Shown here piece by piece: positions 1 through 64,000 of a DNA stretch of 64,000 nt (positions are counted from its first letter, which is position 1; each line of letters opens with the position of its first letter). A program made the translations under genes and the position numbers. The notes under the pieces are model-generated. The model made no database searches. It was not told where the DNA came from and saw nothing but the letters and a program-made list of their open reading frames with translations. The stretch comes from Natrialba taiwanensis DSM 12281 (lineage in GTDB: Archaea > Halobacteriota > Halobacteria > Halobacteriales > Natrialbaceae): NCBI RefSeq assembly GCF_000337595.1, contig NZ_AOIL01000009.1, forward strand, positions 4,343 through 68,342, read 5' to 3'.

Positions 1-420
1 AGACGTACAACAACCGGACAGGAGTCGAACGAACCAACGATGCAGTCAAGGACTGCGGCCTCGGGCACGTTTGCGCCCGAGGCCGCGTCCACGCACGAAC
101 AGAAGTGTTCGTTGCGCTGTGTCTTCGGATCGTCATTGCAATCACCAACTACGAGCGAGGACACGATCCGGGACGTGAGATGCTCAAGCTATGAGTTGGA
201 TTCTATGACACGCTCACGCACTAGGGAAGGAGGTTGTTGGTGAGTTAGAGAGTAGTTCAAATGAATTCTCTCAGGGCGTCTCATCTGGGTTTACGTAGGA
301 TTCTCCGGCGAAGTTCGAAGAGTCTGAGATACGCGATGAGTTTGTCTTTCGAGCATCGTCTTTAGTTAGGCGCAAAACCACATGATAGCTGTGGTTTATT
401 GAGAGTTCTTTTCAGAAGGA
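1..420. other. gene-poor segment with insertion-sequence debris
   Basis: No reading frame here has a recognisable product. The part from about 240 to 420 is probably the further-decayed continuation of the IS1595-type transposase relic that lies to its right on the minus strand. The only definite structure is the strong hairpin at 55-86. Confidence 0.5.
55..86. repeat. perfect 12-bp inverted repeat (hairpin)
   Basis: The arm GCGGCCTCGGGC at 55-66 and its exact reverse complement at 75-86 are separated by 8 bases. Pairing extends outward as GGAC/GTCC with a one-base bulge. The arms are far more G+C-rich than the surrounding DNA. No gene ends directly before it in the window, so a terminator role is not shown; it may be the end structure of a mobile element. 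Confidence 0.7.
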
Positions 421-687
421 GTGAGAGGCGATAGATGTGGCACTCAGCGTCTAACTGGCGGATACTCTGTTGAACCGGAGCAACGAGTAGAACGCGAACA
501 ACAGCTTATAGAAGCCAATCTTCGCGTGTGCGAAGACCATCTTCGTTTTGTCGTTGAACGAGCGTCCACAATTTTTACAACGATGTCGCTGATACACTCG
601 AGATCCTTCGTACTTGATCACTGATTCAGATCGGCAGCGCGAGCATTGGAGGCTCTCACGGCGCTCACTTTCTGGCAGAAGACTTCA
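421..687 (-). pseudogene. IS1595-type transposase N-terminal relic (ISH-like)
   Basis: Reading the minus strand from about 687 gives a zinc-ribbon module with the cysteine pairs CSRC and CKNC about 18 residues apart. It is followed by GRSFNDKTKMVFAHAKIG and a KLLFAFYSLLRFN stretch. This is the layout at the N-terminus of haloarchaeal IS1595-family transposases. Near 477 the frame breaks: one frame stops after RFN, and the next frame continues with SIRQLDAE, the expected continuation. The DDE catalytic core is not recognisable downstream, so this is a dead fragment. Confidence 0.7.
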
Positions 688-1378
688 ACTGGGAACATAT
701 AGGGTTATACTGGCGCATCACCCTTGTCCGCTACGCTTTCACAGCGCCAACTCTGTTCGACCAACAATCTACTTCCGAAGAGCGTTCATTATTAGCGGTA
801 GTAGATCGCGCACGACATTCATTCAGGGTGTATCTTAGAGAATATTCTCTGTGCCAATATATTACAACTCCACAGGAGTCGTATATATGTTTATTCCTGA
901 ACTATAATATATGATAGTTATGTGCAGAATCGTGAATCGTCAATATTCGCCGTGTATGGCTTCAAACCACTTCTAATCCGCAGATTAACGATTCAGAGAT
1001 CGTTACTACATAGGTTTATCCTCACTACTTCCATAGAATAATTCACAATACCTGAGTAAACCTATATGCAATTATTAGCGGTATAATAGCGCTAATAGTA
1101 CCTCTACGGATCAAAAGTGGCGCTCTAATGATTTGCAGTATGTGAATGTTCGAGAGATCTCGTACGAGAGTGTAATATACCAGGATAATTGGCTCAATGG
1201 CTCGCCACGGGCATGTAGAACACTTTAAGATTAGCACATCGTACTTAGGGGGAAAATTCTGACCTAATCCCCCCAAATGTCCATAAAACGTGACGAACCG
1301 AAGTGAGGATCAAAATCTCTGTGGTATCACTCCTCGTGAATCCAGTCGTTGGTAACGAATGACACCCAATTCGATAAT
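688..1378. other. A+T-rich stretch without a recognisable gene
   Basis: The sequence is clearly A+T-rich with many stop codons in all frames. I see no gene, RNA or repeat I can support. It forms the long upstream region of the first carboxylate operon. Confidence 0.6.
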
Positions 1379-1387
1379 CTTAATAAT
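1379..1387 (+). promoter_or_regulatory. TATA-like box for the first tctC operon
   Basis: CTTAATAAT lies about 23-31 bases before the ATG at 1410. This is the usual distance for a leaderless haloarchaeal transcript and supports the internal start over the upstream ATGs. Confidence 0.5.
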
Positions 1388-1409
1388 GATGAATCCAACG
1401 CTCGGAGCG

Positions 1410-2414
1410 ATGGCACGTGACAACAACGTCGCCACGACGCGTCGTGGATTCATTACCACAGCTGGAGCTGGCGCCGCAGCACTAGCGGGCTGCAGTTCGC
1501 TCCAGCCTAGCAGTGGTGAATACCCCAGTCAAAACATAACTTACATTGTTCCCTTCAGCCAGGGTGGTGGTACCGACACCTACGCTCGGAAGATTATGCC
1601 TCAGGTTTCCAACGAAATGGACAATGGGATCGCAATCGAAAACGTACCGGGGGCTGCCTCGCTGAAAGGTACTGCCGAGATATTGCGCGCTAAACCTGAC
1701 GGATACACTTTTGGTGGATTCAACCCGCCATCCACGCCAATTTCTTATCTCGTATACCAGCTGGAGTGGGATATCACGAGCGGAATGCCGGTCTGTACGT
1801 ATGCCCGAACCCCCTATGGTATCTTCGCAAATCCCGAACACAACATCGAGGGCCTCAAAGATCTCGTTGAGCGGTATCAGTCCGGAGAATTCACGAAATT
1901 TGCAGGGCTTGGCCGTGGTGGCATAGTCAATCTCGCTGCCATCGCGATGAAGAATGAGTACGATCTGAATTACGAGCAATACGTCGCTTACGACGGTGCT
2001 GGTCCTGCGATTAAAGCGGCCGTCTCTGGTGAAGTTCCTGTCGTTGCAACCACCGACACTGCCGCACAGAGTGCCGTCGAATCAGGTGATCTCGAGGCTG
2101 TTTCCATTCTCTCGAGTGATGGAAGCTCCGTTTTCCCTGAGGCCCAATCCCCGTCAGACGCTGGGTTCAGTAGCATCGACTACATCGGTCAACTCACTCG
2201 ATGCATGTTTTTGCCGGCCGAAACGCCTACCGACATCCGTGATACCCTCGCAGAAAGTATCAAGGCTGCACTCCAGACCGATGAAGTTCAGACTTGGTCG
2301 GAGGAGACAGGGAACGCTGTCGAATATGGTTCACACGAACGTGCTAAGAAGGCTCTAGAGGACTCTATCAACACGATACCGGACAGAATTGATATGTCTA
2401 AAATTCGTAGCTAA
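1410..2414 (+). CDS. tctC: TctC-family solute-binding lipoprotein of a tripartite tricarboxylate transporter
   Basis: This is the extracytoplasmic receptor of a TTT transporter; it captures a carboxylate and hands it to TctA/TctB. From ATG 1410 the protein has 334 residues, with a twin-arginine signal (TTRRGF), a small-residue hydrophobic core and a lipobox ending in AGC. This predicts Tat export and lipid anchoring at the outer membrane face. The mature part contains the family motif GGGTDTYAR near its N-terminus. The frame is open further upstream to 1359, but the twin-arginine position and the TATA-like box at 1379-1387 favour 1410. It is the first gene of an operon with a TcuA-like flavoprotein, TctB, TctA and a PrpF homologue. 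The substrate cannot be read from the sequence; the neighbours suggest tricarballylate or an aconitate isomer. Confidence 0.88.
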   Translation: MARDNNVATTRRGFITTAGAGAAALAGCSSLQPSSGEYPSQNITYIVPFSQGGGTDTYARKIMPQVSNEMDNGIAIENVPGAASLKGTAEILRAKPDGYTFGGFNPPSTPISYLVYQLEWDITSGMPVCTYARTPYGIFANPEHNIEGLKDLVERYQSGEFTKFAGLGRGGIVNLAAIAMKNEYDLNYEQYVAYDGAGPAIKAAVSGEVPVVATTDTAAQSAVESGDLEAVSILSSDGSSVFPEAQSPSDAGFSSIDYIGQLTRCMFLPAETPTDIRDTLAESIKAALQTDEVQTWSEETGNAVEYGSHERAKKALEDSINTIPDRIDMSKIRS

Positions 2415-2451
2415 CAATCCCAAACCCACCAATATCAAACCACTTATCACA

Positions 2452-3870
2452 ATGAACGCATCTGGATACACTGACACGCACGAGTATGAAATCGTTGTTA
2501 TTGGCAGCGGTACCGCTGGCCTCACAGCTGCGCTTCGTGCAGCGGAACTCAATCGCTCTGTTGCCGTCCTCGAGAAAGCCCCTCGTGAACGTCAAGGAGG
2601 GCACACTCGATTCAGCGAATCGTTCCGTGTCCCCTCCGTCGGGACTGATCTTGATCAGTACGGATTCGAGTTCGATATCAAAGACTACACTGTCGACGAG
2701 TTTTACGAGGATATTCTCGACCAGACTAGTGATCGGGCAGATCCTGACCTCGCTCGCTATCTCGCTGAAAATGCTGGTGATACCCTCGAGTGGCTCACTG
2801 GCTCAGCTGGCGTTGACTGGCAGATGGAACCGCTCGCCGTCGGCTATACGGTGGCGCGTACGTGGTTCGATGGCGAAGAATACGTCAATACTGTCACCGA
2901 AGCTGCTGAAGACGAAGGCGCAGACTTCTTCTTCAAGACTGAAGCGCGCGGTTTCCACCGAGACAGAGATGGTCACGTGGTCGGAGTGGACGCGATTACC
3001 GATGACGGCCTTGTCCACTTCGAGACTGATGCTGTCATTCTTGCTGCCGGTGCATACAGTTCCAGTGACGAAAAGCGCGTCCGGTACTATGGACGCGACT
3101 ATGATGCGATGAAGGTACGCGGTAGTAGGTACAACACCGGCGAAGCGCTCGAGGCAGCCAGCGACGTCGGTGCCGATCTGGTTGGTCAGTGGGGCGGTGC
3201 CCACATGGCACTTATCGACGCTGCTAGTCCGGATGTCGCTGGTGGTGCAAACCGCGTCGATGGCTATCAGTACGGTGTTATAGTGAACGACGAAGGAGAA
3301 CGGTTTGTGGACGAGGGGCAAGACGCTCGTGCACATACATACGCGAAGTTCGGTCGTCTGATCTTCGAGGAACCAAATCACGTCGCATACATTGTGGTCG
3401 ACTCGAAAGTTCACGACCTCCTTCGTGCGACTGGGCCATCGGATCCTATCGTCGCGGATACTCTTCCAGAGGTTTTGGCGGAAGTCGGCTGTGCCGATTC
3501 CGAGACGGCAGTCGAAACTATAGACAAGTACAACGCTGGCTGCGATCCCGGTACGTTCGAGCCAGAGGTTCTTGACGGGAACAAAACGATCGACGTTGCA
3601 CCCCCGAAGACGAACTGGGCACTTCCCATTGACGAGCCTCCCTACTACGCATACGCAGTCACTGGTGGCATCACGTTCAGCTTCGGTGGCGTTCGTACAA
3701 ACACGCATGCAGAAGCCATCGACAGTCGTGGCGAAACTATCCCTGGACTCTACGCTGCTGGGAACAGTACTGGTGGGTTGTTCTTCGACAACTACCCTGG
3801 TGGAACCGGTCAGATGAATGCGGCCGTGTACGGAAAAACTGCGGCCGAGTCAGCTAACAAATTCATTTAA
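2452..3870 (+). CDS. TcuA-like FAD-dependent tricarboxylate dehydrogenase
   Basis: This is a flavoprotein of the fumarate reductase/succinate dehydrogenase superfamily, most like FAD-dependent tricarballylate dehydrogenase TcuA, which oxidises tricarballylate to cis-aconitate. With ATG 2452 as residue 1 (472 residues), the dinucleotide-binding motif GSGTAG is at 18-23 and the ribose-binding acidic residue is at the end of the next strand (VLEKAP). The C-terminus has GLYAAGNSTGG and YPGGTGQMNAAVYGK, the second FAD-contact region. Other TcuA-like landmarks are ERQGGHTRFS near residue 48 and RGSRYNTGEAL in the middle. There is no Tat signal, so it is cytoplasmic or membrane-associated. The start was chosen just before the Rossmann fold; the frame continues 21 codons upstream, overlapping the tctC end. 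It lies between tctC and tctB in one operon. No TcuB-like electron-transfer partner is present nearby. The exact substrate is inferred. Confidence 0.72.
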   Translation: MNASGYTDTHEYEIVVIGSGTAGLTAALRAAELNRSVAVLEKAPRERQGGHTRFSESFRVPSVGTDLDQYGFEFDIKDYTVDEFYEDILDQTSDRADPDLARYLAENAGDTLEWLTGSAGVDWQMEPLAVGYTVARTWFDGEEYVNTVTEAAEDEGADFFFKTEARGFHRDRDGHVVGVDAITDDGLVHFETDAVILAAGAYSSSDEKRVRYYGRDYDAMKVRGSRYNTGEALEAASDVGADLVGQWGGAHMALIDAASPDVAGGANRVDGYQYGVIVNDEGERFVDEGQDARAHTYAKFGRLIFEEPNHVAYIVVDSKVHDLLRATGPSDPIVADTLPEVLAEVGCADSETAVETIDKYNAGCDPGTFEPEVLDGNKTIDVAPPKTNWALPIDEPPYYAYAVTGGITFSFGGVRTNTHAEAIDSRGETIPGLYAAGNSTGGLFFDNYPGGTGQMNAAVYGKTAAESANKFI

Positions 3871-3872
3871 AA

Positions 3873-4394
3873 ATGAGTACTTCCAAATCATCAGCTATGG
3901 ACCGCCTTACCAACATGGCACACGGCGAACACGTGTTTGCCGCGCTACTGGTAACACTTGCCGTCTACATGTTCATTGGAGCCTATGATTTCCCACCGGC
4001 AGCACGCCTCTTTCCACAGGCTGCGTCTGGGATCGTCATAGTTGCAGCCACGCTCCGCGTCGTGAACCACTTTATCCCTTACGAGTTTACCAAAGATGAC
4101 TCCGTCGTCCTCAGCGGTTCAGGTGACGACGAGTCGTCGATGTCGGAAACAGAGGAAAGTGGGGAAACAGAAAACCGGACCCGCATGCTTGTCCTAGGTG
4201 CGCTCATTACGGGGTATATCCTCGGAGGCTTCGCTGTTGGACTGTTCTGGGTAACTCCACCCTTCGCGCTCGCATACCTCGTATACACGGGCCAGAAGTG
4301 GTGGGTGACCGCGATGATCACCGCCGCACTAACGGGGGTCGCCTATGTCTTCATCGTGCTCATGAAACTCGACCTCGTCACGGGGGGGATCTGA
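3873..4394 (+). CDS. tctB: TctB small membrane subunit of TTT transporter
   Basis: Small integral-membrane subunit of the tripartite tricarboxylate transporter, 173 residues. The four hydrophobic segments typical of TctB are visible: about 23-42, 47-60, 103-124 and 130-165. A long acidic loop between the second and third segments is rich in Ser, Asp and Glu, as expected for a haloarchaeal protein. The start codon follows the flavoprotein stop by two bases. The end abuts the tctA start with no gap, so translation is probably coupled. Sequence conservation in this family is low; the call rests on size, topology and position directly before TctA. Confidence 0.8.
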   Translation: MSTSKSSAMDRLTNMAHGEHVFAALLVTLAVYMFIGAYDFPPAARLFPQAASGIVIVAATLRVVNHFIPYEFTKDDSVVLSGSGDDESSMSETEESGETENRTRMLVLGALITGYILGGFAVGLFWVTPPFALAYLVYTGQKWWVTAMITAALTGVAYVFIVLMKLDLVTGGI

Positions 4395-5903
4395 ATGACA
4401 GATATTAGTATACTCCTCAACGCGATCGAAATGGTGTTCTCATGGCCGGGCATTGCGCTCATCATTCTCGGCGTCATCATCGGCGTCATCGGTGGTAGCC
4501 TCCCCGGCGTCGGCGGAGCACTCACTTTGGCGATTGCAATACCATTCACAATCCAGCTAGAGAGTGTTAACGCGATTATCTTCCTCATTGGGGCATACAA
4601 CGGTGTTATGTACGGGGCAAGCATCTCCGCAATTCTATTCAACGTCCCCGGTTCTGCGTCCGCAGCAGCGACAACAATCGAGGGCTATCCGATGGCGAGA
4701 GGAGGACGTGCCGTTGATGCACTCACAATTTCTGCTGTCTCCTCAAGTATCGGTGACTTCCTCGGTGGAGTGGCCATTCTTGCGATTCTTCCCGCACTCG
4801 TCACAATCGTTCTCATGTTCGGGACTCCCGAATACTTCTTGGTCGCAGTCCTCGGACTCGCGCTCATCATCGTCGTCTCTGAAGGGGATTTCCTACGAGA
4901 TGCAATGGCAGGTGGATTCGGCGTAATGCTCGCAACTGTCGGAGTCGCGCCAATGCTCCCAACATCCCGCTACACGTTCGGCCAGCTCGGTCTGTACAAC
5001 GGAATCAACTTCGTTGCCGCCCTCATCGGGATTTTCGCAGTCTCGGAGATGCTCCGCCTGAGCAAGCAGGGAGGGACGATTTCGCGCGGTGGGGACATCG
5101 ACATAGGAGGGAGCGTCCTATCTGGTTTCCGGACGGTCCTCTCGAAACCTATTACGCTCATCAAGTCTTCAGTCGTGGGCCTACTTATCGGTGCAATTCC
5201 TGGTTCCGGGGGGTCTGTCTCGACATTCGTCGCGTACGGAGAGGCAAAACGCGCCTCCAAAAACCCTGAAAAGTTTGGAAACGGCGCCGAAGAGGGGATT
5301 ATCGCCACCGAATCTTCGAACAATGCTACAGTAAGCGGATCTCTGATTCCGACACTTACGTTCGGTATCCCGGGGAGCACTACGACTGCCGTCCTCATCG
5401 GTGCGCTCATGCTCCACGGTATCCGTCCTGGTCCGGCTCTCTTCAGCTCGCAAATCAATCTCACGTACTCGATCTTTGTCTCACTCGTTGCGTGCAGCTT
5501 CATAATCCTCGTCCTTGGACTCCTCGTGGTTCGGTGGGCAGGCTATCTCACGACGGTAAATACCTCTGTAATTATCCCCATCATCATCGTACTGTCCGTT
5601 CTGGGTGCGTTCTCGCTCAACTCGAATTACTTCGACGTATTCGTCGTTCTCACATTGGGGATTATTGGGTATTTCATGCAGTCATACGACTATTCCCTCG
5701 TCGCGTTCCTCTTGGGGCTCATTCTCGGCCCCATCGCAGAGGAGAATCTCGCTCGCTCGCTCGAGCTCAGCAACGGGAGTTTAGATATCTTCTTCGCAAC
5801 GCCTCTCCGACTGTTGCTGGTCGTTGCAACTGTAGCGATCGTCGTCGGTCCATATCTTGGTCCGATGCTGAAACAACAATTCGGTATAACCTCAGAAGTT
5901 TAG
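4395..5903 (+). CDS. tctA: TctA large membrane subunit of TTT transporter
   Basis: Large channel subunit of the tripartite tricarboxylate transporter, 502 residues, the normal family length with about 11-12 membrane segments. TctA landmarks are clear: GVIGGSLPGVGGALTLAI near the N-terminus, YNGVMYGASISAILFNVPG with the following EGYPMARGG, and the internal repeat IGAIPGSGGSVSTFVAYGEAKR. Later come ESSNNATVSGSLIPTLTFG, then GIPGSTTTAVLIGALMLHG. It works with TctB 4395 bases-end to start and with the TctC receptor, using an ion gradient to import a di- or tricarboxylate. A second full set lies at 37.7-40.9 kb, and the two TctA proteins share the same motifs but are clearly diverged. Confidence 0.93.
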   Translation: MTDISILLNAIEMVFSWPGIALIILGVIIGVIGGSLPGVGGALTLAIAIPFTIQLESVNAIIFLIGAYNGVMYGASISAILFNVPGSASAAATTIEGYPMARGGRAVDALTISAVSSSIGDFLGGVAILAILPALVTIVLMFGTPEYFLVAVLGLALIIVVSEGDFLRDAMAGGFGVMLATVGVAPMLPTSRYTFGQLGLYNGINFVAALIGIFAVSEMLRLSKQGGTISRGGDIDIGGSVLSGFRTVLSKPITLIKSSVVGLLIGAIPGSGGSVSTFVAYGEAKRASKNPEKFGNGAEEGIIATESSNNATVSGSLIPTLTFGIPGSTTTAVLIGALMLHGIRPGPALFSSQINLTYSIFVSLVACSFIILVLGLLVVRWAGYLTTVNTSVIIPIIIVLSVLGAFSLNSNYFDVFVVLTLGIIGYFMQSYDYSLVAFLLGLILGPIAEENLARSLELSNGSLDIFFATPLRLLLVVATVAIVVGPYLGPMLKQQFGITSEV

Positions 5904-7034
5904 ATGGATCAAAATTCACTCCAGTGCGCACTCGTTCGCGGAGGAACCAGCAAGGGAGTCGCCGTGACTCGCGACGAACTACCAGAAGAGAATACGAACG
6001 CAGCTCTCCTCTCGCTGTTCGGGAGTCCCGATGAGCGTCAAATCGATGGACTCGGCGGCGGGACGTCGACGACATCGAAGCTGATGATCGTTGAAGAAAG
6101 TGACCGTGACGGTATCGATATTGACTACGAGTTCGGTCAGGTTAGCGTTCGTGATTCGACCATCGACTATGGTGGAAACTGTGGTAACATGACGACTGTC
6201 GTTGGACCGTTCGCTGCGGACGAAAACATGGTTGATGTTCCTTACAGCGGCGAAGCAACGGTCACGCTCTATAATAAGAACACAGAGACACGGATTGACC
6301 AGTCATTCGATATTGTTGACGGTCGCGCAACCACCGTAGGTGATCATCAGATCCACGGCGTTCCCGGAACTGGCGCTAAGGTCGAAACGACGTTCTACGA
6401 CCCGGCGGGAACGGCCAAAAAGGGCCTATTCCCGTTCGATGAACCGGTAACGACACTTGACGTCGATGGAGTGCCTGTCGAGATGACAGTCTTGGATGTC
6501 ACAACTCCCGTCGTTTTCGTCCAGGCATCCAGCCTTAGTGTAACTGGCACGGAGTTGCCCGAGGATATTGATACTGATCCTGAGTTTCTACACTGGATCG
6601 AGCAGATCCGTGCAACCGTGTGTGCGGAACTCGACATTGTTGATTCACCCGAGGACGCAACCGTTGAATCGCCTGGGTTCCCGAAGGTAGCGTTCGTCAC
6701 ACCACCAACCGACTACGAAGCGACCGCGGGCTACGTCAGTGAATCGGAGATTGACATCACAGCCCGAATTATGAGTATGCAGTACCTTCACCCAGTGTAT
6801 GCTGTAACAGGCGCATCGTGTACTGCAGCCGCTACACTACTTGAGGGAACAATTCCGAATCGGGTGGCCGATGTCCCTGACGGTGACAGAGTTGTACTTG
6901 GGCATCCGAAGGGGAAAATGTCGGTCAAGGCCAACGTCAACAACGACGAAGTAGAGAGCGTAACGGTTTCACGAACACAGCGGCGCTTAATGGAAGGACG
7001 AGCGTTCTACACGCTTGAGACCAACGGCCAATAG
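5904..7034 (+). CDS. prpF: PrpF-family aconitate/methylaconitate isomerase
   Basis: Member of the PrpF fold family (diaminopimelate-epimerase-like), which isomerises double bonds in aconitate, 2-methylaconitate or 4-oxalomesaconate. The 376-residue protein begins CALVRGGTSKG, carries GGGTSTTSK ending at Lys59, and has GGNCGNM with Cys93. The Lys-Cys spacing of 34 residues equals that of the lysine and cysteine reported as important in bacterial PrpF (Lys73, Cys107). Near the C-terminus the usual GHPSG appears as GHPKG. The start codon directly follows the tctA stop, making it the last gene of the operon. With a TcuA-like dehydrogenase and a tricarboxylate transporter, it would connect cis- and trans-aconitate or a related acid to the TCA cycle. 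It overlaps the convergent transporter gene by 28 bases. Confidence 0.85.
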   Translation: MDQNSLQCALVRGGTSKGVAVTRDELPEENTNAALLSLFGSPDERQIDGLGGGTSTTSKLMIVEESDRDGIDIDYEFGQVSVRDSTIDYGGNCGNMTTVVGPFAADENMVDVPYSGEATVTLYNKNTETRIDQSFDIVDGRATTVGDHQIHGVPGTGAKVETTFYDPAGTAKKGLFPFDEPVTTLDVDGVPVEMTVLDVTTPVVFVQASSLSVTGTELPEDIDTDPEFLHWIEQIRATVCAELDIVDSPEDATVESPGFPKVAFVTPPTDYEATAGYVSESEIDITARIMSMQYLHPVYAVTGASCTAAATLLEGTIPNRVADVPDGDRVVLGHPKGKMSVKANVNNDEVESVTVSRTQRRLMEGRAFYTLETNGQ

Positions 7035-8401
7035 AACAACCACGCGACGGCGACAACACCCAACGAGAGAAAGAGTGTTACGACGCCGAATCGTGCAATA
7101 TCTCTCTGTTTTAGTGGCCCCTCTTCGTACGCGAGCAGGGCAGACGTTGTATTGAACGGTAGGAATGTTGTTCCACCAATAACGATGAGGAGTGAAAACG
7201 AGAGGTAGAGTTGGTTCACACCTAGTTCTTTCCCGATCCGAAGCGCAAAAGGAACAATAACGAGCAGCGCCGCGGACCCAGTTGAGAACACAATACGAAC
7301 GCCGACTGCGACCAGAAGAAGAATACCAACGCTCGCGAACACTGGGAGAGCATTAAGCGGGATCGTCTCCAGAGTCCGGTTGATAAGGAGATTCACGACG
7401 CCTGTGTTTGTGAGTGCCTCAAGCAAAGAGAACATTGCTCCGACCAGAAAGAGCACGTTCCAGCTTACGTTTGCGACGGCATCGGCACGGATGATACGAA
7501 TATTGGGTAGTGCAAGAATGAGAACTGCCGCTGCAGCAGGGAGAATTGTCGGGATACCAAAAAAAGATCCGATGATCCAAGCGAGGACTGTTCCGGACAT
7601 CACAGCGGCAACGATTCGTTGTTCACGGTCGAAACCAGCAGTGGTCTTTTTGTTCCTCGGTTCTGGAATATCCGCGTAATCAAGTGGATAGAGCGCGAAA
7701 ACGGAAACAGCACCGAGCAGGTATAGAGCAGCTGCGGGAGGTACCATGTACAGGGCCCATTGAACCCAGGTTAAGGGGCCAACAAGCGAGTGGATAAGTC
7801 CAGCAGTGACAACAGCCATTCCACCGCCGGTCATGAGACCGACGGATGCAAGCGGGTTCACCTGACCAAGAATTAAGAAGGCTGTTTGCGAAAAGTCAGA
7901 ATTGGAGGATAGATCAAAAGAAGTCCGGAGACGACGGACGACAGGGATCAGAGCTACGGTCCGAGCTGCAGCAGAAGGCATAAAGACAGCTAGAGGGAGA
8001 AGTGCCGTTGTTAATGAGCGAAGTGCGCGTGTAGGCGAGTCTTCCGATCCAAGGAGACGGTCTGCGAGTTGTGCATCTAGATTAACTTCAGAAATTGTGT
8101 TCCCCAGCAGAAAGAGCAAGAGTAGGAAGAAAACAAGTGAAGAAGAAAACCCGGATGCAGCGGCCTGAACGGAGTTCGTAACACCGAGTGCGTAGAGGAG
8201 CATAACCGCGGTGACGCTCGAGATCATATAGGGAACAGTGTGAGTCAGCCAAAGAAGAAGCGTCGCAAAGAATATTGCAGTTGCAGTAAGACCATTATCG
8301 GTCATTCCGATGGGCGGATTAGCCACTATTCCACCAGCAACGACTATAGTAGAGATGACAAGTCCGAAGATGGAACTGTGGTTTGAGAGATTGTTTACCA
8401 C
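7007..8401 (-). CDS. DASS/SLC13-family carboxylate:sodium symporter
   Basis: Integral membrane carrier of the divalent anion:sodium symporter type, likely importing dicarboxylates or related anions. From the GTG at 8401 it has 464 residues, normal for the family, with about 11-12 hydrophobic segments. The N-terminus shows a first segment followed by TATAIFFATLLLWLTHTVPY, the usual DASS opening, and the late part contains the conserved LPFNTTSALL region. The frame is open upstream to 8707, but that stretch lacks membrane segments. GTG 8401 has a TATA-like box 18-31 bases ahead. It converges on prpF with a 28-base overlap. Functionally it is a second carboxylate uptake route next to the TTT operon; its substrate is not determinable. 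Confidence 0.82.
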   Translation of the reverse strand: MVNNLSNHSSIFGLVISTIVVAGGIVANPPIGMTDNGLTATAIFFATLLLWLTHTVPYMISSVTAVMLLYALGVTNSVQAAASGFSSSLVFFLLLLFLLGNTISEVNLDAQLADRLLGSEDSPTRALRSLTTALLPLAVFMPSAAARTVALIPVVRRLRTSFDLSSNSDFSQTAFLILGQVNPLASVGLMTGGGMAVVTAGLIHSLVGPLTWVQWALYMVPPAAALYLLGAVSVFALYPLDYADIPEPRNKKTTAGFDREQRIVAAVMSGTVLAWIIGSFFGIPTILPAAAAVLILALPNIRIIRADAVANVSWNVLFLVGAMFSLLEALTNTGVVNLLINRTLETIPLNALPVFASVGILLLVAVGVRIVFSTGSAALLVIVPFALRIGKELGVNQLYLSFSLLIVIGGTTFLPFNTTSALLAYEEGPLKQRDIARFGVVTLFLSLGVVAVAWLFYWPLVSSV

Positions 8402-8418
8402 AATAGAATAACCGTGCT

Positions 8419-8432
8419 TATTTAGATTAAAT
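8419..8432 (-). promoter_or_regulatory. TATA-like box for the DASS transporter gene
   Basis: Minus-strand TTAATCTAAATAAG is centred about 25 bases before the GTG at 8401. This fits a leaderless start and decides against the longer frame. Confidence 0.45.
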
Positions 8433-8822
8433 TTGTGGTTCAGGCAAGCAGATCGATAGATACAGGCGGTTTTGTACATCATCCAAGGGGAGAGGCGTTC
8501 CACAGTGGACGCTCTGGCTGCTAACCATATCGCCTGCCACGGACACACTTCTGTTCGTAACCACCGCTGCGTATCTGGAGGGGCCGTGATGGCGGACGAT
8601 GGCGTCAGCCCGGACAACACGTATTTTTGTGAACTCGAGCTCATTGTCACCGTCACAACCTCGAACAAACCATCATGAAGTGGTTCTAGCCCCTTCCGTG
8701 GATTCAATACAGACTGGTCCTATTGTGACTTGGCGAACAAGAAATCGCGAGATAGCGCCACATCGATAATTCTATACGAAACTGACATACAATCAGTCTT
8801 CTCGTTCATTGTCCAGAGTAAG
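8433..8822. other. region between divergent DASS and uspA genes
   Basis: About 390 bases with an open minus-strand frame (to 8707) whose translation I do not recognise and which has no membrane segments. It may be a decayed gene fragment fused in frame to the transporter. A TATA-like AATAAAGT at 8823-8830 serves the uspA gene. Confidence 0.4.
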
Positions 8823-8852
8823 AATAAAGTATCATGATGATATTTATCTTCC

Positions 8853-9278
8853 ATGGTAATTGTCGCAGCCGTGGACCGGTCAGATCGAGCAGACACCGTC
8901 ATTAAACAAGCCGAAGTACTTGCAGAGGCTTTTGGTGACACCATTCATATTATCCATGTTTTGTCTACGTCAGAATTCGTCGATTTAGGAAGGACAAAAG
9001 CAAAAGAGGGGGATTCAATAGACCTGGAATCTGTGAAAAATGTTGCATCGAATATTGCAGAGGAGGCCGCAGAACCCCTCAGCAGGCAGTTTGAAGCTAT
9101 TGGATTAATGGGGAATCCCGCAGATGAAATCATCAATTATGCTGATAAGAAAAATGCACGGTATATTGTTGTGGCAGGTCGTAAACGATCCCCAGCGGGA
9201 AAAGCCATCTTCGGTAGTGTGAACCAGTCGATACTACTAAATTCTGATTGTCCAGTAGTGATGTCCACAGACAATTAA
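8853..9278 (+). CDS. universal stress protein, UspA family
   Basis: Small cytoplasmic nucleotide-binding protein of the Usp fold, 141 residues. It opens with MVIVAAVDRSDRAD, the first beta strand with the conserved aspartate. Near the end it has VVAGRKRSPAGKAIFGSV, close to the ATP-binding G-x2-G-x9-G-S/T pattern. A TATA-like box sits about 27 bases upstream. A diverged paralogue at 36908-37333 has the same GRKRSP-GKA-FGSV signature. Both lie beside carboxylate transport genes, a common haloarchaeal arrangement; a role in regulating or protecting the transporter is inference only. Confidence 0.88.
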   Translation: MVIVAAVDRSDRADTVIKQAEVLAEAFGDTIHIIHVLSTSEFVDLGRTKAKEGDSIDLESVKNVASNIAEEAAEPLSRQFEAIGLMGNPADEIINYADKKNARYIVVAGRKRSPAGKAIFGSVNQSILLNSDCPVVMSTDN

Positions 9279-9693
9279 TACACGTTCATTTTCACCATAG
9301 GTATTGTCGAGTTAGGAATTATTTGTTCGCTATCGGGTCCGCTAAGACAGGAGAAAGGGATAGAATTGTTGATGTTTTATTGTTTTCGAATCTATGCTCG
9401 ATTACTTTACTAACCATTCGCAATACGTAATAGCTGAGTATGCAGTTCGCTCATGCACAAACTCATCAGGCCAAATTATTTGTGTCCAGTACCATGTCAG
9501 CGGCATCCGTATTTTCTTCAACTCTGCAGCACAACAGTATCAACGATTTCAACATCGAACCTCCTCAGATCACTGTCAAAAAGATTTATCGTGACAACTA
9601 CAGAGCGTGCATATTATTGTCAATATAAATAATATTGAATTGTTATTGAATTATGGCCAGAGTTAAATAATAACTATGAGAGGTATTACTTTG
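9279..9693. other. A+T-rich gap without a recognisable gene
   Basis: Short overlapping frames only, none with a recognisable product. The DNA is strongly A+T-rich. Nothing else supported. Confidence 0.5.
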
Positions 9694-9822
9694 ATGTCAG
9701 AACTTCAGACTATACTACATTAAGAGTAGCAGTGTCCAGAATGTGATGGTGTTCTGGATTGTAAACAAGGGGCGTGAGAATGTTTCAATTGTGATTACGT
9801 CTCATTTCACGGTGCAGATTGA
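9694..9822 (+). pseudogene. decayed small CPxC-type zinc-finger protein
   Basis: One continuous frame reads MSELQT, then CPECDGVLDCKQGA, then ECFNCDYVSFHGAD, interrupted by in-frame TAA, TAG and TGA stops. Two CxxC pairs about 20 residues apart, plus length and start, match the tiny zinc-ribbon proteins common in haloarchaea. The keeping of one frame across three stops shows nonsense decay of a once-intact gene. Its function was probably nucleic-acid or metal binding, but the family is not identified. Confidence 0.5.
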
Positions 9823-10043
9823 GAACCAATGAAGTCAGAAATACCTCTAGAAGGAATCACCGTTGGTGGTGTTGTTCTCTGTGTCAGACCGGTAATGTCA
9901 ATGACCTTTGTATTATAGAGAAGGTTATCAAAGTTTAGCTCCTCATATACGGTCGTGTTTAGTGAAGGCTGAAGGATGAGGCGAGGTGATTTTCAGCTGG
10001 TCTATGGCGAATAATCGCTCGCCTCAGCGGTCGTAGCGACTGG

Positions 10044-10639
10044 ATGGAATTAGACTTTGTGGAGCGAGAGCGGACACTGCCCCAGCTGATGAAGCTCGGT
10101 ATTCGTCTCCATCTTGCAAGATTATCACTTTCGAATACCATCTTAGAAATTGAGAGGTTCGGTGTCGAACAGTCGCGGAAAGCCGTCCACGACTGGGTGC
10201 AGAAGACCAATCTACAGCCCGCCAGCAACGTGAGCCGGATCACGTCGCGCTCGACGAGACGGTGATCCGAATCAACGGTCAACAGTTCTGGCTGTACGCT
10301 GCTGTCGATCCCGAAACGAACGAATTCCTGCATTTGAGCCTCTTTACAACGACTACGACAGTATTAATCCAACGGTTTTTGCGAGAGCTTCGTGAGAAAC
10401 ACGACGTCGATGAGGTCGTGTTTCTCGTTGATTGAGCGCACCATCTAGCGGCTGCATTGCAACGAGCTGGGCTCCAACTTCGACCCGAACGTCACGGAAA
10501 TCGGAACACGGTAGAACGTATCTTTGGGGAGATAAAACGACTTACTTTTTTGTTCAGCAATAGTTTTAGTCACGTTGATCCAGCGACCGCTGAAACATGG
10601 CTGCAAGCCTTCGCCGTCTGGTGGACTTCGCTTAACTAA
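10044..10639 (+). pseudogene. IS6-family transposase, inactivated
   Basis: The pieces together match a haloarchaeal IS6-type transposase of about 200 residues. They are FGVEQSRKAVHDWVQKT, then after a frameshift near 10225 LDETVIRINGQQFWLYAAVD (first catalytic Asp), then ELREKHDVDEVVFLVD, which ends at an in-frame TGA (10433-10435). After it come HGNRNTVERIFGEIKR, carrying the catalytic Glu, and FSNSFSHVDPATAETWLQAF. At least one frameshift and one nonsense codon inactivate it. Terminal inverted repeats were not identified with confidence. It sits in a run of relics between uspA and the F420 reductase gene. Confidence 0.8.
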
Positions 10640-10737
10640 ACACGATGCCGCCACAACAGCGGATATTTTTATAGAGCCACATTTCCCGAGAGTTGAGTAT
10701 ATTTATTTTCGATATATTATATATCTAAAATACTCGC

Positions 10738-11403
10738 ATTGCAATCCTTGGAGGAACCGGCAATATTGGGGAAGGTCTTGTAGTTCGATTCGCTGCCGAG
10801 ACGTCTCATACCATTATCGTCGGCTCGAGGGACGCATCCAAAGCCGCCGATCGAGCGAACGAGTACGAATCTCGACTAACTAACCATGGGATCGAACAAA
10901 CTATCGACCATGCTGATAATACCACTGCTGCAGGTGATGCTGACATCATAGTGCTCGCTATCCCTCCTCACCACGTGGGTGACACTATCGAAGAGTTAGT
11001 CGACCAAGAAGTATTGACCGGTCAGCTACTCATTAGCTCTGTAGTAGGAATGCAGGGAGATGAGTTAGGTCTCCATTTTGATCCACCATCCGTGGGGAGC
11101 GTAACCGAACTAGTCGCCGAGCGTGCACCTGCATCGACAGCTACCGCAGGAGTGTTTCACAATCTCGCTACCGACCGCCTTGCCGACCTCGATGCTGACT
11201 TTGACGTCGATACACTCGTAGTGGCTACCGACGAAGAGGTACGTCAGCAGGTCATCGCTCTCGTAAACGAACTGGCCAGGATACGGGCCTTGAGTGCTGG
11301 GCCGCTAGCAAATGTAGCTGAAGTCGAAAGTGTTACGCCACTAGTTATCACCATCGCCGGCTACAACGACAATAGGCACGATGTCGGCGTCCGGTTCACC
11401 TGA
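10738..11403 (+). CDS. npdG: NADPH:F420 oxidoreductase (NpdG-like) lacking a canonical start
   Basis: F420H2:NADP+ oxidoreductases exchange hydride between coenzyme F420 and NADP. The frame encodes about 221 residues, the full family length. It opens RIAILGGTGNIGEGL (Rossmann GGTGxIG for NADP), continues VGSRD, IIVLAIPPHHVGDT in the middle, FHNLATDRLADLD, and ends AEVESVTPLVITIAGYNDNRHDVGVRFT. Where the initiator Met is expected (10732-10734, before Arg) the codon is ACT, and an in-frame TAA lies just upstream at about 10729. No ATG, GTG or TTG exists until well inside the fold. Either ATT 10738 is used or the start codon has been lost. Everything downstream is intact, so inactivation would be recent. 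The upstream neighbour is a dead IS6 element, which may have reshaped the 5' end. Confidence 0.72.
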   Translation: MAILGGTGNIGEGLVVRFAAETSHTIIVGSRDASKAADRANEYESRLTNHGIEQTIDHADNTTAAGDADIIVLAIPPHHVGDTIEELVDQEVLTGQLLISSVVGMQGDELGLHFDPPSVGSVTELVAERAPASTATAGVFHNLATDRLADLDADFDVDTLVVATDEEVRQQVIALVNELARIRALSAGPLANVAEVESVTPLVITIAGYNDNRHDVGVRFT

Positions 11404-11533
11404 ACTACTATAGAGTATAGAATTTTCTCTACCAAATCGGTCTACCGGCACTGTCTAGTACACTTTTCGGCCACGATACGGTTGTCCTACCCTCGAGGCG
11501 ATGATCAGTCCTTCAAAAATAACTGTCTTCCTG

Positions 11534-12388
11534 TCAGTACTGCTGTCGGACTAGATATACCATCGTCGCGAGCCAGAATGCTCCTGAAAAGGCGTAAAAT
11601 GCATCACCGGACGGGTTTTCTGAACCAAACTGTATCGCTGCCAGGATGTACGTCAGAGCGGCGATTGCGAGCGGGGAGATAACATACAGCAACCAGTTTA
11701 TCTTCCAATTTGCATCCGATTCGTCGTTCACACGTGCATCGCGAATGAGAACTCCCGGCGTGATTATCGACGTAATGACCAGGTATATCACCAGTACGAA
11801 CCCGGTGGTAAAGCCGAGACCGCTTTCCGGTCCCCCTGCCAAACCACTCCAGAGGAGGTACGCGAATACAACCGGTACCGTGATGACGTATCCGATAAGG
11901 CCCGTCCGGAAGGTGACGGAGCCATCGGTTTTTGCCTCGATCCAGCCGAGGAAATCCGGTGCGAGTGGGTACGACCAGGCACTGCCGAATATCGCTTTGG
12001 CCATAGCGATCAGTCCACAGGCGAAGTTAATCAGCACCGCAAACGTAAATGCGAAAAAGCCCACCGCAAACACGAGGATAAACGCGCGTCCAATCTGTTG
12101 TACGATCGTGTCCTCAGGGGCCCACGATTCGAAAGCCAGTCCAATAGCGAATATCCCCAGCAGAGCGGAGAACGATCCGGTAAACAGCAGTTGCCAGTTG
12201 AACGCATTTCGGGCATTTTCTCGTGTAAAGTCGCGTTTTGCAACCAAGTATATGACCGCCGGAAGAACAAATCCGGTTCCTAGACCCAACAGATGAACGA
12301 AGATTCCGCTCAGAGTTCGTTCGGTCAGAAGAGTCGGTCCCGGTTGTGATTGTGTCTCGGTCGATGTGGATCGGTGTTCGTTGGACAT
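11534..12388 (-). CDS. polytopic membrane protein with DUF4870-like domain
   Basis: A 284-residue integral membrane protein with about seven or eight hydrophobic segments after a polar N-terminus of some 25 residues. Residues about 24-135 resemble DUF4870/Tic20-like proteins: an opening membrane segment, then YLVAKRDFTRENARNAFNWQL, the family signature of an amphipathic loop, then two membrane segments. The second half repeats a similar four-segment layout without a recognised domain. Function unknown. It is followed on the same strand, about 70 bases upstream, by a winged-helix membrane protein gene pointing the same way, so co-transcription is possible. Confidence 0.7.
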   Translation of the reverse strand: MSNEHRSTSTETQSQPGPTLLTERTLSGIFVHLLGLGTGFVLPAVIYLVAKRDFTRENARNAFNWQLLFTGSFSALLGIFAIGLAFESWAPEDTIVQQIGRAFILVFAVGFFAFTFAVLINFACGLIAMAKAIFGSAWSYPLAPDFLGWIEAKTDGSVTFRTGLIGYVITVPVVFAYLLWSGLAGGPESGLGFTTGFVLVIYLVITSIITPGVLIRDARVNDESDANWKINWLLYVISPLAIAALTYILAAIQFGSENPSGDAFYAFSGAFWLATMVYLVRQQY

Positions 12389-12460
12389 AGGTGCGTGGTG
12401 TTCGGTCTGGTTGTGTGGCCGTGATGGACAGTAGACGGTTTGTCGATCGGTTCGTTGGCA

Positions 12461-13063
12461 TTACTTGGAGCGGATACTGTCGGGAAGAACGCTCTTCGTT
12501 GCCCTTCTTTTGGCCCGGATCTCTCTCGCCAGTCGCTCAGCGAGCAGCAAGACAAAACACACTACAAAGAGGTTGCCGCCTGCTTCCCAATACCCGTTTG
12601 TACTCTCCACAAGTGAATCGATCGGGATAACCGGCGCAACGATTCCGATCGCAAAGAGGACGAGCGTCAACTGAAAGCCCGCAAGCACTAGCGTTCGGAT
12701 ACCGGCTGGATTCCGGAGGTGAACGAAATCAGTGGCCGAGAGGGTCTCGAGTGGAGTCTCGAACGCAAGCGCCTCTTTTCCTTCGGGTGAGAGCGGCCAG
12801 TTCGACTCCGGATGGTTCAGGTAGTACAACGTGATCGACTCTGGATACGTGTCGGCAGCGATGACGTCCCGCTCGCGGAGTTCGTTCAGTCGGAGGCGGA
12901 CCGTCTCTTTGCTCACGTCCGGCTGAACTCGAACGCGAATCTGCTCGGCCGAAAAGTACGGCCGCTCGGCTTCGAGCATCGTCTCAACGACGTGGCGCTG
13001 TGTGAGTTTTTTGTCGAGATTATGTTCAATCCGGTTCTCGACCCAAGGCGGGAGGGTGGACAT
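12461..13063 (-). CDS. winged-helix regulator with C-terminal membrane segments
   Basis: A 200-residue protein from ATG 13063. Residues about 15-95 form a predicted winged helix-turn-helix (TQRHVVETMLEAERPYFSAEQIR, then SKETVRLRLNELRERDVI), similar to haloarchaeal DNA-binding domains. Residues about 123-145 and 158-178 are hydrophobic membrane helices, ending in a basic tail. This predicts a membrane-tethered DNA-binding protein. The frame is open to 13129, but the extra residues do not match the family. It lies just upstream of the DUF4870-like gene on the same strand. Target genes unknown. Confidence 0.65.
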   Translation of the reverse strand: MSTLPPWVENRIEHNLDKKLTQRHVVETMLEAERPYFSAEQIRVRVQPDVSKETVRLRLNELRERDVIAADTYPESITLYYLNHPESNWPLSPEGKEALAFETPLETLSATDFVHLRNPAGIRTLVLAGFQLTLVLFAIGIVAPVIPIDSLVESTNGYWEAGGNLFVVCFVLLLAERLAREIRAKRRATKSVLPDSIRSK

Positions 13064-13129
13064 CGTGTCAGTGATCACACCATGATTGGGTGGGGAGTTA
13101 AACCCACATCCGAATTTGGCGGGCACCAA

Positions 13130-13679
13130 ATCGGTTCATGCAGGCGAATACGATCGATTCTCTGGGCTATCCAGTTTATATACCCGTTCTCGTGTAGCAC
13201 GTTGTTTATCTCACAGCGTTGGTTGATGGTTTCTTCGAGTGGTATTTTTCCAGGTTTTTGCAAGAGCTTGCGACGGAGTTGGAATGCTCGGAAATACTGT
13301 GGTAAGCTTGTCTTTTGCGATGCTTTGATGGGGCGAGGACCACGGTCGCAGCAGCTATCCGTAGCTCTCGCAGGCGTTTCCGTGTGCAATATTGAAAGAA
13401 CTCGGCAGCCTGCGGCCACGAGTGGGCGACCGGTCGCTTGAAACGCTTGACCCCTGAATCGCCTCGTCACTTCCCGAGACGAACACGTCGTCGCCGTAAT
13501 GTTGGTACGTTCGTCGGTGTAGACAGCCCCGTTCGCGAGACACTGATCATGGTCCAACCGCGCTCGGTGTGCGACGGGCCTCCGCCACCGTCTCGCCGGC
13601 GAATGGAACTGGTCGGCTTGAATGAGGCAGATCCGACTCACTGGTTCCATGATACGTTCACCGTGGACCTCCACTGCAA
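13130..13679. other. unassigned stretch next to a miniature element
   Basis: Both strands have moderately long frames, including one on the minus strand spanning to 13692, but none gives a protein I recognise and none shows conserved motifs. It may be a decayed gene truncated by the miniature element at 13680. Confidence 0.4.
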
Positions 13680-13765
13680 CTATAGTAGCCACTGAAAGTC
13701 AGTGCACATCTGATCGCACGGCGGCTGTACGATCAGTGTGTAAATCGTTTCAGTTGCTACTATAG
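13680..13765. mobile_element. miniature inverted-repeat element, copy A (86 bp)
   Basis: Begins CTATAGTAGCCACTGAAA and ends with TTTCAGTTGCTACTATAG, so the termini are inverted repeats of about 18 bases. It is the reverse complement of copies B (53945) and C (59777), with only scattered substitutions. It has no coding capacity. The CTATAGTA end resembles the left end of the IS630-type element at 23326, suggesting that kind of transposase mobilises it at TA targets. Confidence 0.8.
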
Positions 13766-13840
13766 CCGACCAGCGCTCGCTGGATGGAAAGAACGGGGTC
13801 AGCGCCCCTCTGAACGCCGCCCTCGTCTTCTCTCCATCGG

Positions 13841-14029
13841 TCACGCGTGCGAGGAGTTAGAGGTTTTGAAGTCGTTCGCGACCGTCTCATCTGAATTAGC
13901 CGGATAGCAGACGAAATCATCGGCAGGGTTGAGGATTAAACAGCCACCTGAACAACTTCTTGATACAAACGCTGCTTTCTGTTCTCTGTCTACCTCGATG
14001 GCAACCTCGTGGTCAGAATAAGCTTTAAC
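13841..14029 (-). pseudogene. possible fragment of a small haloarchaeal protein
   Basis: An open minus-strand frame of about 62 codons reads DHEVAIEVDREQKAAFVS, CSGGCLILNPADDFVCY and ends SNSSHA. Its acidic composition and two cysteines look like real haloarchaeal coding sequence, but there is no ATG, GTG or TTG at its 5' end before an in-frame stop at 14030. Its 5' part overlaps the promoter of the divergent BAT regulator. I do not recognise the family. Confidence 0.3.
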
Positions 14030-14053
14030 TCATCACCCTCAAGAAAGAGTGCC

Positions 14054-14701
14054 ATGAATATTATAGTGGAATACACGATACAGACCCAAATATTGCCCAA
14101 AATATTAGAACAGGTACCGGAGATGAAACTCAGGAATACGGCGCTCTATCCTGAATCTGAAGGCCGAGGAAAAATCCTCGGCTGGGCGTGGGGTGATGAC
14201 TTTGATGCCTTCGAAAGAGTTCTCCACGATCACGAACTGATCAGCGATTACGAGTGTCTTGCTCAAACCGACGATCGACGTCTCTACACGATCACACATA
14301 TAAAGGAAATGAAAGCCAGTATGCCCTATCCACTGATGTTTGAAAATAATGGAATCGTACTGGATGCGACGGCAACGCCAGAAGGGTTCGATATGCGGGT
14401 GCGATTTCCAGCACGGGATAATCTGATACGATATCAAGAGGGTTGCAAAGAGCGAGATATTCCGTTTGTTTTACACAAACTCTATGAAGAAGACGGGACT
14501 ATAAATGGGAATCAAGCGTCGGGAGTAACCGAACTCCAACGTGAGACGCTCGTGTGTGCGTTTGAACTCGGCTACTTCGATATTCCACGTCAGGCGAAGA
14601 TGGAAGAGGTCGCAGATCAGTTAGATATCTCTACTCAGGCAGTATCGACACGCCTCAGACGAGGTCAGCAGAATCTCATTCGGACTATTTGCAGCGGGTA
14701 G
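14054..14701 (+). CDS. bacterio-opsin activator-type (HTH_10) regulator
   Basis: A 215-residue transcription regulator of the haloarchaeal BAT/HTH_10 class. The N-terminal 150 residues form the usual BAT ligand-sensing module without a recognisable PAS or GAF signature. Residues about 163-212 are the HTH_10 domain: GVTELQRETLVCAFELGYFD, followed by MEEVADQLDISTQAVSTRLRRG. A TATA-like GCTTTAAC at 14021-14028 sits about 27 bases before ATG 14054, supporting this start over the upstream frame beginning at 14009. It is followed after 227 bases by an amidase gene on the same strand, which it may control; this is inference from position. Confidence 0.82.
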   Translation: MNIIVEYTIQTQILPKILEQVPEMKLRNTALYPESEGRGKILGWAWGDDFDAFERVLHDHELISDYECLAQTDDRRLYTITHIKEMKASMPYPLMFENNGIVLDATATPEGFDMRVRFPARDNLIRYQEGCKERDIPFVLHKLYEEDGTINGNQASGVTELQRETLVCAFELGYFDIPRQAKMEEVADQLDISTQAVSTRLRRGQQNLIRTICSG

Positions 14702-14928
14702 TCAGCCACTTATAAGACATTGATTCAGTAAATGGGCATCTATTCGATTATAGTGTGCCTATGAGTATCTGTGCTAACTATGATGGTAACGACTACACTA
14801 TTTGGACAGAACAGGTGGGGATCATTGAGACCCATTTGTAATCTACCTCAGAGCATCATTCAGGAATCATACTCATCGCTATCGCTGACATGAGATACCC
14901 TGCAAGTTAATTCATAAATTCATACCCA

Positions 14929-16404
14929 ATGACTAATCCAACCAGTCTATCCGCGCGACGACTCGCAACGGAAATCGAACACGGAGACATCACGCCAGCA
15001 GAAGTCGTCGACGCAGCCTACGAACGAATCGAGCAGATAAATGAGTCGATCAACGCGTTCGTACAATTTCGCGAAGAGCAAGCCCGTGTAGAAGCGGATA
15101 AGGCGACTGAGGCTGTCCAATCTGACGAGCCACTCGGTCGTCTTCACGGCGTCCCAATCGCACTGAAAGATCTTGACTCCGCTATCGAAGGGATGCCATG
15201 TACAAACGGGTCGACCGTATTTGCAGAATCGGTTCCCGAGAAGACATCGGTCATCGTGCAACGACTGATAGATGAGGGAGCGATCGTTATTGGGTCAACG
15301 AATAGTCCCGAGTTCGGTCACGCTGCTGATACCTCGAATCAGCTGTACGGAACAACTGGCAATCCCTTCGATCCCAGCAAGACTGCTGGCGGATCCTCTG
15401 GGGGGAGCGCTGCTGCCGTAGGGGCTGGAGCCGTTCCAATCGCTCTTGGATCTGATGCCGCAGGTTCGATACGCATTCCCGCGAGCGCCTGTGGTGTATA
15501 CGGTCTCAAACCGACGGCAGGAATCGTTCCCGAGGCATCGAGACCAGACGCGCTTGAAGCGACTGCTCCGTTCATGTCTCTCGGTGGAATCACACGAACA
15601 GTAGCGGATTCAGCATTGCTGCTTGAAATCATCACTGGTGTTCATTCACGTGATCCGATCAGTATTCCCGACAATGAATCTGAGTATCTATCAGCCATCC
15701 GCCAGCCGATAGACGATCTTTCCATCGCATACAGTCCCGATTTTGGTATTTTCGAGGTCGAGCCCGCGGTCAAGGAGCAGGTGGACAATGTCGCCGAGAC
15801 ACTTCGTGAGAGTGGGGCAACAATTGACCGAGTAGATCCTGAATTCCCAATTCCGTTCGAGGTTATGCGGGAAGCTGAAACACTCCTCTTCGAATCCACG
15901 CTGGCGTCAATTGCCGAAAGTCTCAACAAGAGCGATGGAATCGATCTCCTCGGAGAACACCGTGAGAAGGTGACTCCGAAATTGGTTGAACTCATAGAAA
16001 ACGGCTACGACCATAGTGCTGTTGCGTTCAAACAAGCCGATGTCGTGCGCACACAGGTATATGACGCCATACAAGACGTTCTGGACGAATACGATCTACT
16101 TCTCACACCGACACTCGCGTGTCCACCTTTCGAGGCAGGAAACGTCGGCCCAGAGTCGATAAGTGGGGAACCCATCGATCCGTATCTCGATTGGGTCCTC
16201 ACGTGGCCGTTAAACCTTAGTGGCCATCCAGCTGCGTCGGTTCCGGCTGGCCTCTCCGAGAACGGACTGCCGATCGGTGCACAATTGGTAGCATCCCGGT
16301 TTGACGAGGAGACGATTCTTTCAGCCAGTGCGGCGATAGAGCGCAGTCAACCATGGATCGATACGTATCCAGACGTATCAGATACTACTTCGGTTCATCA
16401 ATGA
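14929..16404 (+). CDS. amidase-signature hydrolase
   Basis: Amidase-signature enzyme hydrolysing a C-N bond of an amide; 491 residues. The Ser-cisSer-Lys triad is visible: Lys80 in GVPIALKDL, cis-Ser156 in TAGGSSGGS, and nucleophile Ser180 in SDAAGSIRIPA, with the family 24-residue spacing between the serines. The usual DxGGSIR reads DAAGSIR here. The protein resembles GatA and stand-alone amidases; no gatB/gatC genes are nearby, so a catabolic amidase is more likely than a glutamyl-tRNA amidotransferase subunit. It is cytoplasmic, with no signal peptide. A BAT regulator lies immediately upstream. Substrate unknown. Confidence 0.87.
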   Translation: MTNPTSLSARRLATEIEHGDITPAEVVDAAYERIEQINESINAFVQFREEQARVEADKATEAVQSDEPLGRLHGVPIALKDLDSAIEGMPCTNGSTVFAESVPEKTSVIVQRLIDEGAIVIGSTNSPEFGHAADTSNQLYGTTGNPFDPSKTAGGSSGGSAAAVGAGAVPIALGSDAAGSIRIPASACGVYGLKPTAGIVPEASRPDALEATAPFMSLGGITRTVADSALLLEIITGVHSRDPISIPDNESEYLSAIRQPIDDLSIAYSPDFGIFEVEPAVKEQVDNVAETLRESGATIDRVDPEFPIPFEVMREAETLLFESTLASIAESLNKSDGIDLLGEHREKVTPKLVELIENGYDHSAVAFKQADVVRTQVYDAIQDVLDEYDLLLTPTLACPPFEAGNVGPESISGEPIDPYLDWVLTWPLNLSGHPAASVPAGLSENGLPIGAQLVASRFDEETILSASAAIERSQPWIDTYPDVSDTTSVHQ

Positions 16405-16732
16405 ACATCAGTACCTTACATAGCATCCTCAGCTAACCGCCGTTGAAGCACGGTTTATCGATGAACGATCTCTGAACTCGTACTCCGAGAATCTATCCTA
16501 ACAAGAAGGTAGATAAACAACGATCGAAGTGTCCCAGAATGTAGGGTGGAGACTGAGCGATGGAAATCAGACGCGCATTCGTCCGGACTCTAACCACCTC
16601 TGTATTGGATGCTTTAGTAGTCCAACGATCTGGGAACACCCAATACCACTATGCACACAGAGTCGCAAGATAGAGCTAACTGACAGCGTAATCGTCTCCG
16701 AGTCGAGACGAGTTGGAGAATTCGATATTCAA
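16405..16732. other. intergenic, nothing recognised
   Basis: A frame open in phase with the next gene runs through part of this interval from 16529, but its translation is not protein-like for this family. I see no other feature. Confidence 0.5.
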
Positions 16733-17185
16733 ATGACTGAGGAATTCATCGACCCAAATCGGCTTTCGCTTATCCCATCACGGTCGAACGCAACTCGGAC
16801 AGCCACCGACATGGTTCAGGGACCTTCGGAGGATGATGACGGCTCTTCCGTTTCAGCAGTACTACAATCGCTGGAAGACAGCAAATGCAGAGCGATACTC
16901 ACGGCGTTGTGCGAGCCAAAATCTGCAACCAAACTCTGCAAGGACTGCGATCTACCAAGTTCGACGACGTATCGCAAACTCAATCGACTCCGTGAGGCAG
17001 CACTCGTCAAAGAATACACTGAAGTCCGCCGTGATGGACCGAACGCCACGTTGTACGAACGGGATTTCACGGATATCTCGATCAGCATCGACGACGACGA
17101 GTTCACCGTCTCCGTTGAACGGCCAAAAGAGGATGCAGAGGATCGTATGGCAACGTTCTGGTCCGAGATGAAGAAGGAATCATGA
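16733..17185 (+). CDS. ArsR-like winged-helix regulator
   Basis: A 150-residue DNA-binding protein. Residues about 40-110 form a winged helix: VLQSLEDSKCRAILTAL, then KLCKDCDLPSSTTYRKLNRL as the recognition helix, and EYTEVRRDGPNATLYERDF as the wing. This is typical of haloarchaeal ArsR-type regulators paired with a small membrane protein. The start at 16733 was chosen because translation from 16529 adds unrelated residues. It overlaps the downstream membrane gene by four bases (ATGA), so the two are translationally coupled. The divergent or downstream RND exporter may be a target; inferred from adjacency. Confidence 0.8.
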   Translation: MTEEFIDPNRLSLIPSRSNATRTATDMVQGPSEDDDGSSVSAVLQSLEDSKCRAILTALCEPKSATKLCKDCDLPSSTTYRKLNRLREAALVKEYTEVRRDGPNATLYERDFTDISISIDDDEFTVSVERPKEDAEDRMATFWSEMKKES

Positions 17186-17460
17186 CGGATAGTATTATAA
17201 TACTACTCGGAATTGCCAAAATCGGTGCGCTCGTACTCGGGGGTATCGTCTCCCTGTTAGCCTATCGAGCCTATCAGCGAACGCAGATCGAGGGACTCCA
17301 GTATTTCGCAGTGGGCCTCATGGTCATCACCATCGGAACGTTTTTAGTTGGAATTCTCCATCACATCGTTGGCGTTCCAAGCGTCCAGGGAATGCTCTTC
17401 GAGAGCCTCATCGCTTGTAGCGGCTTCCTCGTCATGATCTACGGACTCTACGGGCAGTAA
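17182..17460 (+). CDS. small DUF7521-like membrane protein
   Basis: A 92-residue protein with three hydrophobic segments (about 5-25, 40-62 and 70-90), matching small haloarchaeal membrane proteins that are regularly encoded directly after an ArsR-type regulator. The start overlaps the regulator stop (ATGA). A role as a membrane sensor or partner of the regulator is often supposed but not established. No catalytic motif. Confidence 0.7.
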   Translation: MTDSIIILLGIAKIGALVLGGIVSLLAYRAYQRTQIEGLQYFAVGLMVITIGTFLVGILHHIVGVPSVQGMLFESLIACSGFLVMIYGLYGQ

Positions 17461-17737
17461 CCGCTGCTTCTGGTTTAGTCAGGGCTGTTCAGATATCACT
17501 GCACACAGTCCACCCATGCCATCTGTCTCATTCAGAGTGGCTTTTTCAGTCGTCTAGTTGCGAAATCCCTTACCGGAGACCAACCGAAATCCGCGGTTAT
17601 CCCATATTGTGGGAGCTCTCCATCGTTCCTTATGAGACCCATACAAAGAGTGTTGTAATGAGCGATTCCGATCCACCAAACTGTCGACCCACCTCGGTAC
17701 CACAGCCCATGCGAATACGAAGCGGCGACGGTGACCA

Positions 17738-20314
17738 ATGAAACGGAATTTGCCGTCTCGATACGCGGACGCGCTCATCTCGCGGAGCAAGCTTATAATC
17801 GTCCTGCTACTCGTCCTCACGGCAATCATCGGCGCTGGCGCGGTAGTCGGCACGAGTGCAGACGGCGAGATCGGTCGGGCAGGCATCGATTCCGAAGAAC
17901 AGGCAGCGCTCGAAGAAATTGAATCAACGTATGAAACGGATGATTCGGTGGTTACACAGATCGTCATCAAAGACGCGGATGGAGATGTCCTCACTCGCGA
18001 GTCATTACTGCAGAGCCTCCGACTCCAGCAGGAAATACGTGAGAACGAATCCATCAATACGACGCTCCAAGCGGAGTCGGGTCTCCTCGGTCTCGAGAAT
18101 ATCGTGGCGACGACGGCATACGTCGAAACTCGAACGGCAGAGAACGGGACACACGACACAACAGCCAGTCGGAACGGACGGCCACCAGCGCCGACACTCG
18201 ACCAACAGATCGAGGCGCTCAAGACGCGCTCAGACGAGGAGGTTGATGCACTACTCGCACGAGTACTCGATCCGGCTTCAACCGCCTCTGACCGCGACCC
18301 GACTCCGTTCCTGCCGTCGGACTACGAACCCGGGGAAACGAGCGCCGACGCGAGACTGACCCTTGTGTTCCAATCCGATGAAAGTGGCGGTGCTAGCGAA
18401 ACGCCCCAGGAGGCGTACGATGCGCAAGTGGCTATCGCCTCACTGGTCGACGAGCGTTTCGATGACGCGTTCGTCTTCGGACAGGGCATCATCGACGAGG
18501 CGTCCTCGCAGGCAATCGGCGACAGTTTCCTCATCATCACTCCCGTCGCACTCGTTCTCCTGCTCATCGTTCTCAGTATCGCGTACCGCGACATTGTCGA
18601 CGTGCTCATCAGCCTGTTCGGGATCGGTGTGGTGATGGTGTGGCTCCAGGGTATCCAGGGCTGGCTTGGAATCCCGTCCAGCTCGATACTTATCGCCGTT
18701 CCATTCCTACTCATTGGACTGAGTATCGACTACTCTCTCCACGTCGTCATGCGCTATCGCGAGGCGCGAACGGGGGATCTCGGTGCCGATACCGAGTCCG
18801 ATAGCCGCCGGAGTCCACCCACTGCGATGCGGGCGGGGATCGCCGGTGTCGTTGTTGCGCTGGCTGCTGCTGCGTTCACGACCGGAATTGGCTTCTTCTC
18901 GAACTATGTCAGTCCACTCGGGTCAATACAGGATTTCGCACTCCTGAGCGCCGCCGGAATCATCGCGATGTTCGTCGTCTTTGCGGCACTCGTCCCAGCC
19001 GTCAAACTCGAAGTCGAACGGCTCCTCTCTCGACTTGGCCGTGACCGCCAGAAGTCAGCTTTCGGAGTCAGCTCAGGGCCGATTCGTCGTGTGCTCTCGG
19101 GCACTGCGACCCTCTCACAACGGATACCGATCGCCGTTCTCGTCGTCTCATTGTTGATAGCTTCGGTAGGTGCCTACGGTGCGACTGGCCTGGATACGGA
19201 GTTCAACCAGGCAGACTTCCTCCCGGAGGATGCCCCAGGATGGATGGAATCGCTTCCGGAACCGTTCGCCCCAGCCGAATACGACGTCCGAGAGAATCTC
19301 GAATACTTAAGCGATAACTTCCGACAACGCGGGCAAGGGTCGGAGGCTCAGATACTGATACGCGAGAATGTGACCACGCCAGCACTGCTCACCGCGACCG
19401 ACGATACGTCTCAGTATACAAGTCGAAATGGAACGATCGCTATGCAGTCGGACGGCACGGCCACCATCGAAACACCAGCCACTGTTCTCCGTTCAGTAGC
19501 GGCCGAAAATGAGACAGTCGCCGCCGCGATCGATGCACGAGATGTGGATGGTGATGGCCTCCCAGACGAAGACATCGCGCAAGTCTACGACCTCGTGTAC
19601 GATGTCGCTCCTGACCGGGCATCAACCGTGCTCTATCAAACCGAGAATGGGTCGTATGCGACAGCCAGATTGACCGTCGGTGTTGAGACCGACGCAGCTG
19701 CCCAATCGATTGCCAGCGACGTGCGACAGGTCGCTACCGGTATCGAAGCGAATGCACCGGTAACAGCTGTTGCGACAGGTGGGCCGGTCATCACCGCTGT
19801 TGCCCAGAGCGCCCTGTTCGAGACGCTCGTCGAAGGATTTGCCGTGACGCTGGGTGTCATCCTGACGTTCCTCCTTGGACTGTACTGGTGGCGGTATCGT
19901 GCGCCGGGGCTCGCGGTCGTAGTGCTCATCCCCGTCCTTCTCGCACTCGCGTGGTTACTCGGTACGATGGCACTACTCGACATCCCGTTCAACAGTGAGA
20001 CCGTTGTCATTACTAGTTTGGCGATCGGGCTTGGCGTCGACTACAGCATCCACCTCTGTGAACGATTCGTCGACGAGCGCGAGCGCCGAGAGTCGCTTGA
20101 CGAGTCACTGGTGGCGGCAGTCACTGGGACTGGCGGTGCATTGTTGGGTAGTGCGGCGACGACGGCAGCGGGCTTTGGCGTCCTGGCACTCGCGCTCTCC
20201 CCACCGCTCCACCGATTCGGCCTTGTTACTGGGTTGAGTATCATCTTCGCGTTCGTTAGCTGTGTGACAGTGTTACCCAGTTTGCTCGTTGTTCGAGAAC
20301 GATACGTACGTTGA
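17738..20314 (+). CDS. MMPL/RND-superfamily exporter
   Basis: An 858-residue transporter with the RND repeat architecture: one N-terminal membrane helix (about 17-38), a long extracytoplasmic loop, six membrane helices (about 255-430), then a helix at about 465-485, a second large loop, and a final helix bundle (about 700-855). Both bundles contain the sterol-sensing-like pattern: LLIGLSIDYSLHVVMRY in the first half and SLAIGLGVDYSIHLCERF in the second, each with the conserved Asp that carries protons. This fits haloarchaeal MMPL proteins exporting lipids or hydrophobic compounds. Substrate unknown. It follows the HTH/DUF7521 pair by 277 bases on the same strand. Confidence 0.88.
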   Translation: MKRNLPSRYADALISRSKLIIVLLLVLTAIIGAGAVVGTSADGEIGRAGIDSEEQAALEEIESTYETDDSVVTQIVIKDADGDVLTRESLLQSLRLQQEIRENESINTTLQAESGLLGLENIVATTAYVETRTAENGTHDTTASRNGRPPAPTLDQQIEALKTRSDEEVDALLARVLDPASTASDRDPTPFLPSDYEPGETSADARLTLVFQSDESGGASETPQEAYDAQVAIASLVDERFDDAFVFGQGIIDEASSQAIGDSFLIITPVALVLLLIVLSIAYRDIVDVLISLFGIGVVMVWLQGIQGWLGIPSSSILIAVPFLLIGLSIDYSLHVVMRYREARTGDLGADTESDSRRSPPTAMRAGIAGVVVALAAAAFTTGIGFFSNYVSPLGSIQDFALLSAAGIIAMFVVFAALVPAVKLEVERLLSRLGRDRQKSAFGVSSGPIRRVLSGTATLSQRIPIAVLVVSLLIASVGAYGATGLDTEFNQADFLPEDAPGWMESLPEPFAPAEYDVRENLEYLSDNFRQRGQGSEAQILIRENVTTPALLTATDDTSQYTSRNGTIAMQSDGTATIETPATVLRSVAAENETVAAAIDARDVDGDGLPDEDIAQVYDLVYDVAPDRASTVLYQTENGSYATARLTVGVETDAAAQSIASDVRQVATGIEANAPVTAVATGGPVITAVAQSALFETLVEGFAVTLGVILTFLLGLYWWRYRAPGLAVVVLIPVLLALAWLLGTMALLDIPFNSETVVITSLAIGLGVDYSIHLCERFVDERERRESLDESLVAAVTGTGGALLGSAATTAAGFGVLALALSPPLHRFGLVTGLSIIFAFVSCVTVLPSLLVVRERYVR

Positions 20315-20818
20315 AAACAGCCTCAATATAGCCACCAAAGTGCCGTCAATTCTTTGTTGTGTTCCAGCCTGACGTCCCGAGCGTCTCCAAATCGCAACTG
20401 TTCAGGTACAGCCGAGCGACGTTTGATCACCAAACCACGACTTGCGCACGCACAATAGTTCCGCCAGCTCTGCGGTGCACATTGTTTCAGGACCCTCACC
20501 GAAGAGATGACCGAAAACGACGAACTCACCATCTGGAGCTTCGATAGCTTTGAGGTATACGAAGCCAATGAGAACGGTCTCCTCCACTACGGAGACGAGT
20601 GCGTAAGCTTGAAGCCTAGCATGACTAATTTTAGAGCAACAGACGGTAGCGCGAGTATGCAATTAGGTTAACACACGGTTTCTGTCAGTCCGTCCATACG
20701 CTGATTATGGACCTGACAACGTTGACCGGTGTCTCAGTGGGATTTCGTTCAGCGTCCCACTGTTGTACGCAGCGCTATTCGATGCAGTTCGGCAAGCGAA
20801 TTTCAATCGATAACATCC
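20315..20818. other. intergenic stretch with one small candidate gene
   Basis: About 500 bases between the RND exporter and the MFS gene. Apart from the small frame at 20507-20671, I see no recognisable gene, RNA or repeat. Confidence 0.45.
20507..20671 (+). CDS. small acidic hypothetical protein
   Basis: A 54-codon frame starting MTENDELTIWSFDSFEVYEA and ending SMQLG. The composition is acidic and haloarchaea-like, but there is no recognisable domain, no clear promoter, and the opposite strand is also open here. It may be a genuine small gene or a fragment. I do not know its function. Confidence 0.3.
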   Translation: MTENDELTIWSFDSFEVYEANENGLLHYGDECVSLKPSMTNFRATDGSASMQLG

Positions 20819-22012
20819 ATGAACATACATCTCTCTAATCCACTTGCAGACATCCAGCGATCACAAACAGTCCTCATCATCTTTGCGAGTACGCTCGTGA
20901 GTGTGATGGGCGTCTCCCTCATCAGCCCAGCACTGCCGACGATTCAGGCGGCATGGGACATCTCGGAGAGTCAAGCGAGTCTCCTCATCTCGGCATTTAC
21001 CTTGCCGGGCATCGTTCTCACGCCGTTCGTCGGACTCATCGCCGATCGCGTTGGTCGCAAGCGCGTGCTCGTCCCTTCGCTATTCTTGTTTGGCGTGAGT
21101 GGCATTGCAGTCGTGTTTGTCGACGGATTCACGACGCTTCTCGGTCTCCGCGTCGTGCAGGGAACTGCCGGCAGTGCCATCATGAGTCTCACCGTGACGT
21201 TGCTCGGTGACCTGTTTTCGGGGGAACAACGGAGTCGTCTCATCGGACTGAACGCGGCGATCCTCGCCATCGGCGCAGCTGGCTATCCCCTCCTGGGTGG
21301 CGGCCTTGCACTGCTCTCGTGGGCCGCGCCGTTCGTCTGTTTCGCACTCGGTATTGTCGTTGCCGTCGCCGGCTCTGCGGTCCTCCCTGAACCCGAGAGT
21401 AACGTGAACTCGTCCGGACTCTCGTACGTCGCTAATGCAGCGCAATCGGTTCCAACACGGGCTGCTCTCGGGTTGTATATCGCTATTTTCGGCATTTTCT
21501 TTATTCTCTATGGCGCACAGCTCACGGTCATCCCGTTCATTCTCGATGAATCCTACGGCCTTTCCTCCGGAACGATCGGGCTGTTGCTCGGACTCCCGGC
21601 GGTGACGATGGGGATGATGTCTTCACAGTCGTCCCGTCTCATTCGTCATCTCTCACCCCCGCGACTCATCACACTCGGGTTTGTGACCTACGGTATTGGT
21701 ATGACGCTTGCCGCACTCGCTCCCTCAATTGTCGTCCTTGCCAGCGCACTGTTTCTGTTCGGTATCGGACAGGGATTTGCGGAACCAATTACTGATACAG
21801 CACTGAACACTCTCGCGCCCGATGCGTTTCGTGGTGGAATTATGAGTATCCGAACGAGCGTTCTTCAGTTTGGAACGACCCTCGGCCCACCAGTGTTCGT
21901 TGCTGTCGCCTCAACTGTCGGCTACACCAATACGCTCTTCATTGCCGGTATCGCTGCCCTCGCGCTCGGTGTCTCTATTTTCGGCTTTCTCACGCTTTCA
22001 GAGACTGTGTGA
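20819..22012 (+). CDS. MFS-family efflux transporter
   Basis: A 397-residue major facilitator with 12 predicted membrane helices. The loop 2-3 signature GLIADRVGRKRVLV and the helix-4 region GLRVVQGTAGSAIMSLTV are typical of drug:H+ antiporter-type MFS proteins (motif C-like GxxxGPxxGG appears as AAGYPLLGGGL). The start ATG 20819 directly precedes a short polar N-terminus; the frame is open about 30 codons upstream without matching the family. It converges on the GNAT gene, with 83 bases between the stops. Substrate unknown. Confidence 0.85.
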   Translation: MNIHLSNPLADIQRSQTVLIIFASTLVSVMGVSLISPALPTIQAAWDISESQASLLISAFTLPGIVLTPFVGLIADRVGRKRVLVPSLFLFGVSGIAVVFVDGFTTLLGLRVVQGTAGSAIMSLTVTLLGDLFSGEQRSRLIGLNAAILAIGAAGYPLLGGGLALLSWAAPFVCFALGIVVAVAGSAVLPEPESNVNSSGLSYVANAAQSVPTRAALGLYIAIFGIFFILYGAQLTVIPFILDESYGLSSGTIGLLLGLPAVTMGMMSSQSSRLIRHLSPPRLITLGFVTYGIGMTLAALAPSIVVLASALFLFGIGQGFAEPITDTALNTLAPDAFRGGIMSIRTSVLQFGTTLGPPVFVAVASTVGYTNTLFIAGIAALALGVSIFGFLTLSETV

Positions 22013-22095
22013 TCCACTTAACTTCCTTCATGATTGGAAACTTTAGTAAACTGGTCAGTTGTCAGACTGAATAGAATGGAAGAACAATGAGTCGT

Positions 22096-23190
22096 TCAGT
22101 CAGTCACTTCCAAGAACGAGACACGCCAGTTTTCACTCGCTGTGAGTGTCCGTGGTGAAATCGGCGCCGATTCGTCGTCGCGCCACAGTGGCCGTGCTGC
22201 TAGGTACGTTGGAGTACCGACGCGTGAGAGAACTGGATTCTGGTTGCTGACGAATCCAAATCGTTCGAGCAACTCTGGAGGAAGGATACGATTTGAGACG
22301 GTTATCACGCCGGCCGCTTTGTTATCAGCGACGGCCGCCGCGAGCAGATCGGCGAACGCCTCGTGGTCCGCCGTCATCGGAAGGGTTTCCATGATCTTCA
22401 CGGCTCGACCGTTCTCCGTTCGTGTGATCAGCGCAGCGACTGGGCAGTCATCACGGTGAGCTACGTATATTGTGTGGTCGTAGTTTGGGGCGTCGAATAC
22501 CCAGTGATAGTACTGCGCTTCACGGTAGGCGTGGAACCGCTGCGGGACGTGAGACTCGTACAGCGATTCGAGGAGGTCGCCGGGAACGGATGAGTAGCGC
22601 GTCACGTCGAAGTTACTGGACTCGCTCGAGAACCGACCTCGAACAGACAGATAGGCGCGCGCGGCTACGGTAAGTGATTGCTCGAGTGGAGCGGGAACCC
22701 GTTCGGTTGTCAGCATCTCATGGGGGCGTTGCAGCCGGTAGTACATCGGAATGACGTCGATCTCGGACCAACCGAGTTTCTTTTGTGCTCCCAATGATGC
22801 AACATTAGGGAAATTAAAGAAGAACGCTGGCTCCCGGTCGAGATACTCGTCAATCGCGGCCTCCGTAATTAGGGAATACAGGCCCTGTCGACGGTGGTCA
22901 GGGTGGACTACTGCATCGACAGGTTTGAGTGCGGAAATAATCTGGTCCTTCCAGCGTACTGGAGACGGAATGTATCCCTGAACGGCAACAATCTTGCCGT
23001 TTCGCTCCGCCAATGTAATCGGAACGTGCGAGAGGTACGGGTCGTCGACGAATTTCCAGTCGAACCAGGCAGCACTCAGCCGATCCCCCCACTGCTTTTC
23101 AAACAATGACAGAATGCCATCTCGATCACCACGTTCGTACCGTCTTACATTGTAGTCACCCGCGGTCTCGTGCGACGTTTCAAGTGACAT
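22096..23190 (-). CDS. GNAT-family N-acetyltransferase
   Basis: A 364-residue acyl-CoA-dependent acetyltransferase. Residues about 14-160 hold a GNAT fold with motif A: VDAVVHPDHRRQGLYSLIT, where the R-R-Q-G-L segment binds the CoA pyrophosphate. The remaining 200 residues form an additional domain seen in longer haloarchaeal GNAT proteins, with a second GNAT-like beta pattern (IYVAHRDDCPVAALITR). The protein is cytoplasmic. It is monocistronic and convergent with the MFS gene. Substrate unknown. Confidence 0.8.
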   Translation of the reverse strand: MSLETSHETAGDYNVRRYERGDRDGILSLFEKQWGDRLSAAWFDWKFVDDPYLSHVPITLAERNGKIVAVQGYIPSPVRWKDQIISALKPVDAVVHPDHRRQGLYSLITEAAIDEYLDREPAFFFNFPNVASLGAQKKLGWSEIDVIPMYYRLQRPHEMLTTERVPAPLEQSLTVAARAYLSVRGRFSSESSNFDVTRYSSVPGDLLESLYESHVPQRFHAYREAQYYHWVFDAPNYDHTIYVAHRDDCPVAALITRTENGRAVKIMETLPMTADHEAFADLLAAAVADNKAAGVITVSNRILPPELLERFGFVSNQNPVLSRVGTPTYLAARPLWRDDESAPISPRTLTASENWRVSFLEVTD

Positions 23191-23373
23191 TTTCTTGTAA
23201 CAGACATCAGATCACTATTGGTATGATCCCCTTTCTATCGAATAGGTATTAACTACTGGAGGCCATCCAAACCGACCGAGACACGCAATACTGGAAACAT
23301 CGAAAACGACCAAATGAAGACGGAGCTATAGTAACAGTTAAAACTTTTTACTCAGATACCCATTCTGAAGGTA

Positions 23374-24374
23374 GTGGATCATCTCGACGAAATCTCTATC
23401 AAGGAATTGCAAGATGCTCTCAGCAACGTGGAGGGAAAGAAGCCGACAAAACGGCTCTTAGCGGCAATAGCGTACAAAAACGGCGTTACACAGACTGAAC
23501 TAGCCGAATGGTACGACGTTCAGCGACGCACGATCTATAGCTAGCTCAAGCGACTCGACACCGACGAGTTGCTTGAGCAGGCTGTAACTGACGATCACCG
23601 ATCTGGGAGAAAACGAAAGCTCTCAGAAAAAGAGCAACAAGAGTTCGAAGAAGCGGTTCACGACTCGCCCGAAGAAGTTGGGGTTGACGCGCCGGCGTGG
23701 ACGCCGGCGCTCGTCCAGCAGTATCTCGACGAAACCTACGGTGTAGAGTACTCAATCCCGAGTTGCCGGCGGTTGCTCAAAGAGGCGGGATTGAGTTATC
23801 AAAAACCACGCCGCACAGCCGCTGAAGCTGAGGCTAACGAACAAGAGACGTTCCACGAAGAACTCAAAAAAAGCGGCGGGAGATGGACGCCACAGTAGTC
23901 TGTATCGATCAACCCAAGAAATCCGTGCAAGTTGAGCCGCGTGCCGCGTGGTTTTCACGCGGCACGCGGCCGACCGTCGAATTATCCGGCCAACGCGATT
24001 GGACGTGTCTCTTGGGCGCGATCACCGAGGACGGTGATCGCTTTTTCTCTCGGTTCGAAGAGTACGTGACCGCCAAACATGCGAAACATTTCATTCTCGC
24101 GTTATGCAACGAGTTCGAAGATAACTTGATCGTCGTGTTGGATGGAGCGCCGTATTTCCAGGCGTCGGCCGTCACGGACCTGGCGGCCCGTGACGACCTC
24201 GCCTTCGTCACGTTACCAGCGTATTCACCGGAACTTAATCCAGTCGAAGAGTGCTGGAGACAGTTGCAATCAACTCTTAGCAACCGATTCTTCGACTCAC
24301 TTTCTGAGCTAACAACAGCGATCGATACCGCTCTTGATCAACACTCTATTCCCAAAATGAGTGGCTATTTCTAA
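23374..24374 (+). pseudogene. IS630-family transposase, nonsense and frameshift
   Basis: From GTG 23374 the frame reads DHLDEISIKELQDAL and a helix-turn-helix ending QRRTIYS, then TAG (23542-23544) where Trp is expected. It reopens with LKRLDTDELLEQAV and runs to KKSGGRW. At the seven-A run 23866-23872 the frame must shift by -1 to give KKRREMDATVVCIDQ. The DDE residues are present: Asp in VVCIDQ, Asp in VVLDGAPYF and Glu in SPELNPVEECW. A -1 slip on the A run could be programmed, but the upstream TAG makes the gene dead regardless. The ends of the protein (DQHSIPKMSGYF) are intact. Confidence 0.85.
23936..23970. repeat. perfect 15-bp inverted repeat inside the transposase gene
   Basis: The arm GCCGCGTGCCGCGTG at 23936-23950 is the exact reverse complement of 23956-23970, with a five-base loop GTTTT. 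It lies inside the coding sequence for RAAWFSRGTRP, 64 bases after the slippery A run, too far to act as a normal frameshift stimulator. Confidence 0.75.
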
Positions 24375-24490
24375 ATCTCACTATAGATAGTGCCGTCTCT
24401 GGTATCCTCGACAGCCTTGTACTTGTTCGCTGTTTGTCCGGTCAGGAACACTGGCTACTCGTTAGTGACGAGCGTCTTTGTGCCCCTCTC

Positions 24491-25795
24491 TTATCCGACG
24501 ACCATCGCCCGATCGACGACGTCCTCGCCGTAGAGTTCCTCGAGTTCTTCGTGCTGGTCGGGACGGTTCTCGTAGACGTCTTGGAACAGGGTGATAGGCG
24601 TCTGGGCTGCCTGATACGTCGCCTCGTCCCACATCCGATCATTGCTGATTTCGACCTCGACGCCGTCGACGAGTAGGGTCGCCGATCGCTCCATGGCGAT
24701 GGCACCCTTCCCGGCTTCCTTGGCCGCTTCGAACTCCTCCATCGAGTCGACGATATCGTTCAGACTCGGGATGTAGGACGTGAGATCGAGTAGTTCCTCG
24801 GTCAGTTCGTCGCCGTCGAGTTCGCGCTCGTCGCCGCCGACCAGGAGCCGGTACCGATCGTCGCCGGTCGTTTCGAGGGTTACGTCGTCGCCGTCGTAGA
24901 CGTACCGACCGTCTTCCGCGTCGAGTTCGACCTCGCGGCCGTTCACGTCGAGGAGCCAGCTGCCGGTCTTCGGCGGTAGCGGCGATTCGTTCGCCTCTTT
25001 GACCTGGCCGGGCGTCAGCGACCAGATGCCGAGCATCCCCTTCGCCTGGTTGTCGGTCATGCGTTCGTGGTAGCCCTCGATGTTGCGGATGTCGTCGTAG
25101 GGGCCGTCAATCGCGATGAGGCCGGCGGCGCTCGCGCCGCGGGACGTGTTGTGGCGGAGTTCCTCCCACGGCGGCAGCCCGCCGGTGGGGGTGATCGCGC
25201 GCATGTCCTTGGTGTAGTCGACTTCACCGTCGACGAGGAGGAACAGCCGTTCGAGGTTGTTCGACGGCTTGCCCATCTCCTCGCGGAGGTCGGCCAGCGC
25301 GAGTTCAGCCTCGGCGCTCTCGATGATGACCGACATGGCCAGGCTGCCTTCCGCGAGGCCGTGCTTGGTTTCGACGATGGTGATGAACTCGTCGGCCTTC
25401 TTCCAGTCGTCGATGTCGCCGACTTCGGGGATGACGAAGCCGTCGATGTGCTGGATTGCATCCTTCTCGGGGTCGGCGATCTCTAGGAGGTGCTCGAAGC
25501 ACTGATACCGGGTTGCGGGACTGTCCCGGTGCCAGACGATACGCGGGTGGATCTCGCCGGGAAACTCGGCGCCGTGCTCGGAAATCACGCTGATGATGTT
25601 CTCGGCCCCTTCGTCGCGCATCGAGGGTGCGGTCGCGTCCTCGTTGTCCGGCACCCAGACATCGGGTGCCTGCATGCCGCGGAGCTGGGCTGCTCGCCGA
25701 ATCATCTTCGCAGAATCGTCCTCTCCTTCCACTGCCGTCGGGGAGGTAAAGAAAGTCCTCACGAACTCCCGGTCGTGCCGTCGTTCGAGACTCAT
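24491..25795 (-). CDS. aceB: malate synthase, haloarchaeal type
   Basis: Condenses glyoxylate with acetyl-CoA to malate. The 434-residue protein belongs to the short haloarchaeal malate synthase family, related to HpcH/citrate-lyase-beta TIM barrels and not to bacterial AceB/GlcB. Barrel motifs seen are MQAPDVWVPDNEDATAPSMR near residue 36, IHPRIVWHRDSPATRYQCFE, and the substrate-site segment MSVIIESAEAELAL with the catalytic-type glutamate. The start ATG 25795 has a TATA-like box at 25821-25830. An IclR regulator lies 196 bases upstream on the same strand. No isocitrate lyase gene is in the window; glyoxylate is more likely supplied by the glycolate/hydroxyacid enzymes at 43-54 kb. Confidence 0.9.
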   Translation of the reverse strand: MSLERRHDREFVRTFFTSPTAVEGEDDSAKMIRRAAQLRGMQAPDVWVPDNEDATAPSMRDEGAENIISVISEHGAEFPGEIHPRIVWHRDSPATRYQCFEHLLEIADPEKDAIQHIDGFVIPEVGDIDDWKKADEFITIVETKHGLAEGSLAMSVIIESAEAELALADLREEMGKPSNNLERLFLLVDGEVDYTKDMRAITPTGGLPPWEELRHNTSRGASAAGLIAIDGPYDDIRNIEGYHERMTDNQAKGMLGIWSLTPGQVKEANESPLPPKTGSWLLDVNGREVELDAEDGRYVYDGDDVTLETTGDDRYRLLVGGDERELDGDELTEELLDLTSYIPSLNDIVDSMEEFEAAKEAGKGAIAMERSATLLVDGVEVEISNDRMWDEATYQAAQTPITLFQDVYENRPDQHEELEELYGEDVVDRAMVVG

Positions 25796-25820
25796 GGGTA
25801 CGGTTCCCAATAGTGTGTTC

Positions 25821-25830
25821 TAATATTAAA
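25821..25830 (-). promoter_or_regulatory. TATA-like box for aceB
   Basis: Minus-strand TTTAATATTA, about 26-35 bases before ATG 25795, in the position expected for a leaderless or short-leader haloarchaeal transcript. Confidence 0.5.
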
Positions 25831-25991
25831 GTTGTTTGGTGGATCCGACGACGGTCGAGCGAAACGGACCGAACTGGTGCGGTTCGGCTAGTCGGCTCTG
25901 ACACGTCGCCGTGAACGGACGGTACCGAGCACCGAAATTCTGAATACGAAAACGCGACAGCAGGCCGGGAACGAGCACCGCGGCCACGCCT

Positions 25992-26759
25992 TCAGACCTT
26001 GTACTTGTTGAGTTCGATCACGTTCGCCGCTCGACAGAGTTGATCGACGAACTCGTTGTTCTCCCACGTGTCGTCGATTCGTGCGGTCGGTCCCGAGATG
26101 CTGATCGCTCCGATGATGTCCGAGTCGAACCGGATCGGCGCGGCGATACAGCGCAGGCCTTCGAGGCGCTCCTCGTCGTCGACCGCGAAGCCGCGGTCCC
26201 GGGTTCGTTCTAATTCCTCGACGAGTTCGTCGCGGGACGTAATCGTCCGGGGTGTCACTTCCGGAAGGCCGTGCTGATCGACGATTTCATCGACGCGCTC
26301 CCGCGGGAGGTGCGCGAGGATCGCTTTCCCGAACGCGGTGCTGTGCATGTGGTGTTTGCAGCCGACGTACGTGTCCAGATCGACCGCTCGCTCGCCTTTC
26401 GATCGGGAGAGATAGACGCCCATTCCGTCTTCCTCGACGACGAGATGGACCAGTTCTCCGGACTCCGTTGCCAACTCCTCGACCTTCGGTTCGGCGACTT
26501 TGTAGACGTCGATCTCGCTTCGGATCTGGCCGCCGATATCGAGGAATTTGAGACTGAGACGGTAGGTTTTGGTGTTCTCGTCTTTGATCACGTATCCGTG
26601 CTCTTCGAGCGTACTGAGGTGGTTGTGGACGGCGCTTTTCCCCATCGCGAGTTCGTCTGCCAGCGTCGTCACCCGCGCTTTCTCGAGTCGGTTGAGTGTC
26701 GCGACGATTTCCAGTGATTTCTCGGTCGTTCGAACCGGATGTTTGGCCCTGTCTCCCAT
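25992..26759 (-). CDS. IclR-family transcription regulator (first)
   Basis: A 255-residue IclR regulator. The N-terminal winged helix (about residues 8-70) has VRTTEKSLEIVATLNRL and KSAVHNHLSTLEEHGYV. The C-terminal effector domain (about 75-250) has the GAF-like features LVHLVVEEDG, STAFGKAILAHLPRE and CIAAPIRFDSDIIGAISISGP. Start ATG 26759 is chosen because a TATA-like box lies 25-30 bases ahead. It is divergent from the thiolase/DUF35 operon and upstream of aceB. A palindrome at 26795-26807 is a candidate autoregulatory site. Effector unknown; likely a carboxylate or CoA-pathway intermediate. Confidence 0.9.
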   Translation of the reverse strand: MGDRAKHPVRTTEKSLEIVATLNRLEKARVTTLADELAMGKSAVHNHLSTLEEHGYVIKDENTKTYRLSLKFLDIGGQIRSEIDVYKVAEPKVEELATESGELVHLVVEEDGMGVYLSRSKGERAVDLDTYVGCKHHMHSTAFGKAILAHLPRERVDEIVDQHGLPEVTPRTITSRDELVEELERTRDRGFAVDDEERLEGLRCIAAPIRFDSDIIGAISISGPTARIDDTWENNEFVDQLCRAANVIELNKYKV

Positions 26760-26783
26760 ACAGTCTACCACTATATCTGAATC

Positions 26784-26789
26784 CATAAA
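26784..26789 (-). promoter_or_regulatory. TATA-like box for the first iclR gene
   Basis: TTTATG on the minus strand, 25-30 bases before ATG 26759. It decides the start over the ATG at 26786, which would overlap the box itself. Confidence 0.5.
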
Positions 26790-26794
26790 TGTTG

Positions 26795-26807
26795 TTCTAT
26801 CATAGAA
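26795..26807. promoter_or_regulatory. candidate IclR operator
   Basis: TTCTATCATAGAA is a 13-base palindrome (six-base arms around one base), immediately upstream of the TATA-like box of the IclR gene. The location fits autoregulation or control of the divergent thiolase operon. Confidence 0.45.
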
Positions 26808-27187
26808 AACAAATCCGCTCTCGGAACGGTTCTCTGGATGGGCGGCGTGGCGGGACGGAACCAACACCCCGTTTGACGCGGTTCCTCGGACGAGACAGTC
26901 TCAATTGCGGTGGCGAAGACGGAATTGATTCCGATATGGAGAACGACTGGGGCTGTATTTTTCCATCGATCGCTACTCGCATCCAGTCTCCGCTGGTGAC
27001 GCCGACGCGGATCAATCCGTGCCCGTTACGTCCGAGATCGCTGGCAGCGGTTCGAATCCCGGCGATACGTTCCGGTTTCACGTGTCGCGCTATCGGGTCG
27101 TTTTCACTTGCGTATCGATCTCGTCGGACGACGATGATCGACGGTCTACTCGCGATCCGGTCGTTTCGTCGGCCGCCTGGACGATAC
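26808..27187. other. divergent promoter region, no gene
   Basis: About 380 bases between the IclR gene and the thiolase gene. No protein recognised. A TATA-like CCTATATAC at 27187-27195 lies about 30 bases before the thiolase start. Confidence 0.5.
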
Positions 27188-27224
27188 CTATATACTCATG
27201 TGGTTTGTCATCAATAACTGTGTG

Positions 27225-28409
27225 ATGATACCGCAAGAGTTCGCAGCCGGCGACACAGACGCATCACCGGTCGGCTTCGGCCTCCCCGGCGTTGGAATGA
27301 CCGCGTTCGAAGCCGCGGACGACCGATCGCTCCTCGCACTGTTGGAAACGGCCGCGGAGCGCGCCCTCCGGGACGCGGCCGTCGATGCGACCGAGATCGA
27401 TTCGGTCCACGTCGGGAACATGGCCGCGGAAGCGTTCAACGATCGGTCCGGGCTCGCGAACGCGCTGACCGCCAGCCTCGGCGCGGGCCGGGCGTCGGCG
27501 CGGCGCATCGAAAACACGAGCGCCAGCGGTGCGAGCGCGTTCCACGACGCGGTCGACGCCGTTCGCTCCGGCGGATCGGCGGTCGCGCTCGCGGTCGGCA
27601 GCGAGAAGATGTCCGCGGCCGATACAGCGACCGCAACCGAGATCATCAGTCGCATTACTCACGAGCGGGAGTACCAGCAGGGGGTTACGCTCCCGTCGTT
27701 CGCCGGTCTCGCGGCCGATCGATACCTCGCCGAGTACGACGCCGACCGACGAGATCTCGCGCGCGTCGCCGTCAAGAATCACGCGAACGCGGCGAACAAT
27801 TCGTACGCGCAGTTCCGAACGCCGATCACGGTCGACGACGTGCTCGAGTCGTCCGCGGTCGCGACGCCGCTTCGCCTGTACGATTGCTGTCCGACCTCGG
27901 ACGGTGCTGCGGCGATCGTGGTTACCGCGGACGCGGCACCCGTCACCGTCGAGGCCTGCGAAAGCGCGGTCGGCGTCCACGCGATCGCGGATCGCCGCGA
28001 TCCGCTTCACATCGAAAGCGCGCACGCGGCCGGCCGAGCGGCCTACGAGATGGCGCGAATCGACCCGGAAGACGTCGACGTCGCGTGTATCCACGACGCG
28101 TTCACGATTCTCGAGTGGCTGGAACTCGAGGAACTCGGGTTCGCCGAGCGCGGCACAGCGTGGACGCTCACCCGCGACGGACGAACGGCGATCGACGGCG
28201 ACCTGGCGGTCAATCCCGGCGGCGGGCTGAAGGCTCGCGGGCACCCGCTCGGAGCGACCGGCATCGCCCAGCTCGTCGAACTCGTCTGGCAGCTCAGGGG
28301 CGACGTTCCGGACGGGCGATCGACCGGATCACCCGAGTACGGGCTCGCGATCAACGTTGCCGGCTTCGGGAACAACAGCGTCTGTACGGTCGTGGGGGCG
28401 AACGCGTGA
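27225..28409 (+). CDS. thiolase-fold enzyme with Ser at the nucleophile position
   Basis: Thiolase-superfamily protein of the SCP2/archaeal type, 394 residues from ATG 27225 (a GTG lies one codon upstream). It should act on acyl-CoA in C-C bond formation or cleavage. Landmarks are IENTSASGAS near residue 96, VACIHDAFTILEWLELEELGF (the HDAF motif), GGGLKARGHPLGATGIAQ with the catalytic His, and GFGNNSVCTVVG at the C-terminus. The acylated cysteine of active thiolases (xCASG) is replaced by Ser99. The C-terminal Cys in NSVCTV is near but not at the classical site. The activity is therefore uncertain. It is translated as a unit with the DUF35 gene (stop and start overlap). In archaea, thiolase and DUF35 proteins form complexes, as for acetoacetyl-CoA thiolase/HMG-CoA synthase. 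Confidence 0.82.
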   Translation: MIPQEFAAGDTDASPVGFGLPGVGMTAFEAADDRSLLALLETAAERALRDAAVDATEIDSVHVGNMAAEAFNDRSGLANALTASLGAGRASARRIENTSASGASAFHDAVDAVRSGGSAVALAVGSEKMSAADTATATEIISRITHEREYQQGVTLPSFAGLAADRYLAEYDADRRDLARVAVKNHANAANNSYAQFRTPITVDDVLESSAVATPLRLYDCCPTSDGAAAIVVTADAAPVTVEACESAVGVHAIADRRDPLHIESAHAAGRAAYEMARIDPEDVDVACIHDAFTILEWLELEELGFAERGTAWTLTRDGRTAIDGDLAVNPGGGLKARGHPLGATGIAQLVELVWQLRGDVPDGRSTGSPEYGLAINVAGFGNNSVCTVVGANA

Positions 28410-28735
28410 GTCGAGTACTGGAGTGTGCCGATTGCGGCGGGCGGACGTTCTACGAAAAGCGCCGGTGTGCCGACTGCGGAGCCGAGACGTTCCGCGACCG
28501 CGACCCGGGCGTCGGGACGCTGCAGGCGGTCACCGCCGTCCACGTTACGCCCGACGACGTCAGCGAGCCGAATCGACTCGGCCTTGCATCGTTCGACGGC
28601 GACGCGAGCGTTATCGCGCAGTGTAACGGTACGCTCGAAGCGGGTGACGTCGTCGCGATCGCGGAGGGGGCGTCTCGAGACGGTGAGGATTCGACGATGA
28701 CGCTCGTCCCGGCCGCGGTGAACGACCGCCGATGA
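28406..28735 (+). CDS. DUF35 zinc-ribbon/OB-fold protein, thiolase partner
   Basis: A 109-residue DUF35 protein: an N-terminal rubredoxin-like zinc ribbon with CADC at 7-10 and CADC at 21-24, followed by an OB fold (about 35-100). Such proteins bridge thiolases and HMG-CoA synthase in archaea and hold the CoA pantetheine. The start is GTG 28406, overlapping the thiolase stop TGA, so the two are coupled. No HMG-CoA synthase lies next to them. It converges on the second IclR gene. Confidence 0.85.
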   Translation: MSRVLECADCGGRTFYEKRRCADCGAETFRDRDPGVGTLQAVTAVHVTPDDVSEPNRLGLASFDGDASVIAQCNGTLEAGDVVAIAEGASRDGEDSTMTLVPAAVNDRR

Positions 28736-28767
28736 CGACCCGTCACCCGATGCACACCCAGGAGAGA

Positions 28768-29541
28768 TTACGTGTGGACCGAGTGCTCGATGTAGAGTTC
28801 CAGTTCGTTGACGGCACTGAGGACGCGCTCCGGTAGTTCCTCCGTTAACCGGGTCCCCTTCACGCGGTGGGCGGGTCCGGAGACGCTCAGCGCACCGATC
28901 ACCTCACCGTCCGAGTCCGTGACGGCCGCGCCGACGGCGTGGACGCCGTCGGTCGTCTCCTGCCGATTGAAGGCGTACCCTCGCTCGCGGATGCGTTCGC
29001 ACTCGTCCGCTAACTCCTCTCGGGTCGTGATCGTGTTCTCGCTCCCTTGCTCGAGCCCGCGGGTCGCGATGGTCTCGTCGAAGCGCTCTCGCGACATATT
29101 CGCGAGGATGGCTTTCCCCGCGGCGCTCGTGTGGAGCACGCCCCGCTTGCCAATGTGTGCACCAGTCTGTACCGCGCTCTGGCCGACTTCCGTGTACAGG
29201 TACACGCGCTCGCCGTGCTCCTCAACGATGAACTGGGCGCGTTCACCGGTTTCGGCGGCCAGCGAATCCACTTTTTCCTTGATCATGGGATACGCGGTTG
29301 TCTTTCGTTGGGCGTACCCGCCGACTGTCAGAAATTGGAACCCGATCCGGTAGATTCCGTCTTCCTGCGTTACGTACTTGTGTTCCCGAAGGGTGACCAG
29401 ATGACGGTGAATGGTACTCGGGGCGAGTCCGATATACTCGGATAATTCGTTCATCGTGGCGCCGTCTAAGTCGCGAATGGCGTCGACGATCGCCAGTGAC
29501 GTTTCGGTCGTGCGCGCACTGGACTTGGGTTTGTTTGGCAC
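28768..29541 (-). CDS. IclR-family transcription regulator (second)
   Basis: A 257-residue IclR regulator. The winged helix has ETSLAIVDAIRDLDGATMNEL and PSTIHRHLVTLREHKYV. The effector domain has AQFIVEEHGERVYLY, TSAAGKAILANMSRERFDE and VGAAVTDSDGEVIGALSVSGP. The start is GTG 29541, with TTTATTA 24-30 bases upstream. It is related to but clearly distinct from the first IclR. It converges on the DUF35 gene and is divergent from the MFS/CoA-transferase genes. Target genes are likely in this cluster. Confidence 0.9.
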   Translation of the reverse strand: MPNKPKSSARTTETSLAIVDAIRDLDGATMNELSEYIGLAPSTIHRHLVTLREHKYVTQEDGIYRIGFQFLTVGGYAQRKTTAYPMIKEKVDSLAAETGERAQFIVEEHGERVYLYTEVGQSAVQTGAHIGKRGVLHTSAAGKAILANMSRERFDETIATRGLEQGSENTITTREELADECERIRERGYAFNRQETTDGVHAVGAAVTDSDGEVIGALSVSGPAHRVKGTRLTEELPERVLSAVNELELYIEHSVHT

Positions 29542-29564
29542 GCGTGGTATTCTCTCACGATGGG

Positions 29565-29595
29565 TAATAAATCATACGACAGCCGGGAACGTTCC
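29565..29595 (-). promoter_or_regulatory. TATA-like box and palindrome upstream of the second iclR gene
   Basis: Minus-strand TTTATTA at 29565-29571 fits leaderless initiation at GTG 29541. Fifteen bases further upstream, GGAACGTTCC at 29586-29595 is a perfect 10-base palindrome and a candidate operator for autoregulation. Confidence 0.45.
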
Positions 29596-30234
29596 GAGCC
29601 GCAGAACGCGTTAGCGTCCGAATCCGAGCAAACGGGATTCAGTCCGAGCAGGGCGAGCCGTCGGTACTGGGCTGTGGGGACAAGTCGCATATACTCTCAA
29701 CGCTGCGAATTCGGCGTCGAAAGAATACATTCGATCGCGATCGATCGAGTTTACAGTGATACGATTGTAACGAGTTGGCCGACGGCGGAGACTGGCAGCG
29801 AGCCGCGAGCGTACCGGAGACAGCGGCCGCTATGCACCACACTGGTTGGAACGTGGGATTTCGGCGGGACGGCTCGTGTTCGGCCCGCCGATGTTCCTTC
29901 GCAGGATGCGCTGTCCCTGCTTCGAACGTGAACTCGCGCGTTATCGCCGTATTTTCGGTTTCGATTACTCGGATCGGACCCGTTGAACGCTCTTCATCCA
30001 CGTACCGCCTCCGAGAGAACTGAGGGATACCGGACCGAATCATCATTTCTGCGGGAACGTCTGAGAATAATGGCGCTGTAGCCGTTCATACCAGGAGTAC
30101 GAATATGCGGGATAGAACGGCCTCGGCGCGATGCTCGCCGATGTCGGCGGCGGGGAATCGATTAAGTAGTTCGTCCGGTTCCGTAGTCGTAATGCTACTT
30201 GCGCGCCGTCGCACGCCTCCCGAGGTGGACGGGC
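29596..30234. other. intergenic, nothing recognised
   Basis: About 640 bases upstream of the MFS gene. Composition is intermediate and no frame gives a recognisable protein. Probably contains the MFS promoter (GATTAAGTAG near 30157). Confidence 0.5.
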
Positions 30235-31452
30235 ATGAATGAGAACGATCGATCGATCACGGGCTTTACGATGCTCGCTCACGGGATTTTCCACACGTAC
30301 GAATTGAGTATTCCCATCTTCATCGTGGTCTGGTTGGACGCGTTCGACGCCTCCGCCTTCGTGTTGGGGATCGTTGTCAGTATCGGATACGGACTGATCG
30401 GCGTCGGAGCGATCCCGAGCGGCGTACTCTCCGACGCGTACGGTTCGCGCCGACTGATCGTCGCGTCCGTGATCGGAATGGCCGGCGGGTTCTTTCTCCT
30501 CGCGCTCGCGCCGAACGTGGTCGTCCTCGCTGCGGCGGTTATCGTCTGGGGCGCCGCGGCGAGCGTCTATCACCCCGCCGGCCTCTCGCTCATCAGTCGC
30601 GGTGCAAACCAACGCGGAACGGTGTTCGCGTACCACGGCGTCGGCGGAAACGTCGGAACGGCGTTCGGTCCGCTCCTCACGGCGCTTCTCTTGCTCGTTC
30701 TCGACTGGCGGGCGGTCGTCGCCCTTCTTACCGTCCCTGCAATCGGCGTCGTCGCGCTGGGGTCGCTGATCGAGTTCGACGAGGACGCGGCCGTATCGAC
30801 GACAGACGGCGGCACCGCGCCGACGACTCTCGAATCGGTCGTCTCGGACTCCAAATTGCTGTTCAGTACCGGCTTTCTGCTCACGTTTCTCACCATCATG
30901 ATCTACGGGGTGTACTACCGCGGACTGCTGACCTTCCTTCCGGACATGATCGGCAATCTCCCGCAGTTCGGCACGTACGTCGTCCTCGGCCGGGCGGTCG
31001 AGCCCGCACAGTACATCTACACCGGGATACTGACGATCGGGATCTTCGGCCAGTACGCGGGCGGGCGAGTCACCGACCACGTTCGAACGGAGTACGCGTT
31101 CTTCGGGACCCTGTTCGCACTCGGTATCCTGGCGTTCGTCTTCATTCCGTCAAGCGGCTGGGGACTCGCACCGTTCTTGTTCGTGTGCGTCGGGCTCGGA
31201 TTTTTCCTGTATGCGACCGCACCGGTCTACCAGGTCGTGATTGCAGAGTACGCGGCGGCCGACGTCCACGGGCTCTCGTACGGCTATGCCTACCTCGGAA
31301 TGTTCGGATTCGGCGCGGGCGGTGCCGTGCTGGCCGGCTCCCTTCTCACGTACGCGAGCGAGACCGCGCTGCTCGCGACGCTCGGTGCGCTCGCGTTCGT
31401 CGGCGCGGGGATCGTCCTGTCGCTCCTGACCGTCTCCTCTGACAGTAGGTAA
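30235..31452 (+). CDS. MFS-family transporter
   Basis: A 405-residue major facilitator with 12 membrane helices. It resembles the fosmidomycin-resistance/Fsr-like branch: MLAHGIFHTYELSIPIF at helix 1, GVLSDAYGSRRLIV in loop 2-3, and VYHPAGLSLISRGANQRG after helix 4. The frame is open 12 codons upstream; ATG 30235 directly precedes the polar N-terminus. It is followed 42 bases later by a CoA-transferase with its own TATA box. It may import or export an organic acid handled by the adjacent CoA enzymes; this is inference. Confidence 0.83.
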   Translation: MNENDRSITGFTMLAHGIFHTYELSIPIFIVVWLDAFDASAFVLGIVVSIGYGLIGVGAIPSGVLSDAYGSRRLIVASVIGMAGGFFLLALAPNVVVLAAAVIVWGAAASVYHPAGLSLISRGANQRGTVFAYHGVGGNVGTAFGPLLTALLLLVLDWRAVVALLTVPAIGVVALGSLIEFDEDAAVSTTDGGTAPTTLESVVSDSKLLFSTGFLLTFLTIMIYGVYYRGLLTFLPDMIGNLPQFGTYVVLGRAVEPAQYIYTGILTIGIFGQYAGGRVTDHVRTEYAFFGTLFALGILAFVFIPSSGWGLAPFLFVCVGLGFFLYATAPVYQVVIAEYAAADVHGLSYGYAYLGMFGFGAGGAVLAGSLLTYASETALLATLGALAFVGAGIVLSLLTVSSDSR

Positions 31453-31463
31453 CTAACACCAAG

Positions 31464-31472
31464 CTTTAATAT
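31464..31472 (+). promoter_or_regulatory. TATA-like box for the first CoA-transferase gene
   Basis: CTTTAATAT, 23-31 bases before ATG 31495, is a good leaderless-promoter match located within the 42-base gap after the MFS gene. Confidence 0.5.
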
Positions 31473-31494
31473 CGGATTCTCGTATGGTCCTCGT

Positions 31495-32745
31495 ATGGCA
31501 GCTCGTGATAGCAGCGCGATCCTCGAAGACATTACTGTCGTCGACCTGACAACGTTCGTCACCGGCGGCTTCGCGACGTTGATGTTGGCGAACCAGGGCG
31601 CGGACGTGATCAAGATCGAACGCCCCGAGGTGGGCGACGACAGCCGCCACTCCGGGCCGCCGTTCGTCGCAGTCGACGACTACGACGGTCCGGGCACGTC
31701 GGCGTCCCGACACGGTGAGTCCCCGTACTTCTGGACGGTGAACTACGACAAGCGGAGCGTCGAACTCGACTTGAAGTCCGACGAGGGATTGGAGATCTGT
31801 CGGGAATTGATCGCTGAAGCCGACGTCGTGGTCGAGAACTTCCGGCCGGGGACGGCCGACCGGCTCGGGCTCGGATACGACGACCTCCGCGACGACCACC
31901 CCGAACTCGTCTACTGCTCGATCTCCGCGTTCGGCGAGTCGGGCCCGTGGAGCGACCGGCCCGGGTACGACCTGCTGATCCAGGGGATAAGCGGCACCAT
32001 GAGCGTAACCGGTCCCGACGGCGGTGATCCAGTAAAAGTCGGGTTGCCACAGACGGACCTGATCACAGCGATGTGGGCGGCGTTCGGCATCGTCAACGCG
32101 CTCTACCGACGCAACCGAACCGGCGATGGCGAACGCGTCGAGCTCGGGATGTTGGATGCGACGTTGCCGTGGCTCACGAAACAGGCCGCGAAGGCCTTCG
32201 TCGATGAGGAGCCAAATCGGATGGGCACGAAAGACCCCGTGCTCGCACCCTACCAGAGCTTTCCGACTGCGGACGGGTACCTGAACGTCGCCTGTGCGAA
32301 CCAGAAGCTCTGGAAACAGCTCTGCGAAGAAATCGGGCGTCCGGAACTCGCCGCGGACTCGCGATTCGAAACGAACGCCGACCGCGTCGAGAACATGGCG
32401 GCCCTCGAGGAAGAACTGTCCGAGGCGTTCACCGAGCGCCCCACCGAGGAATGGGTCGAACGACTGGCCGAGGACGCCGGACTTCCGGTCGGCCCCGTCT
32501 ACGACGTCACCGAGGCATTAGAAAACGAACAAGTGGACGCGCGGGCCGCCGTCGACTCGGTTTCCCACCCCGCGGCCGGCGACATTCCGATCCTCGAACA
32601 TCCGCTGAACTTCACCGCGGCCGAGAGCGGATTCGACGACGCACCGCCGATGCTCGGCGAAGATACCGAAGCGGTCATCGAAGAGTTGGGATACACCCAA
32701 TCCGAAATTAGGGAGTTCCGCGACAAAGGGATCTTCTCCGGATGA
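31495..32745 (+). CDS. class III (CaiB/BaiF) acyl-CoA transferase
   Basis: Transfers CoA between carboxylic acids through an aspartyl-CoA anhydride intermediate. The 416-residue length and motifs are normal: DLTTFVTGGFATLMLANQGADVIKIE cannot be quoted whole, but its core GADVIKIERPEVGDDSR (35-51) is the CoA-binding N-terminus. NYDKRSVELDLKS follows, and the catalytic Asp159 sits in RPGYDLLIQG. It resembles formyl-CoA, succinyl-CoA:malate and itaconate CoA-transferases; the substrate cannot be assigned. It precedes a TPP-dependent enzyme, and a second family member lies at 34748-35944 on the opposite strand. Confidence 0.9.
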   Translation: MAARDSSAILEDITVVDLTTFVTGGFATLMLANQGADVIKIERPEVGDDSRHSGPPFVAVDDYDGPGTSASRHGESPYFWTVNYDKRSVELDLKSDEGLEICRELIAEADVVVENFRPGTADRLGLGYDDLRDDHPELVYCSISAFGESGPWSDRPGYDLLIQGISGTMSVTGPDGGDPVKVGLPQTDLITAMWAAFGIVNALYRRNRTGDGERVELGMLDATLPWLTKQAAKAFVDEEPNRMGTKDPVLAPYQSFPTADGYLNVACANQKLWKQLCEEIGRPELAADSRFETNADRVENMAALEEELSEAFTERPTEEWVERLAEDAGLPVGPVYDVTEALENEQVDARAAVDSVSHPAAGDIPILEHPLNFTAAESGFDDAPPMLGEDTEAVIEELGYTQSEIREFRDKGIFSG

Positions 32746-32953
32746 GCCGACTCCGGTCGACCAGCGCCCGCCGATAGTACCGCGGTCTCGGGCGGATAGC
32801 GTCGAGTTCAGCCTCGTCCGGTCCGTCGATTCGGATACGGCCGATGTCGTTTTCGTTCACACACGTTCTGACACGAAACATTCTCTTTCACCGGCACCTT
32901 TATAACCCTGGTCGGAAGACGGAGTAGGTAATTCGCGACCCGGAGAGAAGATC

Positions 32954-34570
32954 ATGGACGTCACTCACGCAATCGCAACGATCCTGAAAGCGGAAGGAGT
33001 AGAGTACCTGTTCGGTTTCCCGAGTAACCCGCTCTTGGACACCGGAGCGGCTGAGGACGCCGGTATCCGAACCATCGTCACCAGGCAGGAACGGACCGCG
33101 GTCCACATGGCGGACGCGATCGGTCGACTGTCCGCCGGTGACGAAATCGTCGCCTTCGCGTGTCAGCACGGCCCGGGAACGGAGAACTCGTTCGGCGGCG
33201 TCGCGCAGGCATACGGCGAGTCGGCACCGCTCGTCGCAATCCCGGCCGGATACGACGAAGCGAAGACAGACGTGGATCCCAAGTTCAACTCTCGCGTCAA
33301 CTACCAGCACGTGAGCAAGTCCTGCGAACAGCTGACCAGTCCGGCGGCCGTCGGCGAGACCATGCGGCGCGCGTTCAGCGCGGCGCGAAACGGCCGTCCG
33401 CGGCCGGCCGTCGTCGAGGTCCCGAAGGATGTCTTCCACGAGGAGATCCCCGGTGACCTCGAGTATCACCCCTCGTCGTCGAATCGAAGCGGTCCCGATC
33501 CGGATAGCGTCGAGGAGATCGCCGAGGTGCTCCTCGAGGCGGAGCGGCCGGTTATCTACGCCGGACAGGGCGTCCACTACGCGAAAGGGTGGGACGCCCT
33601 TCGGGAGCTGGCGGAGACCCTCGAGGCGCCGGTTGCGACCAGCCTCAACGGGAAGAGTTCGTTTCCGGAGACCCACCCGCTGTCTCTCGGTGCCGGGAGC
33701 AAGAGCGAACCGGGCCAACTCGCACACTTCCTCCGGGAAGCGGACATCATCTTCGGGATCGGATGTAGCTTCACGGACACCGCGTACGGGATCACCGTCC
33801 CGGACGGGACGACGGTCGTCCACTCGACGCTCGATCCGACGGACATCGACAAGGATGTCGAGTCGGAGTACTCGCTCGTCGGCGACGCCGGACTCACCCT
33901 CGAAGCGCTGGTCGACGCGATCGCTCGGCGCCTCGACGGGGAGTCCCGCGGTCGGTTCGACGACGTCGCCGCGGCAATCGAGTCGGTCCGAGAGGAGTGG
34001 CTCGACGAGTGGCGGCCGAAACTGACCGCGGACGAGGTGCCGATCAACCCGTACCGGGTCATCAACGAGCTGACGACCGTCGTCGACGCCGAGGACGCGA
34101 TCATCACGCACGACGCGGGGAACCCGCGGGACTTCCTCGCCCCGTTCTGGGAGTCGACCGAGCCGCTCTCGTACGTCGGCTGGGGGAAGACCACCCAGCT
34201 CGGCTACGGGCTCGGCCTGGCGATCGGCGCGAAGATCTACCGCCCGGAGAAGCTCTGCATCAATATCATGGGAGACGGCGCGATCGGGATGACCGGCCTG
34301 GACTTCGAAACGGCCGTTCGGGAGGATATCCCCATCCTGACGATTCACCTGAACAACTACGAGATGGCGTCGTACGAGACGCCCTTCTCCGGCGACTTCG
34401 CCGACATCGGGACGGCCCTCGGCGGCTACGCAGAGCGGATCGAGGACCCGGAGGAGGTCGCGCCGGCCCTCGAGCGAGCGATCGAGAAGACCGAAGCCGG
34501 AACGCCGGCGCTCCTCGAGTTCATCACGGCCAAGGAGACCGAGCTCTCGCGGCCGGATCTCGAGGAGTAG
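32954..34570 (+). CDS. thiamine-diphosphate-dependent enzyme, acetolactate synthase-like
   Basis: A 538-residue TPP enzyme of the acetolactate synthase/benzoylformate decarboxylase fold, with N-terminal PYR, central and C-terminal PP domains. Glu46 in VTRQERTAVHMADA is the catalytic glutamate that activates TPP. The metal/TPP motif is GDG at about 440-442, followed by a loop ending in HLNN. The quinone/FAD-binding segment of true AHAS is not evident and no ilvN gene is adjacent, so this is probably not biosynthetic AHAS. Neighbouring CoA-transferases suggest an oxalyl-CoA decarboxylase- or 2-hydroxyacyl-CoA lyase-like role, but sequence identity alone does not show it. A TATA-like CTTTATAA lies near 32902 and a GGAGAG ribosome-binding-like run lies before ATG 32954. 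Confidence 0.8.
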   Translation: MDVTHAIATILKAEGVEYLFGFPSNPLLDTGAAEDAGIRTIVTRQERTAVHMADAIGRLSAGDEIVAFACQHGPGTENSFGGVAQAYGESAPLVAIPAGYDEAKTDVDPKFNSRVNYQHVSKSCEQLTSPAAVGETMRRAFSAARNGRPRPAVVEVPKDVFHEEIPGDLEYHPSSSNRSGPDPDSVEEIAEVLLEAERPVIYAGQGVHYAKGWDALRELAETLEAPVATSLNGKSSFPETHPLSLGAGSKSEPGQLAHFLREADIIFGIGCSFTDTAYGITVPDGTTVVHSTLDPTDIDKDVESEYSLVGDAGLTLEALVDAIARRLDGESRGRFDDVAAAIESVREEWLDEWRPKLTADEVPINPYRVINELTTVVDAEDAIITHDAGNPRDFLAPFWESTEPLSYVGWGKTTQLGYGLGLAIGAKIYRPEKLCINIMGDGAIGMTGLDFETAVREDIPILTIHLNNYEMASYETPFSGDFADIGTALGGYAERIEDPEEVAPALERAIEKTEAGTPALLEFITAKETELSRPDLEE

Positions 34571-34747
34571 CGGAGACAGCGAGCGGAGTCGGGAGTGGTT
34601 TCTATCGGTTCGGCGGTGAACTCGCGTCGCGAACTACTCGGTCGATTCCCGACCTCGGAATCGAATCGAAACCTGCGAACCGCGGATTGCGAACCGCGAA
34701 TCGAAACGCGACGGAGACCGGTCAATCGAACGAAAAGCAGAGCCGCG

Positions 34748-35944
34748 TTAGTTCTCGCCGAACGCGCCGTCCTCGGTCCACTCTTCCAGCGTCGTCTGAT
34801 CGTCGACGACGTCCGCGAACACCGCTTCGGTGTGTTCGCCGAGCCGCGGTGCCGGCGACCGGACGGCGGTATCGTAATCGGGGAAGTTGATCGGGTGGCC
34901 CGGCAGCACGCACTCGCCCCAATCGGGATCCTCGTGGGGAACGACGAGTTCGCGGGCCGCCGTCTGGTCGTGTTCGACCACGTCGGCCACGTCGTTGATC
35001 GGTCCGCAGGGAAAGCCGGCTTTCGTCAGCCGTTCGAGCCAGAATTCGGTCGTCTCCAACTCGAGTTCGGCCTGGATGATCCCGACCACCTGGTCGGCGT
35101 TCTCGTGACGAACCGCGTTCGTCGGGTACTCGCGGAGTTCTTTGCGTCCGAGCAGGTCGACGAAGTCGTCCCACCGGTCGTCGCTCGGAACCCCGGTGAC
35201 GATCGCACCGTCGACCGTCTCGAACCGCTGGTAGGGCACGAGCGTCTGGTGGGTCACGCCCTGGGGTCCCGGCACGGAGCCGTCCATCGAGTACTCGGTG
35301 AGGTACTCGTTTAGCAGCGCCACGATGGAATCGAACAACCCGATGTCGAACTTCCCGGTGAACTCGTCGGTCCGATCGCGCTCGTACAGTCGCGCGAGGA
35401 CGCCGAGCGCCGCGAACATCCCGGTCGTGAGATCGCCGATCGCCTGGCCGACCTTGACGGGAGCCCCGTCCTCGGGACCGGTCACGCTCATGAGTCCGCC
35501 TTCGGCCTGGAGGATGAGATCGAGCCCCGGTTTCTCCTTCATCGGGCCGGTTTCGCCGTACCCCTTGATGCTCGCGTAGACGATGTCCGGATTCCGCTCG
35601 CGAACGTCGTCGTACCCGATGCCGAGCTTGTCGGTGACGCCGTACCCGAAGTTTTCGACGAACACGTCCGCATCGGCGAGGAGTTCGAGCGCCGCCTCCC
35701 GCCCGGCGCTCGATTTGAGATCGAGCGTCACCGAGCGCTTGTTGCGGTTGTTCGCCATGAAGTAACCCGACTTACCCTCGGGGCCGATACCCTGTGATCG
35801 TGCGGGATCGCCGACGCCGGGACGTTCGATTTTCACGACGTCCGCACCCATGTCGGCGAGGAGCGCGCCGCAGAAGGGGCCCGCGCGGTGACCGGTCATC
35901 TCCACGACCGAAACGTCGGCGAGTGGTCCGTCGTCCATCGTCAC
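34748..35944 (-). CDS. second class III (CaiB/BaiF) acyl-CoA transferase
   Basis: A 398-residue class III CoA-transferase. The N-terminus has GADVVKIERPGVGDPARS and the catalytic Asp142 is in KPGLDLILQAEGG, with SVTGPEDGAPVKVGQAIGD following. It shares the family layout with the copy at 31495, but they are only moderately similar. The start is GTG 35944, overlapping the stop of the upstream crotonase gene by four bases (an ATG lies two codons in, at 35938). It therefore forms an operon with the crotonase. It converges on the TPP enzyme gene. Substrate unknown. Confidence 0.88.
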   Translation of the reverse strand: MTMDDGPLADVSVVEMTGHRAGPFCGALLADMGADVVKIERPGVGDPARSQGIGPEGKSGYFMANNRNKRSVTLDLKSSAGREAALELLADADVFVENFGYGVTDKLGIGYDDVRERNPDIVYASIKGYGETGPMKEKPGLDLILQAEGGLMSVTGPEDGAPVKVGQAIGDLTTGMFAALGVLARLYERDRTDEFTGKFDIGLFDSIVALLNEYLTEYSMDGSVPGPQGVTHQTLVPYQRFETVDGAIVTGVPSDDRWDDFVDLLGRKELREYPTNAVRHENADQVVGIIQAELELETTEFWLERLTKAGFPCGPINDVADVVEHDQTAARELVVPHEDPDWGECVLPGHPINFPDYDTAVRSPAPRLGEHTEAVFADVVDDQTTLEEWTEDGAFGEN

Positions 35945-36726
35945 TCCGCCTCGTTGAACTCGTCGACCAGCTCACGACGCTCGTCGGTGGCGAACTGTTC
36001 CCACCAGAGCTCAGCCTCTCGCTCGCGCGCTTCCTCGAGGGTTTCGGCGCGGGAGGCGTCGTTGAGCGCCCGCTTCGAGTTCTTCACTGCCTTTCGGCCG
36101 GTGTTCTGGATTCCGGCGGCGATTTCGGCGACGGTGTCGTCGAGTTCCGCTCTCGGAACGGCGCGGTTGAGCAGCCCGATCCGTTCCGCTTCGGCCGCGT
36201 CGATCATCCCCGCCGTGTACACGAGTTCTTTCGCCTTCGCCTCGCCGACGAGTTCGACGGCTCGCCACGTCGAGCCGCCGGTCGGGATCTGTCCGATGTT
36301 GGCGGTCGGGACGCCGAACTGTGCGTCCTCGACCGCGATGCGGATGTCGCAGTACATCGCGAGGATCAGCCCGCCGCCGACGCAGTATCCGTTTATCTTC
36401 GCGATGACCGGGGCGTGACACTCGTAGGGCTTTTGATACATCTGGTAGAACAGTTCCTGCCGGTCCCGCTGCAGCGGATCGTGCTCCGCCGCCGGGCCGG
36501 CGTACTGCGAGATGTCCGCGCCGGCGGAAAACGCGTCGTCGCCCTCGCCCGTGATTACGACGGCGTCAATGGTGCGGGTGAGCTGGATCTCGTCGAACGC
36601 GCGTTTGAGATCGAGCATGACCTCGTTGTTGAGAGCGTTGTGGACCTCGGGTCGGTGAAACTCGATCGTCGCGATACCGTCTTCGATATCGAGAGTGATA
36701 CTCTCGTAGGCGCTATAGCTGACCAT
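35941..36726 (-). CDS. crotonase-fold enzyme lacking both hydratase glutamates
   Basis: A 261-residue member of the enoyl-CoA hydratase/isomerase family. The oxyanion-hole and CoA segments are present: FSAGADISQY, INGYCVGGGLILAMYCDIRIA and FGVPTANIGQIPTGGSTWR. In active hydratases the two catalytic glutamates occur as GGGxELA and FGxPE. Here these positions are Ile (GGGLILA) and Thr (FGVPT). It is therefore unlikely to hydrate enoyl-CoA and may be an isomerase, hydrolase or decarboxylase on a CoA ester. It is translationally coupled to the class III CoA-transferase. A GGTAT-containing inverted-site pair lies in its promoter. Confidence 0.85.
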   Translation of the reverse strand: MVSYSAYESITLDIEDGIATIEFHRPEVHNALNNEVMLDLKRAFDEIQLTRTIDAVVITGEGDDAFSAGADISQYAGPAAEHDPLQRDRQELFYQMYQKPYECHAPVIAKINGYCVGGGLILAMYCDIRIAVEDAQFGVPTANIGQIPTGGSTWRAVELVGEAKAKELVYTAGMIDAAEAERIGLLNRAVPRAELDDTVAEIAAGIQNTGRKAVKNSKRALNDASRAETLEEAREREAELWWEQFATDERRELVDEFNEAE

Positions 36727-36733
36727 ACCTCAC

Positions 36734-36779
36734 GTTGTATACCGCGAAATACGACAAAAAAGTTTGTGTTACAATACCA
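36734..36779 (-). promoter_or_regulatory. candidate operator pair upstream of the crotonase operon
   Basis: Minus-strand TGGTATTGTAA (36779-36769) and GGTATAC (36743-36737) lie within 55 bases of ATG 36726. The first is almost identical to TGGTATTGTGA upstream of the second tctC (37607-37617), suggesting a shared regulator. Confidence 0.4.
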
Positions 36780-36907
36780 ATCACACAGTCGAACCGAGCC
36801 GCTGGGCGCTCGTTCGGTCACAGCACGAGCGCGACAATCGACGCTGCGCTACCGAACGGACGATCCGATAGGGTCAGCGCCCGAGGTCGGGAAGTCGACT
36901 CGTCGGG

Positions 36908-37333
36908 TCACTCGGCACGGATCGAAACGACGGGGACGGACGCATTGAGCAGCACCGACTGGGCGACGCTTCCGAACAGCGCCTTTCCGACCGGCGAGCG
37001 CTTCCGCCCCGCGACGACGATATAGTTCGCCCCTTCGTCGGCGTAGCTGCCGATCTCGTCCGCGGGATCGCCCATGAGGCCGACGGGCGTCGCGTCGACG
37101 TTCGCCCGGTCGATGGCTTCCGCTGCGATGTCCGCCGCGATTTGCACCACGTCTTCGGTCGGAATCGGCTCGCCTGTTTCGTTCACGGTCGTCCGCTCCA
37201 GCGAGACGAACTCGTCGCGGGTGAGAACGTGAACGATTTCGACCGGCTCGTCGAACGCCTTGCCCAGTTCGTGTGCTTGCCTGACGATATCCGGCGCTCT
37301 ATCGGACCGATCGACTGCTCCAATGACAGTCAT
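36908..37333 (-). CDS. universal stress protein, UspA family (second copy)
   Basis: A 141-residue Usp-fold protein. It begins MTVIGAVDRSDRAPDIV and ends with VVAGRKRSPVGKALFGSVAQ, the nucleotide-binding signature. It is close in sequence to the copy at 8853. The frame is open five codons upstream of ATG 37333, but the family start is here. It lies between the crotonase operon (same strand, 181 bases ahead) and the divergent second TTT operon, mirroring the first copy's position beside a transporter. Regulation of carboxylate uptake is a plausible but unproven role. Confidence 0.88.
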   Translation of the reverse strand: MTVIGAVDRSDRAPDIVRQAHELGKAFDEPVEIVHVLTRDEFVSLERTTVNETGEPIPTEDVVQIAADIAAEAIDRANVDATPVGLMGDPADEIGSYADEGANYIVVAGRKRSPVGKALFGSVAQSVLLNASVPVVSIRAE

Positions 37334-37606
37334 AGCTACACTCTCCATCTCCGTCCATAAAGAATTTACCCGGATTCGATCGCAGTACCCGCGGAAACCG
37401 CGACGTTGGGACCGAGCAGCCGTCGAATCGCTGGGTATCTCCGGTTCGACGATGACGCCGGAGCGCGACCGTCGTTCGAATACTGGCGTTCAGCGGTCGG
37501 CTTCAGCGGCCGATGGACGATCCCGCCCGGACGGCTCGCCGAACAAAAATTCAATACTGGATAGTGACTAACCAAGGGGAATCTTTATGTCTATACTCTT
37601 TGATCA

Positions 37607-37649
37607 TGGTATTGTGAACCTGGCACACGACGTTACATAACATATACCA
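37607..37649 (+). promoter_or_regulatory. promoter and candidate operator of the second TTT operon
   Basis: A TATA-like AACATATA at 37639-37646 is 24-31 bases before ATG 37670. Inverted half-sites TGGTAT (37607-37612) and ATACCA (37644-37649) bracket the region, the second overlapping the TATA box, so a bound repressor would block transcription. The left half-site is shared with the crotonase operon promoter. Confidence 0.45.
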
Positions 37650-37669
37650 GGATTCGTGGCTCGATAAGC

Positions 37670-38743
37670 ATGTCCGAGAGAAAGCAACGACAGCAGGTGG
37701 TAGCAGCAAGCATATCGACCAGGCGACGGTTCCTTCGAGTGGCCGGCGCTGGGACGGCCGTATCGCTAGCAGGATGTCTCACAGAAGACGGGCCGGGTGT
37801 CGATGCCGACGAAAATTGGGAGCCGTCCGAGACGGTCCGATACATCGTTCCGTACGACGAGGGCGGTGGGACCGATGTGTACGCACGCGGCATCGTCGAA
37901 CCGCTCACCGACGCCATGGGGCAAGACATTCAGATCGACAACGTGCCCGGCGGCGGCGGTCTCAACGGCTTCGGCGACCTCTACGGATCCCAGCCCGACG
38001 GGCACACCATCTCGGGGAGCGCCGTCCCGCTCGAGGTAACACCGCAACTGCTCGAGGATCCCGGGTTCGACCAGCGCGACTTGAACGGGCTCGGCATCAT
38101 CGGTCGCTCGACGTGGTGTCTCATCGTCAACGAGGAGTACGAAGGGGAAGTCGAGACGTTCGACGACGTCAAAGAAAAGCACAACTCCGGTGAGTGGGAC
38201 TCCATCGGCATTCAGGAGCCGGGAAGCCCGCAGGACATCATGACGCTGCTGGCAAAACACGAGCCGGAGTACGCCGACGAGTACGACTGGCAGTGGGAGA
38301 ATCGCGTTCAGTACACCGGCACCGGGCCGATCGCGGAGGCGGTGACTTCCGGCGAGGTGCCCTGTGGGATCGGGACCGACGCCGGGACGCGACCCAACGT
38401 CGATTCCGGCGGAGTGTACCCGGTCTGTACGTTCTTCAGCGAGGGGACCGACGTGTATCCCGACATCCCGTCGGTCACCGACGAGGGGTACCCGAACATG
38501 GACTTCGTCGCGGGCGTCAATCGCGGCCTGTACGCGCCGCCGGACACGTCCGAGAACATCATCGACGAACTCGCAAATCGAATCGAAGAAGCCACTCAGG
38601 ACGAGCGATACGAGGAGTGGTCCGAGGAGACTGGAAACCCGATCTTCTTCGAGGGACCCGACGCCGCTACCGCGGCCATCGACGACGCCTTCGAGGAGTT
38701 CGAAGACCTGGACATCGTCAGTCTCGTTGATGAACACTCCTAG
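37670..38743 (+). CDS. tctC: TctC-family solute-binding lipoprotein (second TTT system)
   Basis: A 357-residue receptor of a tripartite tricarboxylate transporter. The signal has the twin-arginine motif RRRFLRVAGAG and a lipobox ending LAGC, predicting Tat export and lipid anchoring. The mature N-terminus carries VPYDEGGGTDVYARGIVEP, the family signature. It is very acidic, as expected for an exposed haloarchaeal protein. It leads an operon with tctB and tctA. Overall similarity to the first TctC is moderate, so the two systems probably bind different carboxylates. Nearby tartrate/D-malate dehydrogenase-like and glycerate kinase genes suggest a hydroxydicarboxylate. Confidence 0.9.
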   Translation: MSERKQRQQVVAASISTRRRFLRVAGAGTAVSLAGCLTEDGPGVDADENWEPSETVRYIVPYDEGGGTDVYARGIVEPLTDAMGQDIQIDNVPGGGGLNGFGDLYGSQPDGHTISGSAVPLEVTPQLLEDPGFDQRDLNGLGIIGRSTWCLIVNEEYEGEVETFDDVKEKHNSGEWDSIGIQEPGSPQDIMTLLAKHEPEYADEYDWQWENRVQYTGTGPIAEAVTSGEVPCGIGTDAGTRPNVDSGGVYPVCTFFSEGTDVYPDIPSVTDEGYPNMDFVAGVNRGLYAPPDTSENIIDELANRIEEATQDERYEEWSEETGNPIFFEGPDAATAAIDDAFEEFEDLDIVSLVDEHS

Positions 38744-38777
38744 TCCGGAGTGATACTTCAACCGCCATATTATAGTT

Positions 38778-39398
38778 ATGAGTTCAAAATACACCGAACA
38801 TAACGTAACGGCAGAGCAGATAATGCTCGTTGTTCTGGTCGGGGTGAGCGCGCTATTCATCGTCGAGCCGATTTTGAGTAACTACCCCGACGATGCTCGA
38901 GTGTTCCCTCAGTTGACCGCGTCGATCGTTTTCGTCGGCTCGCTGTTGTTACTCTTCCGGGACTACCTCCCGGGGCCGCTCCGGACGTTCGTCGCCGAGA
39001 GCATTTCGATTACGAGTACCGACGAGTCTGATATCCCGGGAAGTGAAGCGAACCTCGAGGAGTCGGAGACGACCGACGAGGAGTACGAAGCGGAGACGCT
39101 CGGAGCCGAGTACGGCTACAAGGTGGACGAGACGACGTTTATGGTGGTCACGACGATCCTGTACTTCGCGGGCGGGTGGGCCGCCGGCTTCCTCTTCGCG
39201 ACGCCGATTTACGTCCTCGGCTATACGCTCTGGTTCCGTACCAACCCCGTTACCAGCGTCTTGCTCGCCGTCCTGGGAACGTTCGTCATCTACCTCTTCA
39301 TGACGTACCTCGTCCTCCCGTTCGACCAGGGACACATCTTCGACTTCAGTCCGTTCCTGCCGCTGCTGGTCGAGCCGATCACCGGGGGTGGGGTGTAA
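38778..39398 (+). CDS. tctB: TctB small membrane subunit (second TTT system)
   Basis: A 206-residue protein with four membrane helices (about 17-35, 45-62, 120-145 and 150-185) separated by a long acidic loop of some 50 residues. The family match is by size, topology and position; sequence similarity to the first TctB is low. It starts 34 bases after tctC and its stop abuts the tctA start, implying coupling. Confidence 0.82.
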   Translation: MSSKYTEHNVTAEQIMLVVLVGVSALFIVEPILSNYPDDARVFPQLTASIVFVGSLLLLFRDYLPGPLRTFVAESISITSTDESDIPGSEANLEESETTDEEYEAETLGAEYGYKVDETTFMVVTTILYFAGGWAAGFLFATPIYVLGYTLWFRTNPVTSVLLAVLGTFVIYLFMTYLVLPFDQGHIFDFSPFLPLLVEPITGGGV

Positions 39399-40901
39399 AT
39401 GGCGGCGGTCAGCGCCTTCTTCGAAGGGTTGTCGATCGCGCTGAGCTGGCCGACGATTGGATGGCTCGCGGTCGGAATGATGCTCGGAATCGTCCTGGGA
39501 GCGCTACCGGGTATCGGTTCGCCGGTCGGGATGGCGATCGTGCTCCCGCTCACGCTGCCGCTCGAGACGACGGCCGCGATCATCCTTCTAGTGGCGATCT
39601 ACAGCGGCGCGATGTTCGGCGGCTCGATTGCCGCCATCCTGCTCAACGCTCCGGGCACGGAGTCGGCCGCGGCGACGACGCTCGACGGGTATCCGATGGC
39701 ACAGAACGGCCTGGCGAAGAACGCACTGGCGATCGCGACGGCGGCGTCGGCGCTGAACGGCTTCCTCGCGGCGATAGCGCTGGTCGTCCTGTCGCCGCTG
39801 CTCATCGAGATCGTCCTCGCGTTCGGATCGCCGGAGTACTTCCTCCTCGCCGTCCTCGGCATCTCCCTCATCACGATCGTCACGCAGGGATCGATCGTCA
39901 AGGGGCTCGTCGCCGGTGCGCTCGGTTTCATGATCTCGACGATCGGCACCGCGATCCTCAGTCCGCGTCCGCGATACACGTTCGGGCAGTTCGGACTCTA
40001 CAACGGGATCGACTTCGTCGCGGCGCTGATCGGGATGTTCGCGTTCGCCGAGATGATGAAGCTCGCAGCACAGAAGCAGATTTCTCAAGACGATCTCGAT
40101 ATCGCGGGCAGCGTTCGGGAGGGGGCGAAGACGGTGTTCAAGTACCCGGTGACGACGATCAAGTCCGGACTGATCGGAATGGGAATCGGGATGATCCCCG
40201 GCTCGGGCGCGACGACGTCGACGTTCGTCGCGTACGCGGAGGAGGCCCGTTCGTCGGCCACAGACGGATCGTTCGGCGACGGGGACCCCCGCGGCGTCAT
40301 CGCACCCGAGGGAGCGAACAACCCGACCGTCAGCGGCTCGCTCATTCCGACCCTGTCGTTCGGCATTCCGGGCAGCGGCTCGACGGCCGTCCTACTCGGC
40401 GGTATCCTGATGCACGGACTCCAACCGGGGCCCGTCCTCTTCGGCGAACAGCTCCACATCACGTACGCGCTGTTCATCTCGCTGTTCCTCAGCAACATCC
40501 TTATCGTCGTCGTCGGCCTGACGGTGATTCCGTACGCGAGCAAGATCACGGAAATCGATACGAACCTCATCATCCCGATGGTCATCGTCCTCTCGTTCGC
40601 GGGGGCCTACACGCTCAATCAGAACTGGTGGGACGTCGGCGCCGTCGTCGTACTCGGCCTTCTCGGGTTCTACATGGTCCGGTACAACTACTCGGTCATC
40701 GCGTTCGTCCTCGGTATCGTTCTCGGTCCCATCGCCGAGCAAAACTTCTTCCGGTCGCTACAGATCTCCGGCGGCGAGTACACGATCTTCGTCGATCCGG
40801 TGAACCAGCCGCTCTCGTTCCTGCTCACCATCGCGATTCTCGTCGTGCTGTTCGGTCCGTTCGTGAAGGGACGCGTCGAACGAGTCGTCAGCCGGACCTG
40901 A
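39399..40901 (+). CDS. tctA: TctA large membrane subunit (second TTT system)
   Basis: A 500-residue channel subunit with the complete TctA motif set: LGALPGIGSPVGMAI, YSGAMFGGSIAAILLNAPG with DGYPMAQNG, IGMIPGSGATTSTFVAYAEEAR, GANNPTVSGSLIPTLSFG and GIPGSGSTAVLLGGILMHG. It is a homologue of the TctA at 4395. With TctB and TctC it forms a secondary, binding-protein-dependent carboxylate importer. A frameshifted cupin gene follows about 130 bases later. Confidence 0.93.
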   Translation: MAAVSAFFEGLSIALSWPTIGWLAVGMMLGIVLGALPGIGSPVGMAIVLPLTLPLETTAAIILLVAIYSGAMFGGSIAAILLNAPGTESAAATTLDGYPMAQNGLAKNALAIATAASALNGFLAAIALVVLSPLLIEIVLAFGSPEYFLLAVLGISLITIVTQGSIVKGLVAGALGFMISTIGTAILSPRPRYTFGQFGLYNGIDFVAALIGMFAFAEMMKLAAQKQISQDDLDIAGSVREGAKTVFKYPVTTIKSGLIGMGIGMIPGSGATTSTFVAYAEEARSSATDGSFGDGDPRGVIAPEGANNPTVSGSLIPTLSFGIPGSGSTAVLLGGILMHGLQPGPVLFGEQLHITYALFISLFLSNILIVVVGLTVIPYASKITEIDTNLIIPMVIVLSFAGAYTLNQNWWDVGAVVVLGLLGFYMVRYNYSVIAFVLGIVLGPIAEQNFFRSLQISGGEYTIFVDPVNQPLSFLLTIAILVVLFGPFVKGRVERVVSRT

Positions 40902-41016
40902 ACTCTTTCCATCGCCTTCCCGTCGTCCCGCGCACGTCGACCGTCGTCTCGTAAGCGTTCGTGGCGTATGGCCCGGTTCCGGACCGGATCAATCACAAGG
41001 TCTAACTGAACGGCAC

Positions 41017-41036
41017 CTACCATTGTAGTATGGTAG
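41017..41036 (+). promoter_or_regulatory. palindrome across the cupin start codon
   Basis: CTACCAT, six bases, then ATGGTAG: a perfect 7-base inverted repeat whose right arm contains the cupin ATG at 41030. In a leaderless gene this would place a bound protein over the transcription start. A candidate operator. Confidence 0.4.
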
Positions 41037-41451
41037 ACGATTGGGAACACACGTCATTGAACGACCTCGGGACGAATCCGGAGAAACCGGGGCGGCGATG
41101 GGAGGTGTCACCGGCGCTGGGTATCGACGAGTTCAATTTCAACGTGGCCGTGCTCGAGCGGGAGGAGCGTCTCTCACAGAATCACTTCCACTATCACGAA
41201 AATCAGAAGGAGCTGTTTTACGTCGTCTCCGGTGCGTGTCGCGTCGAAACGCGAGAGGAGGGTTTCACCACGACCGAAGACGAGTTCATCGTCTTCCGGG
41301 ACGGGCCGGGGGGCGCACACCCGTGCACAATCCGTTCGACGAGCCGTGCAAACTCGTCGCGATCGGTTGGCCGCAGGACGGTCGGTATCCGGTCCGCCAG
41401 CTCGAAACGGCGGCGGACGTAATCGACGCGACCGAAGCGGAGCGCGACTGA
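41030..41451 (+). pseudogene. cupin-domain protein with a frameshift
   Basis: A small single-domain cupin of about 140 residues. The first frame gives the metal-binding motif as HFHYHENQKELFYVVSGACR, with the two histidines and glutamate of cupin motif 1, then TTEDEFIVFRDGPGG. At a six-G run near 41307-41312 the frame breaks; the +1 frame continues as TPVHNPFDEPCKLVAIGWP and ends EAERD, the expected cupin motif 2 and C-terminus. One base inserted or deleted in the G run would restore the gene, so this may be a recent mutation or a sequencing error. Its role is unknown; cupins near transporters may modify or sense the substrate. Confidence 0.65.
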
Positions 41452-41688
41452 ATCGGACGACGAGATGGCGCGAGCGCGACGGTGTCGCCGTCCGATCGGT
41501 ATTGTCCCGCTTCGCGTGGCCGCGTCCCCACCCGTGCGAACGATCCGGGGGTGGCTCGTGCTCGTCGGGATCTGCCACAACAGCTCGGCGCTGGTGTACG
41601 CCATCTACGCTAGATCGTGCTGTACGCGACGAGCTGTCTATCGTGACCGGTCTCTCTCGCCGCCATGTAACGGACCGCCGTCGGGAAG

Positions 41689-42621
41689 TCAGGATGATCG
41701 CAGCCGCGCCACCGGGCGACGGCTCCCGGCGAAATCCGCGATCACCGCCCCGGTCAACTGTTCGATGACGTAGTAGGTGATGATCGCGAGGACGGCGATT
41801 CCCGATGCGTACTCCGCGGCGATGAGCAAGGCGATGCCGAGGTTCTTGAAACTGCCAGCGAAGAATATCGGGAGAGTTCGCCGCCGGCCAAGGTCGCAGT
41901 AGCGCCCCGCGGCGTATGCCATCGCCGATCCGAGCCCGAGAATCGCGATCGAGACGGCGACCAGGTTGAGGAGAGTGCGAACGGGAACGGTCGCAGGATC
42001 GGCACCGGCGACGCCTGTGTAGATGATGAGCGCGATTGCAGCGCCGGACCCGTACTCCGCCGTCCGGTCCGAGAGCGCAGTGTCCGGAACCAGCCTCGTA
42101 AGCACCACGGCGGCGCCAACGATGAGCAGGACGTCGGTGAGAATCGATCGGACCGGGACGGCACCGTTCCGATCGGCGAGGACCAGAAGTAACAGCGGTG
42201 TCGCGATCGGTGCGAGGAGAATCGACGCGATCGAAACGATCGCGGCGAGCTGTGTGTCACCACGGGAGAACCGCGTCCAGACGATCGCGCTCCCCGCCGT
42301 CGTGGGGACCGCGAGCGTGATCGCGATCCCCGTGAGCGCCGCGTTCGAGAGCGCGAAGCTCGCGAGCGCAACGCCGACGAACGGAAGCAAGACGTATCCG
42401 AGGCCGAGCGAGAGGGCGGCCGGCACCCCGACCGCGTACGGGTTCACCTCGCCGAGGGAGAGCCCGCGAACGGAACTGTACACGAGGAAGATCACCAGCG
42501 GCGTCAGGAGCACGCTCGTGTACCGTTCGGGACCGGGAACAAGCAGTCCGACGGTCGCCGAGAAGAGGACGGCCAGGATGTTCTTTTGGTCAGCCAGGCG
42601 GCCGAAATCGGGGAGTGCCAT
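41689..42621 (-). CDS. bile acid:sodium symporter (BASS)-like transporter
   Basis: A 310-residue membrane protein with about nine or ten helices. The family features are ITLAVPTTAGSAIVWTRF in the first half and FFAGSFKNLGIALLIA in the second, corresponding to the crossed helices that bind sodium in BASS/ACR3 proteins. Such carriers move organic anions such as pyruvate, glycolate or pantoate. The start is ATG 42621. It is divergent from the large FAD/Fe-S dehydrogenase gene, so a role in importing its substrate, for instance glycolate or lactate, is plausible but inferred. Confidence 0.8.
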   Translation of the reverse strand: MALPDFGRLADQKNILAVLFSATVGLLVPGPERYTSVLLTPLVIFLVYSSVRGLSLGEVNPYAVGVPAALSLGLGYVLLPFVGVALASFALSNAALTGIAITLAVPTTAGSAIVWTRFSRGDTQLAAIVSIASILLAPIATPLLLLVLADRNGAVPVRSILTDVLLIVGAAVVLTRLVPDTALSDRTAEYGSGAAIALIIYTGVAGADPATVPVRTLLNLVAVSIAILGLGSAMAYAAGRYCDLGRRRTLPIFFAGSFKNLGIALLIAAEYASGIAVLAIITYYVIEQLTGAVIADFAGSRRPVARLRSS

Positions 42622-43064
42622 CCGTGTAGTTACGTTTCGACCCTCGGAACGCCGTCGGCGTCCGAGCAGCGCGTAGTTCGGGACACGGTGCCGGGTTATT
42701 TATTCGTTGGGTCGGTCGCGAGTTCGGTCCGGTTCAGTCCGATCCAGTCCGATGTTCCGTCGAATCGCGACGCGAAGCGGCACAACAGTTATGTGCATTC
42801 CCTGTACTAACGTGTACCACGCACAGAACGTGCAAGCAAGTAGCAACCGACCGGTAGCTGCGGTAGGATCTGCAAACGGTCGCGAGGTCGCATCCCCCGT
42901 ATTCGGTTCGACGTCCGGTGGGAGAGCGACCGGCGGCTATCAGTCGTCGACCGACGGCGTGGATTCACGTCTTGTGCCAGCCCCGTGCGGGAGACGAACG
43001 CCGTTCTCGCTTGCACTACCGAGATGCGGGCGTCCGAGACGACACCAGCACACACCGAACACAC
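42622..43064. other. divergent promoter region without a gene
   Basis: About 440 bases between the BASS transporter and the FAD/Fe-S dehydrogenase. An in-frame extension of the dehydrogenase to 42918 is not family-like. A TATA-like GTTATTTATT near 42692 may serve the transporter. Confidence 0.45.
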
Positions 43065-46031
43065 ATGGCTACGAACGACCGACCGGCCGACGAAGACCCA
43101 GCGATCGACAGCCGTGCGGAGTACAACTATCGAACCGAGACGGCGAACCGCCCGGACCTCACGGCAGCCCTCGAAACGCGCGTCGACGGTGAAGTCCGCT
43201 TCGACGAGTACTCGCGGGAGATGTACGCGACCGACGCCAGCGCGTACGAGGTCCTCCCCATCGGCGTCGTCTATCCGACCGGGACCGACGACGTGGCGAC
43301 GGTGATGAGCTACTGCGCCGAGCGCGGGATTCCGGTCCTTCCGCGGGGCGGCGGGACGAGTTTGGCCGGGCAGACGGTCAACGAGGCGGTCGTCCTCGAT
43401 TTCACGCGCGACATGAACGACGTGACGGGGGTGGACCCCGATTCGGGGCGGGCACGCGCCCAGCCGGGGGTCACGATCGGGGAGCTCAACCGGACGCTCG
43501 AGCCCCACGGGCTGAAGTTCGCGCCCGATCCGTCGACTGCCGACCGCAGCGCGCTCGGCGGGGCGATCGGGAACAACACGACCGGCGCACACTCCCTGAA
43601 GTACGGCAAGACGGACGCCTACGTCGAGGAGGCGGAAGTCGTACTATCCAACGGAACGGTGACGACTTTCGGCGAGAGTGCCGTCGACGATCTCCGCGCG
43701 AGCGCGGGCCCGGACGGCGAGTTGCTCGAGCGGATCCACGACGCGGTCATCAGGCTCATCGACGACGAAAGCGAGGCGATCGAAGCCGCCTACCCGACGC
43801 TGAAGCGAAACGTCTCGGGCTACAACCTCGACGGTTTGATCGACGACGCGGCGACCGGGACCGTCAACCTCGCGAGGCTACTGGTCGGGAGTGAGGGCAC
43901 GCTCGGCATCGTCACCGAGGCCGAGGTATCGCTCGAGCCGATCCCCAACACGAAGTCCGTCGCGGTGCTCTGTTACCGCAGTCTGCTCGACGCGATGGAC
44001 GACGTGGACGCGATCTTGGACCACGATCCGGCGGCCGTCGAGGTGATGGACGACGTGTTGCTCAACCTGGCCCGCGACACCGAAGAGTTCGCCGACATCG
44101 TCGATATCCTCCCGGAGGGGACGAACTCGTTCCTGCTCGTCGAGTTCTACGCCGCGGACGACGCCGACCGTAGGGAGACGGTCGAGCGGCTGCTCGACGA
44201 CCGAGCGGGTGAACTCGCGTTCGACGCGCTGACGGCCTACGACGAGCAGCGACAGCAGCGCCTCTGGAAGATGCGGAAGGCGTCGACGCCGATTTTGCTC
44301 TCCCGGACCGGCGACGAGAAACACATCGCGTTCATCGAGGACATCGCGATTCCGCCCGAGCACCTCTCCGAGTACATCGCCGACTTCCAGGCGGTTATGG
44401 AGGATCACGACACGTTCGGTAGCTTCTACGCCCACGCCGGTCCGGGCTGTATTCACATCCGTCCCCTGGTCAACACGAAGACCGCGGAGGGCGTCGAGAC
44501 GATGGAGTCGATCTCGGACGACGCGACCGATCTCGCGGTGAAATACGGCGGGAGCGTCTCCGGCGAGCACGGCGACGGCCGCGCGCGCACCCAGTGGAAT
44601 CGGAAACTCTACGGCGAGCACGTCTGGCAGCTCTTCCGCGACTTAAAGACCGCGTTCGACCCGGACTGGCTGCTCAATCCGGGCTCGGTCTGCGGCGACC
44701 ACGACATGACCGAGCACCTCCGGTTCGGCCCGGACAGCCGGTTCGAGGCCGGGTTCGATCCGGTGCTTAACTGGGACACCGAGAACGGGTTCCAGGGCAT
44801 GGTCGAACTCTGTCACGGCTGCGGCGGCTGTCGGGGTAGCCAGGCGGGAACCGGCGGCGTCATGTGTCCGACCTACCGGGCGACCCGGGAAGAGATTACG
44901 AGCACGCGGGGTCGAGCGAACATGCTCCGGCAGGCGATGACCGGGGACCTCCCGCCGGAAGAGGCGTTCAGCGACGAGTTCGTCACCGAGGTGATGGATC
45001 TTTGTGTCGGCTGTAAGGGCTGTTCGAAGGACTGTCCGAGCGAGGTCGATATGGCGAAGCTGAAAGCGGAGGTCGAACACGAGTACCACGAGCGCCACGG
45101 CGCGTCGGTGCGGGACAGGCTGTTCGCGAACATCGCCACCCTCTCGACGCTCGGCAGCGCCGCCGCGCCGCTGTCGAACTACGCGAGCAAGGTGCCCGGC
45201 GCGCGGACGGTGCTAGAGAAAACGATCGGGATCGCCCGCGAGCGGTCGCTGCCGACGTTCCACCGCGAGACGTTCGTCGACTGGTTCGAATCCCGCGAGT
45301 CGCGGGTCGATCCCGACGCCGCCGAGCGCAACGTCCTGCTGTTCCCGGACGTGTACACGACCTACAACGACCCCGAAATCGGGAAGGCAGCCGTTCGCGT
45401 GCTCGAGGCCGCCGGCGTTCGCGTCGAGCTTCCGGACGGCGTGACTTCGAGCGGCCGTCCGGCCTTCTCGAAGGGATTTCTGGACGACGCGCGCAAGCGG
45501 GCCGATCGGAACGTGAACGCGCTCGTTCCCAGGGTTCGGGACGGCTGGGACATCGTCGTGTGCGAGCCGAGCGACGCCGTCATGTTCCAGTCGGAGTATC
45601 GGGACCTCTTGACCGGGAACGACGTCGACGTGGTCGCCGAGAGCACCTACGGCGTCTGCGAGTACGTCGACGTCCATCGACTCGACGAGTCTCTCGAGTT
45701 CCGGGCTATCGGCGAGCAACTCACCTATCACGGCCACTGCCACCAGAAGGCGACCGGCAAGGACCACCACGCCGTCGGCGTGTTACGGCGGGCGGGATAC
45801 GGCGTCGATCCGCTCGACAGTAGCTGCTGCGGGATGGCCGGCTCGTTCGGCTACGAGGCCGAACACTACTCGATGAGCCGCGCCATCGGTCGACTGCTCT
45901 TCGACCAGATCGAGGCAGGCGACGGCGACAGCGTTGTCGCGCCGGGTGCTTCCTGTCGAACGCAGATCGGCGACGAGTACGACGACAAACCCGCCCACCC
46001 GGTAACGAAACTCGCCGACGCGATCGCCTGA
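43065..46031 (+). CDS. FAD/Fe-S 2-hydroxyacid dehydrogenase fusion (GlcD + GlcF type), first copy
   Basis: A 988-residue fusion of a GlcD-like flavoprotein with a GlcF/GlpC-like Fe-S and CCG-domain protein. It oxidises a 2-hydroxyacid such as glycolate or D-lactate and passes electrons to the quinone pool. The FAD-binding type 4 domain (about 25-260) has PRGGGTSLAGQTV and NNTTGAHSLKYGK; the cap domain ends with SGEHGDGRARTQWN. Two ferredoxin-like clusters follow (CHGCGGCRG and CVGCKGCSKDC), then CCG-type motifs HGHCHQKATGKDHH and DSSCCGMAGSFGYE. Start ATG 43065 precedes the conserved N-terminal region. A homologue of similar length lies at 50835. It feeds glyoxylate or pyruvate to malate synthase and related enzymes of this region. 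Confidence 0.9.
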   Translation: MATNDRPADEDPAIDSRAEYNYRTETANRPDLTAALETRVDGEVRFDEYSREMYATDASAYEVLPIGVVYPTGTDDVATVMSYCAERGIPVLPRGGGTSLAGQTVNEAVVLDFTRDMNDVTGVDPDSGRARAQPGVTIGELNRTLEPHGLKFAPDPSTADRSALGGAIGNNTTGAHSLKYGKTDAYVEEAEVVLSNGTVTTFGESAVDDLRASAGPDGELLERIHDAVIRLIDDESEAIEAAYPTLKRNVSGYNLDGLIDDAATGTVNLARLLVGSEGTLGIVTEAEVSLEPIPNTKSVAVLCYRSLLDAMDDVDAILDHDPAAVEVMDDVLLNLARDTEEFADIVDILPEGTNSFLLVEFYAADDADRRETVERLLDDRAGELAFDALTAYDEQRQQRLWKMRKASTPILLSRTGDEKHIAFIEDIAIPPEHLSEYIADFQAVMEDHDTFGSFYAHAGPGCIHIRPLVNTKTAEGVETMESISDDATDLAVKYGGSVSGEHGDGRARTQWNRKLYGEHVWQLFRDLKTAFDPDWLLNPGSVCGDHDMTEHLRFGPDSRFEAGFDPVLNWDTENGFQGMVELCHGCGGCRGSQAGTGGVMCPTYRATREEITSTRGRANMLRQAMTGDLPPEEAFSDEFVTEVMDLCVGCKGCSKDCPSEVDMAKLKAEVEHEYHERHGASVRDRLFANIATLSTLGSAAAPLSNYASKVPGARTVLEKTIGIARERSLPTFHRETFVDWFESRESRVDPDAAERNVLLFPDVYTTYNDPEIGKAAVRVLEAAGVRVELPDGVTSSGRPAFSKGFLDDARKRADRNVNALVPRVRDGWDIVVCEPSDAVMFQSEYRDLLTGNDVDVVAESTYGVCEYVDVHRLDESLEFRAIGEQLTYHGHCHQKATGKDHHAVGVLRRAGYGVDPLDSSCCGMAGSFGYEAEHYSMSRAIGRLLFDQIEAGDGDSVVAPGASCRTQIGDEYDDKPAHPVTKLADAIA

Positions 46032-46901
46032 TCCGGTTCTGGTTCTGGTCCCGGTTCACAACCGATCGGGATCCCGAACTGAAACGCTGCCGAACTCGCG
46101 ACGAACTCGTTCCGGAACGATCGTCGGTGGCGTCACTGCGGTCAGGGTGGAGCGGATGATACGCGAGGCAGCGACGGAACGACCCAACTCTTCTGCGTTT
46201 CGACCACTTCGACTCGAGTTCTGCATACGAGAACGTCCGAATATCCGGGATCGTATCGAGTTGCAACTGCACCGTCGCACAACCGCTCGATCGACCGGTT
46301 TCCGGCGGCCCACTGCCTGCTGCGAACCGAGTTCGGACGACGCCCGAACGTCTCGCGAACTCCCCGAGAATCACAGCCGGTCCCTCGCTGCGTGAACGGG
46401 AGCTCGGTCTCTGAACATTCTGATGCAGAGAACGTCCGATTCTTGGACAGTTTATATGGTTCGCGGAGCAGAACGATCATTCGTCCGACCCGTCGAACGG
46501 GTTTTACATCTGTATGCCCGTAAATAGGCGGCACACGAGCATCCTCGTGATTCAGCAGTCTCGTGCGGTGTGGTCCCAATCCATTCTGATATAGAGAACA
46601 GATGTACGACAGCGTTCTATCACCGCGGGTTACCAGCGCCATCTCATGTCGTTTCAGTCGTCTCTATCCCATCGTTTCGATCAGCCGAATTTGTTCGTGA
46701 GAATAAACACGGCGAACGCCGCTCGGCGTCGATGACGCCGATGGTGGGACGGTCACCCGCTTCCCTGATCGAACGATTCGACCGTGTGTCTCCGGACGAC
46801 GAATCCACGACCATGATCGCCCGGACGCCGGTCCGTTCGACGAACTCGCGACTCGTCTGCGAATCGACGCCGCTGCCTGGTGCGATATTCCATCCCATAG
46901 A
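46032..46901. other. long intergenic region with a repeated motif
   Basis: About 870 bases with no recognisable gene. A sequence of the form CATTCTGAT-2-AGAGAAC occurs at 46416-46433 and again at 46582-46599, and a TATA-like GTTTATATGG lies between them near 46450. On the minus strand, 46644-46900 translates to an acidic, protein-like segment (ending in EFVERTGVRAIMVVD-type residues), perhaps a gene fragment, but I cannot assign it. Confidence 0.4.
46416..46600 (+). repeat. pair of 18-base direct repeats with inner symmetry
   Basis: CATTCTGATGCAGAGAAC at 46416-46433 and CATTCTGATATAGAGAAC at 46582-46599 differ at two bases. Each has TTCT and AGAA arms around seven bases, a partial palindrome of regulator-site type. 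They flank a TATA-like box. Confidence 0.4.
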
Positions 46902-46911
46902 CTTATTATTT
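46902..46911 (+). promoter_or_regulatory. TATA-like box for the decarboxylating dehydrogenase gene
   Basis: CTTATTATTT, 21-30 bases before ATG 46932, fits leaderless initiation. Confidence 0.5.
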
Positions 46912-46931
46912 TCCGGACGATACCACGGTTC

Positions 46932-47987
46932 ATGGTACACGAAGTGGCGACTATCCCGGGGGACGGTATCGGACCGGAAGTCATCGATGCGGTACAACCG
47001 GTCTTCGACGACGTTTCGGAACGGTTCGAGTTCGACCTCGAACTGGTGCGGTACGATTGGGGCTCCGAACGATACCTCGAGAGCGGTTCGATGATGCCCG
47101 ACGGCGGACTCGACGACCTCGCGGGGTACGACGCAATTATGCTCGGCGCGATCGGCCACCCCGACGTGCCCGACCACGTGACGCTGAACAATCTGCTCCT
47201 TCCGATCCGGAAGGGGTTCGACCAGGCTATCTGTAAGCGGCCGGCGATCCTCTTCGACGGCGTCGAGAGCCCGCTCGAGGGATACGACGGCGGCGACATC
47301 GATTTCGTCGTGTACCGCGAGAACACCGAAGGGGAATACGCCGACATGGGCGGGCAGGAGCACCCCGGCCACGGCCACGAGGTCGCCGTCCAGAGCGCAG
47401 TGTTCACGCGAACCGGGACCGAGCGGATCGTACGAGCCGCGTTCGAGGCCGCGACCGAGCGCGAGGGACGAGTGACCAGCATCACGAAATCGAACGCGCA
47501 GGCCCACAGCATGGTATTCTGGGATCAGATCGTCGAGGACGTCTCGGCCGAGTACCCGGACGTGACGGTCGAGCGACTGCTCGTCGACGCCGCGAGCATG
47601 GACTTCATCCGTCGACCGGAAGCGTTCGACGTCGTCGTCGCGTCGAATCTCTTCGGCGACATCCTGACCGATATCGGGGCCATTATCACCGGGAGCATGG
47701 GGCTCGCCCCGTCAGCCAACATCAACGTCTCGGGAGAATACCCGTCGATGTTCGAGCCGGTCCACGGAAGCGCACCCGATATCGTCGGCGACGGCGTCGC
47801 GAACCCGGTTGCGACGATCCTCTCCGCAGCGATGCTGTTCGACCACCTCGGCGAAACCGAGGCCGGAGATGCGGTCTGGAGCGCCGTCACCGATCAGCTA
47901 GCGGATTCGGACGCGCCCCGGACGCCGGATCTGGGCGGGTCCGCAACGACGGCGCAGGTGGTCGCGGATCTTCGCACCCGACTCTAA
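46932..47987 (+). CDS. NAD-dependent decarboxylating dehydrogenase, tartrate/D-malate type
   Basis: A 351-residue member of the isocitrate/isopropylmalate dehydrogenase family. IPGDGIGPEV at the N-terminus, PIRKGFDQAICKRPAILFDG, ENTEGEY, and MFEPVHGSAPDIVGDGVANP near the C-terminus are the NAD and metal/substrate motifs. The IRKGFDQ segment and length are closest to tartrate dehydrogenase/D-malate dehydrogenase (TtuC/DmlA) rather than LeuB. It would oxidise and decarboxylate D-malate or tartrate to pyruvate or D-glycerate. Genes for a 2-hydroxyacid dehydrogenase and glycerate 2-kinase follow on the same strand, which supports a tartrate-to-glycerate route. A TATA-like box precedes it. Confidence 0.83.
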   Translation: MVHEVATIPGDGIGPEVIDAVQPVFDDVSERFEFDLELVRYDWGSERYLESGSMMPDGGLDDLAGYDAIMLGAIGHPDVPDHVTLNNLLLPIRKGFDQAICKRPAILFDGVESPLEGYDGGDIDFVVYRENTEGEYADMGGQEHPGHGHEVAVQSAVFTRTGTERIVRAAFEAATEREGRVTSITKSNAQAHSMVFWDQIVEDVSAEYPDVTVERLLVDAASMDFIRRPEAFDVVVASNLFGDILTDIGAIITGSMGLAPSANINVSGEYPSMFEPVHGSAPDIVGDGVANPVATILSAAMLFDHLGETEAGDAVWSAVTDQLADSDAPRTPDLGGSATTAQVVADLRTRL

Positions 47988-48062
47988 CGCTGGTTCCGAG
48001 ACGACGGCCGACTCACCTCATACGTCCGTAACATTCAATTCGATCCCCGGAGAGCAATAGGT

Positions 48063-49001
48063 ATGACCGAGCGCACGGAGCTCGACCAACTATACGTCCA
48101 CGAATCGGTCGAAAACGTCATTCCCCAAGACGCGTTCGTCGACGCGTTCGACGAGGTATCGATCCCCGCCGAACTCGTCGGCGACGGTCGCGAGTACGAC
48201 GCCTCCGACGCGATAGCGACGTACGCACCGCGGCCGGAGTTCCTGGACGCGGGGTGGGTCCACTGCATTCGCGCCGGCTACGACGAGTTCGATACCGACG
48301 CGTACGACGCAGCCGGCGTGGCGCTCACGAACAGCTCCGGCATTCACGGCTCGACGGTCGGCGAACTCGCGCTTACCTTCATGCTCTCGCTCGCTCGCTT
48401 AGGCCACCGCTACCGCGATCACCAGAACGAGCGAAGCTGGTGGGAGCCGCCGTACGATCGCCCGTTCACGATCGAGAACGAACGCGTCTGCGTCGTCGGC
48501 CTCGGGACCATCGGCGAAGCGATCGCGACTCGCTGTGACGCCCTCGGGATGGACATCGTCGGGGTTCGACGCTCCGACGAACCGGTCCCGGGCGTCTCCG
48601 AACTCTTCGACCCGGATCGCCTCCGCGATGCGATCGAGAACGCTCGCTTCGTCGTTCTCACGGTCCCGCACACGCCGGAGACCGAGGGATTGCTGAGCGA
48701 CGAGGAGTTCGCGGCGATGCGAGACGACGCCTTCGTTATCAACGTCGCTCGCGGTCCCGTCGTCGACGAGGAGTCGCTCATCGCGGCGATCAAGAACGAC
48801 CGGATCGCGGGTGCGGGACTCGACGTGTTCGAGACGGAACCACTCCCGGACGACTCGCCCCTCTGGGGCCTCGATGAAGTTATCATCTCGCCCCACAAGG
48901 GATCCGCGACGAATCGGTACCACCTCGATATCGCCGATCTCGTAGCGGAGAACGTACGGCGGTACCAATCGGGCGATATCCTGAAGAACCGCGTCGCCTG
49001 A
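48063..49001 (+). CDS. D-isomer-specific 2-hydroxyacid dehydrogenase
   Basis: A 312-residue NAD(P)-dependent enzyme interconverting 2-oxoacids and D-2-hydroxyacids, e.g. glyoxylate/glycolate or hydroxypyruvate/glycerate. The Rossmann motif is VVGLGTIGEAIA. The catalytic trio is visible as Arg in NVARGPVVDE, Glu in DVFETEPLP and His in IISPHKGS. N-terminal substrate domain about 1-95 and 285-312. Gene order (dehydrogenase, this enzyme, glycerate kinase) suggests the role of glyoxylate/hydroxypyruvate reductase in a glycerate pathway. Confidence 0.87.
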   Translation: MTERTELDQLYVHESVENVIPQDAFVDAFDEVSIPAELVGDGREYDASDAIATYAPRPEFLDAGWVHCIRAGYDEFDTDAYDAAGVALTNSSGIHGSTVGELALTFMLSLARLGHRYRDHQNERSWWEPPYDRPFTIENERVCVVGLGTIGEAIATRCDALGMDIVGVRRSDEPVPGVSELFDPDRLRDAIENARFVVLTVPHTPETEGLLSDEEFAAMRDDAFVINVARGPVVDEESLIAAIKNDRIAGAGLDVFETEPLPDDSPLWGLDEVIISPHKGSATNRYHLDIADLVAENVRRYQSGDILKNRVA

Positions 49002-49354
49002 CGGTGACGAGACCGAGTACGACCGACCCGTTCGAGATGATACCGGCGAGGTTTTCCACCTCGTGCAGGAGTAAACGTCGCCCCGTTCGTCTATGGCTCG
49101 ACACGCACGCGGGACGCCGGGAGGAGTTCGCCAGCGGGAGTCCCGTTGTGTGTTCGTCGATTTCATCGTCGAGTGGTCGATATTTTCCCCCATCATGGTG
49201 AGATAATAATGTAGCAGTCACCCTCTGGTGACATGCGTTCCTCTTTACTAACTTCACTACTAAAGATACTACCGAGGGTGCCGGTACGGACCGTGTATCG
49301 ACAGGGACCGGCGGCGGACCCGACGTGCGCTCTCAATCGAACTCGTCCCGATAA
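49002..49354. other. intergenic, nothing recognised
   Basis: About 350 bases before the glycerate kinase promoter. No gene or repeat I can support. Confidence 0.5.
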
Positions 49355-49362
49355 CCTATAAG
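49355..49362 (+). promoter_or_regulatory. TATA-like box for glycerate kinase
   Basis: CCTATAAG, 22-29 bases before ATG 49384, fits a leaderless start. Confidence 0.5.
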
Positions 49363-49383
49363 GGAGCCGATTCATACCAACGT

Positions 49384-50745
49384 ATGGTCACGATTGTGAA
49401 TCGGACCGCGTTCGAACGGACGCCGGCGCACGCACTTGCCCTCGACTGCCTCGTCGCCGGAATGGAGGCCGCACATCCGGAGGCGATCGTCGAGGAGACG
49501 GTGTCGGTCGGCGACGGGCTGCTCCGCATCGATGGCGAGTTCGACGACGAGTCGGCCGAGTACGATCTGGCGCAGTACGAGCGGGTTTTCGTCGTCGGCG
49601 GTGGTAACGCGGCCGGTCACTTCGCGCGGACATTAGAGGAGATCATCGGACCGTGGATAACCGAGGGGGTGGTCGTCACCGACGATCCGGCCGGCGCATC
49701 GGTCGTTTCGGAGTTGGACGGCGATCACCCGATTCCGAGCGAGCGCGGCGTCCACGGTGCCGAGCACGTCCTCGACACCGCCGAACGCGCCGGTGACGAT
49801 GATCTCGTCCTCGCCTGCGTTACCGGCGGCGGGAGCGCGCTGCTTCCGGCTCCGGTCGAGTCGCTCTCGCTCGCGGACCTGCAGACGGTGACGGAGTCGC
49901 TGCTCCGCTGTGGTGCCTCGATCGACGAAATCAACGCCGTTCGGAAACACTGCTCGGCGATCAAGGGCGGCAAACTCGCCCGTACCGCGTCACCGGCGAC
50001 AGTTGTGACTCTGGTCATGAGCGACGTCATCGGCGACGACCTCGGCGTGATCGCGAGCGGCCCGACCGCGCCCGATCCGACGACGTACGCGGACGCACTC
50101 GACGTGCTGGCTCGGTACGACCTGTCCGTCTCCGAGGCGGTAACGTCGTACCTGGCGGAGGGCGAGCGCGGAGTGCATCCGGAAACCGTCAAACCGACGG
50201 ATCCGCTGTTGGAAACGGTCAACTCGCACATCCTCGGGAGCGGCCGGACCGCAATTGACGCGGCTCGGTCGGTCGCCTCGGAGCGTGGGTACACGCCCCT
50301 CGTGCTCTCCGCTCGCGTGCGCGGAGAGGCCAGCGACGCGGCGATCACGCACGTCGCGATCGCCGAGGAGTGTCACGTCACTGGCGAACCGGTTTCCCCG
50401 CCCGCAGTACTCATCTCCGGCGGCGAAACGACGGTTACACTCGCGGACGACCACGGAAGCGGTGGCCCGAACCAAGAGTTCGTTCTGAGCGGGGCGGTGG
50501 AACTCGACGTGGACGATATTGTGGTCGCGAGCGTAGACACCGACGGGATCGACGGGGCGACCGAGGTCGCCGGCGCGATTGCGGCCCCGCCGGAGATTCC
50601 ACGCGACGAGGGCCGTGCCGCGCTGGCGCGCAACGACGCGCAGCCACTCCTGGCGGACGCCGATTCGATCGTCCGCACCGGACCGACCGGCACGAACGTC
50701 AACGATCTCCGCGTTCTCGTCGTCGGTGACGACTCGAGCGCGTGA
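49384..50745 (+). CDS. glycerate 2-kinase (DUF4147/MOFRL type)
   Basis: Phosphorylates D-glycerate to 2-phosphoglycerate, entering glycolysis or gluconeogenesis. The 453-residue protein has the N-terminal DUF4147 domain (about 10-270): FVVGGGNAAGHFARTLEEI, VTGGGSALLPAP and CSAIKGGKLARTASPATVV. The C-terminal MOFRL domain (about 320-445) has PPAVLISGGETTVTL, GSGGPNQEFVLSGA and a GTDGIDG-like ending in the segment VDTDGIDGATEVAG. The type is that of haloarchaeal and Thermotoga glycerate 2-kinases. It follows the tartrate/D-malate and 2-hydroxyacid dehydrogenase genes, completing a plausible glycerate route. Confidence 0.9.
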   Translation: MVTIVNRTAFERTPAHALALDCLVAGMEAAHPEAIVEETVSVGDGLLRIDGEFDDESAEYDLAQYERVFVVGGGNAAGHFARTLEEIIGPWITEGVVVTDDPAGASVVSELDGDHPIPSERGVHGAEHVLDTAERAGDDDLVLACVTGGGSALLPAPVESLSLADLQTVTESLLRCGASIDEINAVRKHCSAIKGGKLARTASPATVVTLVMSDVIGDDLGVIASGPTAPDPTTYADALDVLARYDLSVSEAVTSYLAEGERGVHPETVKPTDPLLETVNSHILGSGRTAIDAARSVASERGYTPLVLSARVRGEASDAAITHVAIAEECHVTGEPVSPPAVLISGGETTVTLADDHGSGGPNQEFVLSGAVELDVDDIVVASVDTDGIDGATEVAGAIAAPPEIPRDEGRAALARNDAQPLLADADSIVRTGPTGTNVNDLRVLVVGDDSSA

Positions 50746-50802
50746 TCGCAGCCGCCGCTGTCCCGCTTGTCCCATCTCGTGGGTGAGTTTGACAGACACA
50801 GA

Positions 50803-50812
50803 GTTTATCATT
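50803..50812 (+). promoter_or_regulatory. TATA-like box for the second FAD/Fe-S dehydrogenase
   Basis: GTTTATCATT, 23-32 bases before ATG 50835, supports initiation there over the upstream ATG at 50814. Confidence 0.5.
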
Positions 50813-50834
50813 ATTGATGCCGCAGTTACTCGTA

Positions 50835-53831
50835 ATGGCTGTTGAAAAGCCCGACAGTGGCCTCCGCAACTACAAGGAGTTCCGCGATGAACTCGATAAC
50901 GATTACGACGACGTCCGCGAGTACGCGGCTCTCGCGGCCGACCTCCGCTCGGTTGTCGAGGGTGAGGTCCGCTTCGACGAATACGCACAGGTATTGTATG
51001 CGACCGACGGCAGCATCTATCAGGCCCGACCCGCGGGTGCCGTTCTCCCCCGCGACATCGAAGACGTGCGCAACGCCATGCGCGTTGCAGCCGACCACGA
51101 CGTTCCGGTTATTGCACGCGGGGCGGGGTCGTCGCTGGGCGGGCAGACGGTGGGACCGGGGTGCGTCGTGCTCGACATGACGACCTACATGGACGACATC
51201 CTCGAGGTCGACATCGACCGGCAGCGGGCGCGCGTCCAACCGGGCGTCGTTCAGGATCACCTCGACGAGCACCTCGAGCAGTACGGACTCAAGTTCGCAC
51301 CCGACCCCGCCTCGTCGAACCGGGCGACGATCGGCGGCGGCATCGGGAACAACTCGACCGGTGCGCACTCGGTCCGGTACGGCATCACCGACGCCTACAC
51401 CGAGGCGCTGACGGTCGTCCTTGCCGACGGCTCGCTCATTCGAACCCGCGAGGTCGTCCTCGATTCCGAGGAGTGGGACGAGATCACGTCGAAAGACGAC
51501 CGCGAGGCCGCAATCTACCGAACCGTCCGCGCCCTCGTCGAAGAGAACGCCGACGAGATCGAACGGCGGTATCCGGAGCTCAAGCGCAACGTCTCCGGCT
51601 ACAACCTCAACAAGGTGCTCTACGAAAACGAGGCCGGCGAAGACGTCATCAACCTCACGAAGCTGCTCGTCGGCGCCGAATCGACCCTCGGAGTGGTCGT
51701 CGAAGCCGAACTCAGCCTCGTGACCCTGCCCGCGGAGACGGCGCTCGTCCTCTACTGCTTCGAGGACCTGGTCGACGCGCTCGAAGCGGTCCCCGAAGCC
51801 CTCGAGTTCGCTCCCAGCGCGGTGGAGCTGATGGACGACGAACTGTTCCGGCTCGCCCGCGAGTCCGAACAGTTCTCCCGCTACGAGGAACCGATCCCCG
51901 ACGAGACGGTGGCGGCGCTGATGCTGGAGTACGACTTCGAACTCCACGACGACTTCGAGGCGGCGATCGGGCGGACGAACGCCCACTTCGTCGACGAGGG
52001 CGACGCCTTCGAGGCGATGGAAGCGTACACCGAGGACGACCAGGCGGACCTCTGGAAGCTCCGCAAGGCGGCCATTCCGCTGTTGATGAGCCTCGAGGGC
52101 GACCCGAAGCCGTACCCGTTCATCGAGGACGCGACGGTGCCGCCCGCTGAACTCGCCGAGTACGTCGAGACGTTCATGGCCGTCCTCGAGGACCACGACA
52201 CCTCCGCGGCCTATTTCGCGCACGCGGGGAGCGGAACGCTGCACATCCGGCCGATCCTTACTCTGAAAGACGAGGCGGGGATCGAGACGATGCAGTCGAT
52301 CACCGAGGACGTGACCGATCTGGTCCTCGACCACGACGGGGCGTTCTCCGGGGAGCACGGCGACGGGCTCGCGCGGACGGCGTTCAACCCAAAAATGTAC
52401 GGCGACGACCTCTGGGCGGCCTTCCAGGAGGTCAAATCGGTCTTCGACCCCGACTGGCGGATGAATCCGGGGAAGGTTGTCTACACCGATGAGGCACCGA
52501 CGGACATGCGCGAGACCCTGCGGTACGGGGATACCTACACCTCGATCGAGCCCCGGACGAAGCTGGACTTCTCCGATGAAGGCGGGTTTGCTCACCTGGT
52601 GGAGCTGTGTAACGGCTGCGGGACTTGCCGGCAGACCGACGACGTGATGTGTCCCACCTACCGCGGGATGAAAGATGAACTCGCGACGACCCGCGGCCGG
52701 GCGAACATGCTCCGGGCGGCCATCTCCGGCGAGCTCCCCGAGGAAGAGATGTACACCGAGCGCTTCCAGAAGGAAGTGCTCGACCTCTGTGTCGGCTGTA
52801 AGGGCTGCAAGAGCGACTGCCCGACCGGTGTCGACATGGCGAAGCTCAAGGCCGAAACCAAGTACCACTACTACGAGCGCGAGGGCGTCGGACTGCGAGA
52901 GCGGTTGTTCGGAAACATCGACACGCTCTCGCGACTCGGAAGCGCGCTCGCGCCGCTCTCGAACGTCGGGCAGAAGCTCCCCGGGAGCGGCCTCATCATG
53001 GAGCACGTCGCCGGCATCGCGCCCGAACGGGAGCTTCCGACGTTCCGGCGGGAGTCCCTGCAGGACTGGTTCGCGAAACGCGGACCGCGAGTGGGCCCGG
53101 AGGAAGCTGATCGAAAGGTCGTACTGTTTCCCGATACGTACACGAACTACAGCTACCCCCGGCCCGGGAAAGCCGCCGTGCGCGTGCTCGAGTCGGCCGG
53201 CGTCCACGTCGAAATCCCCGACGACGTCGCCCCCAGCGGCCGGGCGGCGTACTCGGTCGGCATGCTCGACGCCGCTGAAGAGCGCGCCCGGACGAACATC
53301 GACCTGTTCACCGAGTTCATCGAGGACGGCTACGAGATTATTGCCGTCGAACCATCCGATGCCGTGGCGTTTCAAGACGAGTACCTCGATCTGGTGTCGA
53401 CGGCAGACGCGGAGCGAGTCGGCGCGCATGCGTACGGGATCAGCGAGTTCATGGATACGCACCGCCTCGTCGAGCAACTCCCGCTCGACGAGACGGACGA
53501 AACTCTCGCGTATCACGGCCACTGCCATCAGCAGGCGACTGGTAAGGATCACCACGCCGTCGGCGTGCTTCGGCGGGCGGGATACGCGGTCGATCCGATC
53601 GACTCGGGCTGCTGTGGCATGGCCGGCTCGTTCGGCTACGAGGCCGAACACTACGACCTCTCGAAGGCGATCGGCGAGCGTCTCTACGAGAAGCTAGACG
53701 AGAGCGACGGTACGCCGGTCGCGCCGGGGGCGTCCTGCCGGAGCCAGATCGGCGACTGGGAGACCCGCGACGAGCGGCCGCCTCACCCGATCGAGAAGGT
53801 GAACGAACTGCTCACAGGGCAAGGCTCGTAG
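50835..53831 (+). CDS. FAD/Fe-S 2-hydroxyacid dehydrogenase fusion (GlcD + GlcF type), second copy
   Basis: A 998-residue homologue of the protein at 43065 with the same domain order: FAD-binding type 4 (ARGAGSSLGGQTVG, NNSTGAHSVRYG), cap with SGEHGDGLARTAFN, two Fe-S clusters (CNGCGTCRQ and CVGCKGCKSDC), and CCG motifs HGHCHQQATGKDHH and DSGCCGMAGSFGYE. It is a separate, diverged paralogue. Adjacent genes are glycerate kinase upstream and, converging, a lactate/glycolate permease, so it probably acts on D-lactate or glycolate. Whether the two copies differ in substrate cannot be told. Confidence 0.9.
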   Translation: MAVEKPDSGLRNYKEFRDELDNDYDDVREYAALAADLRSVVEGEVRFDEYAQVLYATDGSIYQARPAGAVLPRDIEDVRNAMRVAADHDVPVIARGAGSSLGGQTVGPGCVVLDMTTYMDDILEVDIDRQRARVQPGVVQDHLDEHLEQYGLKFAPDPASSNRATIGGGIGNNSTGAHSVRYGITDAYTEALTVVLADGSLIRTREVVLDSEEWDEITSKDDREAAIYRTVRALVEENADEIERRYPELKRNVSGYNLNKVLYENEAGEDVINLTKLLVGAESTLGVVVEAELSLVTLPAETALVLYCFEDLVDALEAVPEALEFAPSAVELMDDELFRLARESEQFSRYEEPIPDETVAALMLEYDFELHDDFEAAIGRTNAHFVDEGDAFEAMEAYTEDDQADLWKLRKAAIPLLMSLEGDPKPYPFIEDATVPPAELAEYVETFMAVLEDHDTSAAYFAHAGSGTLHIRPILTLKDEAGIETMQSITEDVTDLVLDHDGAFSGEHGDGLARTAFNPKMYGDDLWAAFQEVKSVFDPDWRMNPGKVVYTDEAPTDMRETLRYGDTYTSIEPRTKLDFSDEGGFAHLVELCNGCGTCRQTDDVMCPTYRGMKDELATTRGRANMLRAAISGELPEEEMYTERFQKEVLDLCVGCKGCKSDCPTGVDMAKLKAETKYHYYEREGVGLRERLFGNIDTLSRLGSALAPLSNVGQKLPGSGLIMEHVAGIAPERELPTFRRESLQDWFAKRGPRVGPEEADRKVVLFPDTYTNYSYPRPGKAAVRVLESAGVHVEIPDDVAPSGRAAYSVGMLDAAEERARTNIDLFTEFIEDGYEIIAVEPSDAVAFQDEYLDLVSTADAERVGAHAYGISEFMDTHRLVEQLPLDETDETLAYHGHCHQQATGKDHHAVGVLRRAGYAVDPIDSGCCGMAGSFGYEAEHYDLSKAIGERLYEKLDESDGTPVAPGASCRSQIGDWETRDERPPHPIEKVNELLTGQGS

Positions 53832-53944
53832 CTCGTCCGCATCGATTCCGTGTGAACGTTTCCGGAAGACGGGAGCAATAGTGTCGGCAGCAACTGCTTT
53901 CGAATCCGGCGCATCGATTTCCAGTTGATGCGGTGATCGGGTCG

Positions 53945-54030
53945 CTATAGTAACAACTGAAACGGTTTACACGCTGATCGTACAGCTATCGAGCGATTAG
54001 GTGTGCACTGACTTTCAGTGGCTACTATAG
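53945..54030. mobile_element. miniature inverted-repeat element, copy B (86 bp)
   Basis: Runs from CTATAGTAACAACTGAAA to TTTCAGTGGCTACTATAG. It is nearly identical to the reverse complement of copy A and to copy C. It lies between the convergent stops of the FAD/Fe-S dehydrogenase and permease genes, so insertion has not broken a gene. Confidence 0.8.
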
Positions 54031-54102
54031 TCTCCGGCGACACAGACGAGGGGCTCGGGGCCGGCGAAAACGGAGAAAAACGGAACGGCAGCCACCAGAT
54101 GG

Positions 54103-55848
54103 CTAGAAGACCTCGAAGATCGACGGCAGCACGTCGGGCATGACGTACACGAAGACCATTGTCCAGAAGCCGACGAAGGCCGCGTAGTAGACCAGCGGAA
54201 TTAGGTTCAGTCGCATGACCCGTCCCTCCTGGCCGACCAGGCCGACGGTCGCGAGCGCAGCAACGATGTTGTGGATTGCGATAAGGTTCCCGATCGCGCC
54301 GCCGACAGCTTGCCCGCCCACGATCAGTTGCGTCGGGAGGCCGAGTTCTGACGCCGCTTCGAACTGGAACGCGCCGAAGGTGATGTTGGAAGTGGTGTTC
54401 GACCCCGTCATCGCCGCAGCGAGAGCGCCGATCAACGCCGCAATGGCGGGATAGACCGGTCCGAACGCGTTCGCCGTCGCGACCGCGAGCACCTCGATCA
54501 TGCTCCCGACCGCGGGCGCTCCCGGCGCTTCACCGGACAGGAGCATCACTTGCACCATCGCGATGACGAATACAAGCGCGATAAACGGCGCCACGATCTT
54601 CTCGCCGGCCTCGCGCCAGGCGTTGCTGATCTGTCCGCCGCTCATGCCGAACAACGGGATGGCGACGAGCGCGCTGACGACCAGCCACATCCCGGGTGCG
54701 TGTCCCCACGCGATCGCCGCACTATGGGGGGTCCCCAAGATGCTCGACCACTCGATGACGAACAGCGAACTGTTGAAGAACTCCGTGACGGGATCGAACA
54801 CACGCGTGACGACCAGCAACACGATGAGAAAGAGGTACGGCGACCAGGCCTTCAACAGCGTCATCGACTGCCCGCCGTCAGCCGCGGCCGCGGCTCCGGA
54901 GGCGGTCCCGGTGCCGGCGCCGTTCTCGCCCGGTTCGATCGTGCCGACCCAGGAACTGGGCCACTCCTCGCGGGGCGGGAAGTCCCACTCCTCCTCTGGG
55001 AGGAAGTAACCGGCCCTGAGCGTCGGGACGACGATCGCGGCGCCGACCATGGATCCGATCAGCGACGGGAACTCGGCGGTGAGAAACCAGGCCGACAGCC
55101 AATAGGGGATCGCGAACGAGATCCCTGCGAACAGACACAGCGGCCAGACGTCCACAGCCGGCTGGATCGAGCGTTCCTCACCGAAGAAGTACACGACCAT
55201 TCCGACCGCAAACAGCGGCATGACGAAGCCGACCAGCGCGTGGTAGGTCGCCGCCCACGCGGCCACCTGGACCGAGTACTCTGCGACCGTCATCCCCTGG
55301 GACGAGATGGCTTCCTGCGTGAACGAGACGCTCGACAGCGGTTCCTGAATGCCGACGATGATCGGCGTGCCGACCGCGCCGTAGGTCACGGCGATGATGT
55401 GTCCGATGATGGCCGCGATCACGGCCGCGAGTGCCGGGAAGCCGAGCGCGAGCAACAGCGGGGCGACGACCGCCGCGGGCGTCCCGAACCCGGCGGCTCC
55501 TTCGATGAACGTCGCGAGCAGGAAGCCGAGGAGAACGACCTGCACGCGGCGGTCGTCCGAGATGGTTGCGAAACCCCGATTGATCCGCTCGAACGCGCCG
55601 GCCTGCATCAGCGTATAGAGCAGGACGAGCGCGCCGAAGACGATCCAAAGGATCTCGAGGGCCGTCATCACTCCGACAATCGACGCGGCCGCGAGATAGT
55701 CTGGCGGATTGTTCCACACGACGTAGCCGACGCCGAGCGCGACCAGCCAGGCGATCGGCATCGCACGCGTCGCCGGCCATAACAGCCCGACGATCAGCAC
55801 GGCGACGATGAGCAGCGGCAACGCCGCGGCGACGATTTCGACTACCAT
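54103..55848 (-). CDS. lctP: L-lactate permease family transporter (LctP/GlcA)
   Basis: A 581-residue secondary transporter with about 12-14 membrane helices, the usual LctP length. Family motifs are LLGFLLATFIEGAAGFGTPA near residue 125, IVGIQEPLSSVSF, and in the C-terminal half ALIGALAAAMTGSNTTSNI. Start ATG 55848 opens directly with a membrane helix; the frame is open to 55956, where the additional residues are not family-like. LctP/GlcA proteins import lactate or glycolate. It is convergent with an FAD/Fe-S hydroxyacid dehydrogenase, giving a matching uptake-oxidation pair. The upstream 655 bases contain operator-like TetR sites further on. Confidence 0.92.
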   Translation of the reverse strand: MVVEIVAAALPLLIVAVLIVGLLWPATRAMPIAWLVALGVGYVVWNNPPDYLAAASIVGVMTALEILWIVFGALVLLYTLMQAGAFERINRGFATISDDRRVQVVLLGFLLATFIEGAAGFGTPAAVVAPLLLALGFPALAAVIAAIIGHIIAVTYGAVGTPIIVGIQEPLSSVSFTQEAISSQGMTVAEYSVQVAAWAATYHALVGFVMPLFAVGMVVYFFGEERSIQPAVDVWPLCLFAGISFAIPYWLSAWFLTAEFPSLIGSMVGAAIVVPTLRAGYFLPEEEWDFPPREEWPSSWVGTIEPGENGAGTGTASGAAAAADGGQSMTLLKAWSPYLFLIVLLVVTRVFDPVTEFFNSSLFVIEWSSILGTPHSAAIAWGHAPGMWLVVSALVAIPLFGMSGGQISNAWREAGEKIVAPFIALVFVIAMVQVMLLSGEAPGAPAVGSMIEVLAVATANAFGPVYPAIAALIGALAAAMTGSNTTSNITFGAFQFEAASELGLPTQLIVGGQAVGGAIGNLIAIHNIVAALATVGLVGQEGRVMRLNLIPLVYYAAFVGFWTMVFVYVMPDVLPSIFEVF

Positions 55849-56135
55849 CGCTCGCCCACCTCCGTAGAACGGATCGAAGCAGCGGTTATCCGACCGATAC
55901 CCGGATTTACGTCTGGTGAGATCACAGGTGGATTGGACATTGGAAACATCCCACACTCTCGTATCATAATGATATTAATAAAAATGATGGTTATTCGTCT
56001 GATCGAATGTATGATCACCAATCTTGATCAAATGTAGTCCTGAGCCGAACCGTTGACAAAACAGAGGAGTTCATTCGAGTTCACTATTCGGAGAGTATTT
56101 GCGTCGTCGGAGCATTGTCCTTCGATTACTATCCA

Positions 56136-56158
56136 TTACTAACTAACTATTCAATAAG
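56136..56158 (-). promoter_or_regulatory. TetR operator-like site 1
   Basis: Minus-strand TTGAATAGTTAGTTAGTAA matches the pattern TGAATAGTYAGT shared with the sites at the P450, SDR and tetR promoters. No gene begins immediately next to it; it may be a distal site for P450 or lctP control. Confidence 0.4.
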
Positions 56159-56480
56159 TACATAAATAGACCGGTTGAGAACATAACCAGCCCACGGACC
56201 AGTGAGTAAATCGACACATACGCAGCGTCCCGCCAGACTTGACAGACCTGTAGTGTGAGTCGTCTCGCTTCCGTCTAAACAGGGTTTTCGGTATGAAATC
56301 AGAAGGGATCGTCTCAGCGGACAGCGGTGAAGAGTCAGTGTCGAGTGCCAAGTGTGCCGACGAGTTCAATACCCGCCCAGCTAGCGGCCCAGGTCGTGGA
56401 CGACGAGGTAAACCGCTTGTGGCTGTCACAGGAGTTTGTTTTAGTTATTTTAATTGATGACGAAACCAAAAAGACTATGA

Positions 56481-56500
56481 TTGACTGAATAGTCAGTAAA
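56481..56500 (+). promoter_or_regulatory. TetR operator-like site 2 at the P450 start
   Basis: TTGACTGAATAGTCAGTAAA contains TGACT-GAAT-AGTCA, a perfect inverted repeat, ending three bases before the P450 ATG at 56504. A protein bound here would cover the transcription start of a leaderless message, so repression is expected. Confidence 0.6.
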
Positions 56501-56503
56501 CAC

Positions 56504-57733
56504 ATGCAGTCCTCCGATCTACCCGTCGGAGTGGAACAGCCTCCCGAAGCCATCCGAAGTCAAGAAGGGCAACTCTCGCCGTTTGACTGGTACGCTGAGA
56601 TGCGTGCTGAGGACCCGGTTCGGTTCGATGAGCAGCGAGAGATGTGGGATATATTCCGGTACGAGGATGTTGACCGCGTGCTGAAGGATCACGACGCGTT
56701 TACGGCTCGCCGAACGCGGGAAGACAACGAGTTCTCGAGTGACGCCGAAGACGATACGGGAATGCTCCAGACGATGATCACGGCTGATCCGCCGGAACAC
56801 AACCGGCTTCGAGGATTTGTCGACGAGCGATTCCAGCCGGGGTCAATCCGGGAGTACCAACCTCGAGTGGAGGCGGTGACCGAGGACGTATTAGACGCGC
56901 TTGCGGGCGAGGAACAGTTCGACTTCGTCGACGAGTTTGCGATTCCGTTTCCCGTTACAGTCATCGCCGAATTACTGGGCATCCCTGCTGAACGTCGCGA
57001 TCAGTTCAAAGCGTGGTCGGATGCGCTCATTGCGCGGCCTAAAAACGGCACTCAAACGGAGATACAGCGGATTCAGCAGGAGCGCCAGCAGGCCCGACAG
57101 GAGATGAGTGACTACTTCACGAAATTAGTGGCAGAGCGACGCGGAGGCGACGGTGACGACTTTATCACGCTCGCAGCGAACACGGAGGAACTATCCAGGG
57201 AGGAGAAAGTCGGATTCTGTATACTCTTGCTCCTCGCGGGTAACATCACCACGACGAATCTCCTCACCAACGCGATCTGGTCCCTCGAAGAACAGGGATT
57301 GACGGATGCGGTTCGTACGGGAGCGATCGGCCGTAAACAGGTCATCGAAGAGGTACTTCGATACCGGTCTCCGGTCCAATCACTAAATCGTATTGCCATA
57401 GCGGATGTCGAGCTAAACGGAAAACAGATTCAGGCCGGAGATGCCGTCACGCTCTGGCTGGGAGCCGCAAACCGCGATTCGGAGGTCTTCGATACACCCG
57501 AAGAATTTCGGCCTGAGCGGCGTCCGAACCGGCACATGGCGTTCGGAATGGGCGTTCACTTCTGCTTAGGCGCACATCTCGCACGGATGGAAGCAGACGT
57601 CGCCATGCAGCAACTGCTCGAACGCTTCGACCGGCTGGATGCGGATCTCTCGAATCTCGATCCGCTATACAGTCTATACGGTCTCAAATCGCTCCCCTGT
57701 GAGGTGAATAGAACCGCTTCACCTGCAAAATAA
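56504..57733 (+). CDS. cytochrome P450
   Basis: A 409-residue soluble heme monooxygenase of the bacterial-type class. The I-helix oxygen-activation motif is LAGNITTTN, the ExxR pair is EEVLRYRSP, and the heme-thiolate loop is FGMGVHFCLGAHLAR with the ligand Cys near residue 353. DPPEHNRLRGFVDERF in the N-terminal half is typical of CYP107/CYP109-like enzymes. No ferredoxin or ferredoxin reductase gene is adjacent, so electrons must come from elsewhere. It is followed by a convergent short-chain dehydrogenase, and a TetR gene with matching operator sites lies nearby. A hydroxylation-then-oxidation module on a lipid, terpenoid or xenobiotic is plausible; substrate unknown. Confidence 0.92.
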   Translation: MQSSDLPVGVEQPPEAIRSQEGQLSPFDWYAEMRAEDPVRFDEQREMWDIFRYEDVDRVLKDHDAFTARRTREDNEFSSDAEDDTGMLQTMITADPPEHNRLRGFVDERFQPGSIREYQPRVEAVTEDVLDALAGEEQFDFVDEFAIPFPVTVIAELLGIPAERRDQFKAWSDALIARPKNGTQTEIQRIQQERQQARQEMSDYFTKLVAERRGGDGDDFITLAANTEELSREEKVGFCILLLLAGNITTTNLLTNAIWSLEEQGLTDAVRTGAIGRKQVIEEVLRYRSPVQSLNRIAIADVELNGKQIQAGDAVTLWLGAANRDSEVFDTPEEFRPERRPNRHMAFGMGVHFCLGAHLARMEADVAMQQLLERFDRLDADLSNLDPLYSLYGLKSLPCEVNRTASPAK

Positions 57734-57830
57734 CTCTCTCGACGGCTTCGCGTACTCTACACCCACTACCACGCCGTTTCCGAGCGATCGCCGCACTAAC
57801 CGGGCAGGACGAAACGCAGAGAGGCGGCTC

Positions 57831-58604
57831 TCAGTCGGCTGTCTGGCCGCCGTCGACGGGGAGCGTATGACCAGTAATATACGACGCATCAGCGGAATAG
57901 AGGAACGCAGCCGCACCGGCCATCTCCGCCGGCTTTGCGACGCGGTCCATCGGGACATCGGTCATTGCCGACGTATCGAACGGCATCGACGTAGGGTCGG
58001 TATCGGTTCCCGGCGAATTGGTCTGGATGTTCGTTTTCGTCGGGCCTGGTGCTATCGCATTGATCCGAATCCCTCTCGAGGCATACTCGAGGGCAACCGT
58101 TTTGGTGAGATCGACGACGCCGTGTTTACTGGCCGAATAGCTGGCGAGTCCGCCCATCCCTACTAATTCGGACTCGGATGCTGTGTTACCGATCGCACCG
58201 CTTCCCTGCTCCTCCATGACGGGGAGCTCGGCCTTCAGACACGCCCAGATGCCTTTCAGATTGATCTCGAGGAGTGTGTCCCACTGGTCTTCTCCGATGT
58301 CGGTTACCTCGGCAAACCCCGTGAGGATGCCCGCATTGTTGTGCGCGAAATCGAGGCTTCCGTACGTGTCGACTGCGATATCGACCATTCGCTTGACCGA
58401 CTCGAAATCGGAGACATCCACTTCGACGAAGGTCGCGTCACCGTCGGCGTCCTCGATTACGTCGACTGTTTCACGACCGGTTTCCGTAGCGATATCCGCG
58501 ACACTCACATTTGCTCCTTCCGCAGCGAAACGTTTTGCCGACGCACGTCCAATTCCGGATCCCGCTCCCGTTACCACGGCTGTCTTCCCATCTAATCCAT
58601 TCAC
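57831..58604 (-). CDS. short-chain dehydrogenase/reductase
   Basis: A 257-residue classical SDR. The NAD(P)-binding motif is TGAGSGIG near residue 12, NNAG appears as HNNAG, and the catalytic Tyr-Lys pair is in YSASKHG, with a preceding serine in NTASES. The acidic residue after the second strand (VADIATE) favours NAD. It oxidises or reduces an alcohol/ketone. The gene is convergent with the P450 gene, and its promoter contains a TetR operator-like site (58621-58640), so it likely acts in the same pathway. Confidence 0.9.
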   Translation of the reverse strand: MNGLDGKTAVVTGAGSGIGRASAKRFAAEGANVSVADIATETGRETVDVIEDADGDATFVEVDVSDFESVKRMVDIAVDTYGSLDFAHNNAGILTGFAEVTDIGEDQWDTLLEINLKGIWACLKAELPVMEEQGSGAIGNTASESELVGMGGLASYSASKHGVVDLTKTVALEYASRGIRINAIAPGPTKTNIQTNSPGTDTDPTSMPFDTSAMTDVPMDRVAKPAEMAGAAAFLYSADASYITGHTLPVDGGQTAD

Positions 58605-58620
58605 GATTATACCTCGGGGC

Positions 58621-58640
58621 TAACTAACTGTTCAGTAAAT
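58621..58640 (-). promoter_or_regulatory. TetR operator-like site 3 at the SDR promoter
   Basis: Minus-strand TTACTGAACAGTTAGTTA, 17 bases before the SDR ATG (58604). It shares ACTGAAYAGT with site 2. Confidence 0.6.
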
Positions 58641-58815
58641 AAGTCCCTTTGGCTGTGGGTGATCGGTGACAATAGTTCCACTCGCACTGACCGCTCACTT
58701 GTCCAGCAGTACTCGTCGTAACGAGTGAAATCAGCCTATTCAGTGGATATGGGAACAATACATTGTTTTGAGGATTGTAGTGGCAGCACCGTTATCCGAA
58801 GTACTCACAATTCAA

Positions 58816-58838
58816 TTACTAATTAGTCAGTCAATAAA
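58816..58838 (+). promoter_or_regulatory. TetR operator-like site 4
   Basis: ATTACTAATTAGTCAGTCAATAA contains the perfect palindrome ACTAATTAGT and the CAGT extension seen at other sites. It lies about 140 bases before the tetR start. Confidence 0.5.
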
Positions 58839-58898
58839 TTGGGGCAAGGAATATTTACGAGATATCGCTACTAACGGCATTTAGCGGATTATTTTGGG

Positions 58899-58910
58899 CT
58901 AATTAGTTGG
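58899..58910 (+). promoter_or_regulatory. TetR operator-like site 5
   Basis: CTAATTAGTTGG repeats the core of site 4 about 66 bases before the tetR ATG. It may be the autoregulatory site. Weaker match than sites 2 and 3. Confidence 0.35.
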
Positions 58911-58975
58911 TATTATCTGGAGAATTCGTTGGTGGGTCATAACGGTTATCAAACCGTAGAGTAAAGCAGTATCAA

Positions 58976-59566
58976 ATGGGTGATCCATGGGACGAGGCCT
59001 TCTCGGAGCGACACGAGGAGATCATGCAGGCGGTCTATCGGGCCCTTCACAAACACGGCTATGCTGACCTGACGATGAAACGAATTGCAGACGAATACGG
59101 TAAATCAACGGCTGCAGTACACTACTACTACAATACGAAAGACGAACTCCTTGCGGCTTTTCTCGATTACGTCCTGAAGGAGTTTGCCGATTCGATCCAA
59201 GATATCAAGACGACTGACGCAGAAGAGCGGCTTGAACTACTGCTCGATCAGCTCCTCGTCAAACCGCAGGAAGGGTTGGACCTTCCGATAGCGTTGCTCG
59301 AAATGCGGAGTCAGGCACCTTACCAGGATGTCTTTCGCGACCGATTTCAGCAAAACGACGAGTACATTCAGTATACGCTCAAAGCGGTTATCAACCACGG
59401 CATCGACGAAGGTGTCTTCAACGACGTGGACGCTGCCCACGTGACCCACTCGTTGATGACCATCGTTGACGGTGCCCGTACTCGAGCAGTCGTTCTAAAC
59501 GATATCGAGGAACTCGAAACAGCGCGTCAGACTGCGAGTGAATATGTCGACGCGATGTTACTGTGA
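58976..59566 (+). CDS. TetR/AcrR-family regulator
   Basis: A 196-residue regulator. The N-terminal HTH (about 15-60) is YADLTMKRIADEYGKSTAAV followed by HYYYNTKDELLAAFLDYVL, the typical TetR pattern. The C-terminal ligand-binding domain (about 70-190) contains ALLEMRSQAPYQDVFRDRF. Sites with the same core occur before the P450, SDR and this gene, which suggests one local regulon. The inducer is unknown, probably the P450 substrate or a lipid-like compound. Confidence 0.9.
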   Translation: MGDPWDEAFSERHEEIMQAVYRALHKHGYADLTMKRIADEYGKSTAAVHYYYNTKDELLAAFLDYVLKEFADSIQDIKTTDAEERLELLLDQLLVKPQEGLDLPIALLEMRSQAPYQDVFRDRFQQNDEYIQYTLKAVINHGIDEGVFNDVDAAHVTHSLMTIVDGARTRAVVLNDIEELETARQTASEYVDAMLL

Positions 59567-59776
59567 CGAACTCGGCACTGTCTATCTGCGTCTGTTTGAG
59601 GACCGAACAGTCGTTGTGTTACTTGGGGAATACTGAAAACCTGCTTAACGAGAGCTATAGCGGCTATCTAGGAGAACCATGGGAAAACAAGTGGACGGAG
59701 AATACGCTACGAGCGTTGCCATTCGTCTCCACGAAATGGGGTGCCCGTTCAGGAGTCACTACCAATGTCGTTGAAT

Positions 59777-59859
59777 TATAGTAGCAACTGAAACGGTTTA
59801 CTCACTAATCGTACAGCTGTCGTACGGTCAGATGTGCACTGACTTTCAGTGGCTACTAT
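59777..59859. mobile_element. miniature inverted-repeat element, copy C (about 83 bp)
   Basis: Starts TATAGTAGCAACTGAAACGG and ends TCAGTGGCTACTAT. It has the same orientation and nearly the same sequence as copy B. The outermost C/G bases differ, suggesting slight decay or imprecise insertion. Confidence 0.75.
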
Positions 59860-60072
59860 CGGTGCTGAACGTTCGTAGGGGGTGGTCCAAAACCGGATAC
59901 ACACAGAGGAATCATATTCTCGGACGGTATCTGAAAGACTCCAGCCGCGGGGTCGCCCTACAGCGTCGGCAATAACAACCCCCTAAGCCATTGTTATTCG
60001 AAATCATCAATCGCGTTTGGTATTCTTCAGTACCGTGGTTTCCGACAACAAGTTCGAAGAAAGCGGTGGTGA

Positions 60073-60183
60073 TTACTCACGGCCGAGTTCATAGTCGAAC
60101 TCGTCGAACACACGGAGTGGAACGTTTCCGAGTGGCGCGAACCGTGTGAGCGATGTCCCTGATTTACGGGTCTCGGTTACCAT
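60073..60183 (-). pseudogene. C-terminal tail of a lost gene
   Basis: A 36-residue frame reading TRKSGTSLTRFAPLGNVPL and ending DEFDYELGRE. The composition is haloarchaeal and resembles the C-terminus of small winged-helix regulators, but there is an in-frame stop just upstream of its ATG. Probably a fragment truncated by rearrangement near the miniature element. Confidence 0.35.
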
Positions 60184-60316
60184 CCCTTCTCTATCTGTTT
60201 CCCGTTACCGCAGCTCTGATGGCGTGTTTCTAAGATCCAAAGAATGCAAAACTGCGGCCGGACCGCTTCTGAAATGACGATCAGCGTGAGAAACGGGGAC
60301 CGGAATGAGACGTGAC

Positions 60317-61783
60317 TCAGCCGAACATCTGCCGCATTACCGGATGCATTTCCATTAACTGCTCTTCGGCTATTTCCTCGTATAGCTTGTACGTGATACT
60401 CACCGTAAGCAAGAGCGATGTGCCAGAGACGCCGCCGATCGTTCCGAGCATATTCGCGAGCACAGCAAGCAACCCAACAAGAACACCACCAATGATAGCT
60501 AACTGCGGGATATAGCGCTCAAGAACTCGTTCCATCACCTTGGAATTCTGCCGGAAACCAGGAATCTGCATTCCGGAGTTCAGAATCTGATTGGCCGTTG
60601 CCTTGGGACCCATATCGGCGGTCTCGACCCAGAAAATCGAAAAAATCGCCCCGCCAGCGATCATGAATACGAGATCGATGAACACACGTAGTAAGATCTG
60701 CCACGGGGAATGACCGGCAGCACCTGCCCACCACATCCACTGTTGAGGGCTGTGAATCGGATTGAGGTAATAGAACAGGCCGTCGATGGGCTGGCCATTC
60801 GAATTATAGACGCCGAGCCACGTCGGCAAGCCGTCGCGCAACTGACTGTGCAATAGCTGGCCGAAGAACTGGATATTGGACTGGATTGCCCGGACAAAGA
60901 TCATCGGTAGAACGCTTGCGTAGATGAGTTTCACCGGAAACTTCCCGCGAGCGCCTTTTACCCGTGCATGCGAGAGGGGGATCTCGACGCGAACACTTTC
61001 GGCATACACGACAAGTCCGAAGATGAGGAGGGTTGTGAACAATGGAAGGAGATTTCCAACCCCGAATATCAGCGACTGAAGGCCGTATGCTGTAAATGGG
61101 GATCCCACTGAAACATCACCGATCAGTATTCGAACCCACGTCGTGAGGATGCCGGAATCCTGTCCGGTAATACCGGGGACCGCGATGAGCCCACCAACGA
61201 GTTTCTGGCTTACGCCGGCGACAATGAACAGGCCGAGACCGCTCCCAACACCCCACTTGCTGATGACTTCGTCCATAAGCAGGACGAGAACGCCGCCAAC
61301 AGCGATTTGGAAGAAGATCAACCACTTGATCACTCCCAGTGAGACCCCCAGTGTTTGAGCGAGTTGCGGGTCTGCGGGAAGGAACCCGCCAGCGAATACC
61401 ATTGGCAGTCCGGTAAGGCAGATCATTACGAGGACGAGAAACTTTTGTAATCCCTGGTACAGCGCCTGATCGCGGGGATCCTCCGTATCAAGCCCGAGCA
61501 AATTCGCCCCGCCAAGCAACTGCAAGACGATGCTCGCTGTCACGATCGGACCGATTCCAAGTTGAAGAACCGTCCCCTGACCGCCCGCGAGTATCGATCG
61601 GAATTGAGCGAAGATATCGCTTCCCTGGTTTGCACCAAAAAGGTAGATATTAGACAGGAAGAAGTACAGCACAAGTGTTCCCGCCGTCCACGCGAGTTTC
61701 CGTCGAAAAGGAACGTGGCCCTCAGGGCTACGAACGGCCGGCATCCGGACAAGGATAGGCTCAGCGGTTTCTTTCCAACTCAT
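60317..61783 (-). CDS. secY: SecY preprotein translocase subunit, outside the ribosomal operon
   Basis: A 488-residue SecY/Sec61-alpha with ten membrane helices, the protein-conducting channel. It opens MSWKETAEPILVRMPAVRSP and has the canonical segments VPFRRKLAWTAGTLVLYFF, GIGPIVTASIVLQLLGGA, WGVGSGLGLFIVAGVSQ, and the cytosolic-loop region VRVEIPLSHARVKGARGKFP that contacts the ribosome. It is complete and apparently functional. In haloarchaea the essential secY lies in the spc ribosomal-protein operon after rpl15 and before adk. Here there is no ribosomal gene or adk next to it; neighbours are an unknown membrane protein and a DUF106 insertase. Its codon use is A+T-leaning like the surrounding low-G+C island. 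This looks like a second, accessory SecY. Confidence 0.93.
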   Translation of the reverse strand: MSWKETAEPILVRMPAVRSPEGHVPFRRKLAWTAGTLVLYFFLSNIYLFGANQGSDIFAQFRSILAGGQGTVLQLGIGPIVTASIVLQLLGGANLLGLDTEDPRDQALYQGLQKFLVLVMICLTGLPMVFAGGFLPADPQLAQTLGVSLGVIKWLIFFQIAVGGVLVLLMDEVISKWGVGSGLGLFIVAGVSQKLVGGLIAVPGITGQDSGILTTWVRILIGDVSVGSPFTAYGLQSLIFGVGNLLPLFTTLLIFGLVVYAESVRVEIPLSHARVKGARGKFPVKLIYASVLPMIFVRAIQSNIQFFGQLLHSQLRDGLPTWLGVYNSNGQPIDGLFYYLNPIHSPQQWMWWAGAAGHSPWQILLRVFIDLVFMIAGGAIFSIFWVETADMGPKATANQILNSGMQIPGFRQNSKVMERVLERYIPQLAIIGGVLVGLLAVLANMLGTIGGVSGTSLLLTVSITYKLYEEIAEEQLMEMHPVMRQMFG

Positions 61784-61989
61784 AAATCCCGTTCAGCGTG
61801 GCAACGTAATTCACAACAATGCGACCGTCGGAGACAGACGGCAGTACTGTTTCCTCTCATGGATTGTGATAGCGTTGTCACTCTAGCGCGGTTGGGCGAC
61901 AGCGAAACGAGACTATTCGCTCCCTGCCACCGTAGCTAATACGACTGAGTGACGTTCGAATAGAGGTTGATGAGTCGGGGACAAAAATA

Positions 61990-62679
61990 CTACTGTTTTG
62001 GCTGTGGCAGCGGTTCTTCGGGCGGCACTGCTTCTAGTATGCGTAGTGAGTGACGGCGACCGGCTCGATCAAATGCCCCAACGGATGTTTCATCCCACGG
62101 CGGGACAGCAACGAAGACGATCTCATGCAAGTCGTCACGTTTGGTCAATCGAAGCTCCGAAAACGGGTGCGTGACGAATCGTCCCTGCGTGCGCTGAGGC
62201 GGTGTATGCAGATCAACTCCGAAGACGGAACTGACCGAGTTCGGCTGTTCTGGCAGATACAGATGGGTGAAAACTGGCGTCATGTCGAATACGCCATCAG
62301 CACCGTTCAACTCGCCTGCAGGTGTCGTTGCAAGACCGATTGAAAGCGAGTTCGGCTCAGCTTGACGGGCAAGTTGAAAGAGCGTCTCGAGAAGAGACCG
62401 TGTGATGTAGATTTCCCGTTTGGGACGGGTGGGTAGGTGGTCGGTATCCGATACTGGTTCTGCAGATTGTTGTGTATGGTTCTTGAAAACAGCACCAGTG
62501 ACGGTGATTACACCGACTATTCCGAGGTCTAGATCAGTCCACATTCCCAATCCGGACACGGTCTGCTTCGACACGATATCGAGAAGAATCCCGATCGCTC
62601 CCGAAATCACGAGGAGCGTCCCAACGAGAAATACGGTCGTTGAAAGGGGTGATTCGAAGCGGTCACTGATCGAGGGCAT
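61990..62679 (-). CDS. membrane-anchored protein with possible degenerate JAMM-like domain
   Basis: A 229-residue protein. Two hydrophobic segments at about 13-35 and 47-66 anchor the N-terminus, and a soluble domain of about 145 residues follows. That domain contains EIYITRSLLETLFQLARQ, YLPEQPNSVSSVFGVDL, GRFVTHP, LRLTKRDDLHEIVFVAVP and GAFDRAGRRHSL. THP followed by a T-x-x-D-type segment resembles the histidine/Ser/Asp part of JAMM/MPN metalloprotease folds, but the complete HxHx7Sx2D motif is not visible. It may be an inactive MPN-like protein. Located between secY and the DUF106 insertase gene on the same strand. Function unknown. Confidence 0.5.
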   Translation of the reverse strand: MPSISDRFESPLSTTVFLVGTLLVISGAIGILLDIVSKQTVSGLGMWTDLDLGIVGVITVTGAVFKNHTQQSAEPVSDTDHLPTRPKREIYITRSLLETLFQLARQAEPNSLSIGLATTPAGELNGADGVFDMTPVFTHLYLPEQPNSVSSVFGVDLHTPPQRTQGRFVTHPFSELRLTKRDDLHEIVFVAVPPWDETSVGAFDRAGRRHSLRILEAVPPEEPLPQPKQ

Positions 62680-63023
62680 AGTGAAACCAACCTAACGGTG
62701 CGAGTTATACGTTCCTGTTCACACTCGCGAAAACACCTGCTCGTTGACAAGGCCGCGAAAACGTACAATGTGAGATGGTGCTGTGGGTCCCGGTGACTGC
62801 GGAAACGAATAGAGCCAGCAAGGGAAGGCTAAGCTACCGTTCACGTGACACCATCTGCAGGTGCCGCACTCGAGACCCCCATCTGATTTCAAACGGCGTT
62901 GGCATCCGACGCTGAGCCGCCGAACGATCCGTATCTGTGAAAATGAGCACCTCACCGATACAACGAGTAATCAGGGCTACCGAGCCGGGAGAGAGTACTT
63001 CGGAAACAATCACTTAGTCGTTG
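62680..63023. other. intergenic, nothing recognised
   Basis: About 340 bases between the membrane-anchored protein and the DUF106 gene, long for an operon interior. A cysteine-rich frame on the minus strand (62719-62955) is not a family I recognise. Confidence 0.45.
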
Positions 63024-63923
63024 TTACGATGTGGCTGCGGAGGTGGATCGGGGGTTGAATATTTTCCGGATGATCTGCCGGGAAGCCATCGAACAGAGGA
63101 AGTACCAGACGATCCACGTCGACATCGGCCCAAAGAGAGCCTCTTGCCACGACACAGCACCAGCAATCGGAACGACCATTCCCGATTCTGAAACTCCCAA
63201 GTGACCGCCCCGCACCTTCCATCGGAGCCAGAGAAACACTGGAACTGTCAACAGCATTATCCAGACCATCGGTCGAAGCTGCACTTTGAACATCCCCAGC
63301 TGGTCACTCGCGGCTTCCATCTGTTCTTCCTGGATCTGCTCAAGCGCCTCCTCATCACCGCGTTCCTTGGCCGCCTCCCTCCGTTCTTTCAAGTCGTTCA
63401 TCCGTTCCTGATACTGCTGGAGTTTCTCGGTATCCATCAGCCTCGATTGCAAGAGGGTCGAATAGAGTCCGGTCACTATAGCAAGCAACAGTATCACAAT
63501 ATGAAACGGAAGGTGCGCTGTGATCGGCGCAAGCAGGACGTTATCGAACGATGCGATGAAATCTCGAATACCAGTGTTCCAATAGCCGGTGAAGAGAGCC
63601 AGCGCAGTTATCCCCGCCGCTTTATCGTACCAGTCCCACGACACGGACTCAATGTCGATGCTACTGCTCTCGTTGGAGACGGAACGATCGGTTACTCCTA
63701 ACCGCTGTTCCAGTTCGTCGGGGTTCGCCAGTGTAAATCCGGTTCCCCCCGCGACAAGCACTTCTTCTCGGATCAACCGTCCCCACTGACTACTCGATAC
63801 TGCATCACTCACGTCACTCCACTGAAGCTCTTCAGTACCGCCGTCGCTCCGCTCGAGGATAATAGCGATCGACTCACGCATCGCTGGATTCCCAATAAAC
63901 TCCTCTAACTGCTCTCCGGGCAT
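63024..63923 (-). CDS. DUF106/EMC3-type membrane insertase (Oxa1 superfamily)
   Basis: A 299-residue protein of the DUF106 family, archaeal relatives of EMC3/TMCO1 in the Oxa1/YidC superfamily that insert membrane proteins. A cytosolic N-terminal winged-helix-like part (about 1-100, including VSDAVSSSQWGRLIREEVL) is followed by a helix at about 115-135 and one at 150-175. Then comes a charged coiled-coil loop rich in Glu, Lys and Arg (about 178-225), and two more membrane segments. The last of these is before FLCSMASRQIIRKIF. Start ATG 63923 was chosen because the frame upstream is not family-like. In haloarchaea a DUF106 gene normally lies in the spc/adk cluster; here one is beside a second secY on low-G+C DNA, supporting an accessory translocon set. 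Confidence 0.85.
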   Translation of the reverse strand: MPGEQLEEFIGNPAMRESIAIILERSDGGTEELQWSDVSDAVSSSQWGRLIREEVLVAGGTGFTLANPDELEQRLGVTDRSVSNESSSIDIESVSWDWYDKAAGITALALFTGYWNTGIRDFIASFDNVLLAPITAHLPFHIVILLLAIVTGLYSTLLQSRLMDTEKLQQYQERMNDLKERREAAKERGDEEALEQIQEEQMEAASDQLGMFKVQLRPMVWIMLLTVPVFLWLRWKVRGGHLGVSESGMVVPIAGAVSWQEALFGPMSTWIVWYFLCSMASRQIIRKIFNPRSTSAATS

Positions 63924-64000
63924 ACAGTTACTTCGATGGTTGAATCGGACGGTTATCAACTCTTCCGTTTAGATCGTTCCAGATAGACCTTCCAAGCAGG
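63924..64000. other. window edge, no gene
   Basis: Short upstream region of the DUF106 gene. Nothing further visible. Confidence 0.4.

Follow-up and report, generated by a model that had tools for sequence, protein, structure and literature searches.

Organisation of the gene cluster

The window analysed here, a stretch of 64,000 nt from Natrialba taiwanensis DSM 12281, carries close to its beginning five genes that are arranged head to tail in the same direction (1410-7034). They are listed below together with the two genes that follow downstream.

1410..2414, + strand: TctC-type substrate-binding protein (Pfam TctC 88.8 bits; TAT signal model 20.1 bits)
2452..3870, + strand: TcuA-like FAD-dependent oxidoreductase of a subfamily found without TcuB (Pfam FAD_binding_2 147 bits; NF006130 413 bits)
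3873..4394, + strand: TctB, small membrane subunit of the tripartite transporter (Pfam TctB 40.3 bits)
4395..5903, + strand: TctA, large membrane subunit of the tripartite transporter (Pfam TctA 434.2 bits)
5904..7034, + strand: PrpF-superfamily isomerase carrying K59, C93 and, in addition, C306 (Pfam PrpF 332.2 bits)
7007..8383, - strand: DASS-family anion transporter (Pfam Na_sulph_symp 136.4 bits)
8853..9278, + strand: universal stress protein, Usp (Pfam Usp 85.7 bits)

Genes of a tripartite tricarboxylate transporter (TTT) are interleaved with the gene of a TcuA-like flavoprotein and prpF follows directly, just as a preliminary description of the locus had it. The spacing is 37 bases between the TctC and the FAD gene and 0-2 bases at the other junctions, and co-transcription of the five genes appears probable. 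All five products pass their Pfam cut-offs; the transporter is complete, with TctA, TctB and TctC each above the cut-off. An ATG at 1359 would allow a longer reading of TctC, which also shows a lipobox-like LAGC (read by eye). The start at 1410 is preferred because a Tat-type signal fits it. The FAD protein starts with the ATG at 2452. The DASS gene converges on prpF and overlaps its end; its open frame extends to 8707 and its 5' end is uncertain. Scans with models unsuited to archaea gave no excess over shuffled sequences, neither for sigma-70-type promoters (6 vs 4.7) nor for intrinsic terminators (4 vs 5.0).

Genomic setting

Third-position GC of the cluster is 0.38-0.64 compared to 0.86, and none of six genomes of the same genus contains the flavoprotein or the PrpF gene. 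The cluster lies within a low-GC region of foreign composition that was probably acquired from elsewhere. An IclR gene is found ~4.4 kb upstream. It was not included in the operon, being located outside the window and beyond IS debris and doubtful assembly joins (single N); moreover its orientation differs from that in the genome of one relative. The compositional island, the IclR gene, the convergent DASS gene and the Usp gene downstream were all missed by the preliminary description.

The flavoprotein and the missing TcuB

The preliminary description named the flavoprotein a TcuA-like dehydrogenase, which holds for the family but not for the strict sense of the name. With 413.3 bits it passes the TcuA model NF006130 (cut-off 369), far above the 173 bits obtained with the flavocytochrome c model, but it fails the TcuA model TIGR02485 with 236.3 bits (cut-off 372.55; TcuA of an E. 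coli plasmid scores 687). Two active-site motifs split the alignment. All five TcuB-linked rows, the only ones of this kind in the tree, read DEGEDxWPKRYAIWG and GxGYxAGxGM, while the window protein belongs to the 25 of 25 other rows and reads DEG.D.R..TY (around the proposed acid/base region) and NYPGG. The haloarchaeal flavoproteins form a clade of their own, and the subfamily without TcuB occurs in bacteria too. Judged by sequence, the protein belongs to the TcuA family, and an assignment as TcuA proper is not supported.

The nearest solved relatives, also by predicted fold, are urocanate reductase and flavocytochrome c3; the two AlphaFold models of the whole analysis are of middling quality (mean pLDDT 75 and 76). 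H250 (residues are counted from residue 2 of the protein) is aligned with His365 of flavocytochrome c3 and is kept in all 30 rows. At the positions of H504 and R544, the carboxylate-binding residues of flavocytochrome c3, the protein has T and Y in the alignment. No heme or FMN domain is present.

The absence of TcuB, stated before for the locus, extends to the whole genome. The TIGR02484 profile, which detects TcuB of E. coli with 394 bits and TcuB of Shinella with 480 bits, has no match in any of the 25 operon-bearing genomes (this one and 24 further). A TcuB hidden elsewhere in the genome is thus ruled out at the sensitivity of this model.

The PrpF homologue

The cluster encodes the only PrpF of the genome. 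K59 and C93 are 34 residues apart, the same distance as between the aligned K73 and C107 of Shewanella PrpF, which bears out the spacing claimed earlier. The protein stays below the cut-offs of both family-specific models, namely TIGR02334 for 2-methylaconitate isomerase (258.9 bits, cut-off 440.55) and NF033377 for 4-oxalomesaconate tautomerase (271.3 bits, cut-off 440). Among solved structures, 3-methylitaconate isomerase scores best (281.6 bits), followed by methylaconitate PrpF (203.4 bits) and oxalomesaconate isomerase (174.9 bits). In this closest structure, the enzyme of Eubacterium barkeri (PDB 3g7k), the catalytic Lys/Cys and the later Cys are conserved, but it is located on a separate branch of the tree. 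The partners of the Mii pathway, presumably dimethylmaleate hydratase and a lyase, are not part of the haloarchaeal operon. Indeed the window PrpF groups with none of the 3-methylitaconate, methylaconitate and oxalomesaconate isomerases. Naming it after its nearest characterised relative was dropped for this reason; with 3-methylitaconate isomerase as the nearest structure and a branch of its own, the substrate cannot be read off the sequence.

Aconitate isomerases within the PrpF superfamily are proven, according to the available text of the sources, by TarA and TbrA (PMC11495376) and by Shewanella PrpF (PMC5690661). Sequences of the TarA/TbrA type were neither among the plasmid matches listed nor found in the collections searched and are consequently absent from the tree.

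Conservation in haloarchaeal genomes

The survey of other haloarchaea proposed by the preliminary description covered 392 genomes of this order, a subset of a larger group. PrpF matches are present in 37 of them. Wherever a close PrpF (at least 56% identity) is encoded, the flavoprotein is encoded as well (25/25 genomes), in 22 cases at a distance of no more than 2.6 kb, whereas it is found in none of the 12 genomes with only distant PrpFs. This rules out a chance co-location. The pair is not obligate, since 14 of the 39 flavoprotein-bearing genomes are without any PrpF match. At named flavoprotein loci PrpF is adjacent or one transporter pair away in 15 of 19. Proteins from loci with the gene order of the window form a supported clade in both trees (98/94 and 98/96), which indicates that the two genes move as one block. 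Taken together, the data support that TTT, the TcuA-family flavoprotein and the PrpF-superfamily isomerase travel together. A DASS gene is found directly beside it in 13 of the 19 named relatives, and the Usp gene is a frequent neighbour of the cluster.

In 12 of the 19 named relatives the flavoprotein-PrpF pair is flanked by two paralogous NicX/M29-like genes. By sequence and predicted fold their best solved relative is 2,5-dihydroxypyridine 5,6-dioxygenase (TM 0.83), with the residues that we assume to be the NicX metal ligands partly kept. One paralog passes Pfam M29 (66.5 bits) while the other fails (24.7 vs 27), and both may also be plain M29 peptidases. The pair points to other substrates that might be used in those relatives. 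This genome has no close NicXa gene at E 1e-100, the best relative (256 bits) being located on another contig, and neither does any of the nine genomes of the window type.

Comparison with known systems

The tcuRABC system of Salmonella and E. coli shares an FAD-dependent dehydrogenase that falls under one NCBIfam equivalog with the haloarchaeal protein (NF006130), at 30-34% identity, and, by analogy, an expected entry into the TCA cycle through aconitate. It differs by TcuB and the MFS-type TcuC, both of which are missing from the haloarchaeal cluster, by the active-site motifs of TcuA and by its LysR-type regulator TcuR, for which an IclR protein is the candidate here. The haloarchaeal cluster instead uses a tripartite transporter and adds PrpF. 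In the trans-aconitate systems tarRAB/tbrAB of Bacillus a PrpF-superfamily isomerase likewise adjoins a polycarboxylate transporter; the available text describes MFS transporters, a LysR regulator and no flavoprotein for them (PMC11495376). E. coli K-12 has the PrpF homologue ybhH, the DASS-type ybhI and the hydratase ybhJ in a row.

Bacterial tcu systems had been contrasted with the haloarchaeal cluster as having TcuB, another transporter and no isomerase. This contrast is not supported by 14 bacterial neighbourhoods, which were chosen from match lists for variety rather than at random, rely on incomplete gene tables for plasmids and include the same Paracoccus plasmid and the same Bradyrhizobium plasmid twice each; a further record, from Neorhizobium, came without annotation. 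In Pacificitalea, TcuA-TcuB are accompanied by PrpF and TTT genes, and a plasmid of Shinella HZN7 carries TcuB-TcuA, AcnA and PrpF; unlike the haloarchaeal cluster both keep TcuB. In Hydrogenophaga, the annotation lists TctC, TcuA, LeuC, LeuD, TctC and PrpF but no TcuB, the LeuCD-type hydratase genes being an addition. The gene order of all three is unlike the haloarchaeal one. Because bacterial clusters join TcuA, PrpF and TTT, the combination is not specifically haloarchaeal. An account of tricarballylate use in archaea was not found in searches of an open-licence paper collection.

Proposed function and alternatives

We consider it fairly probable that the cluster is a horizontally acquired catabolic operon which combines polycarboxylate uptake, flavin-dependent oxidation and a double-bond shift. 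Transport, reaction direction, electron acceptor and substrate we infer as follows. A polycarboxylate would be bound extracellularly by TctC and imported by TctAB. The flavoprotein may then strip two hydrogens next to carboxyl groups, analogous to tricarballylate dehydrogenase. The electrons would go not to TcuB but to some other acceptor, perhaps an electron-transfer flavoprotein or the quinone pool. PrpF would move or flip the new double bond by acid-base chemistry of the Lys/Cys pair. The product could finally be fed into the TCA cycle by housekeeping hydratases such as aconitase, and this genome does contain aconitase-family genes. Bacterial neighbourhoods in which these functions stand together with AcnA or LeuCD hydratases, and the ybhH-ybhI-ybhJ row of E. 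coli K-12, speak for such a catabolic role. On the other hand, cis-aconitate, the product of Salmonella TcuA from tricarballylate in the available text of PMC10468695, would leave PrpF unneeded for that substrate if formed by the flavoprotein, and many relatives carry dioxygenase-like genes superfluous to a tricarballylate route.

Nested within the catabolic reading is the route suggested initially, in which the flavoprotein acts on tricarballylate and PrpF on trans-aconitate as aconitate isomerase, both leading to cis-aconitate. It persists as the best single guess, and tricarballylate and/or trans-aconitate are the likeliest single substrate, yet only tentatively so; other branched or alkyl-substituted succinate-type acids are in sum as likely. 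The passed NF006130 model, the documented isomerases TarA, TbrA and Shewanella PrpF (available text of PMC11495376 and PMC5690661) and bacterial plasmids on which PrpF accompanies TcuAB, TTT genes or AcnA are consistent with it. The failed TIGR02485 model, two flavoprotein motifs unlike all five TcuB-linked proteins, and a PrpF that misses both equivalog cut-offs, has its own branch and is structurally nearest to 3-methylitaconate isomerase argue against it.

Rather unlikely is a role in aromatic or N-heteroaromatic ring cleavage, whereby flavoprotein and PrpF would act on 4-oxalomesaconate-like or maleamate-like intermediates, as GalD/LigU, and the transporter would import the ring or the cleaved acid. 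The NicX/M29-like pair of 12 of 19 relatives, its resemblance to 2,5-dihydroxypyridine 5,6-dioxygenase and the 271 bits of PrpF with the oxalomesaconate tautomerase model fit this idea; that score misses the cut-off of 440, the NicX metal ligands are only partly conserved, and a close NicXa gene is lacking in this genome and in all nine of the window type. As a long shot, the PrpF/TcuA-like pair might be the core of a haloarchaeal module degrading N-heteroaromatic (pyridine-carboxylate) or related acids: the two dioxygenase-like paralogs would open the ring in most relatives, isomerase and flavoprotein would finish the unsaturated polycarboxylate, and the window operon would be a shortened version importing the cleaved acid or an analogue. 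It seems similarly improbable that the flavoprotein is a reductase of the fumarate or urocanate type with an unsaturated acid as electron acceptor instead of carbon source. Its nearest solved relatives and the lack of a TcuB-like quinone link would agree with that, but the heme and FMN domains and the His/Arg carboxylate clamp of fumarate reductases are missing, the TcuA model outscores the flavocytochrome c model (413 vs 173), and the PrpF partner and the uptake system suggest catabolism.

For the family, at least two active-site types go under the annotation label 'tricarballylate dehydrogenase TcuA', and one of them is without TcuB in every neighbourhood examined. With flavoprotein, isomerase and transporter, the haloarchaeal cluster offers a small, clean gene set for finding the real substrate.

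Layout and origin of the operon

The coordinates given in the preliminary description agree with our gene reading of the window:

1410-7034, rightward: TctC, FAD protein (TcuA-like flavoprotein, start ATG at 2452), TctB, TctA, PrpF
Opposite strand, convergent with prpF and overlapping its final bases: DASS-family anion transporter
Next after the DASS gene: universal stress protein (Usp)

TctC and the FAD gene are separated by 37 bases and the subsequent gaps are 0-2 bases, the pattern expected for an operon; we infer that the five genes are co-transcribed. Some analyses took the FAD protein from 2389 or 2455 instead, a choice that does not affect the substance.

GC content is low over roughly the initial 24 kb. 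At third positions it is 0.53-0.64 in the operon's five genes, 0.49 in the DASS gene and 0.38 in the Usp gene, compared to 0.86-0.87 in three genes at 33-46 kb. Neither PrpF nor the FAD protein is found in the 6 other genomes of the genus within our sample of 392 genomes of the order. Moreover, the contig upstream shows IS remains and doubtful joins, and several relatives of the operon are located on plasmids. Taking low GC, absence from the 6 other genomes of the genus, IS remains and plasmid relatives together, the region is most naturally read as an acquired island.

Just upstream of the window, at 2611-2629 of its contig C9, lies a remnant of the Nextera mosaic end. Single-N joins occur at 2609, 3538, 3906 and 4342, and the window starts directly after an N. 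The assembly joins upstream are thus doubtful.

The FAD protein and PrpF are linked across haloarchaea

Scanning named genomes with the FAD protein as query yielded 19 haloarchaeal loci. PrpF adjoins the FAD gene or sits behind TctB-TctA in 15 of them, and is absent within 10 kb of the FAD gene in four (L007, L008, L016, L023). Within the 392 genomes, PrpF is matched in 37, the FAD protein in 39 (E 1e-80) and both in 25, which are exactly those whose PrpF is at least 56% identical to that of the window. None of the 12 genomes with distant PrpFs only has the FAD protein at this threshold. Both genes lie no more than 2.6 kb apart in 22/25 genomes; the exceptions are G140 (485 kb), G179 (14 kb) and G381 (different contigs). 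The association is not due to chance. PrpF is not matched in 14 of the 39 sampled genomes with the FAD protein, which counts against an obligate pairing.

Two gene orders are found. Type I, that of the window, reads IclR (often), TctC, FAD protein, TctB, TctA, PrpF and occurs in 9/25 genomes (G000, G150, G229, G239, G090, G108, G156, G166, G339). In type II the FAD gene and PrpF are adjacent, flanked by two paralogous genes, with the transporter genes in a separate block. Both paralogs are present at 12/19 named loci, and the first is near PrpF in 15/25 genomes; G073 has the FAD-PrpF pair only. Window-type proteins form supported clades in both trees (FAD protein, 98/94, 6 rows of 30 proteins; PrpF, 98/96, 5 rows of 31 proteins). 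Hence the two genes have travelled together.

The sole convincing solved relative of the type II paralogs by sequence is 2,5-dihydroxypyridine 5,6-dioxygenase (PDB 7cn3; E 8e-14 to 6e-18 at one locus, about 3e-11 to 4e-11 at another). It is also the best match to the predicted fold of one paralog (TM 0.83; aminopeptidase T 0.68). Of the NicX metal ligands, the two paralogs retain the HxD pair and have Q or E in place of the earlier His. Their activity may be that of dioxygenases that open a ring, or of M29-type hydrolases. A genome search found no close copy in the window's genome, the nearest relative being a lone gene on its contig C48 (255.9 bits, 39% identity).

Near the type II cluster a second, distinct PrpF (~40% identical, own branch) occurs at loci L009, L015 and L019 and in genomes G029, G065, G179, G291, G296 and G346. 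A bacterial relative of the dioxygenase-like protein (~49% identical) lies at about 12000 of a Neorhizobium plasmid locus (L097), adjoining TctA/TctC-like and several MmgE/PrpD-like genes; that stretch has no PrpF match.

The FAD protein belongs to a subfamily without TcuB

The FAD protein scores above the cut-off of the NCBIfam TcuA model NF006130 (413 vs 369) and below that of TIGR02485 (236 vs 372.55); E. coli plasmid TcuA exceeds both (791 and 687). A profile search found no TcuB in the window's genome or in 24 further operon-carrying genomes, and known TcuBs are detected by the same model with scores of 394 and 480 bits.

In the tree of 30 proteins a single clade (100/100) unites all five TcuB-linked TcuAs, and the remaining 25 proteins (8 bacterial, 17 haloarchaeal) lie on the opposite side of the split. 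As this tree is midpoint-rooted and long branches meet at the split, we put weight on motifs: DEGEDxWPKRYAIWG and GxGYxAGxGM in 5/5 TcuB-linked TcuAs, DEGxDxRxxTY and YPG[GA] in 25/25 others including the window. Bacterial rows were scored as lacking TcuB if none was annotated in the 6-10 kb shown, in gene tables that are incomplete. With bacterial and haloarchaeal rows together on one side, the absence of TcuB marks a subfamily and not a haloarchaeal peculiarity. Electron-transfer flavoprotein genes next to a Bradyrhizobium member hint, by analogy, at such a flavoprotein as acceptor.

By predicted fold, the closest matches of the FAD protein are urocanate reductase and flavocytochrome c3 (TM 0.72-0.77). 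In the alignment with flavocytochrome c3, H365 is conserved, H504 is replaced by T and R544 by Y.

PrpF and the bacterial comparison

Window PrpF, the only one found by genome search, scores below the cut-offs for methylaconitate PrpF (259 vs 440.55) and oxalomesaconate tautomerase (271 vs 440). Among solved structures 3-methylitaconate isomerase ranks first (281.6 bits), followed by Shewanella PrpF (203.4) and oxalomesaconate isomerase (174.9). C306 aligns with a cysteine of the first. In a tree of 31 proteins the haloarchaeal PrpFs group apart, and no characterised protein falls among them. The Lys59/Cys93 pair noted previously is confirmed, aligning with Shewanella K73 and C107. According to PMC5690661 both are needed for in vivo function, and a C107S variant is also described there as active in vivo. 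Aconitate isomerases in the PrpF superfamily are already well documented, as PMC11495376 describes for Bacillus velezensis TarA, which with TarB imports and isomerises, and B. thuringiensis TbrA.

The preliminary description had contrasted the operon with bacterial systems by its transporter, its lack of TcuB and its added isomerase. This contrast falls in view of the following bacterial neighbourhoods:

Pacificitalea: PrpF homologue plus tripartite transporter (TTT) genes, oriented divergently from TcuA-TcuB
Shinella HZN7: TcuB-TcuA, then AcnA and PrpF
Hydrogenophaga: TctC, TcuA, LeuC, LeuD, TctC, PrpF; TcuB not annotated
Paracoccus versutus: PrpD, PrpF, fumarate-reductase-like flavoprotein (not TcuA-like, 84.6 bits), TctBAC; separate TcuA-like gene 5 kb upstream
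E. coli K-12: ybhH, ybhI, ybhJ (PrpF homologue, transporter, hydratase)

The other bacterial neighbourhoods examined show the theme in part only. The recurring logic, judged from gene content, would be import, dehydrogenation, double-bond isomerisation and hydration. The window operon has no hydratase gene of its own, and aconitase-family genes are present in the genome, which fits an end product usable by housekeeping aconitase. For aconitate, the missing hydratase is the main positional argument.

Further clusters in the window

24491: malate-synthase-like gene (named by eye)
25992 and 28768: IclR-type regulators
27198: thiolase-like gene (this group, 24491-29541)
31495 and 34748: CoA transferases
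32954: TPP enzyme
35941: enoyl-CoA hydratase
37670-40901: second complete TctC-TctB-TctA set, inside a high-GC cluster that also holds the genes at 31495 to 35941, 41030 and 42918
41030: cupin
42918: GlcD/FeS oxidoreductase

Neighbours of the second transporter set were named from translations and blast kinship. L007, L008 and L023 share a haloarchaeal cluster without PrpF (PrpB-like, iron alcohol dehydrogenase, MFS, MmgE/PrpD, cupin, TcuA-like, TPP enzyme). The TPP enzyme of this cluster shares 73% identity with that at 32954, and by eye its MFS and cupin resemble 30199 and 41030.

Role of the operon

The open-licence literature (subscription journals lying outside its scope) gave no account of haloarchaea together with tricarballylate and, among the matches listed, none of an archaeal aconitate isomerase. 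A single paper there mentions tricarballylate together with PrpF. Tricarballylate or trans-aconitate, the substrates originally proposed, are possible but rather doubtful. Taken together, the operon is real, conserved and mobile, and it probably serves polycarboxylate uptake, flavin-dependent dehydrogenation and isomerisation by PrpF.

Follow-up and report, generated by a model that had tools for sequence, protein, structure and literature searches.

In Natrialba taiwanensis DSM 12281 a second complete SecY (SecY2) is coded next to a second DUF106 protein (DUF106-2) and a middle protein predicted to consist of a membrane anchor and a JAMM/MPN-fold domain, and the same three genes are found together in other haloarchaea. 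We propose, giving it an even chance of being right, that they form part of an accessory module for the biogenesis of membrane proteins; it would lie on a horizontally transferred haloarchaeal island and serve as translocon and insertase for island-linked membrane proteins. The recurrence of this set among transporter genes, on plasmids and islands of unrelated haloarchaea, suggests a specialised pathway of membrane-protein assembly that has not been described.

The window analysed is the whole stretch of 64,000 nucleotides, taken from a genome of 4.64 Mb in 70 contigs. The trio lies on its minus strand and is transcribed in the order DUF106-2 gene, middle gene, secY2 (Table 1). The intergenic gaps of 206 and 344 bp count against assuming one operon. 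The start of DUF106-2 was taken at the ATG at 63923, while the longest ORF begins at a TTG at 63959. Coordinates and Pfam matches agree with the preliminary description of this DNA, in which a complete SecY, a middle gene and a DUF106 gene had been read in a row on one strand, and the A+T-leaning composition it mentioned is seen in the G+C content of the three genes, 54% compared with 62-66% over 24-56 kb of the window. There are no ribosomal-protein genes close by, nor adk, cmk or truB. Searches of the genome with PF00344 and PF01956 found exactly two copies of SecY and exactly two of DUF106, as expected from the claim that this is a second pair located away from the ribosomal operon. The canonical secY, sought because the same description had suggested looking for it in the spc operon, lies on another contig (C42) with rpl15 upstream and adk downstream, which is the usual spc region, and the canonical DUF106 gene is on that contig as well. 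Since both genes are present twice, the idea that the trio is an essential set that has merely been relocated is rejected. In the nearest sampled congener, Natrialba aegyptia DSM 13077, the trio proteins are 98-99% identical. Neither a virus origin nor a defence system was indicated: with the patterns used, viral_contigs contained no relative of any of the three proteins, SecY2 had no match in phages, and PADLOC gave no match for the trio.

Table 1. Coordinates of the trio and of features within it, counted from the first nucleotide of the window.
Feature	Position	Strand	Evidence
secY2, complete accessory SecY, 488 aa	60317..61783	-	PF00344 E 1.5e-69; plug PF10559 E 1.3e-10; second genome copy; dN/dS 0.04-0.07 between close relatives
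Codon of SecY2 Phe296 (all canonical haloarchaeal SecY compared have Leu)	60896..60898	-	Phe in 18/18 accessory, Leu in 71/71 canonical SecY
Middle protein, predicted membrane-anchored pseudo-JAMM (MPN-fold), 229 aa	61990..62679	-	Alignments, homologues, AF2 model, fold matches
Middle protein, predicted JAMM/MPN-fold domain, residues 88-216	62032..62418	-	AfJAMM profile E 1.8e-5; Foldseek 3.7e-7; VIA-align Z 14.3
Middle protein, predicted membrane helix, residues 11-36	62572..62649	-	AF2 helix pLDDT about 65-70; hydrophobic sequence
DUF106-2, accessory EMC3/TMCO1-family insertase, 299 aa	63024..63923	-	PF01956 E 2e-45; second genome copy; clade apart from canonical

The distribution of the trio was followed in 392 haloarchaeal genomes of one larger order, often drafts. 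SecY was present in 386 of them and matched more than once in 16; a complete second SecY was found in 13, and each of these 13 genomes also carries DUF106-2 and the middle protein. Three further extra SecY matches were set aside: one is an incomplete copy lying 7 kb away from the canonical gene, one a short fragment, and one comes from a canonical gene whose parts fall on two contigs. The 13 genomes comprise two Natrialba, three Natrinema (altunense, gari and pallidum), four of the Haloarcula group (including argentinensis, sebkhae and japonica), the MAG QH_7_65_31, and three from the genus group carrying the Haloferax type. Beyond this sample, Halohasta litorea and Haloferax massiliensis have the trio too, and it is carried by named plasmids of Haloferax lucentense, Hfx. 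alexandrinus and Haloarcula pelagica; it spans the Natrialbaceae, Haloferacaceae and Haloarculaceae. The co-occurrence proposed for checking is thus real, and the recurrence of the trio in other genomes with order and orientation kept goes beyond chance. Two departures from this order were observed. At least 1.4 kb separate DUF106-2 from the middle gene and secY2 in Haloferax, and in Halohasta DUF106-2 lies away from these two genes on the opposite strand. That the same gene set is kept despite the rearrangement in Halohasta argues for a joint function, and not for a mere lack of time to separate.

The trio is part of a larger recurrent community made of an RdfA/ASRP gene pair, often a zinc-finger gene, and multi-spanning transporters. 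In N. taiwanensis the RdfA and ASRP genes lie 2.1 kb upstream of the DUF106-2 gene, just outside the window, with a PHO4/PiT transporter gene in between. They are adjacent, 2 bp apart, and their products match RdfA (PF21811, E 4.5e-39, 134.7 bits, cut-off 27) and ASRP, the archaea-specific SMC-related protein (NF045487, 461.7 bits, cut-off 300). The pair is located within about 10 kb of the trio in every locus long enough to show it, and is conserved in the neighbourhood to the same degree as the trio itself. RdfA of the cassette type (at least 63% identity) occurs in 17 of the 392 genomes, 16 of which carry DUF106-2. ASRP also weakly matches SMC-like ATPases such as LmuB, which we take as the similarity common to coiled-coil ATPases. 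The zinc-finger gene that often accompanies the community is small. Multi-spanning transporters are abundant near trio loci (APC permeases with Usp domains, HPP, MATE, PiT, ABC, SulP, TrkH and P-type ATPases) and differ from locus to locus; a comparison with 57 control loci pointed in the same direction, in a test that is partly circular because the queries were drawn from trio loci.

SecY2 is a full-length member of the SecY/Sec61-alpha family. It scores 235.1 bits against PF00344 (cut-off 32.2), and 316.2 bits (cut-off 300) and 328.9 bits (cut-off 253.6) against NF006341 and TIGR00967. It has a plug, and is hydrophobic at all six positions of the pore ring (I77, V81, L183, I187, I295 and L459), mapped from the ring residues of M. 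jannaschii SecY. The stretches SHARVKGARGKFPVK and GMQIPGFRQN, presumably the counterparts of the ribosome-facing cytosolic loops, are almost identical to those of canonical SecY, and overall identity is 68% to the canonical SecY of its own genome and up to 75% to others. The protein is under strong purifying selection (Table 1). As regards the partner subunit, TIGR00327, which gave a match in the Haloferax volcanii control, found exactly one SecE in each of the 13 genomes with a complete second SecY, so that SecY2 presumably shares the single SecE of the genome with the housekeeping channel. The Pfam SecE model, PF00584, gave zero matches in a search that is uninformative because the H. volcanii control was equally silent. 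A gene of about 73 aa found after ASRP was considered as a dedicated SecE and rejected, since its product looks like a soluble protein of the zinc-finger kind, having CxxC pairs, and Natrialba lacks the gene.

DUF106-2 scores 155 bits against PF01956 (cut-off 27.1), within the DUF106/EMC3_TMCO1 family, and DUF106 has been related to EMC3 (PMC8887752). Its AF2 model, built from only 11 sequences, has a mean pLDDT of 57, a confidence too low to read a three-helix insertase fold from it. The protein is found in 27 of the 392 genomes, a wider range than that of the middle protein and SecY2, and in some loci it occurs with RdfA/ASRP in the absence of these two, which indicates that SecY2 is dispensable to the island.

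Trees of SecY and DUF106, suggested in the preliminary description, gave different histories for the two proteins. DUF106-2 shares about 45% identity with canonical DUF106 and groups in a clade separate from it (support 100/99); judged from this tree it would be an old, separate clade and not a recent copy. SecY2, by the trees, appears to have entered the cassette at least twice. The Haloarcula SecY2 is sister to the Haloarcula canonical SecY (support 100/99), the remaining SecY2 proteins group in a clade of their own (88/94 in the careful tree and 97 in a wider, quick tree), and a single clade of all accessory SecY proteins was rejected (AU p 0.004). At least two origins of SecY2, set against one clade of DUF106-2, suggest that the cassette apparently re-acquired SecY, and that a SecY is wanted there. 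Alternatively, SecY2 could have originated once and then undergone patchy gene conversion by the host secY in Haloarcula; at 16 of the 55 sites where the other accessory SecY proteins and the Haloarcula canonical SecY differ, the Haloarcula SecY2 follows the accessory state. Gene conversion in blocks was discarded, as no 40-residue block of Haloarcula SecY2 is clearly nearer to the other accessory SecYs.

Residue 296 alone distinguishes all accessory from all canonical SecY proteins compared, being Phe in both SecY2 lineages. It adjoins pore-ring residue I295 in TM7, which forms one side of the lateral gate, and aligns with L261 of M. jannaschii SecY, the neighbour of pore-ring residue I260. 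Either Phe296 was gained twice independently, or the host gene overwrote the Haloarcula copies in large part but incompletely. Under both readings a SecY would be wanted at this position of the cassette, and if Phe296 did arise twice this would imply selection on residue 296.

The middle protein had been described as being of unknown function, and it has no Pfam match above cut-off. That description needs correcting, since its C-terminal 140 aa or so are predicted to adopt the JAMM/MPN fold. AfJAMM was the sole PDB match of the family profile, and superposes on the AF2 model with an rmsd of 1.8 over 98 residues (Table 1). Model confidence is high over much of this domain (pLDDT about 90) and falls below 50 for residues 37-85. 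The closest fold matches are AfJAMM and proteasome/CSN MPN domains, with no EMC8/9 chain among the best 50. Aligned with AfJAMM, the middle protein has V169 and S111 in place of His67 and Glu22, and retains H171 and D182; the residue set of a catalytic JAMM metalloprotease, a Glu plus the HxH...D zinc site, is thus incomplete. With two active-site residues missing, the middle protein is probably not a protease, and would more plausibly serve for binding or as a scaffold. At the other end of the protein, the predicted helix is followed by a second hydrophobic stretch (residues 43-61) that is less certain as a helix. The last 140 aa or so share about 50-55% identity with a stand-alone protein present in 365 of the 392 genomes, and the N-terminal helices are restricted to the SecY2-linked form. 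From these comparisons the middle protein appears to be a common haloarchaeal domain in a membrane-tethered form. The suggestion that it is a component unique to this translocon consequently survives for the membrane-anchored fusion adjoining SecY2, and fails for the C-terminal domain, near-universal in haloarchaea.

In the module that we propose, SecY2 would join with the only SecE of the cell to form a working channel, and DUF106-2, as a member of the EMC3/YidC superfamily, would act beside it as partner insertase. The middle protein, as a non-catalytic, membrane-tethered JAMM/MPN domain, might be the scaffold that ties SecY2 to DUF106-2 in a complex, or might recruit clients or ribosomes. 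The clients would be a limited set of membrane proteins, with the multi-spanning transporters encoded around the trio (APC-Usp permeases, HPP, PiT, ABC and MATE) as the likeliest candidates, and the linked RdfA/ASRP pair may set the conditions under which the module is used. Specialisation for a group of membrane proteins is consistent with the transporter-rich neighbourhoods, the candidate clients being the products of neighbouring genes. A stronger form of the proposal, which we put forward tentatively and would not yet call probable, is that of a dedicated archaeal translocon, made of SecY2, an EMC3-like insertase and a tethered MPN scaffold, which spreads on plasmids together with its transporter clients and has recruited canonical SecY more than once, converging at the residue adjacent to the pore ring.

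Other explanations have to be considered. SecY2 and DUF106-2 could be general, stress-induced spares that replace the canonical pair under certain conditions, with no client specificity. The closeness of SecY2 to canonical SecY (68-75% identity, pore ring kept) and the frequent presence of universal stress and metal/ion transport genes as neighbours fit this idea, but it accounts poorly for the strict linkage to the membrane-anchored pseudo-JAMM protein and to RdfA/ASRP, and DUF106-2 is an old separate clade on its tree, with no sign of a recent copy; we regard it as unlikely. It is also conceivable that the genes are together merely through common plasmid transfer, with no joint function, as their neighbourhood lies on plasmids or low-G+C islands with varied cargo. 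However, the set survives rearrangement in Halohasta and Haloferax, persists across three families under purifying selection, and, by the trees, had its SecY position refilled at least once, all of which makes such hitch-hiking very improbable.

The pore itself suggests another possibility, that SecY2 is a resistant channel which maintains export while canonical SecY is blocked by an inhibitor, halocin or toxin, Phe296 being the resistance change. The only fully separating residue does adjoin pore-ring I295 in the TM7 lateral gate in both SecY2 lineages, and MATE efflux and TetR genes are near the trio in Haloferax and Haloarcula pelagica. Nevertheless, the conserved DUF106-2 and pseudo-JAMM partners would be left unexplained, no MATE gene was found in the Natrialba and Natrinema neighbourhoods examined, and we know of no Sec inhibitor of haloarchaea, which also counts against this explanation; we consider it quite improbable.

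We found no report of an archaeal accessory SecY translocon, or of this trio, in the open-licence papers searched. If the proposed module is real, Haloferax and Haloarcula, which are genetically tractable, would offer two SecY proteins naturally sharing a single SecE, alongside a separate insertase and a partner of the pseudo-JAMM type. Such a system could test the specialisation of SecY for clients and the cooperation of DUF106 with SecY in archaea, and whether the pairing of an EMC3-type insertase with an MPN-fold protein predates the eukaryotic EMC or arose apart from it.

Compared with the canonical haloarchaeal SecYE-beta channel and the DUF106 of the spc region, SecY2 has equal pore-ring positions and both proteins keep the identities given above; the trio differs in its separate locus, the DUF106-2 clade apart, the Leu to Phe change, the ties to the pseudo-JAMM protein and RdfA/ASRP, and the lack of a second SecE. 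Accessory SecY translocons are known in Gram-positive bacteria, and the SecA2/SecY2/Asp system resembles the trio, as a comparison of working, in having an extra SecY in a small cluster with further partners. The partner in the trio is an insertase and not Asp proteins, and SecY2 lies outside the Gram-positive SecY2 family (TIGR02920, 20.8 bits, cut-off 249.6). Furthermore, SecA has been reported missing from archaea (PMC2910488). In Haloferax volcanii, rod shape depends on an RdfA together with Sph3, the SMC-like protein encoded next to it; RdfA genes usually have an SMC-like gene beside them, and a genome contains several paralogues of such pairs; that paper makes no mention of a link to SecY or the translocon (PMC10869688). 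The trio-linked pair comes from the same families, but is a distinct paralogue pair tied to an accessory translocon. Finally, EMC8/9 of the eukaryotic EMC have an MPN-type fold. The trio may be likened to the EMC, by analogy in its possible working and not by membership, in that both would pair an insertase of the DUF106 superfamily (EMC3) with an MPN-fold partner devoid of JAMM active-site residues, whereas in the trio the putative MPN-fold protein is itself membrane-anchored and linked to SecY.

Close to where the second predicted membrane helix of the accessory insertase DUF106-2 ends, all 30 of the 30 accessory DUF106 proteins have the same residue, Arg234 (codon 234 of window 63024-63923), and the equivalent position in canonical DUF106 is Tyr in 23/25. 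Accessory DUF106 types beyond DUF106-2 exist: the EMC3/TMCO1 proteins encoded on plasmids of Haloferax gibbonsii (L338) and Halalkalicoccus jeotgali (L339) are only 31-35% identical to it. The former gene is surrounded by surface-glycan genes, and the latter is carried by a conjugative plasmid. In two genomes of one genus (L095 and L099), some 1.2 kb separates two divergent DUF106 genes that are encoded on opposite strands; the first falls in the accessory clade, the second on a long branch within the canonical clade.

On a Halobaculum magnesiiphilum plasmid (L052/L085), the island comprises RdfA, ASRP and DUF106-2 without SecY2. A MID remnant spanning residues 1-91 persists there, which suggests that the MID-SecY2 part has been lost. 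At L005, short ORFs beside the island look like a transposase remnant. In Natronorubrum bangense, a run of ribosomal-protein genes, L2 through L15, with canonical secY and adk, is located on a secondary replicon, which bears the label of an 828-kb plasmid and so hosts the spc region.

Loci and coordinates of the features
Feature	Locus	Coordinates	Remark
Short ORFs with unread base	L005	13105-13419	adjoin RdfA gene
L2-L15, secY, adk (N. bangense)	L051	NZ_CP031306.1 248294-269745	
Stand-alone pseudo-JAMM homologues	L020, L023, L025, L033, L195-L265		

A stand-alone pseudo-JAMM protein of about 140 aa, homologous to window 62032-62418 within MID, is found in nearly all haloarchaea, and no Pfam family corresponds to it. 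In these homologues His171 and Asp182 (MID numbering) are invariant, and Val or Ile replaces the first JAMM His.
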